Origin: a virus
Reading direction: 5' to 3' (one strand)
IMG/VR virus record: IMGVR_UViG_3300028394_001413
Location: 1-50,279 of that record
Length of the DNA: 50,279 bases
The notes under the pieces are model-generated. The model saw nothing but the letters and a program-made list of their open reading frames with translations, had not been told where the DNA came from and did no database searches. Positions 1 to 50,279 of this stretch are shown piece after piece; position 1 is the stretch's first letter, and every line of letters starts with the position of its first letter. The position numbers and the translations under genes were made by a program.

Positions 1-2542
1 AGTTCTCTACATTCTGTATAATCTTCCATCGTTCTGATATAGGTAATACTTCTGCAGGCTCTTGCATGTATTTCTTTTCAGTAGCGCCGGGGCAATAATA
101 TTCAATTGTAGGTTCTAGTTCACCTTTAATCCATTTGTTACCCCACACATAAATGTATGCAGGTTCACGTGGGTCAGGTCTCCATGTCATGTCAAACTTA
201 GTTCTATCAACTGGTTGATATTCTATCCACCGTTCGTATTCAGGTACTACATCAACATTGTCCATATACTTACGTTCAGTTGCGCTAGGACAATAATATT
301 CAAGTGTAGGCTTTAACTCTGCATTAATATGTTTGTTACCCCAAGTATAGATGTATGCAGGCTCACGTGGATCAGGTCTCCATGTCATATCAAAATCAGC
401 AACTTCTTGTGTGACTAACCATCTTTCTTGTTCTGGCATAACAGAGACTAGTTCATCCATATACTTATATTCAGTTGCTCCCGGAACATGATACTCAATG
501 GTTGATTTTAATTCGGCCGATATCCACTTGTTACCCCAAACATAAATATAATCCGGTTCTCTAGGATCAGGTCTCCATGTCAAATCAAATTGTTTTCTGT
601 CAATTGATTGAATTTCTTTCCATCTATCAAACTCAGGCAATACTTCAATTAACTCTTTGACATAGTTGACTTCAGTTGCACCATCTACAATATATTCTAA
701 TGTTGCTTTTAATTCAACCGGCACATGTTTATTACCCCAGCGATAGATATAAGGAGGACTTGTTGGGTCAGGTCTCCATGACATGTCAAATTTATTTTTG
801 TCAATATCATAATACTCAATCCACTTGTCACTTACTGCTAACTTAACATCTTGCGACATATGTTTGATTTGAGTAGCACCGGTTACAATGTATTCTACTG
901 TAGGCTTTAATTCACTACCATAGAATTTATTTCCCCATTGATAGATATATGGTTCTTCTGTTGAGTCTGGGTGCCAGCTATAATCAAAGTCTATAATATT
1001 TTCGTGCGTTACCCAGTTTTCAGTTGTAGGTAATGCCTTAGCTTTAACACTATCAACATATTTTGTAGGTGATGCTTCATCACATCTAACTGCTGTAAAT
1101 ATTGGTCCACCTGTTTTCTGATGTTGCGTACCAAATTGATAGACCATTGGTTCATCTTGTATATCAGGATGCCAGCTAAAATCAAAATCTTCTGTCGCAC
1201 ACCCATTTGGTATTGTCCAGTGAGTCATATCTATTTTAGCTTTTGCAGTTTGTACATCAACATACTTAAAGGTTGTGGCACCCTCAACTACAAAACGAGG
1301 TCCACCTGAACGGTTCCATTGACTAGGAAATTGATAGATATACGGTTCATCAGTCATATCCGGATGCCAACTAAAATCAAACTTATTTTGATCTACATTG
1401 TTAGGTACTTGCCAATTTTCAAATTGATAACAAACTACTGTTGCTTTGGTGTCAATATACTTAATTTCAGTTGCACCTTCAACCATATATTGAGGTCCAC
1501 CTGTCTTTTGCCATTGAGTAGCAAATTGATACATATATGGTGGATAGTTGGGATTAGGTTCCCAACTATAATCAAAGTTTGAATCTAACACATAGCTTGG
1601 TATATTCCAGTTATCAGTAGATGGGTTGCGTTTAACACGCGCATCCATGTATTTGTACTCAGTAGCACCTTTTACTACATATTGAACAGAAATTTTATCC
1701 TCAGGCTTATTCCATTGATTCCCCCACGCATATATATATGGTGGGCTTGTTGGATCAGGTACCCAACTAAAATCAAACGATGACGGATCAATATTTTCTA
1801 GTATTTCAAATGCAGCCGGCCTTGCTGCCAGCTTAGGCACAATGTTTTCAATAAATTTGCGCTCAGTAGCTCCCTCAACATGGAACTCTATTGTTGGCAT
1901 TACACTTGCAGGATATTGATTGTTACCAAACACATATATATAAGGAGGGCTAGTAGGATCAGGTCTCCAACTGTAGTCAAAATTAACCGGTTCGTATATA
2001 ATGTTAAACAAGCGTGGCATAGGTAACAATGCTGCTATTTGATCTGTAACATACTTTCTGTCAGTTGCGCCCGGAACGTGGTATTCAACCGTTGGCATAG
2101 TAGTTCCAGGATACCAATTGTTACCAAAAACATAGATATAAGGAGGGTCGCTAGGATCAGGATGCCACTTGAATTCAAATTTAGATTTATCGATATATTC
2201 AATAATCTTCCAATTATTTGTTATTTCATCTTTTAATGATATTGGATCTACATCCGCTCGGTAAATAATTAGTGAATCTATGTTAGTTGAGCAAAGCCAA
2301 GTACCACTATCTTTTTGATAGCGGCTGGGCCATACATTGTTGTGTGCTTCTGCCCATACATCTTCATCGGGTAAGAAATCAAAATCCCAGTCCCAATCAA
2401 AGTCTTTGTAATTGCAATGTTCATTGATTACCCAAAAATGTTCAGTTGTGCATTGACGTTTAGCGTCAGATAAATCTATTGCATATCTTTCTCTAGGGTG
2501 AACGTTGGGTTTCTCTGTAAAATAAAATACATCTCTTAACAT
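1..2542 (-). CDS. Tandem-repeat protein, 3' end beyond the window (partial)
   Basis: An uninterrupted frame of 847 codons opens with ATG at 2542 (starting MLRDVFYFTEKPNVHPRERY) and continues off the left edge, so the C-terminus is missing. The start lies 8 bp after the carbamoyltransferase stop. After a divergent N-terminal unit rich in Trp and Asp (about residues 45-85) come 11 units of about 64-68 residues. Each carries the pattern FDxSWxPDPxxPPYIYxxGN, then a stretch ending near VPGATExKYxD. No signal peptide or membrane segment is seen. I do not recognise a named domain. The aromatic-rich repeats suggest a ligand- or carbohydrate-binding scaffold, which is inference. A catalytic domain, for example a glycosyltransferase, could follow beyond the window. 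Gene order makes it the last visible member of the modification operon. Confidence 0.88.
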   Translation of the reverse strand, partial: MLRDVFYFTEKPNVHPRERYAIDLSDAKRQCTTEHFWVINEHCNYKDFDWDWDFDFLPDEDVWAEAHNNVWPSRYQKDSGTWLCSTNIDSLIIYRADVDPISLKDEITNNWKIIEYIDKSKFEFKWHPDPSDPPYIYVFGNNWYPGTTMPTVEYHVPGATDRKYVTDQIAALLPMPRLFNIIYEPVNFDYSWRPDPTSPPYIYVFGNNQYPASVMPTIEFHVEGATERKFIENIVPKLAARPAAFEILENIDPSSFDFSWVPDPTSPPYIYAWGNQWNKPEDKISVQYVVKGATEYKYMDARVKRNPSTDNWNIPSYVLDSNFDYSWEPNPNYPPYMYQFATQWQKTGGPQYMVEGATEIKYIDTKATVVCYQFENWQVPNNVDQNKFDFSWHPDMTDEPYIYQFPSQWNRSGGPRFVVEGATTFKYVDVQTAKAKIDMTHWTIPNGCATEDFDFSWHPDIQDEPMVYQFGTQHQKTGGPIFTAVRCDEASPTKYVDSVKAKALPTTENWVTHENIIDFDYSWHPDSTEEPYIYQWGNKFYGSELKPTVEYIVTGATQIKHMSQDVKLAVSDKWIEYYDIDKNKFDMSWRPDPTSPPYIYRWGNKHVPVELKATLEYIVDGATEVNYVKELIEVLPEFDRWKEIQSIDRKQFDLTWRPDPREPDYIYVWGNKWISAELKSTIEYHVPGATEYKYMDELVSVMPEQERWLVTQEVADFDMTWRPDPREPAYIYTWGNKHINAELKPTLEYYCPSATERKYMDNVDVVPEYERWIEYQPVDRTKFDMTWRPDPREPAYIYVWGNKWIKGELEPTIEYYCPGATEKKYMQEPAEVLPISERWKIIQNVEN
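128..2190 (-). repeat. Eleven in-frame tandem repeats of about 191-205 bp
   Basis: The anchor (coding for YIYxWGN or YIYxFGN followed on the other strand by the PDP motif) recurs near 136, 327, 532, 731, 930, 1128, 1319, 1514, 1713, 1918 and 2118. Period is 191-205 bp. Units diverge in DNA while keeping the protein pattern. Two subtypes are visible: units near 1128, 1319 and 1514 carry a TGGP variant and are shorter, while the others carry a longer loop before PTxEY. These are coding repeats, not an array of identical spacered repeats. Confidence 0.9.
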
Positions 2543-2550
2543 CTACTTAC

Positions 2551-4047
2551 TTATGACAATACTTTAACACCATACATATTTTCAAAGCGATCTGCATCAT
2601 CTCTATTATTGACCATTGGTTCTCCTCTAACATTTAAGCTAGTGTTAAGTAACATAGGACATCCAGTTAAGACATACCATTTTTCAAGTAGTTCCCTAAT
2701 TCCCGAACCATCTTTAGGCACAGTCTGTACTCGACTAGTTTTGTCATGATGAACTATAGCAGGAAATAACTCAGGTACTCTACAACGAGCTATGACTTGC
2801 ATGTACCTGCTGTTATCGAAACCACGCGGCATATCAAAGTAAGTATCAGCATACTCCTCTAGAATGATTGGTGCAAATGGTCTGAATTTTTGTCTACGTT
2901 TAATTTCATTTACTTTGTCTTTTATGTCATCACCTCGTGGATCTGCAAGCAAGCTTCTATGTCCAAGTGCTCTGGGCCCAAATTCTGCTCTACCACTAGC
3001 GACTCCTGCAATTTTATCACTAAGTAGAGAATCAAGAATGCGATTGGTAGGATAATTGCCGCTAATATCATACCCAAGAAAAGCAGTAGTCCAATTAACA
3101 CGTTTGCCATAACCAAGACAGGCTGCTCCAAGACTAGAACCAGCATCGCCAGGATTAGGCATAATCCAAATGTTGTCATAATAATCTCCTAATAATCTAT
3201 TAGCTAAACAATTTAATGCTACCCCACCACCATATACAAGATTTTTACTACCACCTAACATTTTTGCTTTGCTAATAACATTCATTATTAATTGTTCAGC
3301 TATCAATTGTGCGCTACATGCAATGTCCATATCATCTGCACCTTCTAAAAAAGTTTCAGATACACCTGTGTGCAAATTATCTTTGAATGTAATGTCTCTG
3401 TATGATTTTATTAACTCAGTAGACATCTTATCTACTGATTTTGATTTACCATACGCTGCCATACCCATTAAGATATATTCTTCATCTAGTGGGCGTAGTC
3501 CTACTCTTTTCGTCATTGCACTATAAAACAGTCCAATACTATCTGGATAACGTTGTCCCCATAACTTTTTATACTTTGCTATACCATTTTTGTCATACCA
3601 TGCATTATAAATACTGATTGTGTCAAACTCACCAATAGCGTCAATGACAACTACAGTAGCATCATCATAAGGACTTGTTTGAAATCCTGCGGCTGCATGA
3701 CTTAAGTGATGATTATGTGTATGAACCTTACCACTACGACCATCTTGCAATTTATGAATTAAACCTCTACCTATGATTTCTTTAACAAACAAATTAGATA
3801 ATACAGGTTTTTCACCTGATCTAACTTGTCGCAAGAACTTCATCCAGGGGCGTTCATAGTAATGAATCTTGATATCACGTGAGGTTGTATATGATAGTGC
3901 ATCTTCAACTATATCATAACACAAGTGCTTTGTATGTTTATCTTTATTATAGCGTTCACTGTGACCGGCAAACAATATATTACCTTTGTCATCTATAACA
4001 CTTAGTGCGGCATCGTGAAATCCTGAGGATATTCCTATATAGTTCAT
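2551..4047 (-). CDS. NodU/CmcH-family O-carbamoyltransferase
   Basis: This 498-residue protein has the layout of the family that transfers a carbamoyl group from carbamoyl phosphate, through carbamoyl-AMP, to a hydroxyl of a sugar or antibiotic. The N-terminal Kae1-like ATPase-type domain starts at GISSGFHDAALSVID. It has the metal-site histidines HNHHLSHA (about 111-118), the acidic motif VIDAIGEFD (about 134-142) and GGGVALN in the second half. The C-terminal domain has EFGPRALGHRSLLADPR, then FRPFAPIILEEYA, then LNTSLNVRGEPMV. Key motifs look intact, so activity is plausible, although the protein is somewhat short for the family. Its ATG overlaps the preceding SGNH gene stop in ATGA, so translation is probably coupled. 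The acceptor is unknown; a hydroxyl on a phage-made glycan, peptide or nucleotide is inference. Confidence 0.93.
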   Translation of the reverse strand: MNYIGISSGFHDAALSVIDDKGNILFAGHSERYNKDKHTKHLCYDIVEDALSYTTSRDIKIHYYERPWMKFLRQVRSGEKPVLSNLFVKEIIGRGLIHKLQDGRSGKVHTHNHHLSHAAAGFQTSPYDDATVVVIDAIGEFDTISIYNAWYDKNGIAKYKKLWGQRYPDSIGLFYSAMTKRVGLRPLDEEYILMGMAAYGKSKSVDKMSTELIKSYRDITFKDNLHTGVSETFLEGADDMDIACSAQLIAEQLIMNVISKAKMLGGSKNLVYGGGVALNCLANRLLGDYYDNIWIMPNPGDAGSSLGAACLGYGKRVNWTTAFLGYDISGNYPTNRILDSLLSDKIAGVASGRAEFGPRALGHRSLLADPRGDDIKDKVNEIKRRQKFRPFAPIILEEYADTYFDMPRGFDNSRYMQVIARCRVPELFPAIVHHDKTSRVQTVPKDGSGIRELLEKWYVLTGCPMLLNTSLNVRGEPMVNNRDDADRFENMYGVKVLS

Positions 4048-4868
4048 TTAATAAATTCCATAACAATATCAGCCCATTGTTTATGATGTATAGGTCCGGG
4101 ATGTTTTTTATCTCTAGCTAAATCTGATTCAGCTTGTTCTTTGCTTTCTGAACTCCAAAGCGGCAATACTATACTATTTTTTAATTTTAAGTTATTAAAT
4201 AAATTATATGTTTCTCTGTCCCATGATGAGAAATATACTTTAATGTTTCTGTTCTTTGCAATGTAGTCTACCAAGTATATGTCGTTTTTAAAAGTTTTAA
4301 TTTGTTCTTCATTGGGTACATATTTATATAGCATTTCAACATCTACTCCATAGTTGTGTGTCAACTCACTTTGCAAGCCGGGAACCAAAGATAAGTTAGT
4401 CATCATATCTCTTTTTATATGTTTTATTCCAATTTGCATTCTATTATAGCTAGGTAATAAAAACACAGCGTGTTTCATTTGTATATGTTTAGATGTAATT
4501 AAAAACAAGTCTGCAATCGATTTGCAAGATGCGCCTGACACACCAAAATTCAATGAAGTTAACTGTAGTTCACTTGCTAGTAAGTTATGCCAAAGATAAT
4601 TGTCAGGTAATCCTAATCCAGCTGTAAAACTACAACCAAATGCACCCATATCTATACTATTAGGTATATCATCTGAGAATCTAAATCCTAATTTATTAAA
4701 ATAGTAATCAAAGTTAGGGCCTTCCCATGTACTAGCATGTTTAATTTCTTCACGTGATGCAAAATCAATTCTATATGGCTCATCAGTCCAGATTACATGT
4801 TCTGTTTTAGTATACCCAGTTACATCATCTAATGACTCTGAATCTAATAAATTAACTAAATTCATCAT
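4044..4868 (-). CDS. SGNH/GDSL hydrolase-like protein (1 of 3)
   Basis: A protein of 274 residues (273 if the second ATG is used) with the SGNH signature. The nucleophile block reads GAFGCSFTAGLG with Ser80, where the usual GDS is GCS. A following NFGVSGAS fits the Gly block, and DKKHP near the C-terminus (Asp253, His256) fits the catalytic Asp-His pair. SGNH proteins cleave or transfer acyl esters on glycans, lipids or peptides. No signal peptide is seen, so a cytoplasmic role in the infected cell is likely. It starts in ATGA overlap with the small 34-residue gene upstream and ends in ATGA overlap with the carbamoyltransferase. That context suggests acyl transfer or removal on the same unknown product, which is inference. 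Confidence 0.75.
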   Translation of the reverse strand: MMNLVNLLDSESLDDVTGYTKTEHVIWTDEPYRIDFASREEIKHASTWEGPNFDYYFNKLGFRFSDDIPNSIDMGAFGCSFTAGLGLPDNYLWHNLLASELQLTSLNFGVSGASCKSIADLFLITSKHIQMKHAVFLLPSYNRMQIGIKHIKRDMMTNLSLVPGLQSELTHNYGVDVEMLYKYVPNEEQIKTFKNDIYLVDYIAKNRNIKVYFSSWDRETYNLFNNLKLKNSIVLPLWSSESKEQAESDLARDKKHPGPIHHKQWADIVMEFIK

Positions 4869-4969
4869 TTATAGATAAATGGGTCTCTTTTGCGTAATTC
4901 TTTTAGTCGTTTACGATAACGAATTTCCGATTTTATACTATGATATAAATTTCTAATCCACTTGAACAT
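4865..4969 (-). CDS. Small basic 34-residue protein
   Basis: This short frame fills the apparent gap between a radical SAM gene and an SGNH gene. It begins at ATG 4969, inside the last 17 nt of the radical SAM gene, and its TGA overlaps the ATG of the next gene in the ATGA arrangement used across this operon. The product begins MFKWIRNLYHSIKSEIRYRK and ends KRDPFIYK. It is strongly basic and probably one helix. Coupling on both sides is the main argument that it is real. I recognise no function. A radical SAM peptide substrate is conceivable because of its neighbour, but there is no leader/core pattern, so I treat it as an unknown small phage protein. Confidence 0.65.
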   Translation of the reverse strand: MFKWIRNLYHSIKSEIRYRKRLKELRKRDPFIYK

Positions 4970-6257
4970 AATCTGTTTCCTCTTTGTTAATAGTATTTAC
5001 TATTTCTACGATCTGTGGGAATATTGCTCTCCAATCTCTACTTCTTCGCTTGTCTATGTCATCTAAAAAATTTGCACAATCATTGACTTCTTTTTTGTTT
5101 ACAGGGGAGGTTAATAATTGTTGTTGTATTCCCATTAAATGAGTTTGTAATTTTTCTTTTTCTACAGAGTTGCTATAATTTTCTAATGCTCGTATAGGCG
5201 CATCAATAAACGGTGCTAGGTATTTTCCAAAATTGTATGGATTAAATGTAGACGGTCTTACTACCGTATTCCAATTAATACCAACCGAGTCTTTAATCTT
5301 TCTCCACTCATTTGTTTTTTCTATTAACTGATGTAATGTAGGTAGTGTTAGTACAGTGAGTGTAGCATGAACTAATACTCCTACCCCTGACGAGTGTAAC
5401 AATGTATTCATGTTTTGTTCCCACTCAACTAATATTAATCCATCACGTACATATTCAATCTCTGGTCCCCAGCAATCAATACTACAGACAAATTCCATAC
5501 GTTTTAATTTGCCCTGATCTATTAGGTTTTGTACACGTTGAATTTTAGCTTTGAATTTTTCTGGATCATGCTTTAAATTACTAAATGTGCGATATACTAG
5601 ATTAGGTCTAGGGTGTTTGTCAAAGAAATCTAAGCACTGTTCAAATTCTTTTTGATATAATGGCTCTCCGCCCAATACTTGTAAAATTTGCACGTGCTCA
5701 CTATTTTTTTCCATCCATTCCCAAAACTTTTCTTTGTATAATTCATACTTTGAATTTGGATTCCATTCACTGTAATCTTTATTAAATTCACTAGGTCCAT
5801 GTTTACGAACTTCTTGTTCAATCTTACTACTAAATCCGGGGGTACAGTATACGCATGATTGATTGCATACGTTATTGAAATAGACTTCAAGTAAAGTAGG
5901 ACTAACTTTTAAAGGGATATGATCAAATTCAGTTCCTTTGGGTACAAATCCTTCAAACTCAGGTGGCAACAATTCAATTGACTCATTGACAAATCCCGTT
6001 CTATCACTTTTACCACCTGCATTTTCAACATCTCTGCAATATTCACATCCATTGCCCGGCCAATCACCGGTTGCCATTTTTTCTCTGTCAGCAAGTTTAC
6101 CGTGGTGATTGTGAAAGTCCATGAAATTATCTTCTGTCAATTTCCAATGACGACCTCGATGACAGCTTGAAGTTGTGCCGCGGCTTAAGAATAACGTGCT
6201 CCATGCCCATTTATATAGGCAGGCAGCATCATTTTGTATAGGAAATGTTTTTTTCAT
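4953..6257 (-). CDS. Radical SAM protein, N-terminal twitch-like Cys region, SCxH type (11th copy)
   Basis: A 434-residue protein. The N-terminal Cys region has C13, SCHR at C32 and CEYC at C71/C74, likely ligands of an auxiliary Fe-S cluster. The SAM-cleaving cluster motif is C131-x3-C135-x2-C138 (NNVCNQSCVYC), with GGEP at about 196-199 and an FWEW segment before it. The C-terminal tail holds DKRRSRDWRAIFPQI, related to the tails of its paralogues. These enzymes make a 5'-deoxyadenosyl radical; the substrate is not predictable here. It is set apart from the other ten copies by two SGNH genes. An exact TATAAATA lies 5 bp upstream of the ATG, with no clear Shine-Dalgarno sequence. Confidence 0.9.
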   Translation of the reverse strand: MKKTFPIQNDAACLYKWAWSTLFLSRGTTSSCHRGRHWKLTEDNFMDFHNHHGKLADREKMATGDWPGNGCEYCRDVENAGGKSDRTGFVNESIELLPPEFEGFVPKGTEFDHIPLKVSPTLLEVYFNNVCNQSCVYCTPGFSSKIEQEVRKHGPSEFNKDYSEWNPNSKYELYKEKFWEWMEKNSEHVQILQVLGGEPLYQKEFEQCLDFFDKHPRPNLVYRTFSNLKHDPEKFKAKIQRVQNLIDQGKLKRMEFVCSIDCWGPEIEYVRDGLILVEWEQNMNTLLHSSGVGVLVHATLTVLTLPTLHQLIEKTNEWRKIKDSVGINWNTVVRPSTFNPYNFGKYLAPFIDAPIRALENYSNSVEKEKLQTHLMGIQQQLLTSPVNKKEVNDCANFLDDIDKRRSRDWRAIFPQIVEIVNTINKEETDYVQVD

Positions 6258-6262
6258 ATAGA

Positions 6263-6270
6263 TATTTATA
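6263..6270 (-). promoter_or_regulatory. TATAAATA, match to T4-type late promoter
   Basis: The minus strand reads TATAAATA, identical to the T4 late promoter core, at the junction of the SGNH gene stop and the next radical SAM start. It lies only 5 bp from the ATG, so a transcript starting at the usual distance would have almost no leader. It may instead be an AT-rich initiation region or chance in AT-rich DNA. Confidence 0.35.
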
Positions 6271-7090
6271 GAAGATTTTGTAGTGAGGGTAGTATTACTT
6301 TTTCCAAATAGATAGAATGTCCCTTGTTATTGACATGCCTATCCGGTGCAACACATTCTGCATTGAATTCACTATTTTTTATACCAGAAAAGTCATGATT
6401 CATAATTGTATCTACTCTGTGTTGGTGCAATTCCGGAGAGATCATTCTATGCATTGGAAACCCCTTCCACATAAATTTGCGGCGAGGAATAAATTTAAAC
6501 GTGTCAAAGTTTAGCAGAGTTTTAAGGTCATTAGGTTGATCTATTGTTACTATCAATGGCAAACTCCAAACAAATTTAATATTAAATCCGGTAGCAAACC
6601 CATATGATGCTAACATAGCAGTCATGGATAAGTTAACTCCAATAGCATCATTGTATAAATGAGTAAGATACATTTTTTTTGCTAGATTATAATCCCTAGT
6701 ACTATCCATTTGACTCTGATGGTCATATCCAATAACCCAAGACGCAGGTACCTCAGGGTTGTCAGCTAATGCGATTTCTAGTCTGTCAGCTAATGTTCCA
6801 TGAAACATTAATATATCATTGTCATTACACGGATTATTATTGAAATACTTTACTATGTCACGAAATATTCCTTGATTAGAATTACCCGGGTTGGCTAAAT
6901 TAATAACTTCTAGATCAGGATATCTTTGTTGTAATAATGCCGGCCAACAGAAGTCACTAGGTTTAGGATTATGAAAATGAGTAGGATCCCCCACAAATGA
7001 TTCAGATTGCTCATCGTAATAGTATATTCTATCTGAACAACCATGCCCAAACGTAAAACTATCGCCGGCTATAACTATTCGTCTTGTCAT
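6266..7090 (-). CDS. SGNH/GDSL hydrolase-like protein (2 of 3)
   Basis: A 274-residue protein with a clear GDSF block at the N-terminus (IVIAGDSFTFGHG, Ser11), a Gly/Asn block (NLANPGNSNQG), and a C-terminal PDRHVNNKGH holding the likely catalytic Asp250 and His252. All parts of an SGNH active site appear present, so an esterase or O-acyl transferase activity is plausible. No signal peptide or membrane segment is evident. Its ATG overlaps the stop of the upstream SGNH gene in ATGA, and 8 bp separate its end from the next radical SAM gene. The two neighbouring SGNH proteins share little beyond the motifs, suggesting different substrates or separate acquisition. Confidence 0.8.
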   Translation of the reverse strand: MTRRIVIAGDSFTFGHGCSDRIYYYDEQSESFVGDPTHFHNPKPSDFCWPALLQQRYPDLEVINLANPGNSNQGIFRDIVKYFNNNPCNDNDILMFHGTLADRLEIALADNPEVPASWVIGYDHQSQMDSTRDYNLAKKMYLTHLYNDAIGVNLSMTAMLASYGFATGFNIKFVWSLPLIVTIDQPNDLKTLLNFDTFKFIPRRKFMWKGFPMHRMISPELHQHRVDTIMNHDFSGIKNSEFNAECVAPDRHVNNKGHSIYLEKVILPSLQNLL

Positions 7091-7821
7091 ATATTGTATC
7101 TTGCTGTGATTTCTTCGTCATATGTAAAATCTTTATGTTTATACAAGTCAAATATAGTTTTACCATCGCCTGCTAATGCATTAAACAATATAGTAGATAG
7201 TATCGTATTAAACTCTTTAGACAAATGACACCATCTATTATCTAATATTCCCATAGTAGGTAACTCTTTTTTACTTACAGAAAATAAATTGTATAGGCAA
7301 TCTCCACTTCGGCTATCTAAATTAATAGCATAGGTTTTATCTTTCCTATCATCAAATGTTAGTAAATTAACCAACTTAATATTTTTATTTCTGCAAATAT
7401 TGTTGATATCATCAAATATTTTTTGTTTCACAAATTGGTCAAACGATGGACTAATATTTGGAATATGTCCAGTTAATATTCTAACTATTTCTAGTTCTTG
7501 TTGCTGAGACAATCCTTTATTTCTTCCATATGCATACAAGTCATCCGGGGATGTCAAGAAACTTAAATCTTCAAGACCTTCAGGCAAGTGATGAATACGA
7601 TGCAATGACGAATAACAAAATATTATCCACTCGAATTGTTCATGATGAGCTAAAAATTGTTCGTATGAATACCACGTAGAAGTTCCTGTTTTTCCGTACG
7701 ATGTTATCTTGTGTCCGGCTGATTCCATATCGGCAATCCACGACTCATCTTCTTTGAAGGGGCTCTCTGGATTGTACGGCGTTCTATCTGCAAAACTATC
7801 ACCAAATACACCTATTTTCAT
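7087..7821 (-). CDS. SGNH/GDSL hydrolase-like protein (3 of 3)
   Basis: A 244-residue protein beginning MKIGVFGDSFADRTPY, with the GDSF nucleophile block at residues 7-10 (Ser9). YGKTGTSTW (about 42-50) fits the second block, and DNRWCHLS near the C-terminus (Asp194, His199) fits the catalytic pair. No secretion signal is seen. The start is supported by an AGAGGT Shine-Dalgarno-like sequence about 8 nt upstream and by ATGA overlap with the preceding radical SAM gene. It is probably a carbohydrate or peptide esterase or acyltransferase, by family only. The acceptor is unknown. Confidence 0.75.
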   Translation of the reverse strand: MKIGVFGDSFADRTPYNPESPFKEDESWIADMESAGHKITSYGKTGTSTWYSYEQFLAHHEQFEWIIFCYSSLHRIHHLPEGLEDLSFLTSPDDLYAYGRNKGLSQQQELEIVRILTGHIPNISPSFDQFVKQKIFDDINNICRNKNIKLVNLLTFDDRKDKTYAINLDSRSGDCLYNLFSVSKKELPTMGILDNRWCHLSKEFNTILSTILFNALAGDGKTIFDLYKHKDFTYDEEITARYNI

Positions 7822-8990
7822 TTGTTTACCTCTATAATTTTTTTACTATACAACTTATCCATTGCAGATTTATGTCCGCATGTTTCTAAACAATATAACA
7901 GTTTGCCATTCTCAATAGTATCTGCTTTCCAACCATCTAAGAAGAACTTACTAAAATCAGAGCCTTGAATAATGTCTAATATTGATTGATTCTTTAAGTT
8001 AAACACTTCTAATCCATAATCATTAATCATCTTGTTAAATTGATGACGAGAATATGAACTATTAAACTGACCAAACACCCCGCCTAAGAAACAACACGGT
8101 AACATATAACCATTTGCTGATATGTATATTTCTTTTGATTCTTTGTGTTCGATTGACTTACAAACTATCGCTGAATTCTTCTCTAATTCTTTACTAAATT
8201 CGGATAAAATAGGAATTCTTTTTTGATTCATAAATTTGAAATCAACTTTGTTTCCAAACGGAGGATCTTTTCTGAAACCAGTATACTTAGAAGGCCAAAT
8301 AGTATATTCATAGTCACCATCTTTGCCGTATACATTAATTCCATTCAATGTATCTTCATACTCTCCAAATCCCAATGGATTTTTAACAATAAACTCAAAC
8401 CCTAATTCTTTTGATAATATTCTAGCTTCTTCAACTTGATGCTCATTGTGTTCAAATAACAACCATTCCCAAACAGCAAATGCGCCTGTTGCGCTATATG
8501 CTCTCATATTTTTGATTAGTTTTTCCCAAATAACACCTCGTCTGTATATATGATTAGTATCTTCCAATCCATCCACACTAAACACAACTCCGGCTTTGCT
8601 GAACAAATGATTGTCTCTTGCAGGTGATTGATTTACAAAGAAGTTTCCCAGTGACGTCCAAAATTTTTCATTACGCATACCACCGTTAGTTCTAAGCTGT
8701 TGAACAATTTTAGGAGAATGTTCTCTAAAATATTCTAATATAGGTATTAAGTCTGGCGCCATACCCGGATCACCCACGTTTCCACAGAAATTTATACCAA
8801 TTAAATTCTTTGCTATCTCTTCGGGAACCATACGCTTAATGTCATCTAGTGACAAGTCAGTTAGTTCTAAACCATCTGCAACAGGACCACCTGAATAGTT
8901 TCTACTACATGCAGGACAATTAGCATTACATCTACTAGATAATTCTATATGTAATCTTTTTACATTTTCTACTTCATACATTTGTTCCAT
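7818..8990 (-). CDS. Divergent radical SAM protein with C-terminal Cys-rich (SPASM-like) region
   Basis: A 390-residue protein unlike its ten neighbours. The cluster motif is close to the N-terminus (SSRCNANCPACSR, C21/C25/C28), so there is no N-terminal twitch-like region. Where the others have GGEP it has CGNVGDPGM (about 69-77), a common variant of the SAM-binding strand. The C-terminal third holds cysteines around VCKSIEH, LPCCFLGG and YCLETCGHK, as expected for auxiliary Fe-S cluster binding in SPASM-type enzymes. Such enzymes often act on peptides or aminocyclitols, but no substrate is visible here. It starts in TAATG overlap with the upstream gene and has AGGAT before the ATG. Confidence 0.88.
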   Translation of the reverse strand: MEQMYEVENVKRLHIELSSRCNANCPACSRNYSGGPVADGLELTDLSLDDIKRMVPEEIAKNLIGINFCGNVGDPGMAPDLIPILEYFREHSPKIVQQLRTNGGMRNEKFWTSLGNFFVNQSPARDNHLFSKAGVVFSVDGLEDTNHIYRRGVIWEKLIKNMRAYSATGAFAVWEWLLFEHNEHQVEEARILSKELGFEFIVKNPLGFGEYEDTLNGINVYGKDGDYEYTIWPSKYTGFRKDPPFGNKVDFKFMNQKRIPILSEFSKELEKNSAIVCKSIEHKESKEIYISANGYMLPCCFLGGVFGQFNSSYSRHQFNKMINDYGLEVFNLKNQSILDIIQGSDFSKFFLDGWKADTIENGKLLYCLETCGHKSAMDKLYSKKIIEVNK

Positions 8991-10243
8991 TATTTTAATC
9001 CTATATATTTTGCTAGATTGTCTGGTTTATTTCTACGTTGTGTATATTGTTCAAAGAATATATCACTGTCTTTACGCAATTGTGGTTGAGTTTCTTTAAT
9101 GAAACCTTCATCTAAGAATTTAAGTAGTCTAGCACAATGTTCGTGTTCTACAGGTAATAACTCATCTTTGATTGACTCATAAAACTTAGTGTATTTGTTA
9201 ATATAGAAATCACGTTCTTCACGTGTTAAGCAAGCAAATCCTTGAAAGTCTGGTTTGTCAACCATATTAATAGAGATATAGGGTTTAACTTTAGAACGGT
9301 TGCGAATAGTAATAATGTCCAAATACATTTGTTCAAGCGATTGCAATGCGATTGCACTTACTGTTGTACTTACACTAAATTCTTTAACTGTGCTGTTTGC
9401 TAATCGTTCAATGTTTTCTAACCATTCAGCGTAGACCATACCTTCACGAATGAATTCTGCTGTTTCATTAGCGGATTCATTACTGATATTCATACGTAAA
9501 TTAGTCAATCCACTAATCTTATCAAAGAATCTATCCATGATTACAGGCTTTTGGCAAAGGTTGCTGTGTATCACGCATTCAATATCTGAGTTCATCTCTG
9601 TCATCATTTCAAATACACGAAAAACTTCTTCGTGCATTAATGGCTCTCCACCTGACACACGAATAGATTCTAAACTAGTAGCAACACTTTCAAACCACTC
9701 CCAGAACAATGTCATATCAGGAGGGTCAATCATTTCATTGAGTTCGTTGATATCTTTCTGATAGTGTCTACGGTCGTCAGTAATGATTCCTTGATATACA
9801 CCATTCACTTTGATATCGTTAATCCAGCTAGTACTGAATTGAGGACTACAATAGCTACAAGCTAGATTACATGTGTTTTGAAATGCTAACTCTAATGCTT
9901 TAGGTTTGAATACATAGTTGGGATTCTTATAATCTTCTGCGGCCAAGTGGTTTGTGAAACTTAAACTCTTACGTGTTCTGTCACTACGTAATCCTAAATT
10001 TTCATATCGCCAGCAACTATCACATGCAGGTGGCTGTTCTCCTGCCAACATTTTCTTTTGTTGTTCACGTTTTTCAGTAGGGTTGTAGAAAGTGTCTACT
10101 GTATTACCTACTTGAATAAACGGAGTGTAATGGCAACTGGCAATCTTACCTGAGTAAACCCAGATACTTGCCTCATGGAATTTTGCAAGACAAAACGTAT
10201 TACTTGTTTCATCTCTTATCTTAAATAATTTCTTTTCGTCCAT
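8990..10243 (-). CDS. Radical SAM protein, N-terminal twitch-like Cys region, SCxY variant
   Basis: A 417-residue protein. N-terminal Cys region: C18 in FCLAKFHE, C37 in SCHY, and C74/C77 in CDSC, followed by ENLGLRSDRTRKS. Core motif C125-x3-C129-x2-C132 (NTCNLACSYCSP) with FSTSW just after. FWEWF precedes GGEP at 198-201. The tail YTQRRNKPDNLAKYIG keeps the Arg pair but lacks the FPEL ending found in related copies. It is closest by pattern to the copies at 14048, 17903, 19435 and 4953. The ATG follows the previous stop as TAATG, so the genes are coupled. Function beyond radical SAM chemistry is unknown. Confidence 0.9.
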   Translation of the reverse strand: MDEKKLFKIRDETSNTFCLAKFHEASIWVYSGKIASCHYTPFIQVGNTVDTFYNPTEKREQQKKMLAGEQPPACDSCWRYENLGLRSDRTRKSLSFTNHLAAEDYKNPNYVFKPKALELAFQNTCNLACSYCSPQFSTSWINDIKVNGVYQGIITDDRRHYQKDINELNEMIDPPDMTLFWEWFESVATSLESIRVSGGEPLMHEEVFRVFEMMTEMNSDIECVIHSNLCQKPVIMDRFFDKISGLTNLRMNISNESANETAEFIREGMVYAEWLENIERLANSTVKEFSVSTTVSAIALQSLEQMYLDIITIRNRSKVKPYISINMVDKPDFQGFACLTREERDFYINKYTKFYESIKDELLPVEHEHCARLLKFLDEGFIKETQPQLRKDSDIFFEQYTQRRNKPDNLAKYIGLK

Positions 10244-11574
10244 TAGTATTTCTTAAATTTGTTGTCACTAAATTCAACATCCAAATTATTATAAATCAGG
10301 TAATTCTTCATATTCATGTGCTCAGGGTATACGTCAAAAAAACTTTGGCTACGTATCTCATCCAATCGTGTAGTAATCTTATTAAACTCTTTCAGGCTTT
10401 CATTGATGCCATTATGATACTGTCCGTTTTCGTCCCACATAAATTTAATTGCTGTTTCATACATACTTATGATTCCGTAAGGATGTCCAAAAGATTTAAG
10501 CCAAACTATATTCTTTTGTAGTGCCTCTTCAATTTCACGCTTTTTCCAATCTGGAATGTTCTTTAAACAATAGTATGGTGGTGTGTCTAATGGATTTAAC
10601 AATATGTCTTCCGGTCTAAGATAACCTAATTCTACCCACTCTTTATGAAACTCTACTAAGTTAAACGCATTGGGCCAGCTTAGAGTATATGAAATCATAA
10701 AATGCACATGTGGACATTCTTCCATCATTTGTTTACGGTTTGCTACAACTTGTTTCCAATCTATGCCATTACGCCAGTACTCACCCCTTTCGTGGCTACC
10801 ATCTAAGCTAGCATATACGTGTACATTTGAGAACTTCTTCCAATACTCTAATACATTGTCATATTTCTTTAATTTAAAATTGCTGAAGTTTGTATTGTAA
10901 CGTATCTCTAAATCAGTATTACCCAATTCAATTAGCTTGTTAAGAACTTCATAATGTTCTTTTTGCATCAATGGCTCACCGCCTGCAAAATAAATCATCT
11001 TTGCTGTAGCTAGGTGTGGTAGTATTTCTTCTAGTGCTTGGCCTTCTGTTTTACCCGGAAATTGAAACCCATCATCTTTTTCACGCCTTACATCTAAGTT
11101 GTACAACTTGCGATGATCCATTACCCAACTTGTACTAAAATGCGGAGCACAACTACGACAACTTAAATTACATAGATTATTATATCTAACATCAATATAA
11201 TATAGTTTGTGCTCATCCAATGATCCGTCGGCATTTGTACTTGCTACAATTTTTTGAATTTCTTCATCATTGTCAAAAAACATTTTGTTGTACTCGTTCT
11301 TATGTGCATGACCCAAATCAGCGCGGCGGTTACATATACTACAACTGGGTTCTTCAATTCCATTAAGAAAATTCAATCGCATTTGTTTTGTTTTATCGTT
11401 GTTCCAGATTTCTGCTAATGTGTTTTCTTTTAAACTACCTATTTCAGCTTGATTGTCATACACACAGCAAGGCTTAACATCTCCCGGTGGTCCTACATAT
11501 TGTTGTATCCATGGAAAAATGCAAAACGTTTTGCTATTCTTAGCCATTTCAACTGGATTAAAATCATTTGTCAT
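10243..11574 (-). CDS. Radical SAM protein, N-terminal twitch-like Cys region, PCC type
   Basis: A 443-residue protein. N-terminal cluster region: FCIFPW (C18), a Gly-rich turn, KPCC (C36/C37), IGSLKENTLAEIWN, and CSIC (C78/C81). This is the classic order of the twitch-first radical SAM family. Core motif C135-x3-C139-x2-C142 (NNLCNLSCRSCAP), FSTSW, then FAGGEPLM with GGEP at 198-201. The C-terminal tail LDEIRSQSFFDVYPEH matches the paralogue tail pattern. The start overlaps the upstream gene by 11 nt. It is most like the copy at 11564; the pair may be a relatively recent duplication within the array. Confidence 0.92.
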   Translation of the reverse strand: MTNDFNPVEMAKNSKTFCIFPWIQQYVGPPGDVKPCCVYDNQAEIGSLKENTLAEIWNNDKTKQMRLNFLNGIEEPSCSICNRRADLGHAHKNEYNKMFFDNDEEIQKIVASTNADGSLDEHKLYYIDVRYNNLCNLSCRSCAPHFSTSWVMDHRKLYNLDVRREKDDGFQFPGKTEGQALEEILPHLATAKMIYFAGGEPLMQKEHYEVLNKLIELGNTDLEIRYNTNFSNFKLKKYDNVLEYWKKFSNVHVYASLDGSHERGEYWRNGIDWKQVVANRKQMMEECPHVHFMISYTLSWPNAFNLVEFHKEWVELGYLRPEDILLNPLDTPPYYCLKNIPDWKKREIEEALQKNIVWLKSFGHPYGIISMYETAIKFMWDENGQYHNGINESLKEFNKITTRLDEIRSQSFFDVYPEHMNMKNYLIYNNLDVEFSDNKFKKY

Positions 11575-12880
11575 ATGGTTTCATTTTTTCGTGTAATTCT
11601 GGAAATACTTCTTCAAACTTCTCGTTACGAATACTGTCTAGCAAATGTGTTTCTTTATAAAACCGGGGTATATTATTGGTCTCATCTTTACTATTCATTA
11701 ATGTTATAGCGTTTTTCCAATGATCTATATACACATCATAATGAATATCGTGCGGCTGTGTTTCATTTAACCATTCAATATGTTTGTTAATTTTTTCAGT
11801 AACTACTTTTTTAACATCCAATGGCAACAACGTTGTTCTTAACCATTCCGGATCATGTAATGTGTTTAAATAAAATCCAAAATTAGATCCATCACCACGT
11901 TTAAATAAATCACTCTCACACATATACCTGTGTAGGTCTACTGCGGCCGATGCATTAAACAACTCAAACACAGCACTAACCCCGTAATCAATATTAGGTA
12001 AATATTGTTTACATGTTTTTAACCATTCAAGAGCCTTTTCCCAATTAAAACCTTTACGTATATACTCTCCTTGTGCTCCCATGGCATCAATACTTCCCAC
12101 AATGAATACATTGTTAAAATGTTGTAGCATTTCAAATGCATGATATTCTTTTAGAGAGTACATTGTCAGATTAGTATTATATCTTATTTTTACTTTTGTT
12201 TTGCCCATGTCTAATAATAATTGTAAAAACAAGTAATGATCCTCTTGCATCATTGGTTCACCGCCACTGAAATGAATCTCTGTATATGGATCAACCATAT
12301 TAACTAATTCTATCAAATCATCTTTCATATGAGTAACAGTTTCATTTGTTAATAGTGATAGTGTTACTGGATGTATCTTAGAGCGACCCAATTTAATTTC
12401 GTCTGGTATCCAGCCTGTGCTTAATCCCGGGCCGCATGTTCTACACTTCATATTGCATAGATTATTAAATATCAAATCTACCGTAGCTAATTTAATATCT
12501 TCTACTGAACCGTCGTTGTTACCTATAGATACGATATCATCAAATTTATTATATCCATTACGATTAGTATAATCTGGAAAGTTTGAATAGCGTTCATTAA
12601 ATCGCTGGCGCATACTCACAATACCAGAATCTTCTTCTTTCCAACACCTAGTACAAGCAGTAGGCTTTTTACCATCTAAAAAGTCTTTTCTAAGTTCATT
12701 CCATTTTTGTCCGTGAAATATGTCAACAATCTTTTCTTTGTTCCAATTGCCTAGATTGTGTTTACTTTCATGGCTGTAATAACAACAAGGAAACACTTTG
12801 CCATCAGGTTCAGTGTGTATCTGTAACCAAGCTACACTACAAAAAGTTTTTGGTAATTCGTCAATATTTTTATCTATCAT
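11564..12880 (-). CDS. Radical SAM protein, N-terminal twitch-like Cys region, PCC type
   Basis: A 438-residue protein. N-terminal region: FCSVAW (C14), FPCC (C32/C33), LGNWNKEKIVDIF and CTRC (C76/C79), followed by EEDSGIVSMRQRF. Core C142-x3-C146-x2-C149 (NNLCNMKCRTCGP), LSTGW, and FSGGEPMM with GGEP at 206-209. The tail LDSIRNEKFEEVFPEL is a full match to the conserved C-terminal signature of the array. Start and stop both overlap neighbours by about 11 nt, so reading is probably coupled. A radical-mediated modification on an unknown substrate is all that can be claimed. Confidence 0.92.
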   Translation of the reverse strand: MIDKNIDELPKTFCSVAWLQIHTEPDGKVFPCCYYSHESKHNLGNWNKEKIVDIFHGQKWNELRKDFLDGKKPTACTRCWKEEDSGIVSMRQRFNERYSNFPDYTNRNGYNKFDDIVSIGNNDGSVEDIKLATVDLIFNNLCNMKCRTCGPGLSTGWIPDEIKLGRSKIHPVTLSLLTNETVTHMKDDLIELVNMVDPYTEIHFSGGEPMMQEDHYLFLQLLLDMGKTKVKIRYNTNLTMYSLKEYHAFEMLQHFNNVFIVGSIDAMGAQGEYIRKGFNWEKALEWLKTCKQYLPNIDYGVSAVFELFNASAAVDLHRYMCESDLFKRGDGSNFGFYLNTLHDPEWLRTTLLPLDVKKVVTEKINKHIEWLNETQPHDIHYDVYIDHWKNAITLMNSKDETNNIPRFYKETHLLDSIRNEKFEEVFPELHEKMKPYDK

Positions 12881-14057
12881 TTTTATTTTTCCACCGCTTT
12901 GTTACCAATTTGTCAAAATCAAAATTCATAAATTTCATAAAATCTTTTACTACAATCATGTGATTGTTCCCGCGTCTAAAATCGTGTACATTTAGTAACT
13001 GTACTCCTAAATTAAATTTTTCTAAATCAAATACATCGTGTGTAGTGTTTAACATGTGTTCTTTGTATAAAAATAATGTTTTTTCATATGTTTGACTTTT
13101 GGAAGTATCCATTTTAGAAATAACATCACTATATATTTTTGTTCGCATATCTAATGCTAATAAGTCAATAGAAAATGGTTCAGGGTCTCGCAATTTACTA
13201 ATATATATATCAGATACATTAGGGTAATTAGTTTGCATCCAATTAAAAAATTTATAAAAATCTAAACAATTCATCCATGATAAGGTATAATGACATCCCA
13301 TATAAAAATTATCATATTTTTTAGTTAAGTCATAAAAAGAATCACAAACTTTTTTTAAAGTTTCAAATGATGCTCCAAATCTAAGATATTCAAATTCTTC
13401 TTCAATTCCGTCAATGCTTAATTGTACATTTATTCGTTCAAATACATTAATGTATCTTAATAATTTTTCATTGTAAGTTGTACCGTTTGTTGTTATTGTT
13501 ATTGTTGTTTGTTTTGCATAAGGCTGTTCAACTAACCAGTCTAAAAACTCAAATATAGCCGGATTAATTAATGGTTCTCCGCCCAATATACTAAATCTTA
13601 ATTTTTTAAATTCTGTTTTAGCCAAAAGTAATTTAATAAAGTCAATTTTCTTAGGTGCTTGATTGGAAATATTTTCTAATATATACTTACGATTAAATTC
13701 TGCATCAGCTTTATTTTCAAATTTAAATCTCTCTGCAAGTATCTGTGTGCTATTATTAGGAGTACAGGTGATACATTTTAAATTACAAATATTATCAAAT
13801 GAGGCAGTTATTATTACTGTATCATCAATATCAACAAAGTGTTGCCGATAACTATAAGCTCCACCCTTTTCTTGTTGAATACAATAGTCACAGTTTTTTT
13901 CAATGTCTATGTTAGCTAGTTGGTTTCTATAATCATCAATATCTGTTGCATCAATATCCGTTTTAAACCAACAGCAAGGCCTGTATGGCTTTACTTCATT
14001 TGCAATAAAAATGCTATTTTTTAATGCTAAACAATTTTTAAAAGGTGTTAAATCCAT
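12870..14057 (-). CDS. Radical SAM protein with shortened N-terminal Cys region, PCC type
   Basis: A 395-residue protein. The N-terminal region is the most compact of the array: C9 (NCLALKN), RPCCW (C28/C29), and CDYC (C56/C59), then EKGGAYSYRQHF. Core C91-x3-C95-x2-C98 (DNICNLKCITCTP); the FSTSW-like motif is reduced to NNSTQ. ILGGEPL places GGEP at 159-162. The C-terminus has FRRGNNHMIVVKDFMKF instead of the usual FPEL tail, so this copy has diverged at both ends. It overlaps each neighbour by about 10 nt. Its local base composition looks even more AT-rich than the adjoining copies, judged by eye. Confidence 0.9.
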   Translation of the reverse strand: MDLTPFKNCLALKNSIFIANEVKPYRPCCWFKTDIDATDIDDYRNQLANIDIEKNCDYCIQQEKGGAYSYRQHFVDIDDTVIITASFDNICNLKCITCTPNNSTQILAERFKFENKADAEFNRKYILENISNQAPKKIDFIKLLLAKTEFKKLRFSILGGEPLINPAIFEFLDWLVEQPYAKQTTITITTNGTTYNEKLLRYINVFERINVQLSIDGIEEEFEYLRFGASFETLKKVCDSFYDLTKKYDNFYMGCHYTLSWMNCLDFYKFFNWMQTNYPNVSDIYISKLRDPEPFSIDLLALDMRTKIYSDVISKMDTSKSQTYEKTLFLYKEHMLNTTHDVFDLEKFNLGVQLLNVHDFRRGNNHMIVVKDFMKFMNFDFDKLVTKRWKNKNDR

Positions 14058-15334
14058 GTTAACAGTTCTGGGAAGTTATCTTTAAAATTCTTATTCCTGC
14101 GCTTGTCATATTCACTGATGAATTTAACAAATTGATCTTGGCGCCATGCACGGTCTTCAGGTGTCATTGTATCATGTCTTGTTTTCCAAAAATCATAAAC
14201 CATCTGCCATGTTTCTCTTTCAACATTGACCACTCGACTGTTATCTATGATAAATGAATTTACTTTAGTGAAGTATGTGTCACAATAATCAGGTAATATA
14301 CGTAAGTCAAAGTGTTTAGGATCAACGAGCCTAGCACAATTGAACATAATATCAATACCTTCATTACGCATCTGTATTACTTTCTCAACAAACGTTTGAA
14401 AGTTAAAAACGCTCATCAATCCAAATGTAACCATTACACGAATTGGCACATGAAATGTTGTACTTACTTTGCGTACTGTATTTTCCCAACGTGCAATATC
14501 TAATCCGTCACGTATGTATTCTGCCTGAGGCCCCCATGTATCCATACTAGTGTATACTTCAAGACCCTTGATAGTCTTAGCATTTAGTAGTGTTGTTGCT
14601 TTTTCAAAGAACATGTTTAAGTTCTTGTCAGGCACTGATAGATTTGTATTGACAACTAGTGTTAAATTAGGATTGTGATTAACTGCTACAAAGTCTAATA
14701 ACTTCATAAAGTTACGTGTAGCAAGTGGTTCTCCACCGGTGATGCGTAAATATTTTAAGTCTTTATATGCATCAGGCAACCACTTCCAGAATGCATCAAT
14801 GTATGGATTATCATCTTCTGGGATCATATCATGCATCTTGTCAGCATGTACTGTATGATCTTCAACCGGATAGCTTCCGTATTTTCGAACTTCTTGTTCC
14901 CACTTACTTGATTGCCCAGGTGAACAATAACTACAACCAAAGTTACATACGTTACTAAAACTCAACTCTAGATAACTAGGATTTATTGGTTTATCAAATG
15001 GTGCATCAATTAATTCCTGTCTACGTTCAATCGCATAGTGTTCATTGGTAAAACGTTTACGGTCGCTGATGACATTAGGATTGATTGCTTCCATGTCAAA
15101 GCAATAGTAACATTCTTTTGGCTTCTCGCCATTCATCATTTGTCTGCGTTGTTCAATCTTATGCGCTGTGTTGTGAAGCATACTAGGATCACGTTTTACA
15201 TCTTCTAAGTTCCAACGATGTATAGGTGGGTGATAGCATGAGTGATTTTCACCCATACCAAAGTGCATAGTAGCCATCAACCATTTAGCTGAACAGAATG
15301 AATCTTTAATTTTATCGGGTATAATTGGTATCAT
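14048..15334 (-). CDS. Radical SAM protein, N-terminal twitch-like Cys region, SCxH type
   Basis: A 428-residue protein. N-terminal region: FCSAKWL (C14), HSCYHPPIH (C33 with nearby His), a LHNTAHK segment, and CYYC (C75/C78). Core C130-x3-C134-x2-C137 (SNVCNFGCSYCSP), QSSKWEQEVRKYGSY, DNPYIDAFWKWL, then ITGGEPL with GGEP at 200-203. The tail YDKRRNKNFKDNFPEL is a strong match to the array signature. It shares the LHNT, NPYxxAFWxW and KYG/KHGGY segments with the 19435 and 17903 copies, so these three form one clear subfamily although other copies lie between. It starts in ATGA overlap with the gene upstream. Confidence 0.92.
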   Translation of the reverse strand: MIPIIPDKIKDSFCSAKWLMATMHFGMGENHSCYHPPIHRWNLEDVKRDPSMLHNTAHKIEQRRQMMNGEKPKECYYCFDMEAINPNVISDRKRFTNEHYAIERRQELIDAPFDKPINPSYLELSFSNVCNFGCSYCSPGQSSKWEQEVRKYGSYPVEDHTVHADKMHDMIPEDDNPYIDAFWKWLPDAYKDLKYLRITGGEPLATRNFMKLLDFVAVNHNPNLTLVVNTNLSVPDKNLNMFFEKATTLLNAKTIKGLEVYTSMDTWGPQAEYIRDGLDIARWENTVRKVSTTFHVPIRVMVTFGLMSVFNFQTFVEKVIQMRNEGIDIMFNCARLVDPKHFDLRILPDYCDTYFTKVNSFIIDNSRVVNVERETWQMVYDFWKTRHDTMTPEDRAWRQDQFVKFISEYDKRRNKNFKDNFPELLTWI

Positions 15335-16509
15335 AATATTTCTTTTAATTCTGGTATATAATTTTTATAGTCTAACCCACGTGCGTTATCAACTGCTATT
15401 ATAAACTCTTTTGCTTTTTGTAGCAAGTTAGGTTGGTACGGTTCGTGTAATTTATTCAATAAATCTTTACGTTGCCATTCATGTAACCTATTTGCATAAT
15501 GACTACGTAGTTCTTCTTTATAGAAATCAGGCAATGTTGCAAGACTCAAATAGTCCGGGTACAATACATAGTTATGATGAGGTGTTTTGTTATAGTTAGT
15601 TTCTAACCAATTACCAAACTCTGCTAAATGGTAGATGTTAAGAATACTAACAGTCTGAGTAACATGCCAATTTAAGTTAGGTAGCTTAGTCAGTTTCTCA
15701 ATACTTGCAACCGTCTCTTCCCATTGTGTAGGATAACGTATGTAATAGTTACGATTGCCCAAATCATCAATACTTGCGTTGACTGTAACTTGTTTGAATT
15801 CTTTCCATAACTCAATCAATCTGTCAGGTATATCCATCATGTTTAGACTATACACAAGATGTACGTTCTGTGATGTACCCAATGTAATCAAATGTTTCAA
15901 GTATTCAAAGTGAGCCTTAATTAATGTAGGTTCGCCACCATTGATATAGATTTCTTCTACAGATTGACTACTGTTTGCTAAATCCCGATAGAAATTTTCA
16001 TTTTCAAACCATTTGAAGTTCTCCATTGCACGTAGTTTGAACCAGGGTAAAACGTTAGCAATCTTTTTCTCATCAGGATACCATTTAGTACTGCTATAAC
16101 TGTTGCAAGTTAAGCAGGCATTGTTGCACACATTACCCAAACGTAGTTCCACATATATTAAGTTGATATCACTGAGCTTTGCCGTTTGTTCAAGTTTAGG
16201 AATAATGTGTGCCCAACGCTCATTCTCGTACTGGCGTTTACTTTTAATGCCAGCATCTTCATCTTTCCAACAACCTTCACATTCAACAGGTCGTTTACCA
16301 TCAATCATTGCTTGTCTAACTTCAACGAACTTCTCGCTGTTCATTATATCTTCCACACTATCGTTATCTAACATAACAAGATTATGTGTGTTAGATTTTT
16401 TTGCCCAACTAACTGCGTCTGTGTGGTTGCTACGGCAACAGAGGCTTGCGCCCCCGTTTGGATGTGTTGCTAGATGCATCCAGGGTAATACGCATAATGT
16501 ATTACTCAT
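15331..16509 (-). CDS. Radical SAM protein, N-terminal twitch-like Cys region, PCC-like (LCC) type
   Basis: I place the start at ATG 16509 (MSNTLCVLPWMHLATHPNGG), which overlaps the upstream stop in ATGA; an in-frame ATG at 16527 would add only six residues with no better ribosome site. From 16509 the protein has 392 residues. N-terminal region: C6, LCC (C24/C25), CEGC (C77/C80), then EDAGIKSKRQYE. Core C128-x3-C132-x2-C135 (GNVCNNACLTCNS), SSTKW, and INGGEPTL with GGEP at 191-194. The tail VDNARGLDYKNYIPEL keeps the R-x-x-x-aromatic and PEL parts of the array signature. The substrate is unknown. Confidence 0.9.
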   Translation of the reverse strand: MSNTLCVLPWMHLATHPNGGASLCCRSNHTDAVSWAKKSNTHNLVMLDNDSVEDIMNSEKFVEVRQAMIDGKRPVECEGCWKDEDAGIKSKRQYENERWAHIIPKLEQTAKLSDINLIYVELRLGNVCNNACLTCNSYSSTKWYPDEKKIANVLPWFKLRAMENFKWFENENFYRDLANSSQSVEEIYINGGEPTLIKAHFEYLKHLITLGTSQNVHLVYSLNMMDIPDRLIELWKEFKQVTVNASIDDLGNRNYYIRYPTQWEETVASIEKLTKLPNLNWHVTQTVSILNIYHLAEFGNWLETNYNKTPHHNYVLYPDYLSLATLPDFYKEELRSHYANRLHEWQRKDLLNKLHEPYQPNLLQKAKEFIIAVDNARGLDYKNYIPELKEIL

Positions 16510-17903
16510 CCTATGTTGTCCCACCATTGCAATAGTTTTGAATTGCGACTGTATATACTACGCATTGTAACATCTGTATCTCCACGGATACTTTCTAATC
16601 TCTTGACCCAATTCTTGCCGTTCAATGCGGCTTGCTTATAAGTATCAGGCCATTCTTCTTCATGTGTCTTACGTGTATTCTTTAGTGCTTCTAAGTTACC
16701 AATTAATGTTGCTTGCTTCCAAGTAGCGCGTGGTGTAATATATGCAAGGATATCATCAATCACTTCGTCTAATATTTCACGTGGCCAACTTAATGGGGTC
16801 CACATAATATCAGCATGAAAGCCAAATGTCGTTTTAGTTTCAATTTTAACATCTAACTCAATACTCAAGTCAAACAACTCTTTAAGCGAGAACATACCGG
16901 GTGCGGTTAATGTCAAGTCAAGTATCATCTTGTCTTTGCCATTGGGTAGTTCTAGACCTTTCTTAAAATTTTCAAGCCATTTGTCCCACTTGATACCCGT
17001 GCGAATGTATTCTACAATCTCGCCTGTACCATCAATGCTAGCACACATCATCCAATCTTTGTACAATGGAAGATAATCATACAGATTCTTTTGACCAAAT
17101 TGAACACGACTTAAATTACTATTATAACGCATGTAGCAATTCTTAGAAGAACCATTTTTTAACATTTCTTCTAGTGTCCACCAGTGAATATCGTACATTA
17201 ATGGCTCACCACCGACCCAATACATTTCTTCTACAATGCCACGACTTACTGCATCACGAAATTCAACTTCAACAACTTCTTCTTGGAAAGTTTTCATTGC
17301 TGATTTGATTTCAGGAATCATGAATGGTTGATTCTTTTCGTTCCAAAGATTATTTACTTTCTTTTCAGTTTCCCATGAACTAGATAATTGCTCACCGCAC
17401 ATACGGCACTTAAAGTTACATAGATTACTAAAGCGATAATCAAAACTTATTGGTTCCATTGTTGTATAACCAGTGTCATCTGTCTTATCAAAAGCTTCTT
17501 CTATCTTATCTTTGAATAGGGTGCCGGTAAACCAGCCACGATAACTATAACCTTCCATCAACAAGTTCTTGTTGCATACATCACATTGAGGAATCTCTTC
17601 GCCGCGCATTAGCTTCACACGAATGTCTTTCATGTATTCACTATTCCAGTGTTCTTTTAAACTTACTGGTTGGTAGTCATCTAGTGCTGTCTTACTTTCA
17701 GTAACAGTTCCATACTTTGAATCGTTACTACTATCAATATATTGTTTTTGAAATGAGTGTTCTTCACGTGAGGCACAGCACAATCGTCTTTCAGATTGCG
17801 GACTGATATAAGTATGAGTCCAAGGTGCCATACAGAACACCTTGTTCTTACTATCTTTGTGCGGCTTAGCGTGTTCCCATACAGGGATTATTTTGTTTGT
17901 CAT
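16506..17903 (-). CDS. Radical SAM protein, N-terminal twitch-like Cys region, PCC-like (LCC) type
   Basis: A 465-residue protein. N-terminal region: FCMAPWTH (C24), LCC (C42/C43), then a longer insert before CDVC (C107/C110), so this cluster region is the widest in the array. Core C162-x3-C166-x2-C169 (SNLCNFKCRMCGE), LSSSW, then WVGGEPLM with GGEP at 231-234. The C-terminus has LESIRGDT but then a different ending without FPEL. Start is TAATG with the upstream stop; the end overlaps the next gene. The insert between the second and third Cys groups may form a substrate-specific loop, which is inference. Confidence 0.92.
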   Translation of the reverse strand: MTNKIIPVWEHAKPHKDSKNKVFCMAPWTHTYISPQSERRLCCASREEHSFQKQYIDSSNDSKYGTVTESKTALDDYQPVSLKEHWNSEYMKDIRVKLMRGEEIPQCDVCNKNLLMEGYSYRGWFTGTLFKDKIEEAFDKTDDTGYTTMEPISFDYRFSNLCNFKCRMCGEQLSSSWETEKKVNNLWNEKNQPFMIPEIKSAMKTFQEEVVEVEFRDAVSRGIVEEMYWVGGEPLMYDIHWWTLEEMLKNGSSKNCYMRYNSNLSRVQFGQKNLYDYLPLYKDWMMCASIDGTGEIVEYIRTGIKWDKWLENFKKGLELPNGKDKMILDLTLTAPGMFSLKELFDLSIELDVKIETKTTFGFHADIMWTPLSWPREILDEVIDDILAYITPRATWKQATLIGNLEALKNTRKTHEEEWPDTYKQAALNGKNWVKRLESIRGDTDVTMRSIYSRNSKLLQWWDNIG

Positions 17904-19426
17904 TATAAATCTGGGTTAAAGAATACATCTTTACTAGGATCTTCCGGTGGATGATCAGGGATTAAATCAACCCCTTGACGATAATTCTGTGTGATGATTT
18001 CATCCGCCGTTGGTAACTCTGTTTGAATACTATCGTAGAATGCAACAAACTCTGGTGGGAAAGTATTACGGAAGCTTTTACCACGACGGACATCATACTG
18101 AGCATAGAACTGCTTAAAGTCTCTACGATTCTGTTCAATGTCTTTAACATTCTTGTGTGGTGTCTTGATAACGTCAAGGTAGTCAATCAATCGTTGTGTT
18201 TGTTCACGTTCAATGCTCATAAACATTTGTTTACCATCAGTAGTGCGGAAATCCATAGCAATCTGATTGTCTAACCATACTTGTAGCAGGTCTTTATATT
18301 TCTGACGAATCTCTGTTGGCAGCATAGCACAACTTTGAAAGCTAGGGAAACGCAAGATGTTCAAACTCATTGTGGGATAAACTGTATTATGAATCTTTTT
18401 AAATTCCATCATCTGGTCCATAAATTGTACAATGCTAGCCAAACACAAGCTGTTGATAGTCATCATCATGTGTGTCTTTTTAATATTACCTTCAGTGTGT
18501 AATCTACCTAAGTTATGAATCCATTTGTTCCAATCAAGTCCATCACGAATGTATTCAGCATGAGCACCAAATGATTCACAACTTGTATAGACTTCCATGT
18601 AAGGAACAAACTGACTGTACTCTATCAATTTGTCCATAATATCATCTTTAGGAACTAAGTTACTATTGATAGCATAGCGCAATACCTTACCATCTGGACG
18701 ATTTATCGCCCGTTCTTGGTTATTACGAAACCACTCAAACAACTTCCAAACACCGGGAGCCATAAGTGGTTCACCACCCGTAATGCGAATTTCTTCTAAA
18801 TTGTCTGCAAGACCTTCTTCCCACCAACGCCAGAACGCTTGACTGTATGGGTTAATATCTTCCGGTAGTGGTTTAGCATGGTCAGCTTCATTAATAAAGT
18901 GACTACGTGCATCACCGTCAATGTTACGATATGGGCCAAATTTGTGAATGTCTTTAACCCATGTTGTACTAAACGAAGGGTTGCAATATGAACAAGCAAA
19001 ATTACAAGTACGATCAAAAGAAATCTCTAATGTTTTTAACATCGTATTCTCTTGCCAATCAGCGGTAGCAGTTTTAAGAATATCTGATTCTTCGAATACA
19101 GCAGTTTTATAAACACGGTCACTCATGTTATCCCGACCAATGTCTTCAATCTTCCAGCAATATTCACATTCTTGAGGGCGCTGACCTTCCTGCATCATCT
19201 TACGCATTAGTTTCTTGTGCGGCGTATTGTGAATTGCAGACGGATTTGTGAGTAATTCTTTTGCGTCAATTTGATGACCTAATGGGTGATGACAACTAGT
19301 AGTTTGTCCGTTACCTAGCCAAATTGTAGCATTCAACCATTTAGCGGCACAATAACTGTCACTAATTGGGTCAATAAGTCGTGATTTATATTGTGCAAAT
19401 GATTCTTCGTGTTTCTTGCCTGCCAT
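17903..19426 (-). CDS. Radical SAM protein, N-terminal twitch-like Cys region, SCHH type
   Basis: The best start is ATG 19426 (MAGKKHEESFAQYK), preceded by TAAGGAA at 5 nt; the frame stays open 12 codons further upstream, but that start would sit inside the previous gene and has no such site. From 19426 it encodes 507 residues. N-terminal region: YCAAKWL (C26), SCHHPLGHQ (C45), the IHNTPHK segment, and CEYC (C87/C90). Core C141-x3-C145-x2-C148 (DRTCNFACSYCNP), FSTTW, NPYSQAFWRWW, then ITGGEPL with GGEP at 217-220. The YDVRRGKSFRNTFPPEF signature is not terminal here: about 40 further residues follow. Confidence 0.92.
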   Translation of the reverse strand: MAGKKHEESFAQYKSRLIDPISDSYCAAKWLNATIWLGNGQTTSCHHPLGHQIDAKELLTNPSAIHNTPHKKLMRKMMQEGQRPQECEYCWKIEDIGRDNMSDRVYKTAVFEESDILKTATADWQENTMLKTLEISFDRTCNFACSYCNPSFSTTWVKDIHKFGPYRNIDGDARSHFINEADHAKPLPEDINPYSQAFWRWWEEGLADNLEEIRITGGEPLMAPGVWKLFEWFRNNQERAINRPDGKVLRYAINSNLVPKDDIMDKLIEYSQFVPYMEVYTSCESFGAHAEYIRDGLDWNKWIHNLGRLHTEGNIKKTHMMMTINSLCLASIVQFMDQMMEFKKIHNTVYPTMSLNILRFPSFQSCAMLPTEIRQKYKDLLQVWLDNQIAMDFRTTDGKQMFMSIEREQTQRLIDYLDVIKTPHKNVKDIEQNRRDFKQFYAQYDVRRGKSFRNTFPPEFVAFYDSIQTELPTADEIITQNYRQGVDLIPDHPPEDPSKDVFFNPDL

Positions 19427-19430
19427 TTTA

Positions 19431-19437
19431 TTCCTTA
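19431..19437 (-). promoter_or_regulatory. Ribosome binding site TAAGGAA that fixes a start
   Basis: The minus strand has TAAGGAA 4-5 nt before the ATG at 19426. Its TAA is also the stop codon of the upstream radical SAM gene, so termination and re-initiation are placed together. This favours 19426 over the longer open frame. Confidence 0.65.
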
Positions 19438-21000
19438 ATGTTTGGTGTGTGCTTTGATACATTCTCTCCAGTAACTTTTTAGTTCCGGAAACGTTTCCAT
19501 AAAATTAGTCTGCCTGCGTCTATCATATTCAGTGATGAACATATAGAAGTTCTTTTTATTTAGTAGTAATTGATCTTGAGGTAGAGATTCTTTCATTATA
19601 GCAAGGTCTCGTTTAATTTTCAATATCTCATACGGTTTAAATCCCTCAAATGTTTCCAGATAGTCATCACCTTGTACGTTGTCTTCCATATACTTTAGAC
19701 AACGTTCTACTTCATCGATACCATATAGTCCTGCATTCTGAATGTTGAACCAAGGTGGATATCTTAGTATTGGAATATCAAAGAATACACGTTGATATTT
19801 TTTTTGGGTATAAACTTTGTGAACAATGTTGTTCTCTTTTTCAGTCTCAGTTTGATCAGGACTAATCTCAAACTCAACTTGGCTTCTTCCACCAAACTCT
19901 GCCCGTAATTCTAAAACCATAGCTAGGAAATTGTGCAGACTTGGTATAGACATGATATTGAATGTGTTAATAAAACTCACAGTAGAATATTTTGTTTCAC
20001 GTAAGAAAGTTCTAACGTTATTCAACATGCGTTCGAACTCTAATCCAGTTCTCATATATTCTGCTTGCTCACCAAAGCCGTCTAATGATACAAACAACCA
20101 AAAGTGCTTGAATCCTTTGTCTACATACCAGTTGTTACCGCTATGTACATTGAAGTTTTCTTTATCTTCGTAGGTACGTAGTTCTTCTAGTGCTTTGACT
20201 TTATCCACAAACCTATCAAACAATTTTTGATCCGGCGGACACATATTACTTGTTATACTTACTTCAAGTTGACCATGAGGATTTTCATTTACATAATCTA
20301 ACACTTTGAATGTGTTTTTGTCCATAAGTGGCTCGCCACCTGTCATTCTGAACACCCGTAATTTGCGATAGATTTCAGGAAACCATTGCCAGAATGCTTC
20401 AACATAGGGGTTGTCTTTATTTGCAACCTTGAGTGGCATCATTCCTTTTTGTTCTAATGCTTCTAAGTTATTATGTATCATACCGGTTAATTGATAACCA
20501 CCGTGCTTTTTAACCTCTTCTTCCCAACTACTAGAAAGATGAGGACTACAATACATACACTTAAAGTTACATGCTTGATTAAAGTTAACTTCTACATATC
20601 GAGGGACAACATCATAATCAAACTTGTTTTGAGTTACTTCTTCAAATGTGGGTGCATTCCACCATTCACTGCTACGATAATGTCTGTCACTCATATGACC
20701 TTTAGGATCATCACTCTTAGCATCTTCTACTTTCCAGCAATAACTACAACCTTCAGGTCTTTTTCCCTCAAGCATTTGCTTACGTTCATGTATTTTAATT
20801 GGGGTGTTGTGTAATACGCTAGGCTTATCTTTCAATAACTCTAGAGGTATTTTATGAGTAGGTGGGTGATAGCAACTCTGTGTCAATCCACTAGGTAAGT
20901 GTATAGAAACTTGTTGCCACTTAGCAAGACATAGTGATGGACTTACCGCATTCAAGCGGTCACGCATATCTCTAGCGAATTGATCGTATTCACCGCTCAT
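19435..21000 (-). CDS. Radical SAM protein, N-terminal twitch-like Cys region, SCxH type (first of the array)
   Basis: At 521 residues the largest copy and the first transcribed. N-terminal region: LCLAKWQ (C24), SCYHPPTHK (C43 with His45 and His49), the LHNTPIK segment, and CSYC (C85/C88) followed by WKVED. Core C144-x3-C148-x2-C151 (NQACNFKCMYCSP), LSSSW, KKHGGY, NPYVEAFWQWF, then MTGGEPLM with GGEP at 221-224. There is an insert of roughly 70 residues in the barrel's second half compared with the 428-residue copy. The tail YDRRRQTNFMETFPEL matches the array signature. It overlaps the sulfotransferase-like gene upstream by 11 nt. Confidence 0.92.
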   Translation of the reverse strand: MSGEYDQFARDMRDRLNAVSPSLCLAKWQQVSIHLPSGLTQSCYHPPTHKIPLELLKDKPSVLHNTPIKIHERKQMLEGKRPEGCSYCWKVEDAKSDDPKGHMSDRHYRSSEWWNAPTFEEVTQNKFDYDVVPRYVEVNFNQACNFKCMYCSPHLSSSWEEEVKKHGGYQLTGMIHNNLEALEQKGMMPLKVANKDNPYVEAFWQWFPEIYRKLRVFRMTGGEPLMDKNTFKVLDYVNENPHGQLEVSITSNMCPPDQKLFDRFVDKVKALEELRTYEDKENFNVHSGNNWYVDKGFKHFWLFVSLDGFGEQAEYMRTGLEFERMLNNVRTFLRETKYSTVSFINTFNIMSIPSLHNFLAMVLELRAEFGGRSQVEFEISPDQTETEKENNIVHKVYTQKKYQRVFFDIPILRYPPWFNIQNAGLYGIDEVERCLKYMEDNVQGDDYLETFEGFKPYEILKIKRDLAIMKESLPQDQLLLNKKNFYMFITEYDRRRQTNFMETFPELKSYWRECIKAHTKH

Positions 21001-21652
21001 AATGTGTTATATTTAATTCGTTAATTTGATTTGCAATATCATCGTAATTTTTAAAAAATTCTTTAGGAGTCATATTATAATTATTTTTTGTTAGACCTGG
21101 TGTGGGTAAGTGCGGTAAATCTTCATAGTATATAGTTGTATCAGTCTTAAATCTGTCCAATTCTAATAGTTTATTTAAATAATATATTATATGAATTCTG
21201 CCTGCTGTATAAGGAGTATTTATTTTAACTTCGTCTATTGATTTTATACCGCTATGTAGTGCCTTTGATTCAATAAATATCATGTATGACATAAATTGTG
21301 CCATAACATCTTTTCTAATCATTTTAATAAGATGATAATTATTAGAAAAATAATTATAATTTGACTTATGCTGACTAATCATATCTAAGCTATTAGGATA
21401 GACAATAGTACCCACACTATAATTAGTACCAATGTCCTGTTCTTTTATTTTGTCAATAACATTTAAGAATGAGTAACTATTATCAGTATATCTAATGGCA
21501 CTGAATATATCTTTAAAGTATTCTCCGTTGTCATCAAATTCAACATTATTTTTTTGCAATTCTAGTTTAACTAGACTCAATAAATATTGAGAACCTGAAC
21601 GCATATGTCCAACTACGATTGTACCTTTCTTAGATGGATCATATAATTGCAT
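20990..21652 (-). CDS. Sulfotransferase-like protein
   Basis: The start is ATG 21652 in TAATG overlap with the glycosyltransferase stop; a TTG two codons upstream is less likely. It encodes 220 residues. GTIVVGHMRSGSQYL (about 10-24) resembles the PAPS-binding P-loop-like motif of sulfotransferases (usually hPRSGTT). HLIKMIRKDVMAQFMSYM (about 107-124) resembles the second PAPS motif with its Arg (113) and Ser (122). TTIYYEDL later fits the strand before the acceptor site. If correct, it would move a sulfo group onto a glycan or small molecule. The motifs are degenerate and the length is short, so a non-sulfating P-loop homologue is possible. Confidence 0.6.
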   Translation of the reverse strand: MQLYDPSKKGTIVVGHMRSGSQYLLSLVKLELQKNNVEFDDNGEYFKDIFSAIRYTDNSYSFLNVIDKIKEQDIGTNYSVGTIVYPNSLDMISQHKSNYNYFSNNYHLIKMIRKDVMAQFMSYMIFIESKALHSGIKSIDEVKINTPYTAGRIHIIYYLNKLLELDRFKTDTTIYYEDLPHLPTPGLTKNNYNMTPKEFFKNYDDIANQINELNITHYER

Positions 21653-22605
21653 TACCAACCTTCAATCTTACGAATCACTTCCATCTCAGTTACTAATGGA
21701 CCTTTGTTATGAAAGTTTGATCCATAATGACGTTTAAAGAATTTACTTTGTTCTCTATCTAACACACACATAGGTAGTCCTAGTTTGGTACTTAGTTCAA
21801 CACCATATGATTCTGATAGTTCTAGTGGGTCTTCATCTTTAACTGTTTCCCACATTGCAGGATAGTTATCAAACCATTGAACATTATGTACGTCCCAATC
21901 AGTTAGCATAGTCATATGAGTTCCCATACGTGCTCCCATGATCGCCCACTCACCGTTCTCTACATCTATTCCCACGTTCTGCCAGATGGTCAAATTATTT
22001 AAATTTCTGCTTGCAACTGTTTCTTTGAATTCATCTACCGTTGGGCGCACGCCTCGATTCAAACTCATTTTAACACCTTCACGGAAACCTGCACGCCATG
22101 CTTGAAAACTTGTATAGTTAGGATATGTTGTACTGTAACAATCATGCATCGCCCAATATAGATTATCTTTGCTGTCTAAACAAAAGTCAGCTATACGTGA
22201 AACATCACCCTCCGTTTGATGCTCATGCGTTTGCATTTCACGCACGTAAGTCTTTGTCCAACTGCTCATACCACCATTACCATAGCGCAAGCCATTGATA
22301 CTGTTAATTGCTTTCCATCTAAACTGTGCTTTTCTAAATGTTTCGTCTTTAGTTGTAAAGTCTAACTGAATGTTGAAGAAACTTTCTTCTGGCATGTTGT
22401 CACCATCAATTAGAATAAATCGTTCTGTATCACTTGCTTCACCTGCAGCCTTGTGTGCTGCGTCACTACCTTTAACATTATCAACACGCTTTGCCCAAGG
22501 CACCATGTTCTTTACTTTAAGCCAAAATTCTTCTTTTTGTGGCTCATCATAACTTAGATAAATGCAGTCCAAGTCTGCTACGTCAATAATATCATCCAAG
22601 CTCAT
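21652..22605 (-). CDS. Glycosyltransferase-like protein with DGD motif
   Basis: A 317-residue protein. Residues about 12-70 look like a GT-A fold N-terminus (CIYLSYDEP, then RFILIDGDN), where D67-G-D69 fits the metal/nucleotide-sugar DxD site. A conserved-looking RYGNGGMSSWTKTYV and THEHQTEG follow, then an all-alpha-looking C-terminal half rich in Trp. This arrangement is typical of putative glycosyltransferases encoded beside phage tail fibre genes. It overlaps the 111-residue upstream gene by about 14 nt and abuts the sulfotransferase-like gene. Sugar donor and acceptor are unknown. Confidence 0.72.
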   Translation of the reverse strand: MSLDDIIDVADLDCIYLSYDEPQKEEFWLKVKNMVPWAKRVDNVKGSDAAHKAAGEASDTERFILIDGDNMPEESFFNIQLDFTTKDETFRKAQFRWKAINSINGLRYGNGGMSSWTKTYVREMQTHEHQTEGDVSRIADFCLDSKDNLYWAMHDCYSTTYPNYTSFQAWRAGFREGVKMSLNRGVRPTVDEFKETVASRNLNNLTIWQNVGIDVENGEWAIMGARMGTHMTMLTDWDVHNVQWFDNYPAMWETVKDEDPLELSESYGVELSTKLGLPMCVLDREQSKFFKRHYGSNFHNKGPLVTEMEVIRKIEGW

Positions 22606-22927
22606 GTATATCTAACTTCCATTTTTGTTTTTTACCAATATAACTACTATCAATCACTATGCTTACATCTTCAAATGCACACTCAATCCCTTCAACATCA
22701 TTTGCAATTAACTTAGTAACTATTGCACTTGTAGATGCTTTTGATATTTTACCATCAATAATCCTTATATCAGGGCGACCTTCTGCATATGTTGCGGCAT
22801 CTATAATGATATAATTACCGTCTAATTGCTCTCCGGAATAACATATCACTTTACCCTTGTCGTCATAATATAATCTAAATTCAACTTTAGGTATTGGTTT
22901 GGGTTCCCAAATAAGTACGTGTTCCAT
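22592..22927 (-). CDS. Small protein of unknown function, 111 residues
   Basis: The product begins MEHVLIWEPKPIPKVEFRLY and contains YYDDKGKVICYSGEQLDGNY and YAEGRPDIRIIDGKI. The pattern of short beta strands suggests a small beta-rich protein. I recognise no enzyme motif. A GGAGAA Shine-Dalgarno sequence precedes the ATG, which overlaps the upstream stop as TAATG. Lying between two glycosyltransferase-like genes, it may be a partner protein or a small structural protein, which is inference from position alone. Confidence 0.82.
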   Translation of the reverse strand: MEHVLIWEPKPIPKVEFRLYYDDKGKVICYSGEQLDGNYIIIDAATYAEGRPDIRIIDGKISKASTSAIVTKLIANDVEGIECAFEDVSIVIDSSYIGKKQKWKLDIHELG

Positions 22928-23688
22928 TAGACTTGTTCTCCTATTATATCAACAAAGCTCTTAACATGATAGTGAAGTGGGTAAGACTGTGGACAAGTGT
23001 TGATGCGTATCATATCAGGAAAACATTCATATACTAATGTGTCTGTCCAATTCTCAGTGGGCATGTCATTAATGAATTGCTTCATGTGTGTCATACAAAA
23101 TTCGGTAAAGCCGGGAAGAGTGGTTTTCTCTACACCAACAATATGACTTGCTATGGCATATACCCAATCAGTTGTTGCTTCTTCCTGTGGATTACATTTC
23201 ATTATTGTCTTATAATCTTCCCAATTTTCAAACACATCTCTAACAATACCAAAGAACTGTTCTGCGGTATCTGACTTTTTAAAGTAAGTGATAGCATTGT
23301 AAGTGTCAGGTAAGTTGTTATCATCAATGAACTTTCTGTACCCTCTGTTATGAGAAATCTCACCTTTAAAGTTTCTAATAGTCGTGCAAATATTTACATC
23401 GTTAATTGACAATATATTCCACCAGTGTTCAATATTACGCGGTAGATACATATCTGCTTCTAATTTAATTGTTTCATCATATGGGCTAGCTTCATATACT
23501 TGCCAATCATTGATTAATTTCCAATTACTACCAGGTGCTTGATCGCCGTGGGGTAGCATATCAGTTGTGATGATAGTTACATTAGCCCCCGCCATCACGC
23601 TTAATATAGATTTTTTTAACATTTCAGCACATTTCGTATAACTGACTTTTTCAGTATCCTGTGCCATAATTACAAAACCTTTGGTCAT
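22927..23688 (-). CDS. Glycosyltransferase-like protein, GT-A fold (paralogue of next upstream gene)
   Basis: A 253-residue protein beginning MTKGFVIMAQDTEKVSYTKC, the start of a GT-A nucleotide-sugar domain. The segment SPYDETIKLEADMYLP (68-83) aligns with SPYDETLLLDTDYMV of the upstream protein. Here the metal motif is EAD rather than DTD, so metal binding may differ. The C-terminal half is alpha/beta with PLHYHVKSF near the end. A GGAG Shine-Dalgarno sequence and ATGA overlap support the start. Likely transfers a sugar, by fold resemblance only. Confidence 0.68.
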   Translation of the reverse strand: MTKGFVIMAQDTEKVSYTKCAEMLKKSILSVMAGANVTIITTDMLPHGDQAPGSNWKLINDWQVYEASPYDETIKLEADMYLPRNIEHWWNILSINDVNICTTIRNFKGEISHNRGYRKFIDDNNLPDTYNAITYFKKSDTAEQFFGIVRDVFENWEDYKTIMKCNPQEEATTDWVYAIASHIVGVEKTTLPGFTEFCMTHMKQFINDMPTENWTDTLVYECFPDMIRINTCPQSYPLHYHVKSFVDIIGEQV

Positions 23689-24485
23689 GTTATAAGCTCC
23701 ATAAAGTTTAATTTATTCATTACATGAAAGTCCATGTCTTTGATAGTAATATATTCTTTACGAATTTTACCACGTTGCCAATTATCATACATAACTGTGT
23801 ATTCAGTGTTAAACTCATAATTGAAGTTTTTATATATGCTTGTGTTTTTACCCACATGAATTAAATTCCAAGGAATAATATCTTGTTTATTATCCGAATG
23901 CCCATTCGCAATTCTAAGTGCCAATGTCAATGCGTAATCGTTGCGATATACACCGCCTACAAAACTATGTAGATTACAATAGTGATCATAGTTTTTTTGA
24001 ATCATTTCTAAACATTCAAATATTTGTTTAGCTCTATTTGTTTTTTTAAATGCAACAATAGTAGCCCATAATGTTTTAAAACTATATGCACTAAGAATCT
24101 CTTGTGGTACTCCGGGCTGCATTAGAAAACTAGTTGTATCATGACAACAAAAATCATCATAATAATTAAATACTTGTAACAGCTTATTTGAGTTGACCAT
24201 ATAGTCTGTATCTAATAATAATGTTTCATCATACGGTGAATAATCATATGCTTGATAACGACCTTTATTAATCCAAATAGATCCCTCACGTATGTTATTA
24301 AGATCAGGTGTCATCGTAATTACTTTATCAAATACATATGTTTGGTCCGTGATGGACTTTTCATCTGTCACCACAGTAACAGGAATATTTAAAAAGTGAT
24401 TGATTCTTTTTGCAGTAGCAACTGCCATTTTATAGTAATCAAACTTTGGCGAGTTGAACGCAAATAATATTGCGCCTCTGTTCAT
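23685..24485 (-). CDS. Glycosyltransferase-like protein, GT-A fold
   Basis: A 266-residue protein beginning MNRGAILFAFNSPKFDYYKM. IPVTVVTD (34-41) and SPYDETLLLDTDYMV (83-97) look like the nucleotide-binding strand and the DxD motif (D92-T-D94) of GT8-like transferases. Later Asn/His-rich segments (WNLIHVGKN, DFHVMNKLNF) could form the acceptor side. The ATG overlaps the stop of the 101-residue gene in ATGA. This gene and the next are diverged duplicates lying directly downstream of the fibre genes. A role in making or attaching a sugar on the virion or another product is inference. Confidence 0.72.
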   Translation of the reverse strand: MNRGAILFAFNSPKFDYYKMAVATAKRINHFLNIPVTVVTDEKSITDQTYVFDKVITMTPDLNNIREGSIWINKGRYQAYDYSPYDETLLLDTDYMVNSNKLLQVFNYYDDFCCHDTTSFLMQPGVPQEILSAYSFKTLWATIVAFKKTNRAKQIFECLEMIQKNYDHYCNLHSFVGGVYRNDYALTLALRIANGHSDNKQDIIPWNLIHVGKNTSIYKNFNYEFNTEYTVMYDNWQRGKIRKEYITIKDMDFHVMNKLNFMELIT

Positions 24486-24787
24486 CGATTAGACTCTATT
24501 TCTTTCCATTCAGTATACCATGTTTCCATTACAGATTTATATGTAATTTTTAATTTAGTTAGTAACTCAATGCGGTTAACTTTAACCGGATTATCAAAAT
24601 TGTCTATTAATATAATATCATCTTCATCATAAGAACTAAGGATAGTAATGATTTCTAAATTGGCTTTCCATAGTCCTCCTTGATCGGCAACAATAAACTT
24701 ACCATCATATTTGTCTTTTAATTGTGCTTTGGCACTGTTGTGATTAAATCTGGCTTTTGCATCAGCAATTAAGGTCTTGGTATCCAT
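24482..24787 (-). CDS. Unknown 101-residue protein downstream of fibre genes
   Basis: The product begins MDTKTLIADAKARFNHNSAK and includes FIVADQGGLWKANLEII and FDNPVKVNRIELLTKL, ending with an amphipathic helix (WYTEWKEIESNR). It looks like a small alpha/beta protein with helical ends. I recognise no catalytic motif. Its place right after two fibre-type genes would fit a fibre assembly factor, but nothing in the sequence proves it. A strong AGGAGT site stands 7 nt before the ATG, and a TCTAAATA element lies further upstream, so this gene may begin a transcription unit for the modification genes. Confidence 0.82.
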   Translation of the reverse strand: MDTKTLIADAKARFNHNSAKAQLKDKYDGKFIVADQGGLWKANLEIITILSSYDEDDIILIDNFDNPVKVNRIELLTKLKITYKSVMETWYTEWKEIESNR

Positions 24788-24793
24788 CTGTGT

Positions 24794-24799
24794 ACTCCT
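24794..24799 (-). promoter_or_regulatory. Shine-Dalgarno AGGAGT
   Basis: AGGAGT on the minus strand ends 6 nt before the ATG at 24787. It is the best ribosome binding site in the window, which supports this start and strong translation of the first gene after the fibre cluster. Confidence 0.7.
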
Positions 24800-24804
24800 A
24801 AGAG

Positions 24805-24812
24805 TATTTAGA
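24805..24812 (-). promoter_or_regulatory. TCTAAATA, late-promoter-like element
   Basis: TCTAAATA on the minus strand lies in the 49-bp gap before the 101-residue gene, 17 bp upstream of its ATG. It differs from the T4 late core at two positions. The spacing leaves room for a short leader holding the AGGAGT site. Weak evidence on its own; it gains weight from similar elements at other junctions. Confidence 0.3.
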
Positions 24813-24836
24813 TAGATACCAAGACGTTGATAAAAA

Positions 24837-25790
24837 TTAAGATTGTGTTACAGAGCCTGCTAGGGAAATAGTTCCCCAACTGTTGGCTAAGTTGGTTGTT
24901 TCCGGGACCCTAGCTGTAACAGTAGTAGTAGAACCAGATGCGACTATTAACCCGTTTGGAATTTCATCCCAAACCGTAGTGATGGTCACAATGTTACCTA
25001 CGTCACCGTTTGACCCAACTGTACCATTAGTTTTAATAAAGATATTAATGTTAGTTGATAGGTAACCAGCCGGGCCAGTTGATGCAGTTTGATAATAAAC
25101 GTTTGCATTGGCTGTTGTCAATGCATAATATCCAGTGTTAGTAGCAATAGTTGGAGCATTGCCACCTCCACCTATACGTGTCACACCGTTGTAAGACGTA
25201 CCTGCAATACTTGCTGTACCAGATACAGGTGAGCTTAATACCACTGTACCAACATTTGAACATAAATTGTTTAAAAGCAAATTGATACCAGTTCCTGAAG
25301 GATGTGCAACAGTAACTGCTAATTGTCCACCTGAGTTGAAGAAATAACGAGTAGCATCACCGTTAGCGAATGTAACGGTATGAGTAAATGTTGCAATGTC
25401 AGTCCAAGTAGCTACTGTAGTAGCTGTGTTAGCAGTTGTTGTACTGTGTGCAGGTGAAGCATTTGCCTTATTAGAATAAATTGTAGTTAAGTTAGTTGGG
25501 ATAGCTGACAGGTATGTAATTGTTCCACCTGTAACCGGGGCACTAACAGCAGTAATACTTGACCCTTGGTGTGTTGCTGCGCTTGCAGTTTTATTAACTA
25601 AGTTAGCCCACTTGATAGCAGTAATGGTATCACCCACTGCAACATTTCCCTCAGCAGTTTGTCCATACCCGGCTGCTACAGAACCTGTTGCCCAAACAGT
25701 GTTTAACACGTTTGCCGTACTTCCGGGGTTTGCACCAACTAGACCGTTAAAGTCTGCGGCTGCTATTGTTTGAAATTGTGCGTAGCTCAT
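24837..25790 (-). CDS. Virion fibre-type structural protein, 317 residues
   Basis: A Thr/Ser/Ala/Gly-rich, cysteine-poor protein with many short beta segments, typical of phage tail fibres and related virion proteins. The N-terminus MSYAQFQTIAAADFNGLVG and the segment RYFFNSGGQLAVTVAHPSG (about 139-157) are patterns I associate with virion proteins of aquatic myoviruses. The C-terminal half is beta-rich and low complexity. An AAGGGA Shine-Dalgarno-like stretch precedes the ATG. It lies 10 bp after the 405-residue fibre gene. It may be a distal fibre or an accessory decoration protein; the exact place in the virion is unknown. Confidence 0.75.
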   Translation of the reverse strand: MSYAQFQTIAAADFNGLVGANPGSTANVLNTVWATGSVAAGYGQTAEGNVAVGDTITAIKWANLVNKTASAATHQGSSITAVSAPVTGGTITYLSAIPTNLTTIYSNKANASPAHSTTTANTATTVATWTDIATFTHTVTFANGDATRYFFNSGGQLAVTVAHPSGTGINLLLNNLCSNVGTVVLSSPVSGTASIAGTSYNGVTRIGGGGNAPTIATNTGYYALTTANANVYYQTASTGPAGYLSTNINIFIKTNGTVGSNGDVGNIVTITTVWDEIPNGLIVASGSTTTVTARVPETTNLANSWGTISLAGSVTQS

Positions 25791-25800
25791 CTATTATCCC

Positions 25801-27018
25801 TTAATTTATTTTAACGAATGCTTCCACAATACCCAAATCATCTGTTGTTTTGTGTTCCAATGCACGACCAATGATGTTGAATGCTGTTGCTTCCCCTAGT
25901 TTGGCTGCACGTGCGATGCCATTACCAGCAGAAACTAAACGTTGACCTTTTTTAACTTTACCAGTTACTTTAACTTTAACACGGCCACCAACTGCGATTG
26001 GCGGGTGTGTACTGTCGTCACCGGCGCCGGCATTCATCAAGTAGGCTGCTGTATCAGATACAACACCAAATACATCGTCTGACAGTTCGTATTGCACCGC
26101 AGTAATTTCTTTGTCTCCGCCCATTTCAACTACAGTTCCTGCATCATAATATGCATCTGCTTCAAATCGTTCTGCCAAGTCAGCATATGTTGCGTTAAAT
26201 CGTGAACCTGCTGTCAATGTGAAGTTGCCTGTCATTGTACCACTAGTAACATTACTTCCTGTAGTAATATTAGTTGTTGTAATTTTTGTAGGGGCAATGT
26301 TTCCAGTAAATTGAACGATTGCATTTGCACCAGTTAGATAGTCAAAAACGTTACCGTTTGTGTATGTACCGGTTGGATTGAACGGGCCACCATTAGCATA
26401 GTAATAGTTATCTGTTTTGATACCGGTGATAGCGACTAAGTTACCGTTAGTAACAATGAATGTGTTACCGGATGCGCCACCGTTTGCTGTCCATGTACCA
26501 GTCAATGTACCTGTCGTTGTGTTTGCTACTCCAGCGTTAATAACTGCTGTGTTTAATGTACCAATGTTTGCTGTAGTAATGTTAGCGTTTGCAATAGTTG
26601 CAAGTGATGTTACTGTAGCTAAACGAACAGTGATTGTGTCTCCGTATAAACCATTAACAGCAATAACGTTATTTGCAGTCAAATTACCGGTTACGTTGAC
26701 AGAACCAAATGTTGTGGTTGATGTTCCAGAACTAACTGCAATAGTTATCCAGGCATTAGCGTTTGAAGTCCCGTCAGTTGGGCATAATTTCAACAAGGTA
26801 TTGTTGATATCATACCATAACTGACCTCTTAGAGGGTTTGCTGGCGGGGTTGTTGACGCAAAATTTTCTATTTGGTGCACAAAGTTAGTATCTAATTGCT
26901 GACCATACCCTGCGTAGTTTCTACCAGGCAACCCTAAAGAGGTGCTAGTAGTATTAATTGTTCCATCAGCGATAGTAGTTAATACTGTTCCATCACTTTT
27001 AACTATTGTATATGCCAT
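25801..27018 (-). CDS. Tail fibre-type protein with YADLAERF C-terminal domain
   Basis: A 405-residue protein. The N-terminus MAYTIVKSDGTVLTTIADGT and a region ending in NPLRGQLWYDINN lead into a low-complexity Thr/Asn/Ala/Val repeat region (about 90-270), likely a trimeric beta stalk. The C-terminal 125 residues begin NATYADLAERFEADAYYDAG and continue through VVEMGGDKEITAV and KGQRLVSAGNGIARAA. This terminal domain is common on aquatic phage fibres and resembles the self-cleaving chaperone-like tail domains of the peptidase G2 type, though cleavage is not shown here. A CGGAGT ribosome site is present, and GATAAATA stands 22 bp upstream. Confidence 0.82.
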   Translation of the reverse strand: MAYTIVKSDGTVLTTIADGTINTTSTSLGLPGRNYAGYGQQLDTNFVHQIENFASTTPPANPLRGQLWYDINNTLLKLCPTDGTSNANAWITIAVSSGTSTTTFGSVNVTGNLTANNVIAVNGLYGDTITVRLATVTSLATIANANITTANIGTLNTAVINAGVANTTTGTLTGTWTANGGASGNTFIVTNGNLVAITGIKTDNYYYANGGPFNPTGTYTNGNVFDYLTGANAIVQFTGNIAPTKITTTNITTGSNVTSGTMTGNFTLTAGSRFNATYADLAERFEADAYYDAGTVVEMGGDKEITAVQYELSDDVFGVVSDTAAYLMNAGAGDDSTHPPIAVGGRVKVKVTGKVKKGQRLVSAGNGIARAAKLGEATAFNIIGRALEHKTTDDLGIVEAFVKIN

Positions 27019-27040
27019 TTATATAACTCCGATTATATCT

Positions 27041-27048
27041 TATTTATC
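27041..27048 (-). promoter_or_regulatory. GATAAATA, late-promoter-like element
   Basis: GATAAATA on the minus strand falls exactly in the short gap between the 206-residue tail gene and the 405-residue fibre gene, 22 bp before the ATG, with a CGGAGT ribosome site between. One mismatch to the T4 late core TATAAATA. Confidence 0.4.
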
Positions 27049-27669
27049 TTAGATTGTAACTAAGTTTGTTAGCGCCTGAATTCTGACGGTGTAATCAATT
27101 TGAATCTGTCTGTTCAAGCTTTTTTGAACTGGGTGGAAAATAACATGAGTTAATAGTCGTGTGATGACATTTCCTGCGTTGTCTGTTCCGTAATTTGCTA
27201 ATAATCCTAGTTCATCAAAGATATAGCTAGAATCAGTTTGAGTGCTATTGTCAAACGCTGCCTGCCCTGCTGGCTCACCGTAATCTAACAAACACTGTAC
27301 TAAAATGTCTGTATACACAGTACCAACAGTGTGTGAAACCGTCATTTTGTTACGTGTAGGATCTAAGTTGAAAACGCTAGTATCGTCAACGATTTTAGCG
27401 TAGGTTTCATTGTATAGTGCAGCATTTTGACCAGTTGTGTTTGGGGGTAGATATGTGATAACGCCTGTTTCATCTACGCTTGCACCACCGTTCCCAAACG
27501 CCATTTGATAAATTTCTCCGTAACCACGACTGCTTAGTGTGTCAGCAATAGCTTCTGACATATTTTCATAATTGATAGCGTTCTTTTTGTCCACTAGAAC
27601 TTCCCCTGTGTTGGGATCGTGGATTTTAATAAAACCCTCAATTTTATATGTTAATTGTATTCCTGACAT
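27049..27669 (-). CDS. Tail/baseplate-associated virion protein, 206 residues
   Basis: The product begins MSGIQLTYKIEGFIKIHDPN. A first beta unit carries KIHDPNTGEVLV, followed by a helix (ENMSEAIADTLSSRG), MAFGNGGASVD, DYGEPAGQAAFDN, and a final segment LLTHVIFHPVQKSLNRQIQI then DYTVRIQ. I associate this overall pattern with tail proteins of aquatic T4-like phages, where it sits next to fibre genes; a connector between the giant protein and the fibres is inference. AGAGGCG serves as Shine-Dalgarno, and the ATG directly follows the stop of the 47-residue gene. No membrane or signal sequence. Confidence 0.75.
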   Translation of the reverse strand: MSGIQLTYKIEGFIKIHDPNTGEVLVDKKNAINYENMSEAIADTLSSRGYGEIYQMAFGNGGASVDETGVITYLPPNTTGQNAALYNETYAKIVDDTSVFNLDPTRNKMTVSHTVGTVYTDILVQCLLDYGEPAGQAAFDNSTQTDSSYIFDELGLLANYGTDNAGNVITRLLTHVIFHPVQKSLNRQIQIDYTVRIQALTNLVTI

Positions 27670-27813
27670 TTAATCGCCTCTTGTTTGAACCAGAACTTCT
27701 TGTGTTTCCGGATCTATAATCTTTAAAAATGAGCTGAAGTAAAACCCACCATGTTCATCTGGTTTAGGTCCTACTTCTGTCTTATTTTCAACTGGTTTTT
27801 GTTCACTCATCAT
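27670..27813 (-). CDS. Small 47-residue protein sharing a motif with the next gene
   Basis: A short frame between the giant gene and the 206-residue tail gene. It starts with tandem ATG codons at 27813 and 27810 and ends TAA immediately before the next ATG. The product begins MMSEQKPVENKTEVGPKPDE and its second half reads FLKIIDPETQEVLV, closely matching FIKIHDPNTGEVLV near the start of the next protein. The shared motif and the tight packing argue that it is real. It may be a truncated duplicate of that N-terminal beta unit or a small tail component. A GATAAATA element is directly upstream. Confidence 0.7.
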   Translation of the reverse strand: MMSEQKPVENKTEVGPKPDEHGGFYFSSFLKIIDPETQEVLVQTRGD

Positions 27814-27815
27814 AT

Positions 27816-27823
27816 TATTTATC
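27816..27823 (-). promoter_or_regulatory. GATAAATA, late-promoter-like element
   Basis: GATAAATA on the minus strand lies between the giant gene stop (27826-27828) and the ATG of the small 47-residue gene, only 2-5 bp from the start codons. One mismatch to the T4 late core. If used as a promoter, the first gene would be nearly leaderless, while the following tail gene would have a normal leader. Confidence 0.35.
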
Positions 27824-27825
27824 TT

Positions 27826-30800
27826 TTAGGCATAGTCCTGATTTAAGAAATTTGCGCTGAAAGTGTTACTAATCTGTAACGGATCACCCAATACAGTGTT
27901 ATAAACATATGAATTCCATGTTTGATTGTAGTAAGTGTCAGGTAGTCTGTCCTGAGACAATGCGCTATAGACCTTTTGGTAAACAGGAATAAAGCTTCGT
28001 GTACCAGTTCCATTAGCTCCGCGTTGTAATCCTGTGATAGTATTAGTATCAAAGTCAATGGTAGTAAAACGAATTTGTTCTCCGGCCAAGTATATTATAT
28101 TACCCAAAATCAATGTAATAGTTACAGTATCGCCTTCAGCAACTCCTGAAGTTATTTTCAGTACGGGAGCAGTATCAACAATATCTATATTGTAGTCACT
28201 GGATGATAACGTTATATTACCATTTTTAACAATGACTTGAGCAATTGTTCTCTTGTCAGCTTCTAAACCAATAGTCGCTATACCATTAACTAGTGCGGGA
28301 ACTGTATCAATTTGAACAATAGTATTAGTCAATTTTGATACATCCTCAACATAAATTATAGAATCGGTATATTGTAGTGTTCGTGTTAGCCAAGTTGTAG
28401 TTAGTGAATTAGCACGGAACACAGATGGAATACTATCTTTTGTCACGTTCAATATATAAGTCAATTCGTTAGGAGTTGATGTTGGAATCATGTTTGTAAT
28501 GATAACTGCATCACCCGGACTAATTGTATGTAAAATACTCAAGTTATTGTTAGGGTTAATATACAAAGAACTTGATGGAATTCTATATCCGTTTACAGTT
28601 ACCCAAATTCTATCTACATTTGATTGTTCCCACTCACTTACACCAAATGATACAGTAGCATTAGCTAATACAAACACAGCTCCGTCATATGTAGTAGAGA
28701 CAGTGAATTCTGTTAAGCTAGAAATTTCTTTGATGTAATATTTGGTACCTATTACTAAATTAGTTCCAGTCACATTACCTGTGAAGTATACAGGAGTGTT
28801 TAATTCTAAATTACGTGTACTATTAACTGTAATTTTATTTCCAGTCGAACTAGTTGATGTACCGTTAGTTATAGTTAATGTGAATGTCTTATCTAACCAT
28901 ACATAACCGCCACCTGTATAAGCACCAACTCCTGTTACAGGCGAGTTTGTATAGTTTAACGTAGGGTCATACGGTGCATAATATAATTCAATCGTTGTAA
29001 TGTTTACTATCTTAGCATAATATGTATTGTTGTTTAATTGAACAGATCCAGTTACACCGTTAATTCGTACAATATTATTTTCTTGTAAGCCGTGAGGGAT
29101 TCCAGTGTACACTGTCACGGCTGGAGTGCCACCTATGTACGCAACTATTGATCCTGTGTCATCTGACAATACTACTGGATCCCCATATTCATCTTTGATA
29201 GTGAATGAAGTTGCACTTACAACAGTATCAACAATGTATACTGTACCATCAGTTGCTATATTACCAAAACTAGTACCTTTAAATATTACATTTAATCCTG
29301 CTGAGCCTAATGGTATATTAGCACAATCAATTACATTTGTACCAAAATATGTCTGAGAACATGTTGTAACTTGGGCAGGTGCTGTAATTGTGTTTTCAAT
29401 ATTAGTAATATTAGCAACAATAGCAGGGTTAATATATCCAGACATTGAGCCAAAATCTGTTATCAACGAGAATGTAGGACCACTGACAGTTTCAGATATA
29501 GAGAATGTTGTACTGTCAATGATAGTCGAGATATAATAATACTTGTTAGCAACAATTCCACCTATTGTCGGGGCAGAAAACACAACTGCTAAGTTTGTAA
29601 CTAATGCGCTAGTATCTCCTGAACCTAATGTTAAGTAGTCTGGGCTAGGTGAGAAATGATCTCCCCAACCAACGCCAGCAGTACCAGTACCTGTACCTAA
29701 ACCAGTAGCAGTAAATATTACCCCAACTGTATTACTTGATGCACCAATTGAGGTAAAGTCAGTTGTGCCAACAGATACAATCTGATATTGTACTCCTGTT
29801 AAGAAATGTCCAGCAACTACTAATTCGTCAAACGCAGATTGGTGTGTCGTAGCAACAATGTTTAGAATTGCGGTTGAAGAACCCGCAAATGTACCGCCAT
29901 ATGTTGTGTTCAAATATTGACGATCAGTTAGATTATACGTAGTGATAGCTAATACATCGTTTGGAGCCAAACTTGAATTCAAGTATATGAAACCAGTAGC
30001 ATAACTGATTGTGTAATCGCTTATGTTAATTAAACGTAGGCCATTTTTCTCTACAATTGCATTGTCTGCGTTATCCCCGCCTACATAGTTTTCTAGTGCA
30101 AGTTGAGTTTCACCACCCTGTGCAGTATATAATTGAGTTAGCGGGATACTATAACCATATTGTTGTGGTTGTGTTTCACCAAACACAGTAAATTGTACAA
30201 AATCATCGTTTTGGTTGTATTGAGTTGCAAATACTAGTTTTGCAGTTATGCCATTAGTTTCTTCAGCAAATGCATAATCACCTACAATACAAATTGCAAT
30301 ACCAGTTGAATCTGATAGTGTTAAAGCATTGCCTAAGTTTGCAGGATCTTCAACTGTAAACTCATTGTCGTCAATTATAGATAGAATTGTATATTGATAT
30401 TGAGGTGTCAATCCAGTAGTGTATAAGAAGTTACCAACTGGTATTACTGCAATTTCATCACTAAATGTAACAATATCTCCGGGATAGAATTCTCCGGTTG
30501 TGTTACATACAATTGAGTTTGTTAAACTCTTTGTCTGAGTTGCAATAGTTTGATGGCCAAAGTTTAATATATTACCGTTATGTAATACAATTGGATCTGT
30601 CCAAGCTAAATCAATTGCAGATATGATAATTGCCTCCATAGAACCAGTGTCGTCAGTTAATACATATGCGGGTCCTGCTAAGCCATCGACGGTAGATGCA
30701 GATACTGTTATTCTATTAGTAATAAGACTGATAGTTTTTACATAATAATCAGTATCCAATTCCAATCCACCTAAAACATCACCTTGGAACATTATTGATT

Positions 30801-33800
30801 GATTCAATACAAAGTCAGTTGTACTAGCACACAATATTGAATTATCTAATGCTCGGGTACTAGTACATAGTATTTCTGTTGGGCCGGTGCCAGGACGTAT
30901 CACACCTGATCCATTAAATCGACTAGCAGAGTAGTTACAGTTCAATGGAATCTCAGTAAAGCCAGTACCAACATCATCAATGAATGGTACAACTTGAGAA
31001 TTTGATTTTTCTAATTGATCTCCGTTACCAACTTCATACAAATCAATTACTAATTGATGGTTAACCGCCAGATAATTGGTCAACGTGATAATCTTGTTGA
31101 CCCAATCAACTGTAAAATTAAATGTTCTTACACTCAATCCGGTAGACAAGTCTAAATCATATATTGCTATAGTAGCAGGGTTCTGAACAATATTTAAGAA
31201 TGAATATTGAGTCTGAGTCAATGTGTTTGGTGTGATTTGAGTTGATACTACATTAAAACCAGTATGACCATATTCACCCACATTCCAGTTAGTTCCTGGA
31301 CGTGTGTTAACAATCATAGTCAAATTGTCAGATACAACACCGGGAACTAATTCTTCCGGTCCATAACCAGATGTAAATGCATCACCTTGTACAGTATAAA
31401 CAGTAGGATCAACTGTGTATACACTTGATAGTATCCATGTAACACCTGCATTAATACTTGTCAATATTGTATTATTATCCCCTACTACTACAAATCTATT
31501 GTTGACTACATCATATGTAATTCCATTTAAATTATTTGTAGTAGTTGATACTCTTGTTGTCCATGTGATTGTGTCTGTGCTTGTAATGATAGTTCCGTTG
31601 TCACCTACTACAACATATACACCATCCGCATATATCACATCGTTCAACCCAGTTACTACATTAGTTGTTTGTTGTGTATATGATGCAGGTGATGCATTAG
31701 AGAATAGTTTACCATTTGCTCCTGCAAAAATAATTAAATCGTTGCTACTATAAACAACATTTAATGTTGCGCTAGTAATGATTGTAGTAATGCCTTCATT
31801 GATTTGTGTCCAAACAAATCCATCATCACTTGATAATATAACAGAACTAGTTGTATTACCAATTGTCCAGTTACCTACTGCTAGCCATCCAGTAAAGCCT
31901 GGATTATTTACATAATGTACTGAACGCAGTACACCTGGATAAGGCAATTTGTATACTTCGCCCCAGAAATATGAATCTGTACTTGCTACGATATTTTCTC
32001 CAACTGCTACCCATATGTTGTTAAAATAATCAACACTGTTTAGTAATGTTGATTCTACTTTTAATGAGCTGAAATCATATGGTGTAATACTGTATGCTGT
32101 TGAATCATACGGTATGTATGCTCCGCCGGATGTTGCATATTGTATACCATCTTGGCTGATATAAATTGGGGTGGCCGAATTCGCAGTTGTTATTACATAC
32201 AATCCACTACCATATAAACCACTTACATATTTAATACTAGTAATACTAACCGGTGAATCAGCAATCTTGTCAATTGCCCAATTAATTGAGTTTTCACTTA
32301 TAATAGCAGATGAATATGTAGGGCTATTTGCACCACCTACATATTTTACTCCGTCCCAAGTAATAGCCATGTTGTTTATGCTAGTAGGATAGAATGGTTG
32401 ATCTGATAATAATGTATCTAATGGATACTCGTCTGCCGGAGGGAAAGCATTATCCAAATAAGTATTATTTGGATATATAATTCCGGAAACTAGCTGAGTT
32501 AAATCTAAACCAGGCATGTTGACTGTTGGTTGATAGTAACCAACGATACGATCCAATGCATTTAGTCTACGACTTCCACTATCCATTAGCTCCCATTTAC
32601 CTAGAATGAATTCTGCGTCACTATTACTGACAATACATTGCCATACTTTGTTGTTGTATTTTACAATACTTTGATTGAAGTAAAATGGTTCAGGTAAGAA
32701 CACATAATCACCTGCTGCATATTCAATGGCAAGAATAGTTCCATCTACTGGGATAGTCATCAATGCATTTTCATACACTTCTAATTGGGTGTCACTTATA
32801 ACCTTCAAGTAGTATTGTTTTGCTAATTCTGCGGGTGTACCAGAAATAATAGTAGAAGTTATTTCTCCGGTTGTGCCGATTCCAGAGACATTAATTATTA
32901 CATCATTTAATGGTGTTGTACCACCAAAGTTTGTTCCAAGAAGCGTTATATTGTTGTTATATGCAAATCCAGAACCAGCAGTATGAGTGGTCACACTATA
33001 ACCACCTAGCTTGTAACTTACATAGAAAGTTGGAGTTGAAGTTACATATTGAGTTAGGGTAGTAACTGTTGTACTATTAGCAAGAGCAAATGTACTTCCA
33101 CCTAAACTACTACTTACTGTAATATATGGATCGTTAGCAGAAACAGTCATTAATCCGTTGTTACCTGACAGTATAAATGTAGGTCCACCTAAATACTCAC
33201 TAATAGAAAAGTGAGTAGAATCAGGTAATGATTTAATATAATAAGTGACCAATGGTTTGACATTACCAAATATACCCCCGGTGAATATTATTGGCATACC
33301 TACATAGAAGCCGGTTGTATTTGCTGCGGTATACAAATTAGTAGATGAAGAACTACTTGAAATATCAACACTAATTGTACCTAATGATTTAACATAATAT
33401 GTAGTTCCTGCAATCAAGTTACCAATATTAGCAGTAACTTTGAATGGCATGTTTACATACATATGTGTTGTACCACCATACAACTGATTTAAATATAGAT
33501 AGTTTGATGTTGCTGTTGTAGCTACTGTTATTCTTGTAACTAGATTACTTACTGTTCCAGTATATCCGGCACCGCCGTTTATGTAGTTACCTGATGTTTT
33601 ATAGAATGTAAACTTCTGACCTGTAATTTGGCCGGGACTGATTGGTAATCCAACATTCATTGTTATATTACCAGTGGCTGTTGTTAATTTAACTGTATCC
33701 TTTTGGTCAGTCATTGTACAGTATGTATTGGTTGCGGCTGCTACATCTGATAGATTTACGTTGCCTCCGTTAACAGTATTAGATATAGTAATTCTGTTAG

Positions 33801-36800
33801 TGCTATAATCAATAGATGCAACATAGTAAACTTGTCCAGCAATGATGCCACCAAAGTTAGAAACACTTGATCCAACTATGTACATGGCAGTAAAGATGAT
33901 TGGATCATTGATGCTTAATGATGAGACTGTACTTAGTTTCACATAATCACCGGTACCATATACTTGTGTAGCAGTTAAATTAATAGGATTGTTGCTAGTT
34001 GACATAGTGAATGTCGTAGAATTAATCACAGTAGTGACATAATATGTTTCGTTTTCTACGATATTACCAAATGTTTGATAATTTCCAGTAGAATTAGTTG
34101 TAAAGAACAATGAGATACCTTGATAGAATCCTGCTGTACCACCTTGGCTACCTGACAACAATGGAGATATTACATAATTAGTTGCTGATTGTGTTGTAGT
34201 TACTGGTAAAATACCAGGATAGTCAATTGTTACTACAGCAGTGTTTGATACTTCACCAATCATTGCAGTTAGGCCGGCCACTGGGGCAGTTTCTGTTGTT
34301 AATACTACGGGGTTGCCAACACCATCAACCAATTTAAATTGAGTTAATCCGTTGATAGCACTAATATAATATACAGTCCCAACAACTAATCCACCAAATT
34401 TTGCACCAGTGAATTTTATTGGCATTCCAATATAGAAGCCAGTTGTTGGTCCAACATAGCCCTCTAAAGGAGTACCGCCTTCACTAGGGGCAATAGTAAT
34501 ATAACCAGTATTAGAGGTGTTAGTTACAATTCTAGTACGTGATGACCAATCAACTACATGATTATTAGACACATCCTGTAAGTAGAACGGAGCACCTTGA
34601 GCACTAGCTAGTATAGAATCAATAGGAGGTGCGCTAGATTCCAATGTCAATCCGGAACTAGCAACTTGAGTTGTATTTCTAAATACACCTGCATAGAACG
34701 AGCCGTAAAAATTATTAGGAGCCCAATCTTGTACTTGTGAGGTGTATGATGTTCTATCAAATCTTAGTGTAATTTGATTTTCACGAATTGGTATTGCAGT
34801 AGAAACACAACTTGCTCTTGCACTAATAGCAATATAGTTGTTTGATCCTGATCCACCATTTAATAAATTAACTCTGTCCTGATCCTTTAATGCACCTACA
34901 TAAGTTGTATAGAAAGAAATAACAAAATTAGGTATAGTTTCCAATACTGAAATATAATAATATTCTCCTTGTTTTAGGCCACCTATTGGAGTTGTATTTG
35001 CACCCACACTGTAACGAATTAAATCTCCAGTTCGTAGCAACTGACTTTGAATGATAACTGTGTCATTACTCAAATCTACATATGAACTTGGGAACGTAAT
35101 TATAGCACTTGGTTCAATTAAGATTTGTGGTAATTCAACATATCCTTCACCTGGATCAACTACATCAATGCGTAAGATCGTATCCAAGTTCATTACGGGT
35201 TGTAATATAGCGGCGCGTGTTGGCGCCGGGAACACGGTTGTATCTATGTATGCTGTTACCTTAGGAGGTTCGGTATAACCACGACCACCGTTTAGTAACA
35301 ATACGGCAGGCAAATCTGTAATGATTTGCTCTCCTGGAATATGATTTGTCACAGGAGTCCCATTAACACCGCGAGTTAATCCAGTTAATAATCCATATGC
35401 TCTGTCAACACCTGAATAAGCAATTTGTTCTTCACCTATTTGAATAACACTGTCTACTGGGAAACCATAGACGTTATCTACTACCATGTCAATAGAATTT
35501 AATGTTAGATATGATGCTAGTGTAGTAATTGGGTAATTGTTTACTCCGGTGATGCTCAACCCATGATTGTTAAACCATTCAACATAGGGCGGTGTTTGCC
35601 AGATAGGATCTGTGGGCAAATATTGATTATCTTGACTTGGATTAGTATATACCAATTCAGGAGTAATATACTTTTGTAAGTTTGTATTATATGTTGCGGG
35701 CAAATCAAAGTCGGTGACATTACCGCGCCATAAATCAAGACCAGTATATCTAAACAAGAAGTCTTTAATGACTACATGATATGGCTTAACTTCATTGATA
35801 TAACCACTCAAGAAATCTTGATTGTCTGATTGGAATATTTTTAATGGAAGTAACTCACGAATAGTGTGTGACACATCAACAAATGATGTTTTGTTCAACC
35901 ACGGCAAGTAATTTTGACTTTCGATTGTCTCACTAATAATGTAGTTGAACAACAATATCAAGCCCTCATTCTTAAAGAATCCTAATTCTGTAGGCATTTC
36001 TTCGTTCAATGCACGAACAATATAACGAGTCTCCTCACTTGGGTAGGTGTCGAATGGAGTGGTGTCAAAGAAATTATCACCAAATCCTAAACGAGCAGTA
36101 GCATAGTCCCACAATGAACTCTTAAACTGTATTGTACCATTTTGTAATCCAATACGAACCCAATCATTGATTATAATGTCATATTTATATGTCTCTTGTA
36201 GACCTTGACCGTTCTTAGCAACAGTAACGATTAATCCATTTTGTGCATTCAACGTAGCCAAATCATAATATGATTGAACCATCATTGCTGGACGTGTGTT
36301 GTCATTGTATCCAATTGCCCACCAATTAATTGGTGTCCAATAATCTTGTGTGTTGTAGAATAGTTCTTCAGCACCAGACCAATTTGGATTACCAACAGTA
36401 GATGGATTGACAGCGCCTGATGTATTTAAGAATGTACTATAACTTGTTTCGTTATATGGATACTTTGCTAGTATTTCATTAGCAGTTGTCAAATAGTTCT
36501 TTAATGCACCAAATCTATCGTAGAAGAAGCTTTGGCGAGGACGTACTAGTATACCACTTTGTACTGGTTTTGGTAGATTTGGATCAGGTACAACTGCTCC
36601 TGATTCATCTACACCACTCATGCTTTCTAGCATTCTATTGTACAATGATTTGGGGTATGTTACACCCGGGGTTCCTGGCAAACCAGGCAAGAAATCATCC
36701 GTGTTCTCACGTATCAATGAGTATGCACTGTGTGAAACATCATCATTTGTTCCAGTAGCAAAACCAACATGCATTACAGTGTCTGTATTGTTTACATAGT

Positions 36801-39800
36801 CCATAGTGTTATACAAACCAAACGCATTTGGTAATAGTGGTGCAAAGTAAGAAATACCAGTTGTCAGTGGATTTGCAATATATGATTCACATATTGTATC
36901 TGACAGTGTTTTGCCTAATTGTGTAAACACAATGTTTGTGTTACGAACCCAATAGAAGTATACCGGAACAATAGCTCCAGTAGTGTTCAATGTGTATTCG
37001 ATTGTATATTCGTTTACGTCTTTGACAGTACCGGGGCCTGCATAATTTGTAGGTAAAACGTTACTAGATATCCAACTACAAACTACAGGACTGCTTCCAG
37101 GGAATACTTGACCCCACCATTTGCTATTATATACCACATCATTACTTTGATGATAGTTTACAAATTTAGTAGTGCTTGTATCAAACCACAATTTACCAAC
37201 ATGTTTGGCTCCCCAAACAATAGAACTAGTGTTAGTAGAATTTGGACCATTGTATGCAGCAGGATCACGGTTGCTCGTGATATCAATATTTTCAGCAACA
37301 GCACCTAATAATTTACCCTGTAATGGATCAATGTAATCTAGATTGATCAATGTGTTATTAGTAGATGCACTATATAACTGGGCATTTTGAATTGCGTTTA
37401 CATCAACGATAGGAGTTGAATTACGATATACACTCCAGTCTTGTACACCAGTGGCGTTTTGATAAATTATTACTTGACCGTTATTAATATTTGGTCTAAA
37501 GTTAGGTGTGCCAACAACAACTTGATTGTTATTAAAATCTAATGCTGTGCCATAGTATGGTTGTGCGCCGTAGTCTAAATCAAACGCATTAACATTTTGA
37601 GCATATACAAATTGACCCACATTGTTTAAATTTTCATCGTAGTTGCTTACATAGTCAAACATGTATACTGCGCCAGCATTAGTATAGGTGTCTAAAAATT
37701 GAGTTGTATTGTTATCAAACAATGTGTCATTGTTATAGTTGGCATCATCAGAAGCATCAAAGGTTGTTTCTTCATACCGTGTTGATACAGGTGAGCTTAC
37801 TACAAATGAGCTGCTTTCATTAAATTTAATAGTAGTACCAAATTGTGTTCTACCTTGACTGTGTGGATCATTAATAGTTTGTGTCAATTGATACTTACTA
37901 ATACCCAATTGATAGAAGTCATGTGCGCTTAATGTTACAATGTTTAATTTATCATTGACATATGCTAATTCATTGCTAATAGTAGAAATTACCAACTTAC
38001 CGTTTTGTGTAGTAGCAGTTACATTGGTGATATTAGCGGAAGCTATTGAATTAGCAACTATAGTTGCATTACCTAATGGTATATCAACTACATAACCGTT
38101 TATTAATATAGTTGTAGGTGTTGAAACTTGGCAGTCAAGCAAACCAGTTATGATACCGTATTTGCCGCCGCCATCAGTGTATCGATAGACAGCACCTTCC
38201 TGATTTTGTGAATTAAGTTGAAACGGTGATCCAACTAATATTTCAGTACCGTATGTGTTAGTATCTAAACTGTAACCATACTGTTCACCTATTGTTAGAT
38301 TATCAGGAGATACCAATGTTTCAATCAATACAAATTGTGAACTGCTAGATGTTATGATATCACCTGCGATCAAACTTTGATAGACATTTAACGTAGTACC
38401 CGTGACAGCATAATTATTATCTGTAATTAGTGTGCCGTTAACACTTACAAACAATGGTTGAGTCTGTACTACCGCAGACATTGTGCCTGAACTATTAGTC
38501 AAGGTTAATGTAGTACCGTTACGAGTTAAAGACAACGTAACAGTAGAACCTACAATAGACTTAACATAATAAACTTGATTTAGTGCAATGCTACCAAATA
38601 CTGTGCCAGTAAACACGATTGCAGTACCATTTACACCTGCTGTTAATCCTGCAACACTATTCAATGTTACTGCGTTACTTGCAATGGCCGATGCGGTTCT
38701 AATAGTTGTGCCGGGAGTATATACTAATTTGAATGTTTGAGGAACTAGTGGCTGACTGTTGTATTGTGATTCAAAATTCTGAACTAATCGTTCAAAAATA
38801 TAAGTTGAACCTGTATTGTCTACTGTGGTATCTACATCAGGTGCACCAATAATTACAGTGTCCCCGTAATAATTAGTTGACAGTGAGTAAGAGAAGTTAT
38901 CCCCTGCTACCAATCCTAAAACATTGATAATAGTTGAATACTCATACAATCCAGTTACTTGTGACTTGCGATATACATATACACTGTTTTGTTCATATGC
39001 ACTGATATACAACCAGTTACCATCACCGGAGAATGCTGTAGCAGAACCCCAGTTTGTTGCACCTGTTGGTGCTTGAATTGTTTGAGATAATTGTAATATG
39101 TTTTGTGTGATAGACACAATCAAATCATATACTTTAACTAATCTGTTAGCTAATAATGCACCGGTTGGTTGACTGATGGCAAATTTGTTACCACTATAAG
39201 AAATAGTAGAACCAAAACTTTCTGATCCAGTTATACTTTGGCGCATTACGAATACTTTAAATACAGGGTCATATACATATCTGTATGCTACACCCAAGTC
39301 ACTGTCACCAATTAAATAGCCTAAGTCACTTGTAGTTGCTACTGCACTACCAAATTTCAATGCACCTGTTCTTAATAATTCTAAATCATAAACATAATTT
39401 AAACTCTTGCGATAGACAGCCCAATCACCGTCAGTATTTGTATCTACCCATACTTTATTCTTAACAAATTCTGTGTTTAGTAACGGTAATGAATTGATGT
39501 CACTAGGTTGATTTACACGTTGAGATTGAAATCTCATCACTATGCCAGTACCGGTAAGTCTTGTAACTGATGCTAACAAGTTAAGTGCAATTGTAACTCT
39601 GTTATTATCTATAATTGATTGTACGATTCTATACCCATTGACACCTGCATTAAAATTAATAATAGCAATAGTTTGATACTTAGTTAAGTTGTGTGGTTCA
39701 GCAAAAGTCAAGGTCACTGTTCCATTCAAGTTATTAACCACTTCAATTAATTGACCATTGCTGATAGGGGTGTATACTTGCCAAGTTCCGTTATAATCAG

Positions 39801-42800
39801 CAATCCAAACATATTCACCTACGTATAATTTTTCCAACGGAGTCTGAGCAGTGTTTAAATCATTATAGTAATAACCGTAAACTGAAATATCGTTAAAGTT
39901 TACATAACCTGCTGCAGGATATAATCTGTTGGGAGTGTCAACTGGTAATGTAGGTAGAACATTAGGGTTAGTCAATGGTCTACTATAATTAAATACAGAA
40001 TACAACGGAACTTCTTGTTCTACTCCGTCAGTATAATCTCCTGTAGTCAATGCTACTGTGCTTGGGTTGCCGGTCAATTGAGTTTGATTTAATCTAAAAT
40101 CAACAAAGTTATTATCCAACACACCACCAAACTCACCTGTCTTGATAGCCCAATTATCATTGATATCATAGTCAATACCACCTTGTAGTAAAGTTACGCC
40201 CTTAAAGTTATTAGCGGCGATTCTTGTACCCATTTGTTTAATCATGTTCTTATAAACATTGACTTGGGTAATATCTGTTAGGTCGGCAAGTGCTAGGTAA
40301 TCACGGGGACGATAACCAATTAATGACCAGCTTAGTATATCACTATCTCTGTCTAGGTTACTAATGTTTGTATTATAGAACAACGTAGATTCATACGAAC
40401 GTGTTGAACCGTTAGGTAGTAAGCCCTTTTGAATTTCGTTGTAGTTAGTTTCTTTCCATAACTTAGTATCAAAAATCGCACTAGCATTAATCACTTGTAA
40501 CGCAGTCCAATATCTATTTTTGTATAATACAATAGAACCTTTGGTATACTTTGTGATACTGTCCCATTCTAAGATATTGTCTTGGTTTAATATAAAACCC
40601 TGTGCATCGATTGTACCATTCCAATCGGCAGTTTTAACACCCTTTGTTAGGATACGAGCTTGACGTAAACCGGTTATAAGATTGTAGATGATATCATTAA
40701 ATAGTGTTACGTTGTTGAAAACAATACCATGTTCAAAATTACTAATGTTAAACTGACCATATGCAACGGTATCACCTTGATTTAATGGTGTAGCTGTGAA
40801 TAAAGTACCTTCACGAACCACAGCTAAATCAGTAGATTTAATTGGATATAAGTTTTGATTCAATACAAAGTTTTGTTTTTGTAGTGTTAATGGTTGAACA
40901 ATGTAACTATCTTTGTTAATAGTCATAATATTGGCTGCTGGATTTAAGTTAATCAAACTTCCTTTTTCCCATCCTGATTGAACCCAATATAAATATTCAG
41001 CAACCATCTGACTCCAAATTACTGCTAAGCCAGATTCGATCTGGTCAAACAATACGCCTTGGTTGAGCAAATAATTATTATAGCTTCCTATAAATTGTGC
41101 AACATCATGTATTGAATTGAATTCGGTACCATATGGGATTAACTGACTTTTATTGTCAAAGTAGTCATTTGCAATTTGTACAGATAATCCTTCTACTGAT
41201 ACTTTATTATAATTTCCGTTTATTTTTGGAACACTTATATTAAAATATGCGTTGTTCTGTGAGTTACCAAATACTTTCCATCCAGTGCCTACGTTTTGTA
41301 CAATAACTCCACTGTATATAATTTTGTCGAATGGCACATTGTCATATAACAATACTTGATAGCTTTCATTAGGAATCAATAATGAAGCATTTGTACTGTT
41401 TGGTGTGCCTTTTTCAACATAGAAATTCAATAGGGTCTTGTCACTGAATCCAGCAAGTCTGTATGCTAAACGAACATCCAAATTAGCTAGCAAATTAGTG
41501 ATGTTGGTTGTTGCATCCACGCCCAATTGTTTTTCATAATCAACAATCCAGTTGATGTAACTAGTTTTAGCTATGCCATTACCATAAATTTGTACATCGC
41601 TAATTACTAAGTGGCTGCGGTTGTTAACTAAGAATTGATTGAATTCTGTGTTGTATTTGTAATTGTCAACATCAACACCCAAGTTGTAAAATTCTGCTGG
41701 CTTTGTCAATGACAATAGTTTCATCAAGTCAAATGGCCATGTACTGCTTCTGCGATATGATAATTCAGTTGCAGCTACATCTCCAACTTTCCAATCATGT
41801 TTGAATGAACGTTCTACATAGTTACCAACAATAGCATCAAATGGTGATAATAAATTACCAGCACTGTCAACAGGAATTACTTCTAACAACTGCGGTCTGA
41901 TAAACTGACTCATTACGTAGGGATCACCGTTGTTCCAGTTAATACCCTGTGCTAAATCTTTCCATAATACTAAGTTGTCACTTGTATATGGGGCAGCACC
42001 ATAACGTCCTGTCCACCATGATGGCATTGCAGTGAAGCCAAGCATTTCCCATGGTGTTGTATTAGGTTCAGAGGTGTCATAGAAATATTGATATATACCT
42101 CTCCAATAACCTTGTAATATTTGACTACCATCAATCTTATTTCCTGATTGACTGTAATTATAAGTAAACTGGTCAATTGAACTATAACCTACTTGTGGTT
42201 TATATTCTACACGATTCTGACCTATCCAATTTAAAAAGTATTGCGAGTATATGCTTAGTACTTCGTCATATGAGTAACCAGTATTTCTAAAGAAACCAGG
42301 AATAACATCATAGTCACGAATTGGAATGATGTCACTTAGTTTTAAATTGTTATAGATTCTTGTTTCAAATTCTAACAATACTTTATCTCTGAAGTCTACT
42401 AAATTCCCGTCAATATAATCACCGTACAATTGATTATATGATCCATCATGTCCACGAATAAAATATGTAGGTTGTGTGTAGTTACTATCTAAGATAACTT
42501 CAGGTACAAATGCTGGATACAATCCTAACTTAGTAGGAGTATTTGGAACATAGCTACCATATGTTTGATTATATTCTTTAATTGTTACGATATCACCTGG
42601 TAACAAATCAGTACTAATTGTTAAGCTAGGAGTATCGGTGCTGACAGTATAGTCAATATTGATTAGTAACTGAGTAGTTGTTGTAAAGTTATCAACAGTT
42701 CTTGTTAGATAAACAAGAACACCATAATAGTTTGATTTAGTAAAATCATAAATTCTAGTCAATGGATAGATACTTACATCTAATGAGTTAGCAAAAGTAT

Positions 42801-45800
42801 ATGTGTTGGTAGCATATGCTGACATGTTAGGTAGCATGTCAGACCAAAAGAATGGACCAGATTCAATTTTACCTGAGGTAATTTGATCTAATGCGTTATC
42901 TAGCATTACTGCCGGTAACTGATAATAAGTATAGTCTGTACTATCAATTGTATTTACTAACAAGTTTTTAAATATAATATACTGTTGACTATTATACTGC
43001 AACGAGTCAACTAAATTGTGATTTTGTTTGCGAAGGAATGTGCCAGGAAGTGCAAGACTTGCACTATTCTGAATAATCTTATTACCCCATGGCACAAGAT
43101 TGCCCAAGTCACGATAGTTGTTTGAACCAAATACTACGCCAGTAGTGTCAGGATTGTTGTAAAAGATACTTTGATACTGACCACGTATATCACCAACGTT
43201 TGCTGTTGTGATATCAGTATTGAATGGGTTGTTTTGTAAGTTGATAGGGATTTCATAGTAAGCTGTTGGACTTACTTGGTCACTTAGTATAGTAATTTCA
43301 ATTACAGTATCAACTAAAGGATTAGGTGGTGTAAATGTAATTACAGTAGAATCTTCTGTAATTTCATATGTGTAAGTTGATGATGCTTGCAAATCATTAT
43401 TTACATACAATTGAATGTTAGGCCATGCAGTGTTTGTTGCAGCCGCAATGTCGCATGTATATGTTGTTACTGGGTTAGATGCTACATAATCAAAATTAAA
43501 CACTTGGTACTGCCGACTTTCAGCAACTGCTGTTTGCCAACCTAATGCTCTACTAAATGTCGATAGGTCACTATAGTTGTGAACATATCCAGTGTTTACT
43601 TTTTGTGTTATTGGTGCAATGCCCTTAACATAATTAAATGTCGCAGAGTTTATTAGTACATCAAAGCTAATGTCGCCTACATTGTTTACGGAACTATAGC
43701 GCAACGGAAAGCCTAATATCAAATCATTGATTCCACTACCAATACCATAACTGAATAGTTTGTTACCTTTGAATGAACTACCTACATAAACATTATTGTT
43801 ACCAAAACTTACACCATCATTGTCAAAGACATCAAACAATGGTGCTTGGTTAATTGTTGTCTTTTGCTGTGCTTCAAACCATGTTAAACCATCAAAGTAA
43901 AAATCCATACCTTGATTGTAATAGCCCTTGAATGTAAATGTACCTTCGTTTGGTAATACTAAACCATCTTCAACTTCAGTCAATGTAATAACTGGGATTG
44001 AGCCGGCAATACTTGAAAAACGAACAATATAAATTTTATTACGAACATCAACATTTGTATCTACAGAGAATACAATCTTTGCACCGTCATACAATGCATA
44101 GTCATCATTTGGTAAACCGTTTGCAATTAATGACACATTAGTGGCTGATGTAAATGATGATGCATAAGGCCACGTAACCGTCAATGTCAATGTTGTTGTA
44201 CCAGAAATAGCTGAGATTTGACTATTACGTGGTAGTTTACCAGCATTGTCGGTAATATATTGACCTACTTGAAATGTACCTATGCTGGCACCAATACTAG
44301 TTACAGGACCCACGTCTGACGCCAATACAGTAATTGTAGTAGATGTTGCGCTTGATGCTGATGCGATAGATGCGGTTGATGCAGTGTATACTTCTACGTC
44401 CGGGTAGTAAGCAAGTTGTCCGGCAACTTGAGTAAATGCATCTGTTGTTCTAGTGTCAAAGAAATCAATAGGTTGTTTGCCAACAATGTTGTTATTAAAT
44501 AATTGTAAGTTAGGATAAAATTCTATGACCGGGCGTTTTGCTTTATTATTTTGTGTTGCATATGTAGTAACGATTGTAGGATCATTTAAATAACCTGCAG
44601 TTGCATTAATAACATCAATGTGAAACCAACGATTGCTTCGTGACCATGCATTTCTGTCAATACTATTTCTTGCAATTGTTAAATAATCTTGATATACAGG
44701 AACGTATAATGTACTATCATAGTTGCCAATGTCATACGGTAAGGTGTCGTATGGTGTATATGTTCCTGCAGTGAATGGTTCTGGGGCAATTAGTGTAGCA
44801 ATGTCTAATAATTCAATTGCAGTACCCACACCTTGAACATAGTATTCACCTGTCTTGTAAGTTGTTGGATAGATACTACCTGCAAATGATACTTTTAATC
44901 CGTTAGTAAACACGACACCATTTGGTGCAGTGTAATTCTTTTTACCTAAAATATCATTGACATTAATTTGATTTGCAGAGTTGCTATTAATTAATTTAAT
45001 AACACCAACCTTGTCTGGACTAGTACCGTCTTGATAATATATTGTATCTAGCAAACTGCTTAGATACGGGATCAAGTTAATTACGCCTTCGATATTACGA
45101 TAAAAATTTCTAGCTTTCCATTGTGTGCCGTAAACTGCTGTTATCTTTTCTTCAGTTGGGATAGGGGCATATGGTACTAATTTTAGTGTAGGGTTGTCAG
45201 GATCACCAACATATGTTATTAGATAAAATGTAGCTGAAGGATCAGTATAATAACCACCATTATAATTGTTATTATCAATCGATGTGCCCGGATAAACGAA
45301 CGGGGCGTTGCCACCGTTTTCATCATACAGTGTTGTATCATAAAACGGGCCAACAAATCCAGTTTCATTAACTACGCCAGTATTATAAAACAGTACAGTT
45401 CTACCTCCTAATGCTGTCACACCGTCGATATTTTTAACATAACTTAACAGCTGACCATTGATTTCATCAAATGGCGTAGTTGATACTACATCAACTAAGT
45501 TGTTACCTGGGAAATTATATTCATCCTGTGCGTTTTTATAAGGTACATTAAATGTTACTACACCTCTAGAGGCCCCGTTGTTTTCAACACCAAGTATATT
45601 ACGTGTTTGTAAATTAGGTTGAGCTGGATCATAGCCGGTTACACCCGGTTTACCTTGTAACCAAAATGCAGTATTCTGATCTACAGTAAATGTATATGTA
45701 CCGCCACGAATAAAAGTCAATGATGGATTAGTTGAGCCACTTGGATTAACGTCACTTGAAATGTTGTATCCATTTGGCAAATCTGTTACAACATAATCAC

Positions 45801-46263
45801 TGACATTATAAACAATGTCAGTAGCAACTGTTACTGCCGGTGCACCGGTTGGCAACCAGTAATATTGATTAAAGTTGATTACTTTATCCAAATCAACAAA
45901 CGGATCCCATGAATAAAATTGACTGTTAAACAGTCTGTCGTTATTATCAATGATGCCACCGTTTAATTTTACAGCATCTACTATGCCCGGATAACTAATG
46001 AAATCGACTGCTGTTGCTGTGTTTGTTTTTGTAAATACAACAGCAGGATCTAATTGATAGTCAGTGCGTGTTTTTGTAGGTTCAATTACATATTTGTCTT
46101 TAGCATTAATACCATATCCAAACTTACTACCAACATAACCTTCAATACGCATCGTATTTGGTTGATCCGTAATTTGATCTAGTGTTGCTCCTAAAAATTG
46201 TGCGTTAGTAGGGGTCTGAAATACTTCAGGTAAAAAGTTTAGTGTTCTAATTCTTGTTGCCAT
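27826..46263 (-). CDS. Giant modular virion structural protein, 6145 residues
   Basis: One unbroken frame of 18.4 kb. The N-terminus (TLNFLPEVFQTPTNAQFLGA, and DRLFNSQFYSWDPFVDLD at about 108-125) matches large structural proteins that follow gp6 in aquatic T4-like phages, the place of gp7 in T4. Modules in order: mixed beta regions to about 1880; a CBM5/12-like GSIVLYKNRYWTAL near 1900; an FG-GAP-like propeller at about 2340-2940, interrupted by one repeat module; INEVKPYHVVIKDF near 3500; a GEEQIAYSGVDR and LTRGVNGT unit near 3604-3640; eleven copies of a 65-90 residue 'FTG/FG..YYV' module; BNR/Ycf48-like repeats at about 4630-4955; and a C-terminal LQRGANGTGT unit. Cysteine is rare and no membrane segment is seen. 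It probably forms baseplate-proximal side or host-binding structures. Confidence 0.9.
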   Translation of the reverse strand: MATRIRTLNFLPEVFQTPTNAQFLGATLDQITDQPNTMRIEGYVGSKFGYGINAKDKYVIEPTKTRTDYQLDPAVVFTKTNTATAVDFISYPGIVDAVKLNGGIIDNNDRLFNSQFYSWDPFVDLDKVINFNQYYWLPTGAPAVTVATDIVYNVSDYVVTDLPNGYNISSDVNPSGSTNPSLTFIRGGTYTFTVDQNTAFWLQGKPGVTGYDPAQPNLQTRNILGVENNGASRGVVTFNVPYKNAQDEYNFPGNNLVDVVSTTPFDEINGQLLSYVKNIDGVTALGGRTVLFYNTGVVNETGFVGPFYDTTLYDENGGNAPFVYPGTSIDNNNYNGGYYTDPSATFYLITYVGDPDNPTLKLVPYAPIPTEEKITAVYGTQWKARNFYRNIEGVINLIPYLSSLLDTIYYQDGTSPDKVGVIKLINSNSANQINVNDILGKKNYTAPNGVVFTNGLKVSFAGSIYPTTYKTGEYYVQGVGTAIELLDIATLIAPEPFTAGTYTPYDTLPYDIGNYDSTLYVPVYQDYLTIARNSIDRNAWSRSNRWFHIDVINATAGYLNDPTIVTTYATQNNKAKRPVIEFYPNLQLFNNNIVGKQPIDFFDTRTTDAFTQVAGQLAYYPDVEVYTASTASIASASSATSTTITVLASDVGPVTSIGASIGTFQVGQYITDNAGKLPRNSQISAISGTTTLTLTVTWPYASSFTSATNVSLIANGLPNDDYALYDGAKIVFSVDTNVDVRNKIYIVRFSSIAGSIPVITLTEVEDGLVLPNEGTFTFKGYYNQGMDFYFDGLTWFEAQQKTTINQAPLFDVFDNDGVSFGNNNVYVGSSFKGNKLFSYGIGSGINDLILGFPLRYSSVNNVGDISFDVLINSATFNYVKGIAPITQKVNTGYVHNYSDLSTFSRALGWQTAVAESRQYQVFNFDYVASNPVTTYTCDIAAATNTAWPNIQLYVNNDLQASSTYTYEITEDSTVITFTPPNPLVDTVIEITILSDQVSPTAYYEIPINLQNNPFNTDITTANVGDIRGQYQSIFYNNPDTTGVVFGSNNYRDLGNLVPWGNKIIQNSASLALPGTFLRKQNHNLVDSLQYNSQQYIIFKNLLVNTIDSTDYTYYQLPAVMLDNALDQITSGKIESGPFFWSDMLPNMSAYATNTYTFANSLDVSIYPLTRIYDFTKSNYYGVLVYLTRTVDNFTTTTQLLINIDYTVSTDTPSLTISTDLLPGDIVTIKEYNQTYGSYVPNTPTKLGLYPAFVPEVILDSNYTQPTYFIRGHDGSYNQLYGDYIDGNLVDFRDKVLLEFETRIYNNLKLSDIIPIRDYDVIPGFFRNTGYSYDEVLSIYSQYFLNWIGQNRVEYKPQVGYSSIDQFTYNYSQSGNKIDGSQILQGYWRGIYQYFYDTSEPNTTPWEMLGFTAMPSWWTGRYGAAPYTSDNLVLWKDLAQGINWNNGDPYVMSQFIRPQLLEVIPVDSAGNLLSPFDAIVGNYVERSFKHDWKVGDVAATELSYRRSSTWPFDLMKLLSLTKPAEFYNLGVDVDNYKYNTEFNQFLVNNRSHLVISDVQIYGNGIAKTSYINWIVDYEKQLGVDATTNITNLLANLDVRLAYRLAGFSDKTLLNFYVEKGTPNSTNASLLIPNESYQVLLYDNVPFDKIIYSGVIVQNVGTGWKVFGNSQNNAYFNISVPKINGNYNKVSVEGLSVQIANDYFDNKSQLIPYGTEFNSIHDVAQFIGSYNNYLLNQGVLFDQIESGLAVIWSQMVAEYLYWVQSGWEKGSLINLNPAANIMTINKDSYIVQPLTLQKQNFVLNQNLYPIKSTDLAVVREGTLFTATPLNQGDTVAYGQFNISNFEHGIVFNNVTLFNDIIYNLITGLRQARILTKGVKTADWNGTIDAQGFILNQDNILEWDSITKYTKGSIVLYKNRYWTALQVINASAIFDTKLWKETNYNEIQKGLLPNGSTRSYESTLFYNTNISNLDRDSDILSWSLIGYRPRDYLALADLTDITQVNVYKNMIKQMGTRIAANNFKGVTLLQGGIDYDINDNWAIKTGEFGGVLDNNFVDFRLNQTQLTGNPSTVALTTGDYTDGVEQEVPLYSVFNYSRPLTNPNVLPTLPVDTPNRLYPAAGYVNFNDISVYGYYYNDLNTAQTPLEKLYVGEYVWIADYNGTWQVYTPISNGQLIEVVNNLNGTVTLTFAEPHNLTKYQTIAIINFNAGVNGYRIVQSIIDNNRVTIALNLLASVTRLTGTGIVMRFQSQRVNQPSDINSLPLLNTEFVKNKVWVDTNTDGDWAVYRKSLNYVYDLELLRTGALKFGSAVATTSDLGYLIGDSDLGVAYRYVYDPVFKVFVMRQSITGSESFGSTISYSGNKFAISQPTGALLANRLVKVYDLIVSITQNILQLSQTIQAPTGATNWGSATAFSGDGNWLYISAYEQNSVYVYRKSQVTGLYEYSTIINVLGLVAGDNFSYSLSTNYYGDTVIIGAPDVDTTVDNTGSTYIFERLVQNFESQYNSQPLVPQTFKLVYTPGTTIRTASAIASNAVTLNSVAGLTAGVNGTAIVFTGTVFGSIALNQVYYVKSIVGSTVTLSLTRNGTTLTLTNSSGTMSAVVQTQPLFVSVNGTLITDNNYAVTGTTLNVYQSLIAGDIITSSSSQFVLIETLVSPDNLTIGEQYGYSLDTNTYGTEILVGSPFQLNSQNQEGAVYRYTDGGGKYGIITGLLDCQVSTPTTILINGYVVDIPLGNATIVANSIASANITNVTATTQNGKLVISTISNELAYVNDKLNIVTLSAHDFYQLGISKYQLTQTINDPHSQGRTQFGTTIKFNESSSFVVSSPVSTRYEETTFDASDDANYNNDTLFDNNTTQFLDTYTNAGAVYMFDYVSNYDENLNNVGQFVYAQNVNAFDLDYGAQPYYGTALDFNNNQVVVGTPNFRPNINNGQVIIYQNATGVQDWSVYRNSTPIVDVNAIQNAQLYSASTNNTLINLDYIDPLQGKLLGAVAENIDITSNRDPAAYNGPNSTNTSSIVWGAKHVGKLWFDTSTTKFVNYHQSNDVVYNSKWWGQVFPGSSPVVCSWISSNVLPTNYAGPGTVKDVNEYTIEYTLNTTGAIVPVYFYWVRNTNIVFTQLGKTLSDTICESYIANPLTTGISYFAPLLPNAFGLYNTMDYVNNTDTVMHVGFATGTNDDVSHSAYSLIRENTDDFLPGLPGTPGVTYPKSLYNRMLESMSGVDESGAVVPDPNLPKPVQSGILVRPRQSFFYDRFGALKNYLTTANEILAKYPYNETSYSTFLNTSGAVNPSTVGNPNWSGAEELFYNTQDYWTPINWWAIGYNDNTRPAMMVQSYYDLATLNAQNGLIVTVAKNGQGLQETYKYDIIINDWVRIGLQNGTIQFKSSLWDYATARLGFGDNFFDTTPFDTYPSEETRYIVRALNEEMPTELGFFKNEGLILLFNYIISETIESQNYLPWLNKTSFVDVSHTIRELLPLKIFQSDNQDFLSGYINEVKPYHVVIKDFLFRYTGLDLWRGNVTDFDLPATYNTNLQKYITPELVYTNPSQDNQYLPTDPIWQTPPYVEWFNNHGLSITGVNNYPITTLASYLTLNSIDMVVDNVYGFPVDSVIQIGEEQIAYSGVDRAYGLLTGLTRGVNGTPVTNHIPGEQIITDLPAVLLLNGGRGYTEPPKVTAYIDTTVFPAPTRAAILQPVMNLDTILRIDVVDPGEGYVELPQILIEPSAIITFPSSYVDLSNDTVIIQSQLLRTGDLIRYSVGANTTPIGGLKQGEYYYISVLETIPNFVISFYTTYVGALKDQDRVNLLNGGSGSNNYIAISARASCVSTAIPIRENQITLRFDRTSYTSQVQDWAPNNFYGSFYAGVFRNTTQVASSGLTLESSAPPIDSILASAQGAPFYLQDVSNNHVVDWSSRTRIVTNTSNTGYITIAPSEGGTPLEGYVGPTTGFYIGMPIKFTGAKFGGLVVGTVYYISAINGLTQFKLVDGVGNPVVLTTETAPVAGLTAMIGEVSNTAVVTIDYPGILPVTTTQSATNYVISPLLSGSQGGTAGFYQGISLFFTTNSTGNYQTFGNIVENETYYVTTVINSTTFTMSTSNNPINLTATQVYGTGDYVKLSTVSSLSINDPIIFTAMYIVGSSVSNFGGIIAGQVYYVASIDYSTNRITISNTVNGGNVNLSDVAAATNTYCTMTDQKDTVKLTTATGNITMNVGLPISPGQITGQKFTFYKTSGNYINGGAGYTGTVSNLVTRITVATTATSNYLYLNQLYGGTTHMYVNMPFKVTANIGNLIAGTTYYVKSLGTISVDISSSSSSTNLYTAANTTGFYVGMPIIFTGGIFGNVKPLVTYYIKSLPDSTHFSISEYLGGPTFILSGNNGLMTVSANDPYITVSSSLGGSTFALANSTTVTTLTQYVTSTPTFYVSYKLGGYSVTTHTAGSGFAYNNNITLLGTNFGGTTPLNDVIINVSGIGTTGEITSTIISGTPAELAKQYYLKVISDTQLEVYENALMTIPVDGTILAIEYAAGDYVFLPEPFYFNQSIVKYNNKVWQCIVSNSDAEFILGKWELMDSGSRRLNALDRIVGYYQPTVNMPGLDLTQLVSGIIYPNNTYLDNAFPPADEYPLDTLLSDQPFYPTSINNMAITWDGVKYVGGANSPTYSSAIISENSINWAIDKIADSPVSITSIKYVSGLYGSGLYVITTANSATPIYISQDGIQYATSGGAYIPYDSTAYSITPYDFSSLKVESTLLNSVDYFNNIWVAVGENIVASTDSYFWGEVYKLPYPGVLRSVHYVNNPGFTGWLAVGNWTIGNTTSSVILSSDDGFVWTQINEGITTIITSATLNVVYSSNDLIIFAGANGKLFSNASPASYTQQTTNVVTGLNDVIYADGVYVVVGDNGTIITSTDTITWTTRVSTTTNNLNGITYDVVNNRFVVVGDNNTILTSINAGVTWILSSVYTVDPTVYTVQGDAFTSGYGPEELVPGVVSDNLTMIVNTRPGTNWNVGEYGHTGFNVVSTQITPNTLTQTQYSFLNIVQNPATIAIYDLDLSTGLSVRTFNFTVDWVNKIITLTNYLAVNHQLVIDLYEVGNGDQLEKSNSQVVPFIDDVGTGFTEIPLNCNYSASRFNGSGVIRPGTGPTEILCTSTRALDNSILCASTTDFVLNQSIMFQGDVLGGLELDTDYYVKTISLITNRITVSASTVDGLAGPAYVLTDDTGSMEAIIISAIDLAWTDPIVLHNGNILNFGHQTIATQTKSLTNSIVCNTTGEFYPGDIVTFSDEIAVIPVGNFLYTTGLTPQYQYTILSIIDDNEFTVEDPANLGNALTLSDSTGIAICIVGDYAFAEETNGITAKLVFATQYNQNDDFVQFTVFGETQPQQYGYSIPLTQLYTAQGGETQLALENYVGGDNADNAIVEKNGLRLINISDYTISYATGFIYLNSSLAPNDVLAITTYNLTDRQYLNTTYGGTFAGSSTAILNIVATTHQSAFDELVVAGHFLTGVQYQIVSVGTTDFTSIGASSNTVGVIFTATGLGTGTGTAGVGWGDHFSPSPDYLTLGSGDTSALVTNLAVVFSAPTIGGIVANKYYYISTIIDSTTFSISETVSGPTFSLITDFGSMSGYINPAIVANITNIENTITAPAQVTTCSQTYFGTNVIDCANIPLGSAGLNVIFKGTSFGNIATDGTVYIVDTVVSATSFTIKDEYGDPVVLSDDTGSIVAYIGGTPAVTVYTGIPHGLQENNIVRINGVTGSVQLNNNTYYAKIVNITTIELYYAPYDPTLNYTNSPVTGVGAYTGGGYVWLDKTFTLTITNGTSTSSTGNKITVNSTRNLELNTPVYFTGNVTGTNLVIGTKYYIKEISSLTEFTVSTTYDGAVFVLANATVSFGVSEWEQSNVDRIWVTVNGYRIPSSSLYINPNNNLSILHTISPGDAVIITNMIPTSTPNELTYILNVTKDSIPSVFRANSLTTTWLTRTLQYTDSIIYVEDVSKLTNTIVQIDTVPALVNGIATIGLEADKRTIAQVIVKNGNITLSSSDYNIDIVDTAPVLKITSGVAEGDTVTITLILGNIIYLAGEQIRFTTIDFDTNTITGLQRGANGTGTRSFIPVYQKVYSALSQDRLPDTYYNQTWNSYVYNTVLGDPLQISNTFSANFLNQDYA
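28635..30860 (-). repeat. Second block of five 'FTG-FG-YYV' protein modules in the giant gene
   Basis: Five diverged copies lie near 30860-30620, 30530-30285, 29625-29430, 29370-29125 and 28850-28635. Each has a hydrophobic V/I-x-F-x-G/S strand, often GNI or GGI, then YYV/YYI, then an F-x-I/V strand and a V-L-x-D/N-x-T-G-S-M ending. Between them sits a GTTDFTSIGA...FTATG unit near 29765-29690, another module common in aquatic phage tail proteins. Confidence 0.7.
31400..32370 (-). other. BNR/Ycf48-like beta-propeller repeats within the giant protein
   Basis: The encoded residues of about 4630-4955 contain repeated units such as MAITWDGVKYVGG, NNIWVAVGENIVASTDSYFW, VILSSDDGFVWTQINEG, GVYVVVGDNGTIITSTDTIT and RFVVVGDNNTILTSINAG. 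The recurring VGxxGxIxxSxDxxxW pattern is typical of BNR/Asp-box or Ycf48-type propellers, which bind glycans or proteins. Confidence 0.7.
33140..34530 (-). repeat. First block of five 'FTG-FG-YYV' protein modules in the giant gene
   Basis: Five adjoining copies encode, for example, GFYIGMPIKFTGAKFGGLV, AGFYQGISLFF, DPIIFTAMYIVG, MYVNMPFKVTANIGNLIAG and GFYVGMPIIFTGGIFGNVK, each followed by a YYI/YYV strand. They are diverged at DNA level, so duplication is old or selection for variation is strong. An isolated further copy lies near 38690-38470. Confidence 0.72.
37440..39240 (-). other. FG-GAP-like (integrin-type) propeller region within the giant protein
   Basis: Residues of about 2340-2940 hold repeated units such as SFGSTISYSGNKFAIS, WGSATAFSGDGNWLYIS, NFSYSLSTNYYGDTVIIGAP, QYGYSLDTNTYGTEILVGSP, QFGTTIKFNESSSFVVSSP and YYGTALDFNNNQVVVGTP, each followed by a V-Y-x-Y/F strand. 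The FG...G..V.VG.P spacing is that of FG-GAP repeats, which fold as seven-bladed propellers. One 'FTG' module interrupts the series. Confidence 0.72.
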
Positions 46264-46289
46264 ATAACTCTCTAATTGTTATTGTATAC

Positions 46290-49200
46290 TTATCTTATTT
46301 GTAATTGCACTGGAGTTAAAGCTGCGATGATTACAACGTCATTTGCTGTTGCACCGTTAACAAAAATTTCATAAGGAGCTGATTTGATTTCGTACAAGTC
46401 ACCAAAGTTCATTGTAGGATCATTTGGAACTAATACAACTGAACTCATTAAATCTCCTAACTGTGCATGTAAATATGCACTTAATTCTGAAAAGTAGAAT
46501 GTGTCTCCAAAGTTCCAATTATTGATATTAAAATAATTGTTCATAGCAGTTAGGGTTGCACTACGTACTTCACTATCACTTGCATTTGTCATTTGTGACT
46601 TGATAACTTTAACTGTACCTTGTAATTGAGGTGTTGCCTTGTGACCAAATAAAGGAACAAATCGAACACTATTTGGTACTACGTTATCAGTCAGCATCTT
46701 GTAATCATCTAAACGACCATAAGCTTGTTGCAATTCACTAATTGTAGGGATATCTGGTTTTGGTACTGTATCAGTAGAATCTTGTATATAATTTTGGTAA
46801 GCTGTATAGTAAGCTTGTGTTACCAAATACAAATCAATGATGTTTGTAGTTGCCGGATCAATACGTGTAGTGTTATTACTATTATGACGATACTGAAATT
46901 GCAATCCTTGGCGTCCTGATTGCATTAGATATTGAGGTTGCGGAGTCATTATATAATATGGTGTTGTCACTGTAGTATCTTGCACTGATATGTAAAACTT
47001 GTTTTCATTATATGCATAGAATAACTGACCTAATGGATATTCGTATTTTACAACTTCGATGGTAGTTAAATTAGGATACTGATATACCACTTCACTTGAA
47101 GATATCACTTGATAACGTGATAAATTAACCGCATCTTGAATTAGTTCAAAAAATGCGTATATACCAATGTTAGCATTGTTAACTTGATAGCCTGTAACAG
47201 TAGTAAAGAAGTCAGGATCTAAAATAATTTCTTTATTGTTTACATCAATACTAGAAACTTCTACTTCAAAGTCATTCACATAACCATCACTTTCAATTGT
47301 TTGTCCAACGATGTTTACTTTGACTGGTTTAGCTAAAGCATAGTTATTTCCAGGTTGGGTATTAGTTGATAACATATTAACATAATCTGCTAGAATCTTA
47401 CCAGTTACTGGATCATATACTAACTTACCTATTTCAAACCAGAATCGTGTGTCAGCTACTGATCCAAAGTAATACTTTAATGATCGGTAATACACTGAGT
47501 ACATATTGTTACCGGTAGATTGAAAATTCACAAACCAATTATCTTGATTATATGCACCTATAGACCATCTATCCTGTGATGCTAATAATGAATTATTAAA
47601 TATCAAGCTAAAGCTTTGATTCAATTCCATTCTGGTAATTGCTTCTTGTCTTACTAAAGTAGGTAATGTGTTTTGAAATGCAGGTATAACTTGATTAACG
47701 ATGGCACCATTTGGCACATACGCATTTAATGAAACTGGACCGATGCCGTTACTAAAATTACCAGTACCGTTATTATATCCATCACCAATAACACTTAATA
47801 CTGTTGTCCAAAAGAATGTGGTATTGGTTGGGCCTGCAATACCTGCTATCAATCTGTTATTTTGATCAAAGTAATAACCACTTGGAGCAATCACCCGAAT
47901 CATAGCTCCTGGTGTAATATATTTTACATCATGCGTTGAGTAGGTGCCGATAGCTATTGGTACATCTATTGATCCAGATATATTATAAAAATAACCAGTT
48001 ACACTATTAGCATCTACTGTACTGGTATTCCAGTATACAGTCCCGTCACCAGATGCAATATTGATATCATACCGTGTGTAATTTTCTAAGTAATACTGTC
48101 TTGCTCTAGTATCAGCCAATGCATTAGCCAATGCATCGGTTAAAAACTTAATGATGTCACCGGTATTGTTAATTGTTAATAACAACCAACCATTGTCATT
48201 GTTTTGATATAAAGCACCATCGTTTGCAAAACTATTAGTGCTAGAGTATTTTCCGGTAGGGTCAAGTAAGTCTAAATTTTTAGACACACCAACTGAAGTT
48301 CGGTTAATAGCTTTACTTTTAATAATTGAACTATATAACGTATATGGGAAATTGTTATAATCTTCGCCATTAACCATTCTGTTTTGAGTATAATATCTTG
48401 CAGGGGCACGTTGTTTAATATTTGCTATTGTTTCTCTTGCTTGTGCAGTTGATGCTGGTAATTGTAATTGTAATCCTAATGTAAGTGCTTCTGTTCGACC
48501 TGCTCGGCTAATATACTGTATTGTTACTTGAATCCCTTGCATCTCAGTTGGATCAATTGTATAAGTCAATGCATTACCTGCACGAACATATGCTCTAAAA
48601 GATCCAACCGGTGCTTCAGAAAATACCCCATCTCCAAATGCATAACTAACTAAATCATTAAAACCTGAAATAACTGAGAAGACTTTTTTAGTTGATGTGG
48701 TTGAACTTAGTTGTGCATTTGCATAGACACTCTCAACTTGTTTCCAAAGAGTTCTTCCACCATTAGCGGTGCTTAATTGATATAACCAAGTATCAGTATT
48801 ATTAACACCTTGAATGTTAATGTTTACTACTTGATTTGAAATTTGTTGTGGTAAATTAAAATCGTAGCTTTGTAATTTTCCTTGTTTAAAATAAAAGAAA
48901 AAACCTGTGTTTGGACTACCGTAACCTAATTTGTCATTGCGATATAACATATTAAATCTGCCAGTTGGTGCCGGCGGCAATTCATATACATAATCTTCAT
49001 TCACGCTGGTAACACTACACAATTCAAAATTCATATTCATTGTATCAACTGTAGAGGTGAACGGTATAACAGGTAAACTGTTTGGTGGAATTTCTATAGC
49101 GTATTCACTAGTCAATACACCTAATAATTCTGCTATGTTTCCCGGACGTCCAATTTTTTGACTATTGATTAATGTGGCATTAACAATTGTATTAAACTGT

Positions 49201-49661
49201 TCTAACCAGCTAATATTAGCCGGATCGTTCCAAACAATTGTTTGATTACCCAAATTAATACCATTAATGTCAGTTAATTGTTCTGTTGTTCTTATACTGG
49301 TAACTTTGATAAATCCCTGACCAGTAATGTTTCGTTTTGGGTTGTAGCTGACTAAGTTGGCTAATTTGATAACACTGTCTCTACGTTCAGCAGTGTCAAT
49401 AAAGTTTTCACGGGTGTTTAAATCATTACGGAAAGCAATACCCTGTCCCATAAATGCAATAACATCCATCAACGCAATAAATTCGCTAGATTCGATGTAA
49501 TCGTTAAAGGTTTCTGGGTAGTATGCTCGCAGATAGTCAATGAAACTCTTACGTAAAGTCTCATAATCGTAACTTCTGAAGTCAGCCTCACGGAAGGTTT
49601 GGTATATTGCCTTCCAATCGTTGACACCGAATATTGATGATTGTCTTGAACTTGTAGCCAT
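46290..49661 (-). CDS. gp6: Baseplate wedge subunit, T4 gp6-like
   Basis: A 1123-residue protein. The N-terminal half carries the strongly recognisable gp6 pattern of T4-like phages: SIFGVNDWKAIYQTFREADF, LRKSFIDYLRAYYPETFNDY, ESSEFIALMDVIAFMGQG, NDLNTRENFIDTAERRDSVI and ANLVSYNPKRN, within residues 9-112. Long beta-rich and helical segments follow, with a final part containing FGDTFYFSELSAYLHAQLGD near residues 1060-1080. In T4, gp6 dimers form the ring that holds baseplate wedges together and control sheath contraction. It follows gp25-like with a 46-bp gap and precedes the giant gene by 26 bp. This copy is longer than T4 gp6 (660 residues), as usual in aquatic T4-like phages. GATAAATA stands 17 bp before the ATG. 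Confidence 0.92.
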   Translation of the reverse strand: MATSSRQSSIFGVNDWKAIYQTFREADFRSYDYETLRKSFIDYLRAYYPETFNDYIESSEFIALMDVIAFMGQGIAFRNDLNTRENFIDTAERRDSVIKLANLVSYNPKRNITGQGFIKVTSIRTTEQLTDINGINLGNQTIVWNDPANISWLEQFNTIVNATLINSQKIGRPGNIAELLGVLTSEYAIEIPPNSLPVIPFTSTVDTMNMNFELCSVTSVNEDYVYELPPAPTGRFNMLYRNDKLGYGSPNTGFFFYFKQGKLQSYDFNLPQQISNQVVNINIQGVNNTDTWLYQLSTANGGRTLWKQVESVYANAQLSSTTSTKKVFSVISGFNDLVSYAFGDGVFSEAPVGSFRAYVRAGNALTYTIDPTEMQGIQVTIQYISRAGRTEALTLGLQLQLPASTAQARETIANIKQRAPARYYTQNRMVNGEDYNNFPYTLYSSIIKSKAINRTSVGVSKNLDLLDPTGKYSSTNSFANDGALYQNNDNGWLLLTINNTGDIIKFLTDALANALADTRARQYYLENYTRYDINIASGDGTVYWNTSTVDANSVTGYFYNISGSIDVPIAIGTYSTHDVKYITPGAMIRVIAPSGYYFDQNNRLIAGIAGPTNTTFFWTTVLSVIGDGYNNGTGNFSNGIGPVSLNAYVPNGAIVNQVIPAFQNTLPTLVRQEAITRMELNQSFSLIFNNSLLASQDRWSIGAYNQDNWFVNFQSTGNNMYSVYYRSLKYYFGSVADTRFWFEIGKLVYDPVTGKILADYVNMLSTNTQPGNNYALAKPVKVNIVGQTIESDGYVNDFEVEVSSIDVNNKEIILDPDFFTTVTGYQVNNANIGIYAFFELIQDAVNLSRYQVISSSEVVYQYPNLTTIEVVKYEYPLGQLFYAYNENKFYISVQDTTVTTPYYIMTPQPQYLMQSGRQGLQFQYRHNSNNTTRIDPATTNIIDLYLVTQAYYTAYQNYIQDSTDTVPKPDIPTISELQQAYGRLDDYKMLTDNVVPNSVRFVPLFGHKATPQLQGTVKVIKSQMTNASDSEVRSATLTAMNNYFNINNWNFGDTFYFSELSAYLHAQLGDLMSSVVLVPNDPTMNFGDLYEIKSAPYEIFVNGATANDVVIIAALTPVQLQIR

Positions 49662-49678
49662 AGTTTTTCTCTTTTAAG

Positions 49679-49686
49679 TATTTATC
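49679..49686 (-). promoter_or_regulatory. GATAAATA, late-promoter-like element
   Basis: GATAAATA on the minus strand lies in the 46-bp gap before the gp6-like gene, 17 bp upstream of the ATG. One mismatch to the T4 late core. The spacing would allow a leader of about a dozen bases with a weak AGAG ribosome site. Confidence 0.42.
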
Positions 49687-49693
49687 TTAACTG

Positions 49694-49707
49694 AAAACCA
49701 TGGTTTT
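49694..49707. repeat. Perfect 14-bp palindrome in the gp25-gp6 gap
   Basis: AAAACCATGGTTTT reads the same on both strands and lies directly after the gp25-like stop codon. The GC core is only four bases, so hairpin termination would be weak; it may also be a protein binding site or chance. Confidence 0.35.
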
Positions 49708-50160
49708 TTAGGATCTGATTGTTGCTTGATTAGTTTGGTTATTAAAAAATACATTCAATAAAGTAGCTTGATTAAAGGGCGCTACTGCTATTTCTACTTC
49801 AAGTAGTATACCATTGTCTTGCACAAACGATTTTACTTTATTAAGAATAAGCCTAGGATCATTTTTTGCTATTTTTCTAATTTCGTTTTCTATATTAAAC
49901 TGAGTATTTGTATTATTAGGTTCAAATATATAAGACCAAATAGTTGTTCCATAGTCAGGATTACCTACTTTTTGTCCTTTAGGTATATTTAGTGCATTTA
50001 TAAAATCTTGTATAACTAATGGGGCATCTACTAATCTAAACTTTTTACCAAGAATAATAGGCTGCACAATTCCACCTACGCCACCGTCTACTCCTGGTAA
50101 TGCTGTGGTAGTTTTAGGTTTGTTAGCATTTATAGTTGAAAAACCGTTATATGTTGACAT
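49708..50160 (-). CDS. gp25: Baseplate wedge subunit, T4 gp25-like (GpW/gp25 family)
   Basis: I start at ATG 50160 (MSTYNGFSTINANKPK); a TTG five codons upstream is open but overlaps the previous gene and looks less likely. The protein has 150 residues. Residues of about 40-145 show the family pattern: LVDAPLVIQDFINALNIPKG, NPDYGTTIWSYIFEPN, ENEIRKIAKNDPRLILNKV and a final beta strand GILLEVEIAV. DPRL matches the family's conserved EPR motif in relaxed form. gp25 joins the baseplate inner wedge and nucleates the tail sheath; homologues also occur in type VI secretion and R-type pyocins. It is followed by gp6-like, the usual order in T4-like phages. Confidence 0.92.
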   Translation of the reverse strand: MSTYNGFSTINANKPKTTTALPGVDGGVGGIVQPIILGKKFRLVDAPLVIQDFINALNIPKGQKVGNPDYGTTIWSYIFEPNNTNTQFNIENEIRKIAKNDPRLILNKVKSFVQDNGILLEVEIAVAPFNQATLLNVFFNNQTNQATIRS

Positions 50161-50164
50161 ACTG

Positions 50165-50172
50165 TATTTATG
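50165..50172 (-). promoter_or_regulatory. CATAAATA, late-promoter-like element
   Basis: CATAAATA on the minus strand spans the stop of the upstream partial gene and lies 4 bp before the gp25-like ATG. One mismatch to the T4 late core. As at 27816 and 6263, the close spacing would give a nearly leaderless message if it acts as a promoter. Confidence 0.33.
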
Positions 50173-50279
50173 CAAAAAATTTGTTGAGTACTGCGCTAGC
50201 TATATCTTTTAATTTAAGTTTTTCATCCCAAACATTTCTTAGTACAGCCAATTGCGGGTCTCCCGCAGGTAATGATTGT
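50168..50279 (-). CDS. C-terminus of an unidentified protein (partial)
   Basis: The frame enters from the right edge and ends at TAA 50168-50170. The visible 36 residues read QSLPAGDPQLAVLRNVWDEK and then LKLKDIASAVLNKFFA. They form a Pro-Gly-rich turn followed by two amphipathic helices. The fragment lies 7 bp upstream of the gp25-like ATG, so it is probably another tail or baseplate gene. Too little is visible to name it. Confidence 0.7.
   Translation of the reverse strand, partial: QSLPAGDPQLAVLRNVWDEKLKLKDIASAVLNKFFA

Follow-up and report, generated by a model that had tools for sequence, protein, structure and literature searches.

A tandem-repeat protein family of uncultured jumbo phages, related to GT-A-like modules and encoded at the border of a sugar-modification cassette

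What is the long tandem-repeat protein encoded at one end of this phage contig, and what might it do beside genes for sugar modification? The window, meaning the whole stretch of DNA analyzed here, is an entire linear virus record of 50,279 bases. The repeat protein gene (2..2542, minus strand) begins inside the record with an ATG at 2542 and runs for 847 codons without a stop, with its 3' end missing at the contig edge. The C-terminus of the window's own protein lies outside the record, and C-terminal features were taken from relatives. Leftward extension of the contig had been suggested in a sequence-only reading of this DNA; an exact left-edge search found no other contig.

The first 108 residues form an N-terminal module (2219..2542, minus strand; MLRDVFY..KPNVHPRE...TTEHFWVINE...FDWDWDF), which is related to two longer stretches of the relatives, P0 and P1, described below. 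It is followed by an array of 11 units (2..2218, minus strand; W.I...D..FD.SW.PDP..PPYIY.WGN.W....PT.EY.V.GATE.KY), as counted with a profile of units drawn from across the family. The F-motifs start at positions 2179, 1981, 1777, 1576, 1381, 1186, 988, 790, 589, 394, and 196 on the minus strand, and F[DE]xxW falls at residues 122, 188, 256, 323, 388, 453, 519, 585, 652, 717, and 783, a spacing of 65-68. A degenerate copy is found at residue 48. Units are 64-69 residues long and share F and W, and mostly also D, P, D, Y, and A, when aligned. Tandem Repeats Finder detected no array at the DNA level at this gene and pairwise identity among the units is only about 20-64%, suggesting that the array is old and diverged. 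The frame, its 11 units, and their regular period and divergence were thus as the sequence-only reading had described them. The array was confirmed to be real and not a chance pattern, since 59 loci share this period, this kind of unit, and the N-terminal module, with up to 66% identity. A frameshift, which that reading had considered as a way to explain the frame away, was ruled out because the intact relatives are single frames of about 1,200-2,800 amino acids.

The relatives lie in viral metagenome contigs, where uncultured jumbo myophages encode them in at least 59 loci, and a second scan of such contigs, with unit pairs, gave 140 matching stretches. The longest open frame has 2,784 codons, and each relative has 9-33 unit-profile matches, a count that takes in the long modules too. 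The repeat protein had no credible match among Pfam, NCBIfam, and PHROGs profiles or PDB sequences. The best sub-threshold values were E 0.076 for Pfam and E 0.006 for NCBIfam, the latter far under the cut-off score, with none for PHROGs. The relatives likewise showed no consistent match to described domain families. The earlier statement that no family could be named was therefore upheld, and the possibility of a well-described repeat domain was set aside, as no profile matched above cut-off. No match to the repeat protein was found in 50,697 phage records, including those of cultured phages. As a positive control, the window's baseplate protein retrieved 276 of these records, many of them jumbo phages. 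Two degenerate-pattern scans of 84,980 prokaryote genomes, which reach close relatives only, gave no relative; 12 aligned window units differed too much from one another to be used as a pattern. No description of the repeat protein or of the combined locus was found in the literature. The repeat protein is a real, widespread, and unnamed viral protein family.

The relatives suggest what the unit is. All of them have in common their first 110 residues and, at the C-terminus, a conserved stretch of ~545 residues. Beyond the short units they have three longer stretches, P0, P1, and P2, and a C-terminal domain (the C-domain). The P1 consensus is DMFFVDRGN.ES..RFE.LK..F...QKTRYLNSW..TINRC...T.L.WILNSELDY..FDF.YYPNPWQ..MVHVFGTQWSHWGTTFMVN. 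The short unit (W.I...D..FDFSW.PDP..PPYIY.FGNQW....P..EY.V.GATE.KY) aligns with the second half of P1. At E<0.001, a unit HMM matched P0 in 39/39 and P1 in 41/41 sequences; at E<0.01, it matched 35/42 C-domains. Reversed P0, P1, and C-domain sequences gave zero matches. For P2 and the N-terminal module, the register was consistent and the match was not significant. Profile comparisons with hhalign gave 99% for the unit and P0, 95% for the unit and P1, 98.5% for P0 and P1, and 98% for P1 and P2, all well above 25 column-permuted controls and the reversed control. The N-terminal module gave 92% with P0 and 77% with P1, also above these controls. The comparison of P1 with the C-domain was not significant against them, and the two are linked by the unit profile and the common fold. 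A relationship of the unit itself to part of GT-A-like modules, as these profiles indicate, goes beyond the sequence-only reading.

Next, predicted structures were compared. For one relative (L016), the C-terminal region of 706 aa was modeled with AlphaFold2 (pLDDT 83, pTM 0.69). The model shows repeated β-α-β-α-β modules, and its top 50 PDB fold matches were almost all GT-A glycosyltransferases. The best was E. coli K4 chondroitin polymerase (E 2e-5, probability 0.95), and further matches included the PBCV-1 glycosyltransferase 2p72 (probability 1.00), SunS, ArnC, and GalNAc-T. In the model of window units 1-3, where pLDDT is mostly >90, the strands follow one another (W-I strand, loop, YIYVFGN strand, strand, strand) as they do in the second half of P1. 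The repeat model alone had no match among PDB folds (best E 1.9), so the reading of the unit as half of a GT-A module rests on the chain of homology. It did match two BFVD models structurally, A0A6J5L5L5 and A0A6J5LK21 (E 1e-34 and 3e-25; 25-29% identity), uncharacterized proteins of uncultured Caudovirales phages that evidently belong to the same family. A GT-A origin of the fold appears well supported by the profiles and models together. We infer that the array would be a tandem series of GT-A half-modules that lack the nucleotide-binding β-α-β-α half.

The sequence-only reading had also placed a possible catalytic domain beyond the window. A GT-A-like predicted fold was indeed found in the C-terminus of the relatives, but the DxD metal-binding motif of GT-A enzymes is replaced in it: at the aligned position, 42/42 C-domains have [FP]-A-K, and the residues in P1 are NSELD or similar. 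The motif is kept only in a separate 317-aa homologue of the C-domain (21652..22605, minus strand; hhalign 98%, E about 1e-13, about 30% identity), where DGD is intact, as it is in 65/65 homologues of this gene. The unit profile did not match the DGD homologue. In nine large records (174-525 kb), the C-domain profile found exactly these two genes in 9/9. A 76-kb contig (L061, 3300010160_000036) carries the 317-aa homologue at 100% identity to that of the window and is perhaps the same virus in another assembly; it has no repeat-protein match, consistent with the contig ending before that gene.

The two genes act as bookends of a cassette. They have the same orientation in 17/17 contigs holding both, at a distance of 7.4-25.5 kb, which in the window is 19.1 kb, and enclose a variable 7-26 kb sugar-modification cassette. 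The earlier claim that the repeat gene is coupled to a modification operon is supported. A NodU-like carbamoyltransferase of 498 aa, identified by profile (2551..4047, minus strand), ends 8 bases before the repeat ATG. It is the next gene upstream in 49/57 loci with upstream sequence, when small unassigned frames are ignored, and it is absent from 2/9 large records that retain the repeat protein, indicating that the pairing is not obligatory. One locus without the usual copy beside the repeat protein has a short 313-aa carbamoyltransferase relative with 34% identity (L009:3694-4632). Farther along the minus strand of the window are a 274-aa gene with no confident family (4044..4868), a twitch-domain radical SAM protein (4953..6257; NF033640, 224 bits), and two small genes (6266..7821), of which 6266-7090 has a weak GDSL/SGNH match and 7087-7821 has none. 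The remaining radical SAM array (7818..21000) comprises a SPASM radical SAM gene (7818-8990) and nine twitch genes. Altogether, 4953-21000 holds ten nearly consecutive twitch radical SAM genes above the NF033640 cut-off (175-360 bits) and one SPASM gene, a density that is unusual for a virus.

Sugar-nucleotide synthesis genes were not identified in the window itself. The cassettes of the relatives contain genes for DegT aminotransferase, GDP-mannose 4,6-dehydratase/epimerase, sugar nucleotidyltransferase, dehydroquinate-synthase-like, and B12 radical SAM proteins. With these sugar-nucleotide genes in the relatives, and the carbamoyltransferase, twitch array, and DGD homologue in the window, the locus has the content of a jumbo-phage polysaccharide-modification cluster. 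Variable cassettes at L007:2653-7651, L012:1-8407, L022:295-7638, L045:4234-8393, and L057:5670-9145 include, besides B12-binding radical SAM, DegT, and DHQ-synthase-like genes, a nucleotidyltransferase/kinase-like fusion and a GatZ-like aldolase, so that phage sugar pathways of several kinds occupy one genomic slot. Two cassette proteins that recur among the relatives, one of 321-328 aa and one of about 590 aa (L012:3664-4626 and L012:5874-7652), have no Pfam or NCBIfam match.

The reading that we prefer, with a probability of roughly 0.58, is that the protein is an acceptor-binding array derived from GT-A enzymes and lacking DxD, that the window gene encodes its N-terminal part, and that the phage locus around it builds or modifies a glycan. 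The repeat protein probably helps build or handle a virus-specified sugar coat. A full protein would run from the N-terminal module through the short-unit array and two or three longer GT-A-like modules to the C-terminal GT-A-like domain. Each short unit would be equivalent to the latter half of a GT-A-like module, comprising the strand on the DxD side, the FDxSWxPDP loop, and the strands YIYxFGN and xxEY. Lacking the nucleotide-binding half and DxD, the units would not transfer sugar and would instead bind the glycan acceptor or product. A phage-specified glycan, either still growing or complete, may be held by the array. Sugars would be attached by the separate DGD homologue together with other glycosyltransferases, and the radical SAM, carbamoyltransferase, and SGNH-like enzymes of the cassette would decorate the glycan. 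The glycan could be destined for the virion, as tail genes adjoin the locus, or for the host surface.

Another possible explanation is that the C-terminal GT-A-like domain transfers sugar without DxD, as an active metal-independent enzyme, and that the array serves only to anchor this domain or to keep it at a distance from a surface. No other part of the protein is as conserved as the C-domain, which has a mean column identity of 74% and many invariant polar residues, including D81, R82, K87, H88, Y89, N95, H104, W151, R152, and E157, as would be expected for a working active site. There is also a precedent, since metal-independent GT-A enzymes without DxD exist in GT6 (PMC3961637). However, A-K replaces DxD in every C-domain while the DGD paralogue is retained in all nine large records, which suggests that the catalytic role lies in the paralogue. 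We consider an active transferase possible but unlikely.

The gene lies downstream of tail genes, and this position could point to a virion or cell-surface adhesin or fibre, in which the array would be a stalk or a receptor-binding solenoid and modular variation would shift host range. Among these tail genes, 25801-27018 (minus strand) encodes a tail protein that carries a Peptidase_G2 autoproteolytic domain at its C-terminus (E 7e-6). Variable unit number and mosaic blocks are also seen in variable phage adhesins. In contrast, the repeat protein matched no tail-fibre or adhesin family, its near-constant neighbor is an enzyme gene, and its modules are glycosyltransferase-like, making an adhesin rather improbable. 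Between the baseplate-wedge and tail genes, a single frame of 6,145 codons (27826-46263, minus strand) has internal repeats of the type TGFYVGMPI.FTG and probably encodes a giant tail or baseplate protein.

The evolution of the array was examined by comparing units among loci. Units 1-6 of the window array line up in order with units 1-6 of five relatives (L002, L003, L004, L005, and L016; 57-93% identity). Units 7-10 have no good partner in these five (mostly 40-58%) and match units 4-8 of L017 (63-72%). These different best partners indicate that the window array is a mosaic. In the long arrays of L012, L027, L032, L035, and L039, identity between units four apart averages 54-65% with maxima of 80-93%, compared to about 43% at most other spacings, and several have a second peak at lag 8. 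A lag-4 peak was also found in L043. These peaks suggest that several lineages have lengthened their arrays by duplicating blocks of four units. The window array has no four-unit period.

Another possible role is a scaffold whose units dock the cassette enzymes, with one unit type per enzyme or step. The similarity of arrays was correlated with that of cassettes across 29 loci when C-terminal identity was controlled (partial r 0.32, p 0.001), but the correlation was gone in 11 well-separated loci (r 0.01, p 0.44), suggesting that common ancestry explains most of it. The earlier proposal of a scaffold or recognition protein would fit the results in its general form; its docking version lost its correlation in this way, and we disfavor it as very unlikely. 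Also disfavored, and scarcely credible, is the view that these are functionless relics of decayed glycosyltransferase repeats: the catalytic motif is lost and unit number is unstable, but long open frames in dozens of phages, conserved termini, and a fixed position argue against decay. Within the preferred acceptor-binding reading, a more specific version is that the array is an adjustable glycan-gripping ruler, in which the half-modules set polymer length or repeat pattern and four-unit blocks are added in some lineages. We regard the ruler as doubtful.

If the acceptor-binding reading is true, a catalytic fold became a long tandem recognition array once the half that binds the nucleotide had been deleted and the metal motif lost, and the number and order of such recognition units shift by block duplication and exchange. 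The two related bookends, one with DGD and one without, around a variable cassette that is often rich in radical SAM enzymes, would be a hitherto unnamed hallmark of jumbo-phage glycan loci. The pair could therefore serve as a handle to find such loci and to test the purpose of phage-encoded glycans.

Known systems resemble this one in part. Multi-module E. coli K4 chondroitin polymerase (2z86/2z87) and the capsid-glycosylating enzyme of PBCV-1 (2p72) were used as GT-A comparators. Like the K4 enzyme, the relatives of the repeat protein have several GT-A-like modules per chain, with a predicted GT-A fold in those at the C-terminus. Unlike GT-A glycosyltransferases, their modules lack DxD, are mostly short half-modules, and have about 10% sequence identity to them. 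The likeness to NodU/TobZ-type carbamoyltransferases is limited to the neighboring gene at 2551-4047, by profile, and does not extend to the repeat protein. At the level of the locus, the jumbo cyanophages P-SSM2 and S-SSM6a have polysaccharide-modification gene clusters, proposed to alter the host surface against competing phages (PMC7824862). These are likewise clusters of jumbo or T4-like phages, with sugar-modification, glycosyltransferase, and carbamoyltransferase genes that vary among related phages. Radical SAM enzymes are nowhere mentioned in that paper, and its passages on these clusters name no repeat protein. What is new here is the GT-A-derived variant; the kind of phage locus in which it sits is known.
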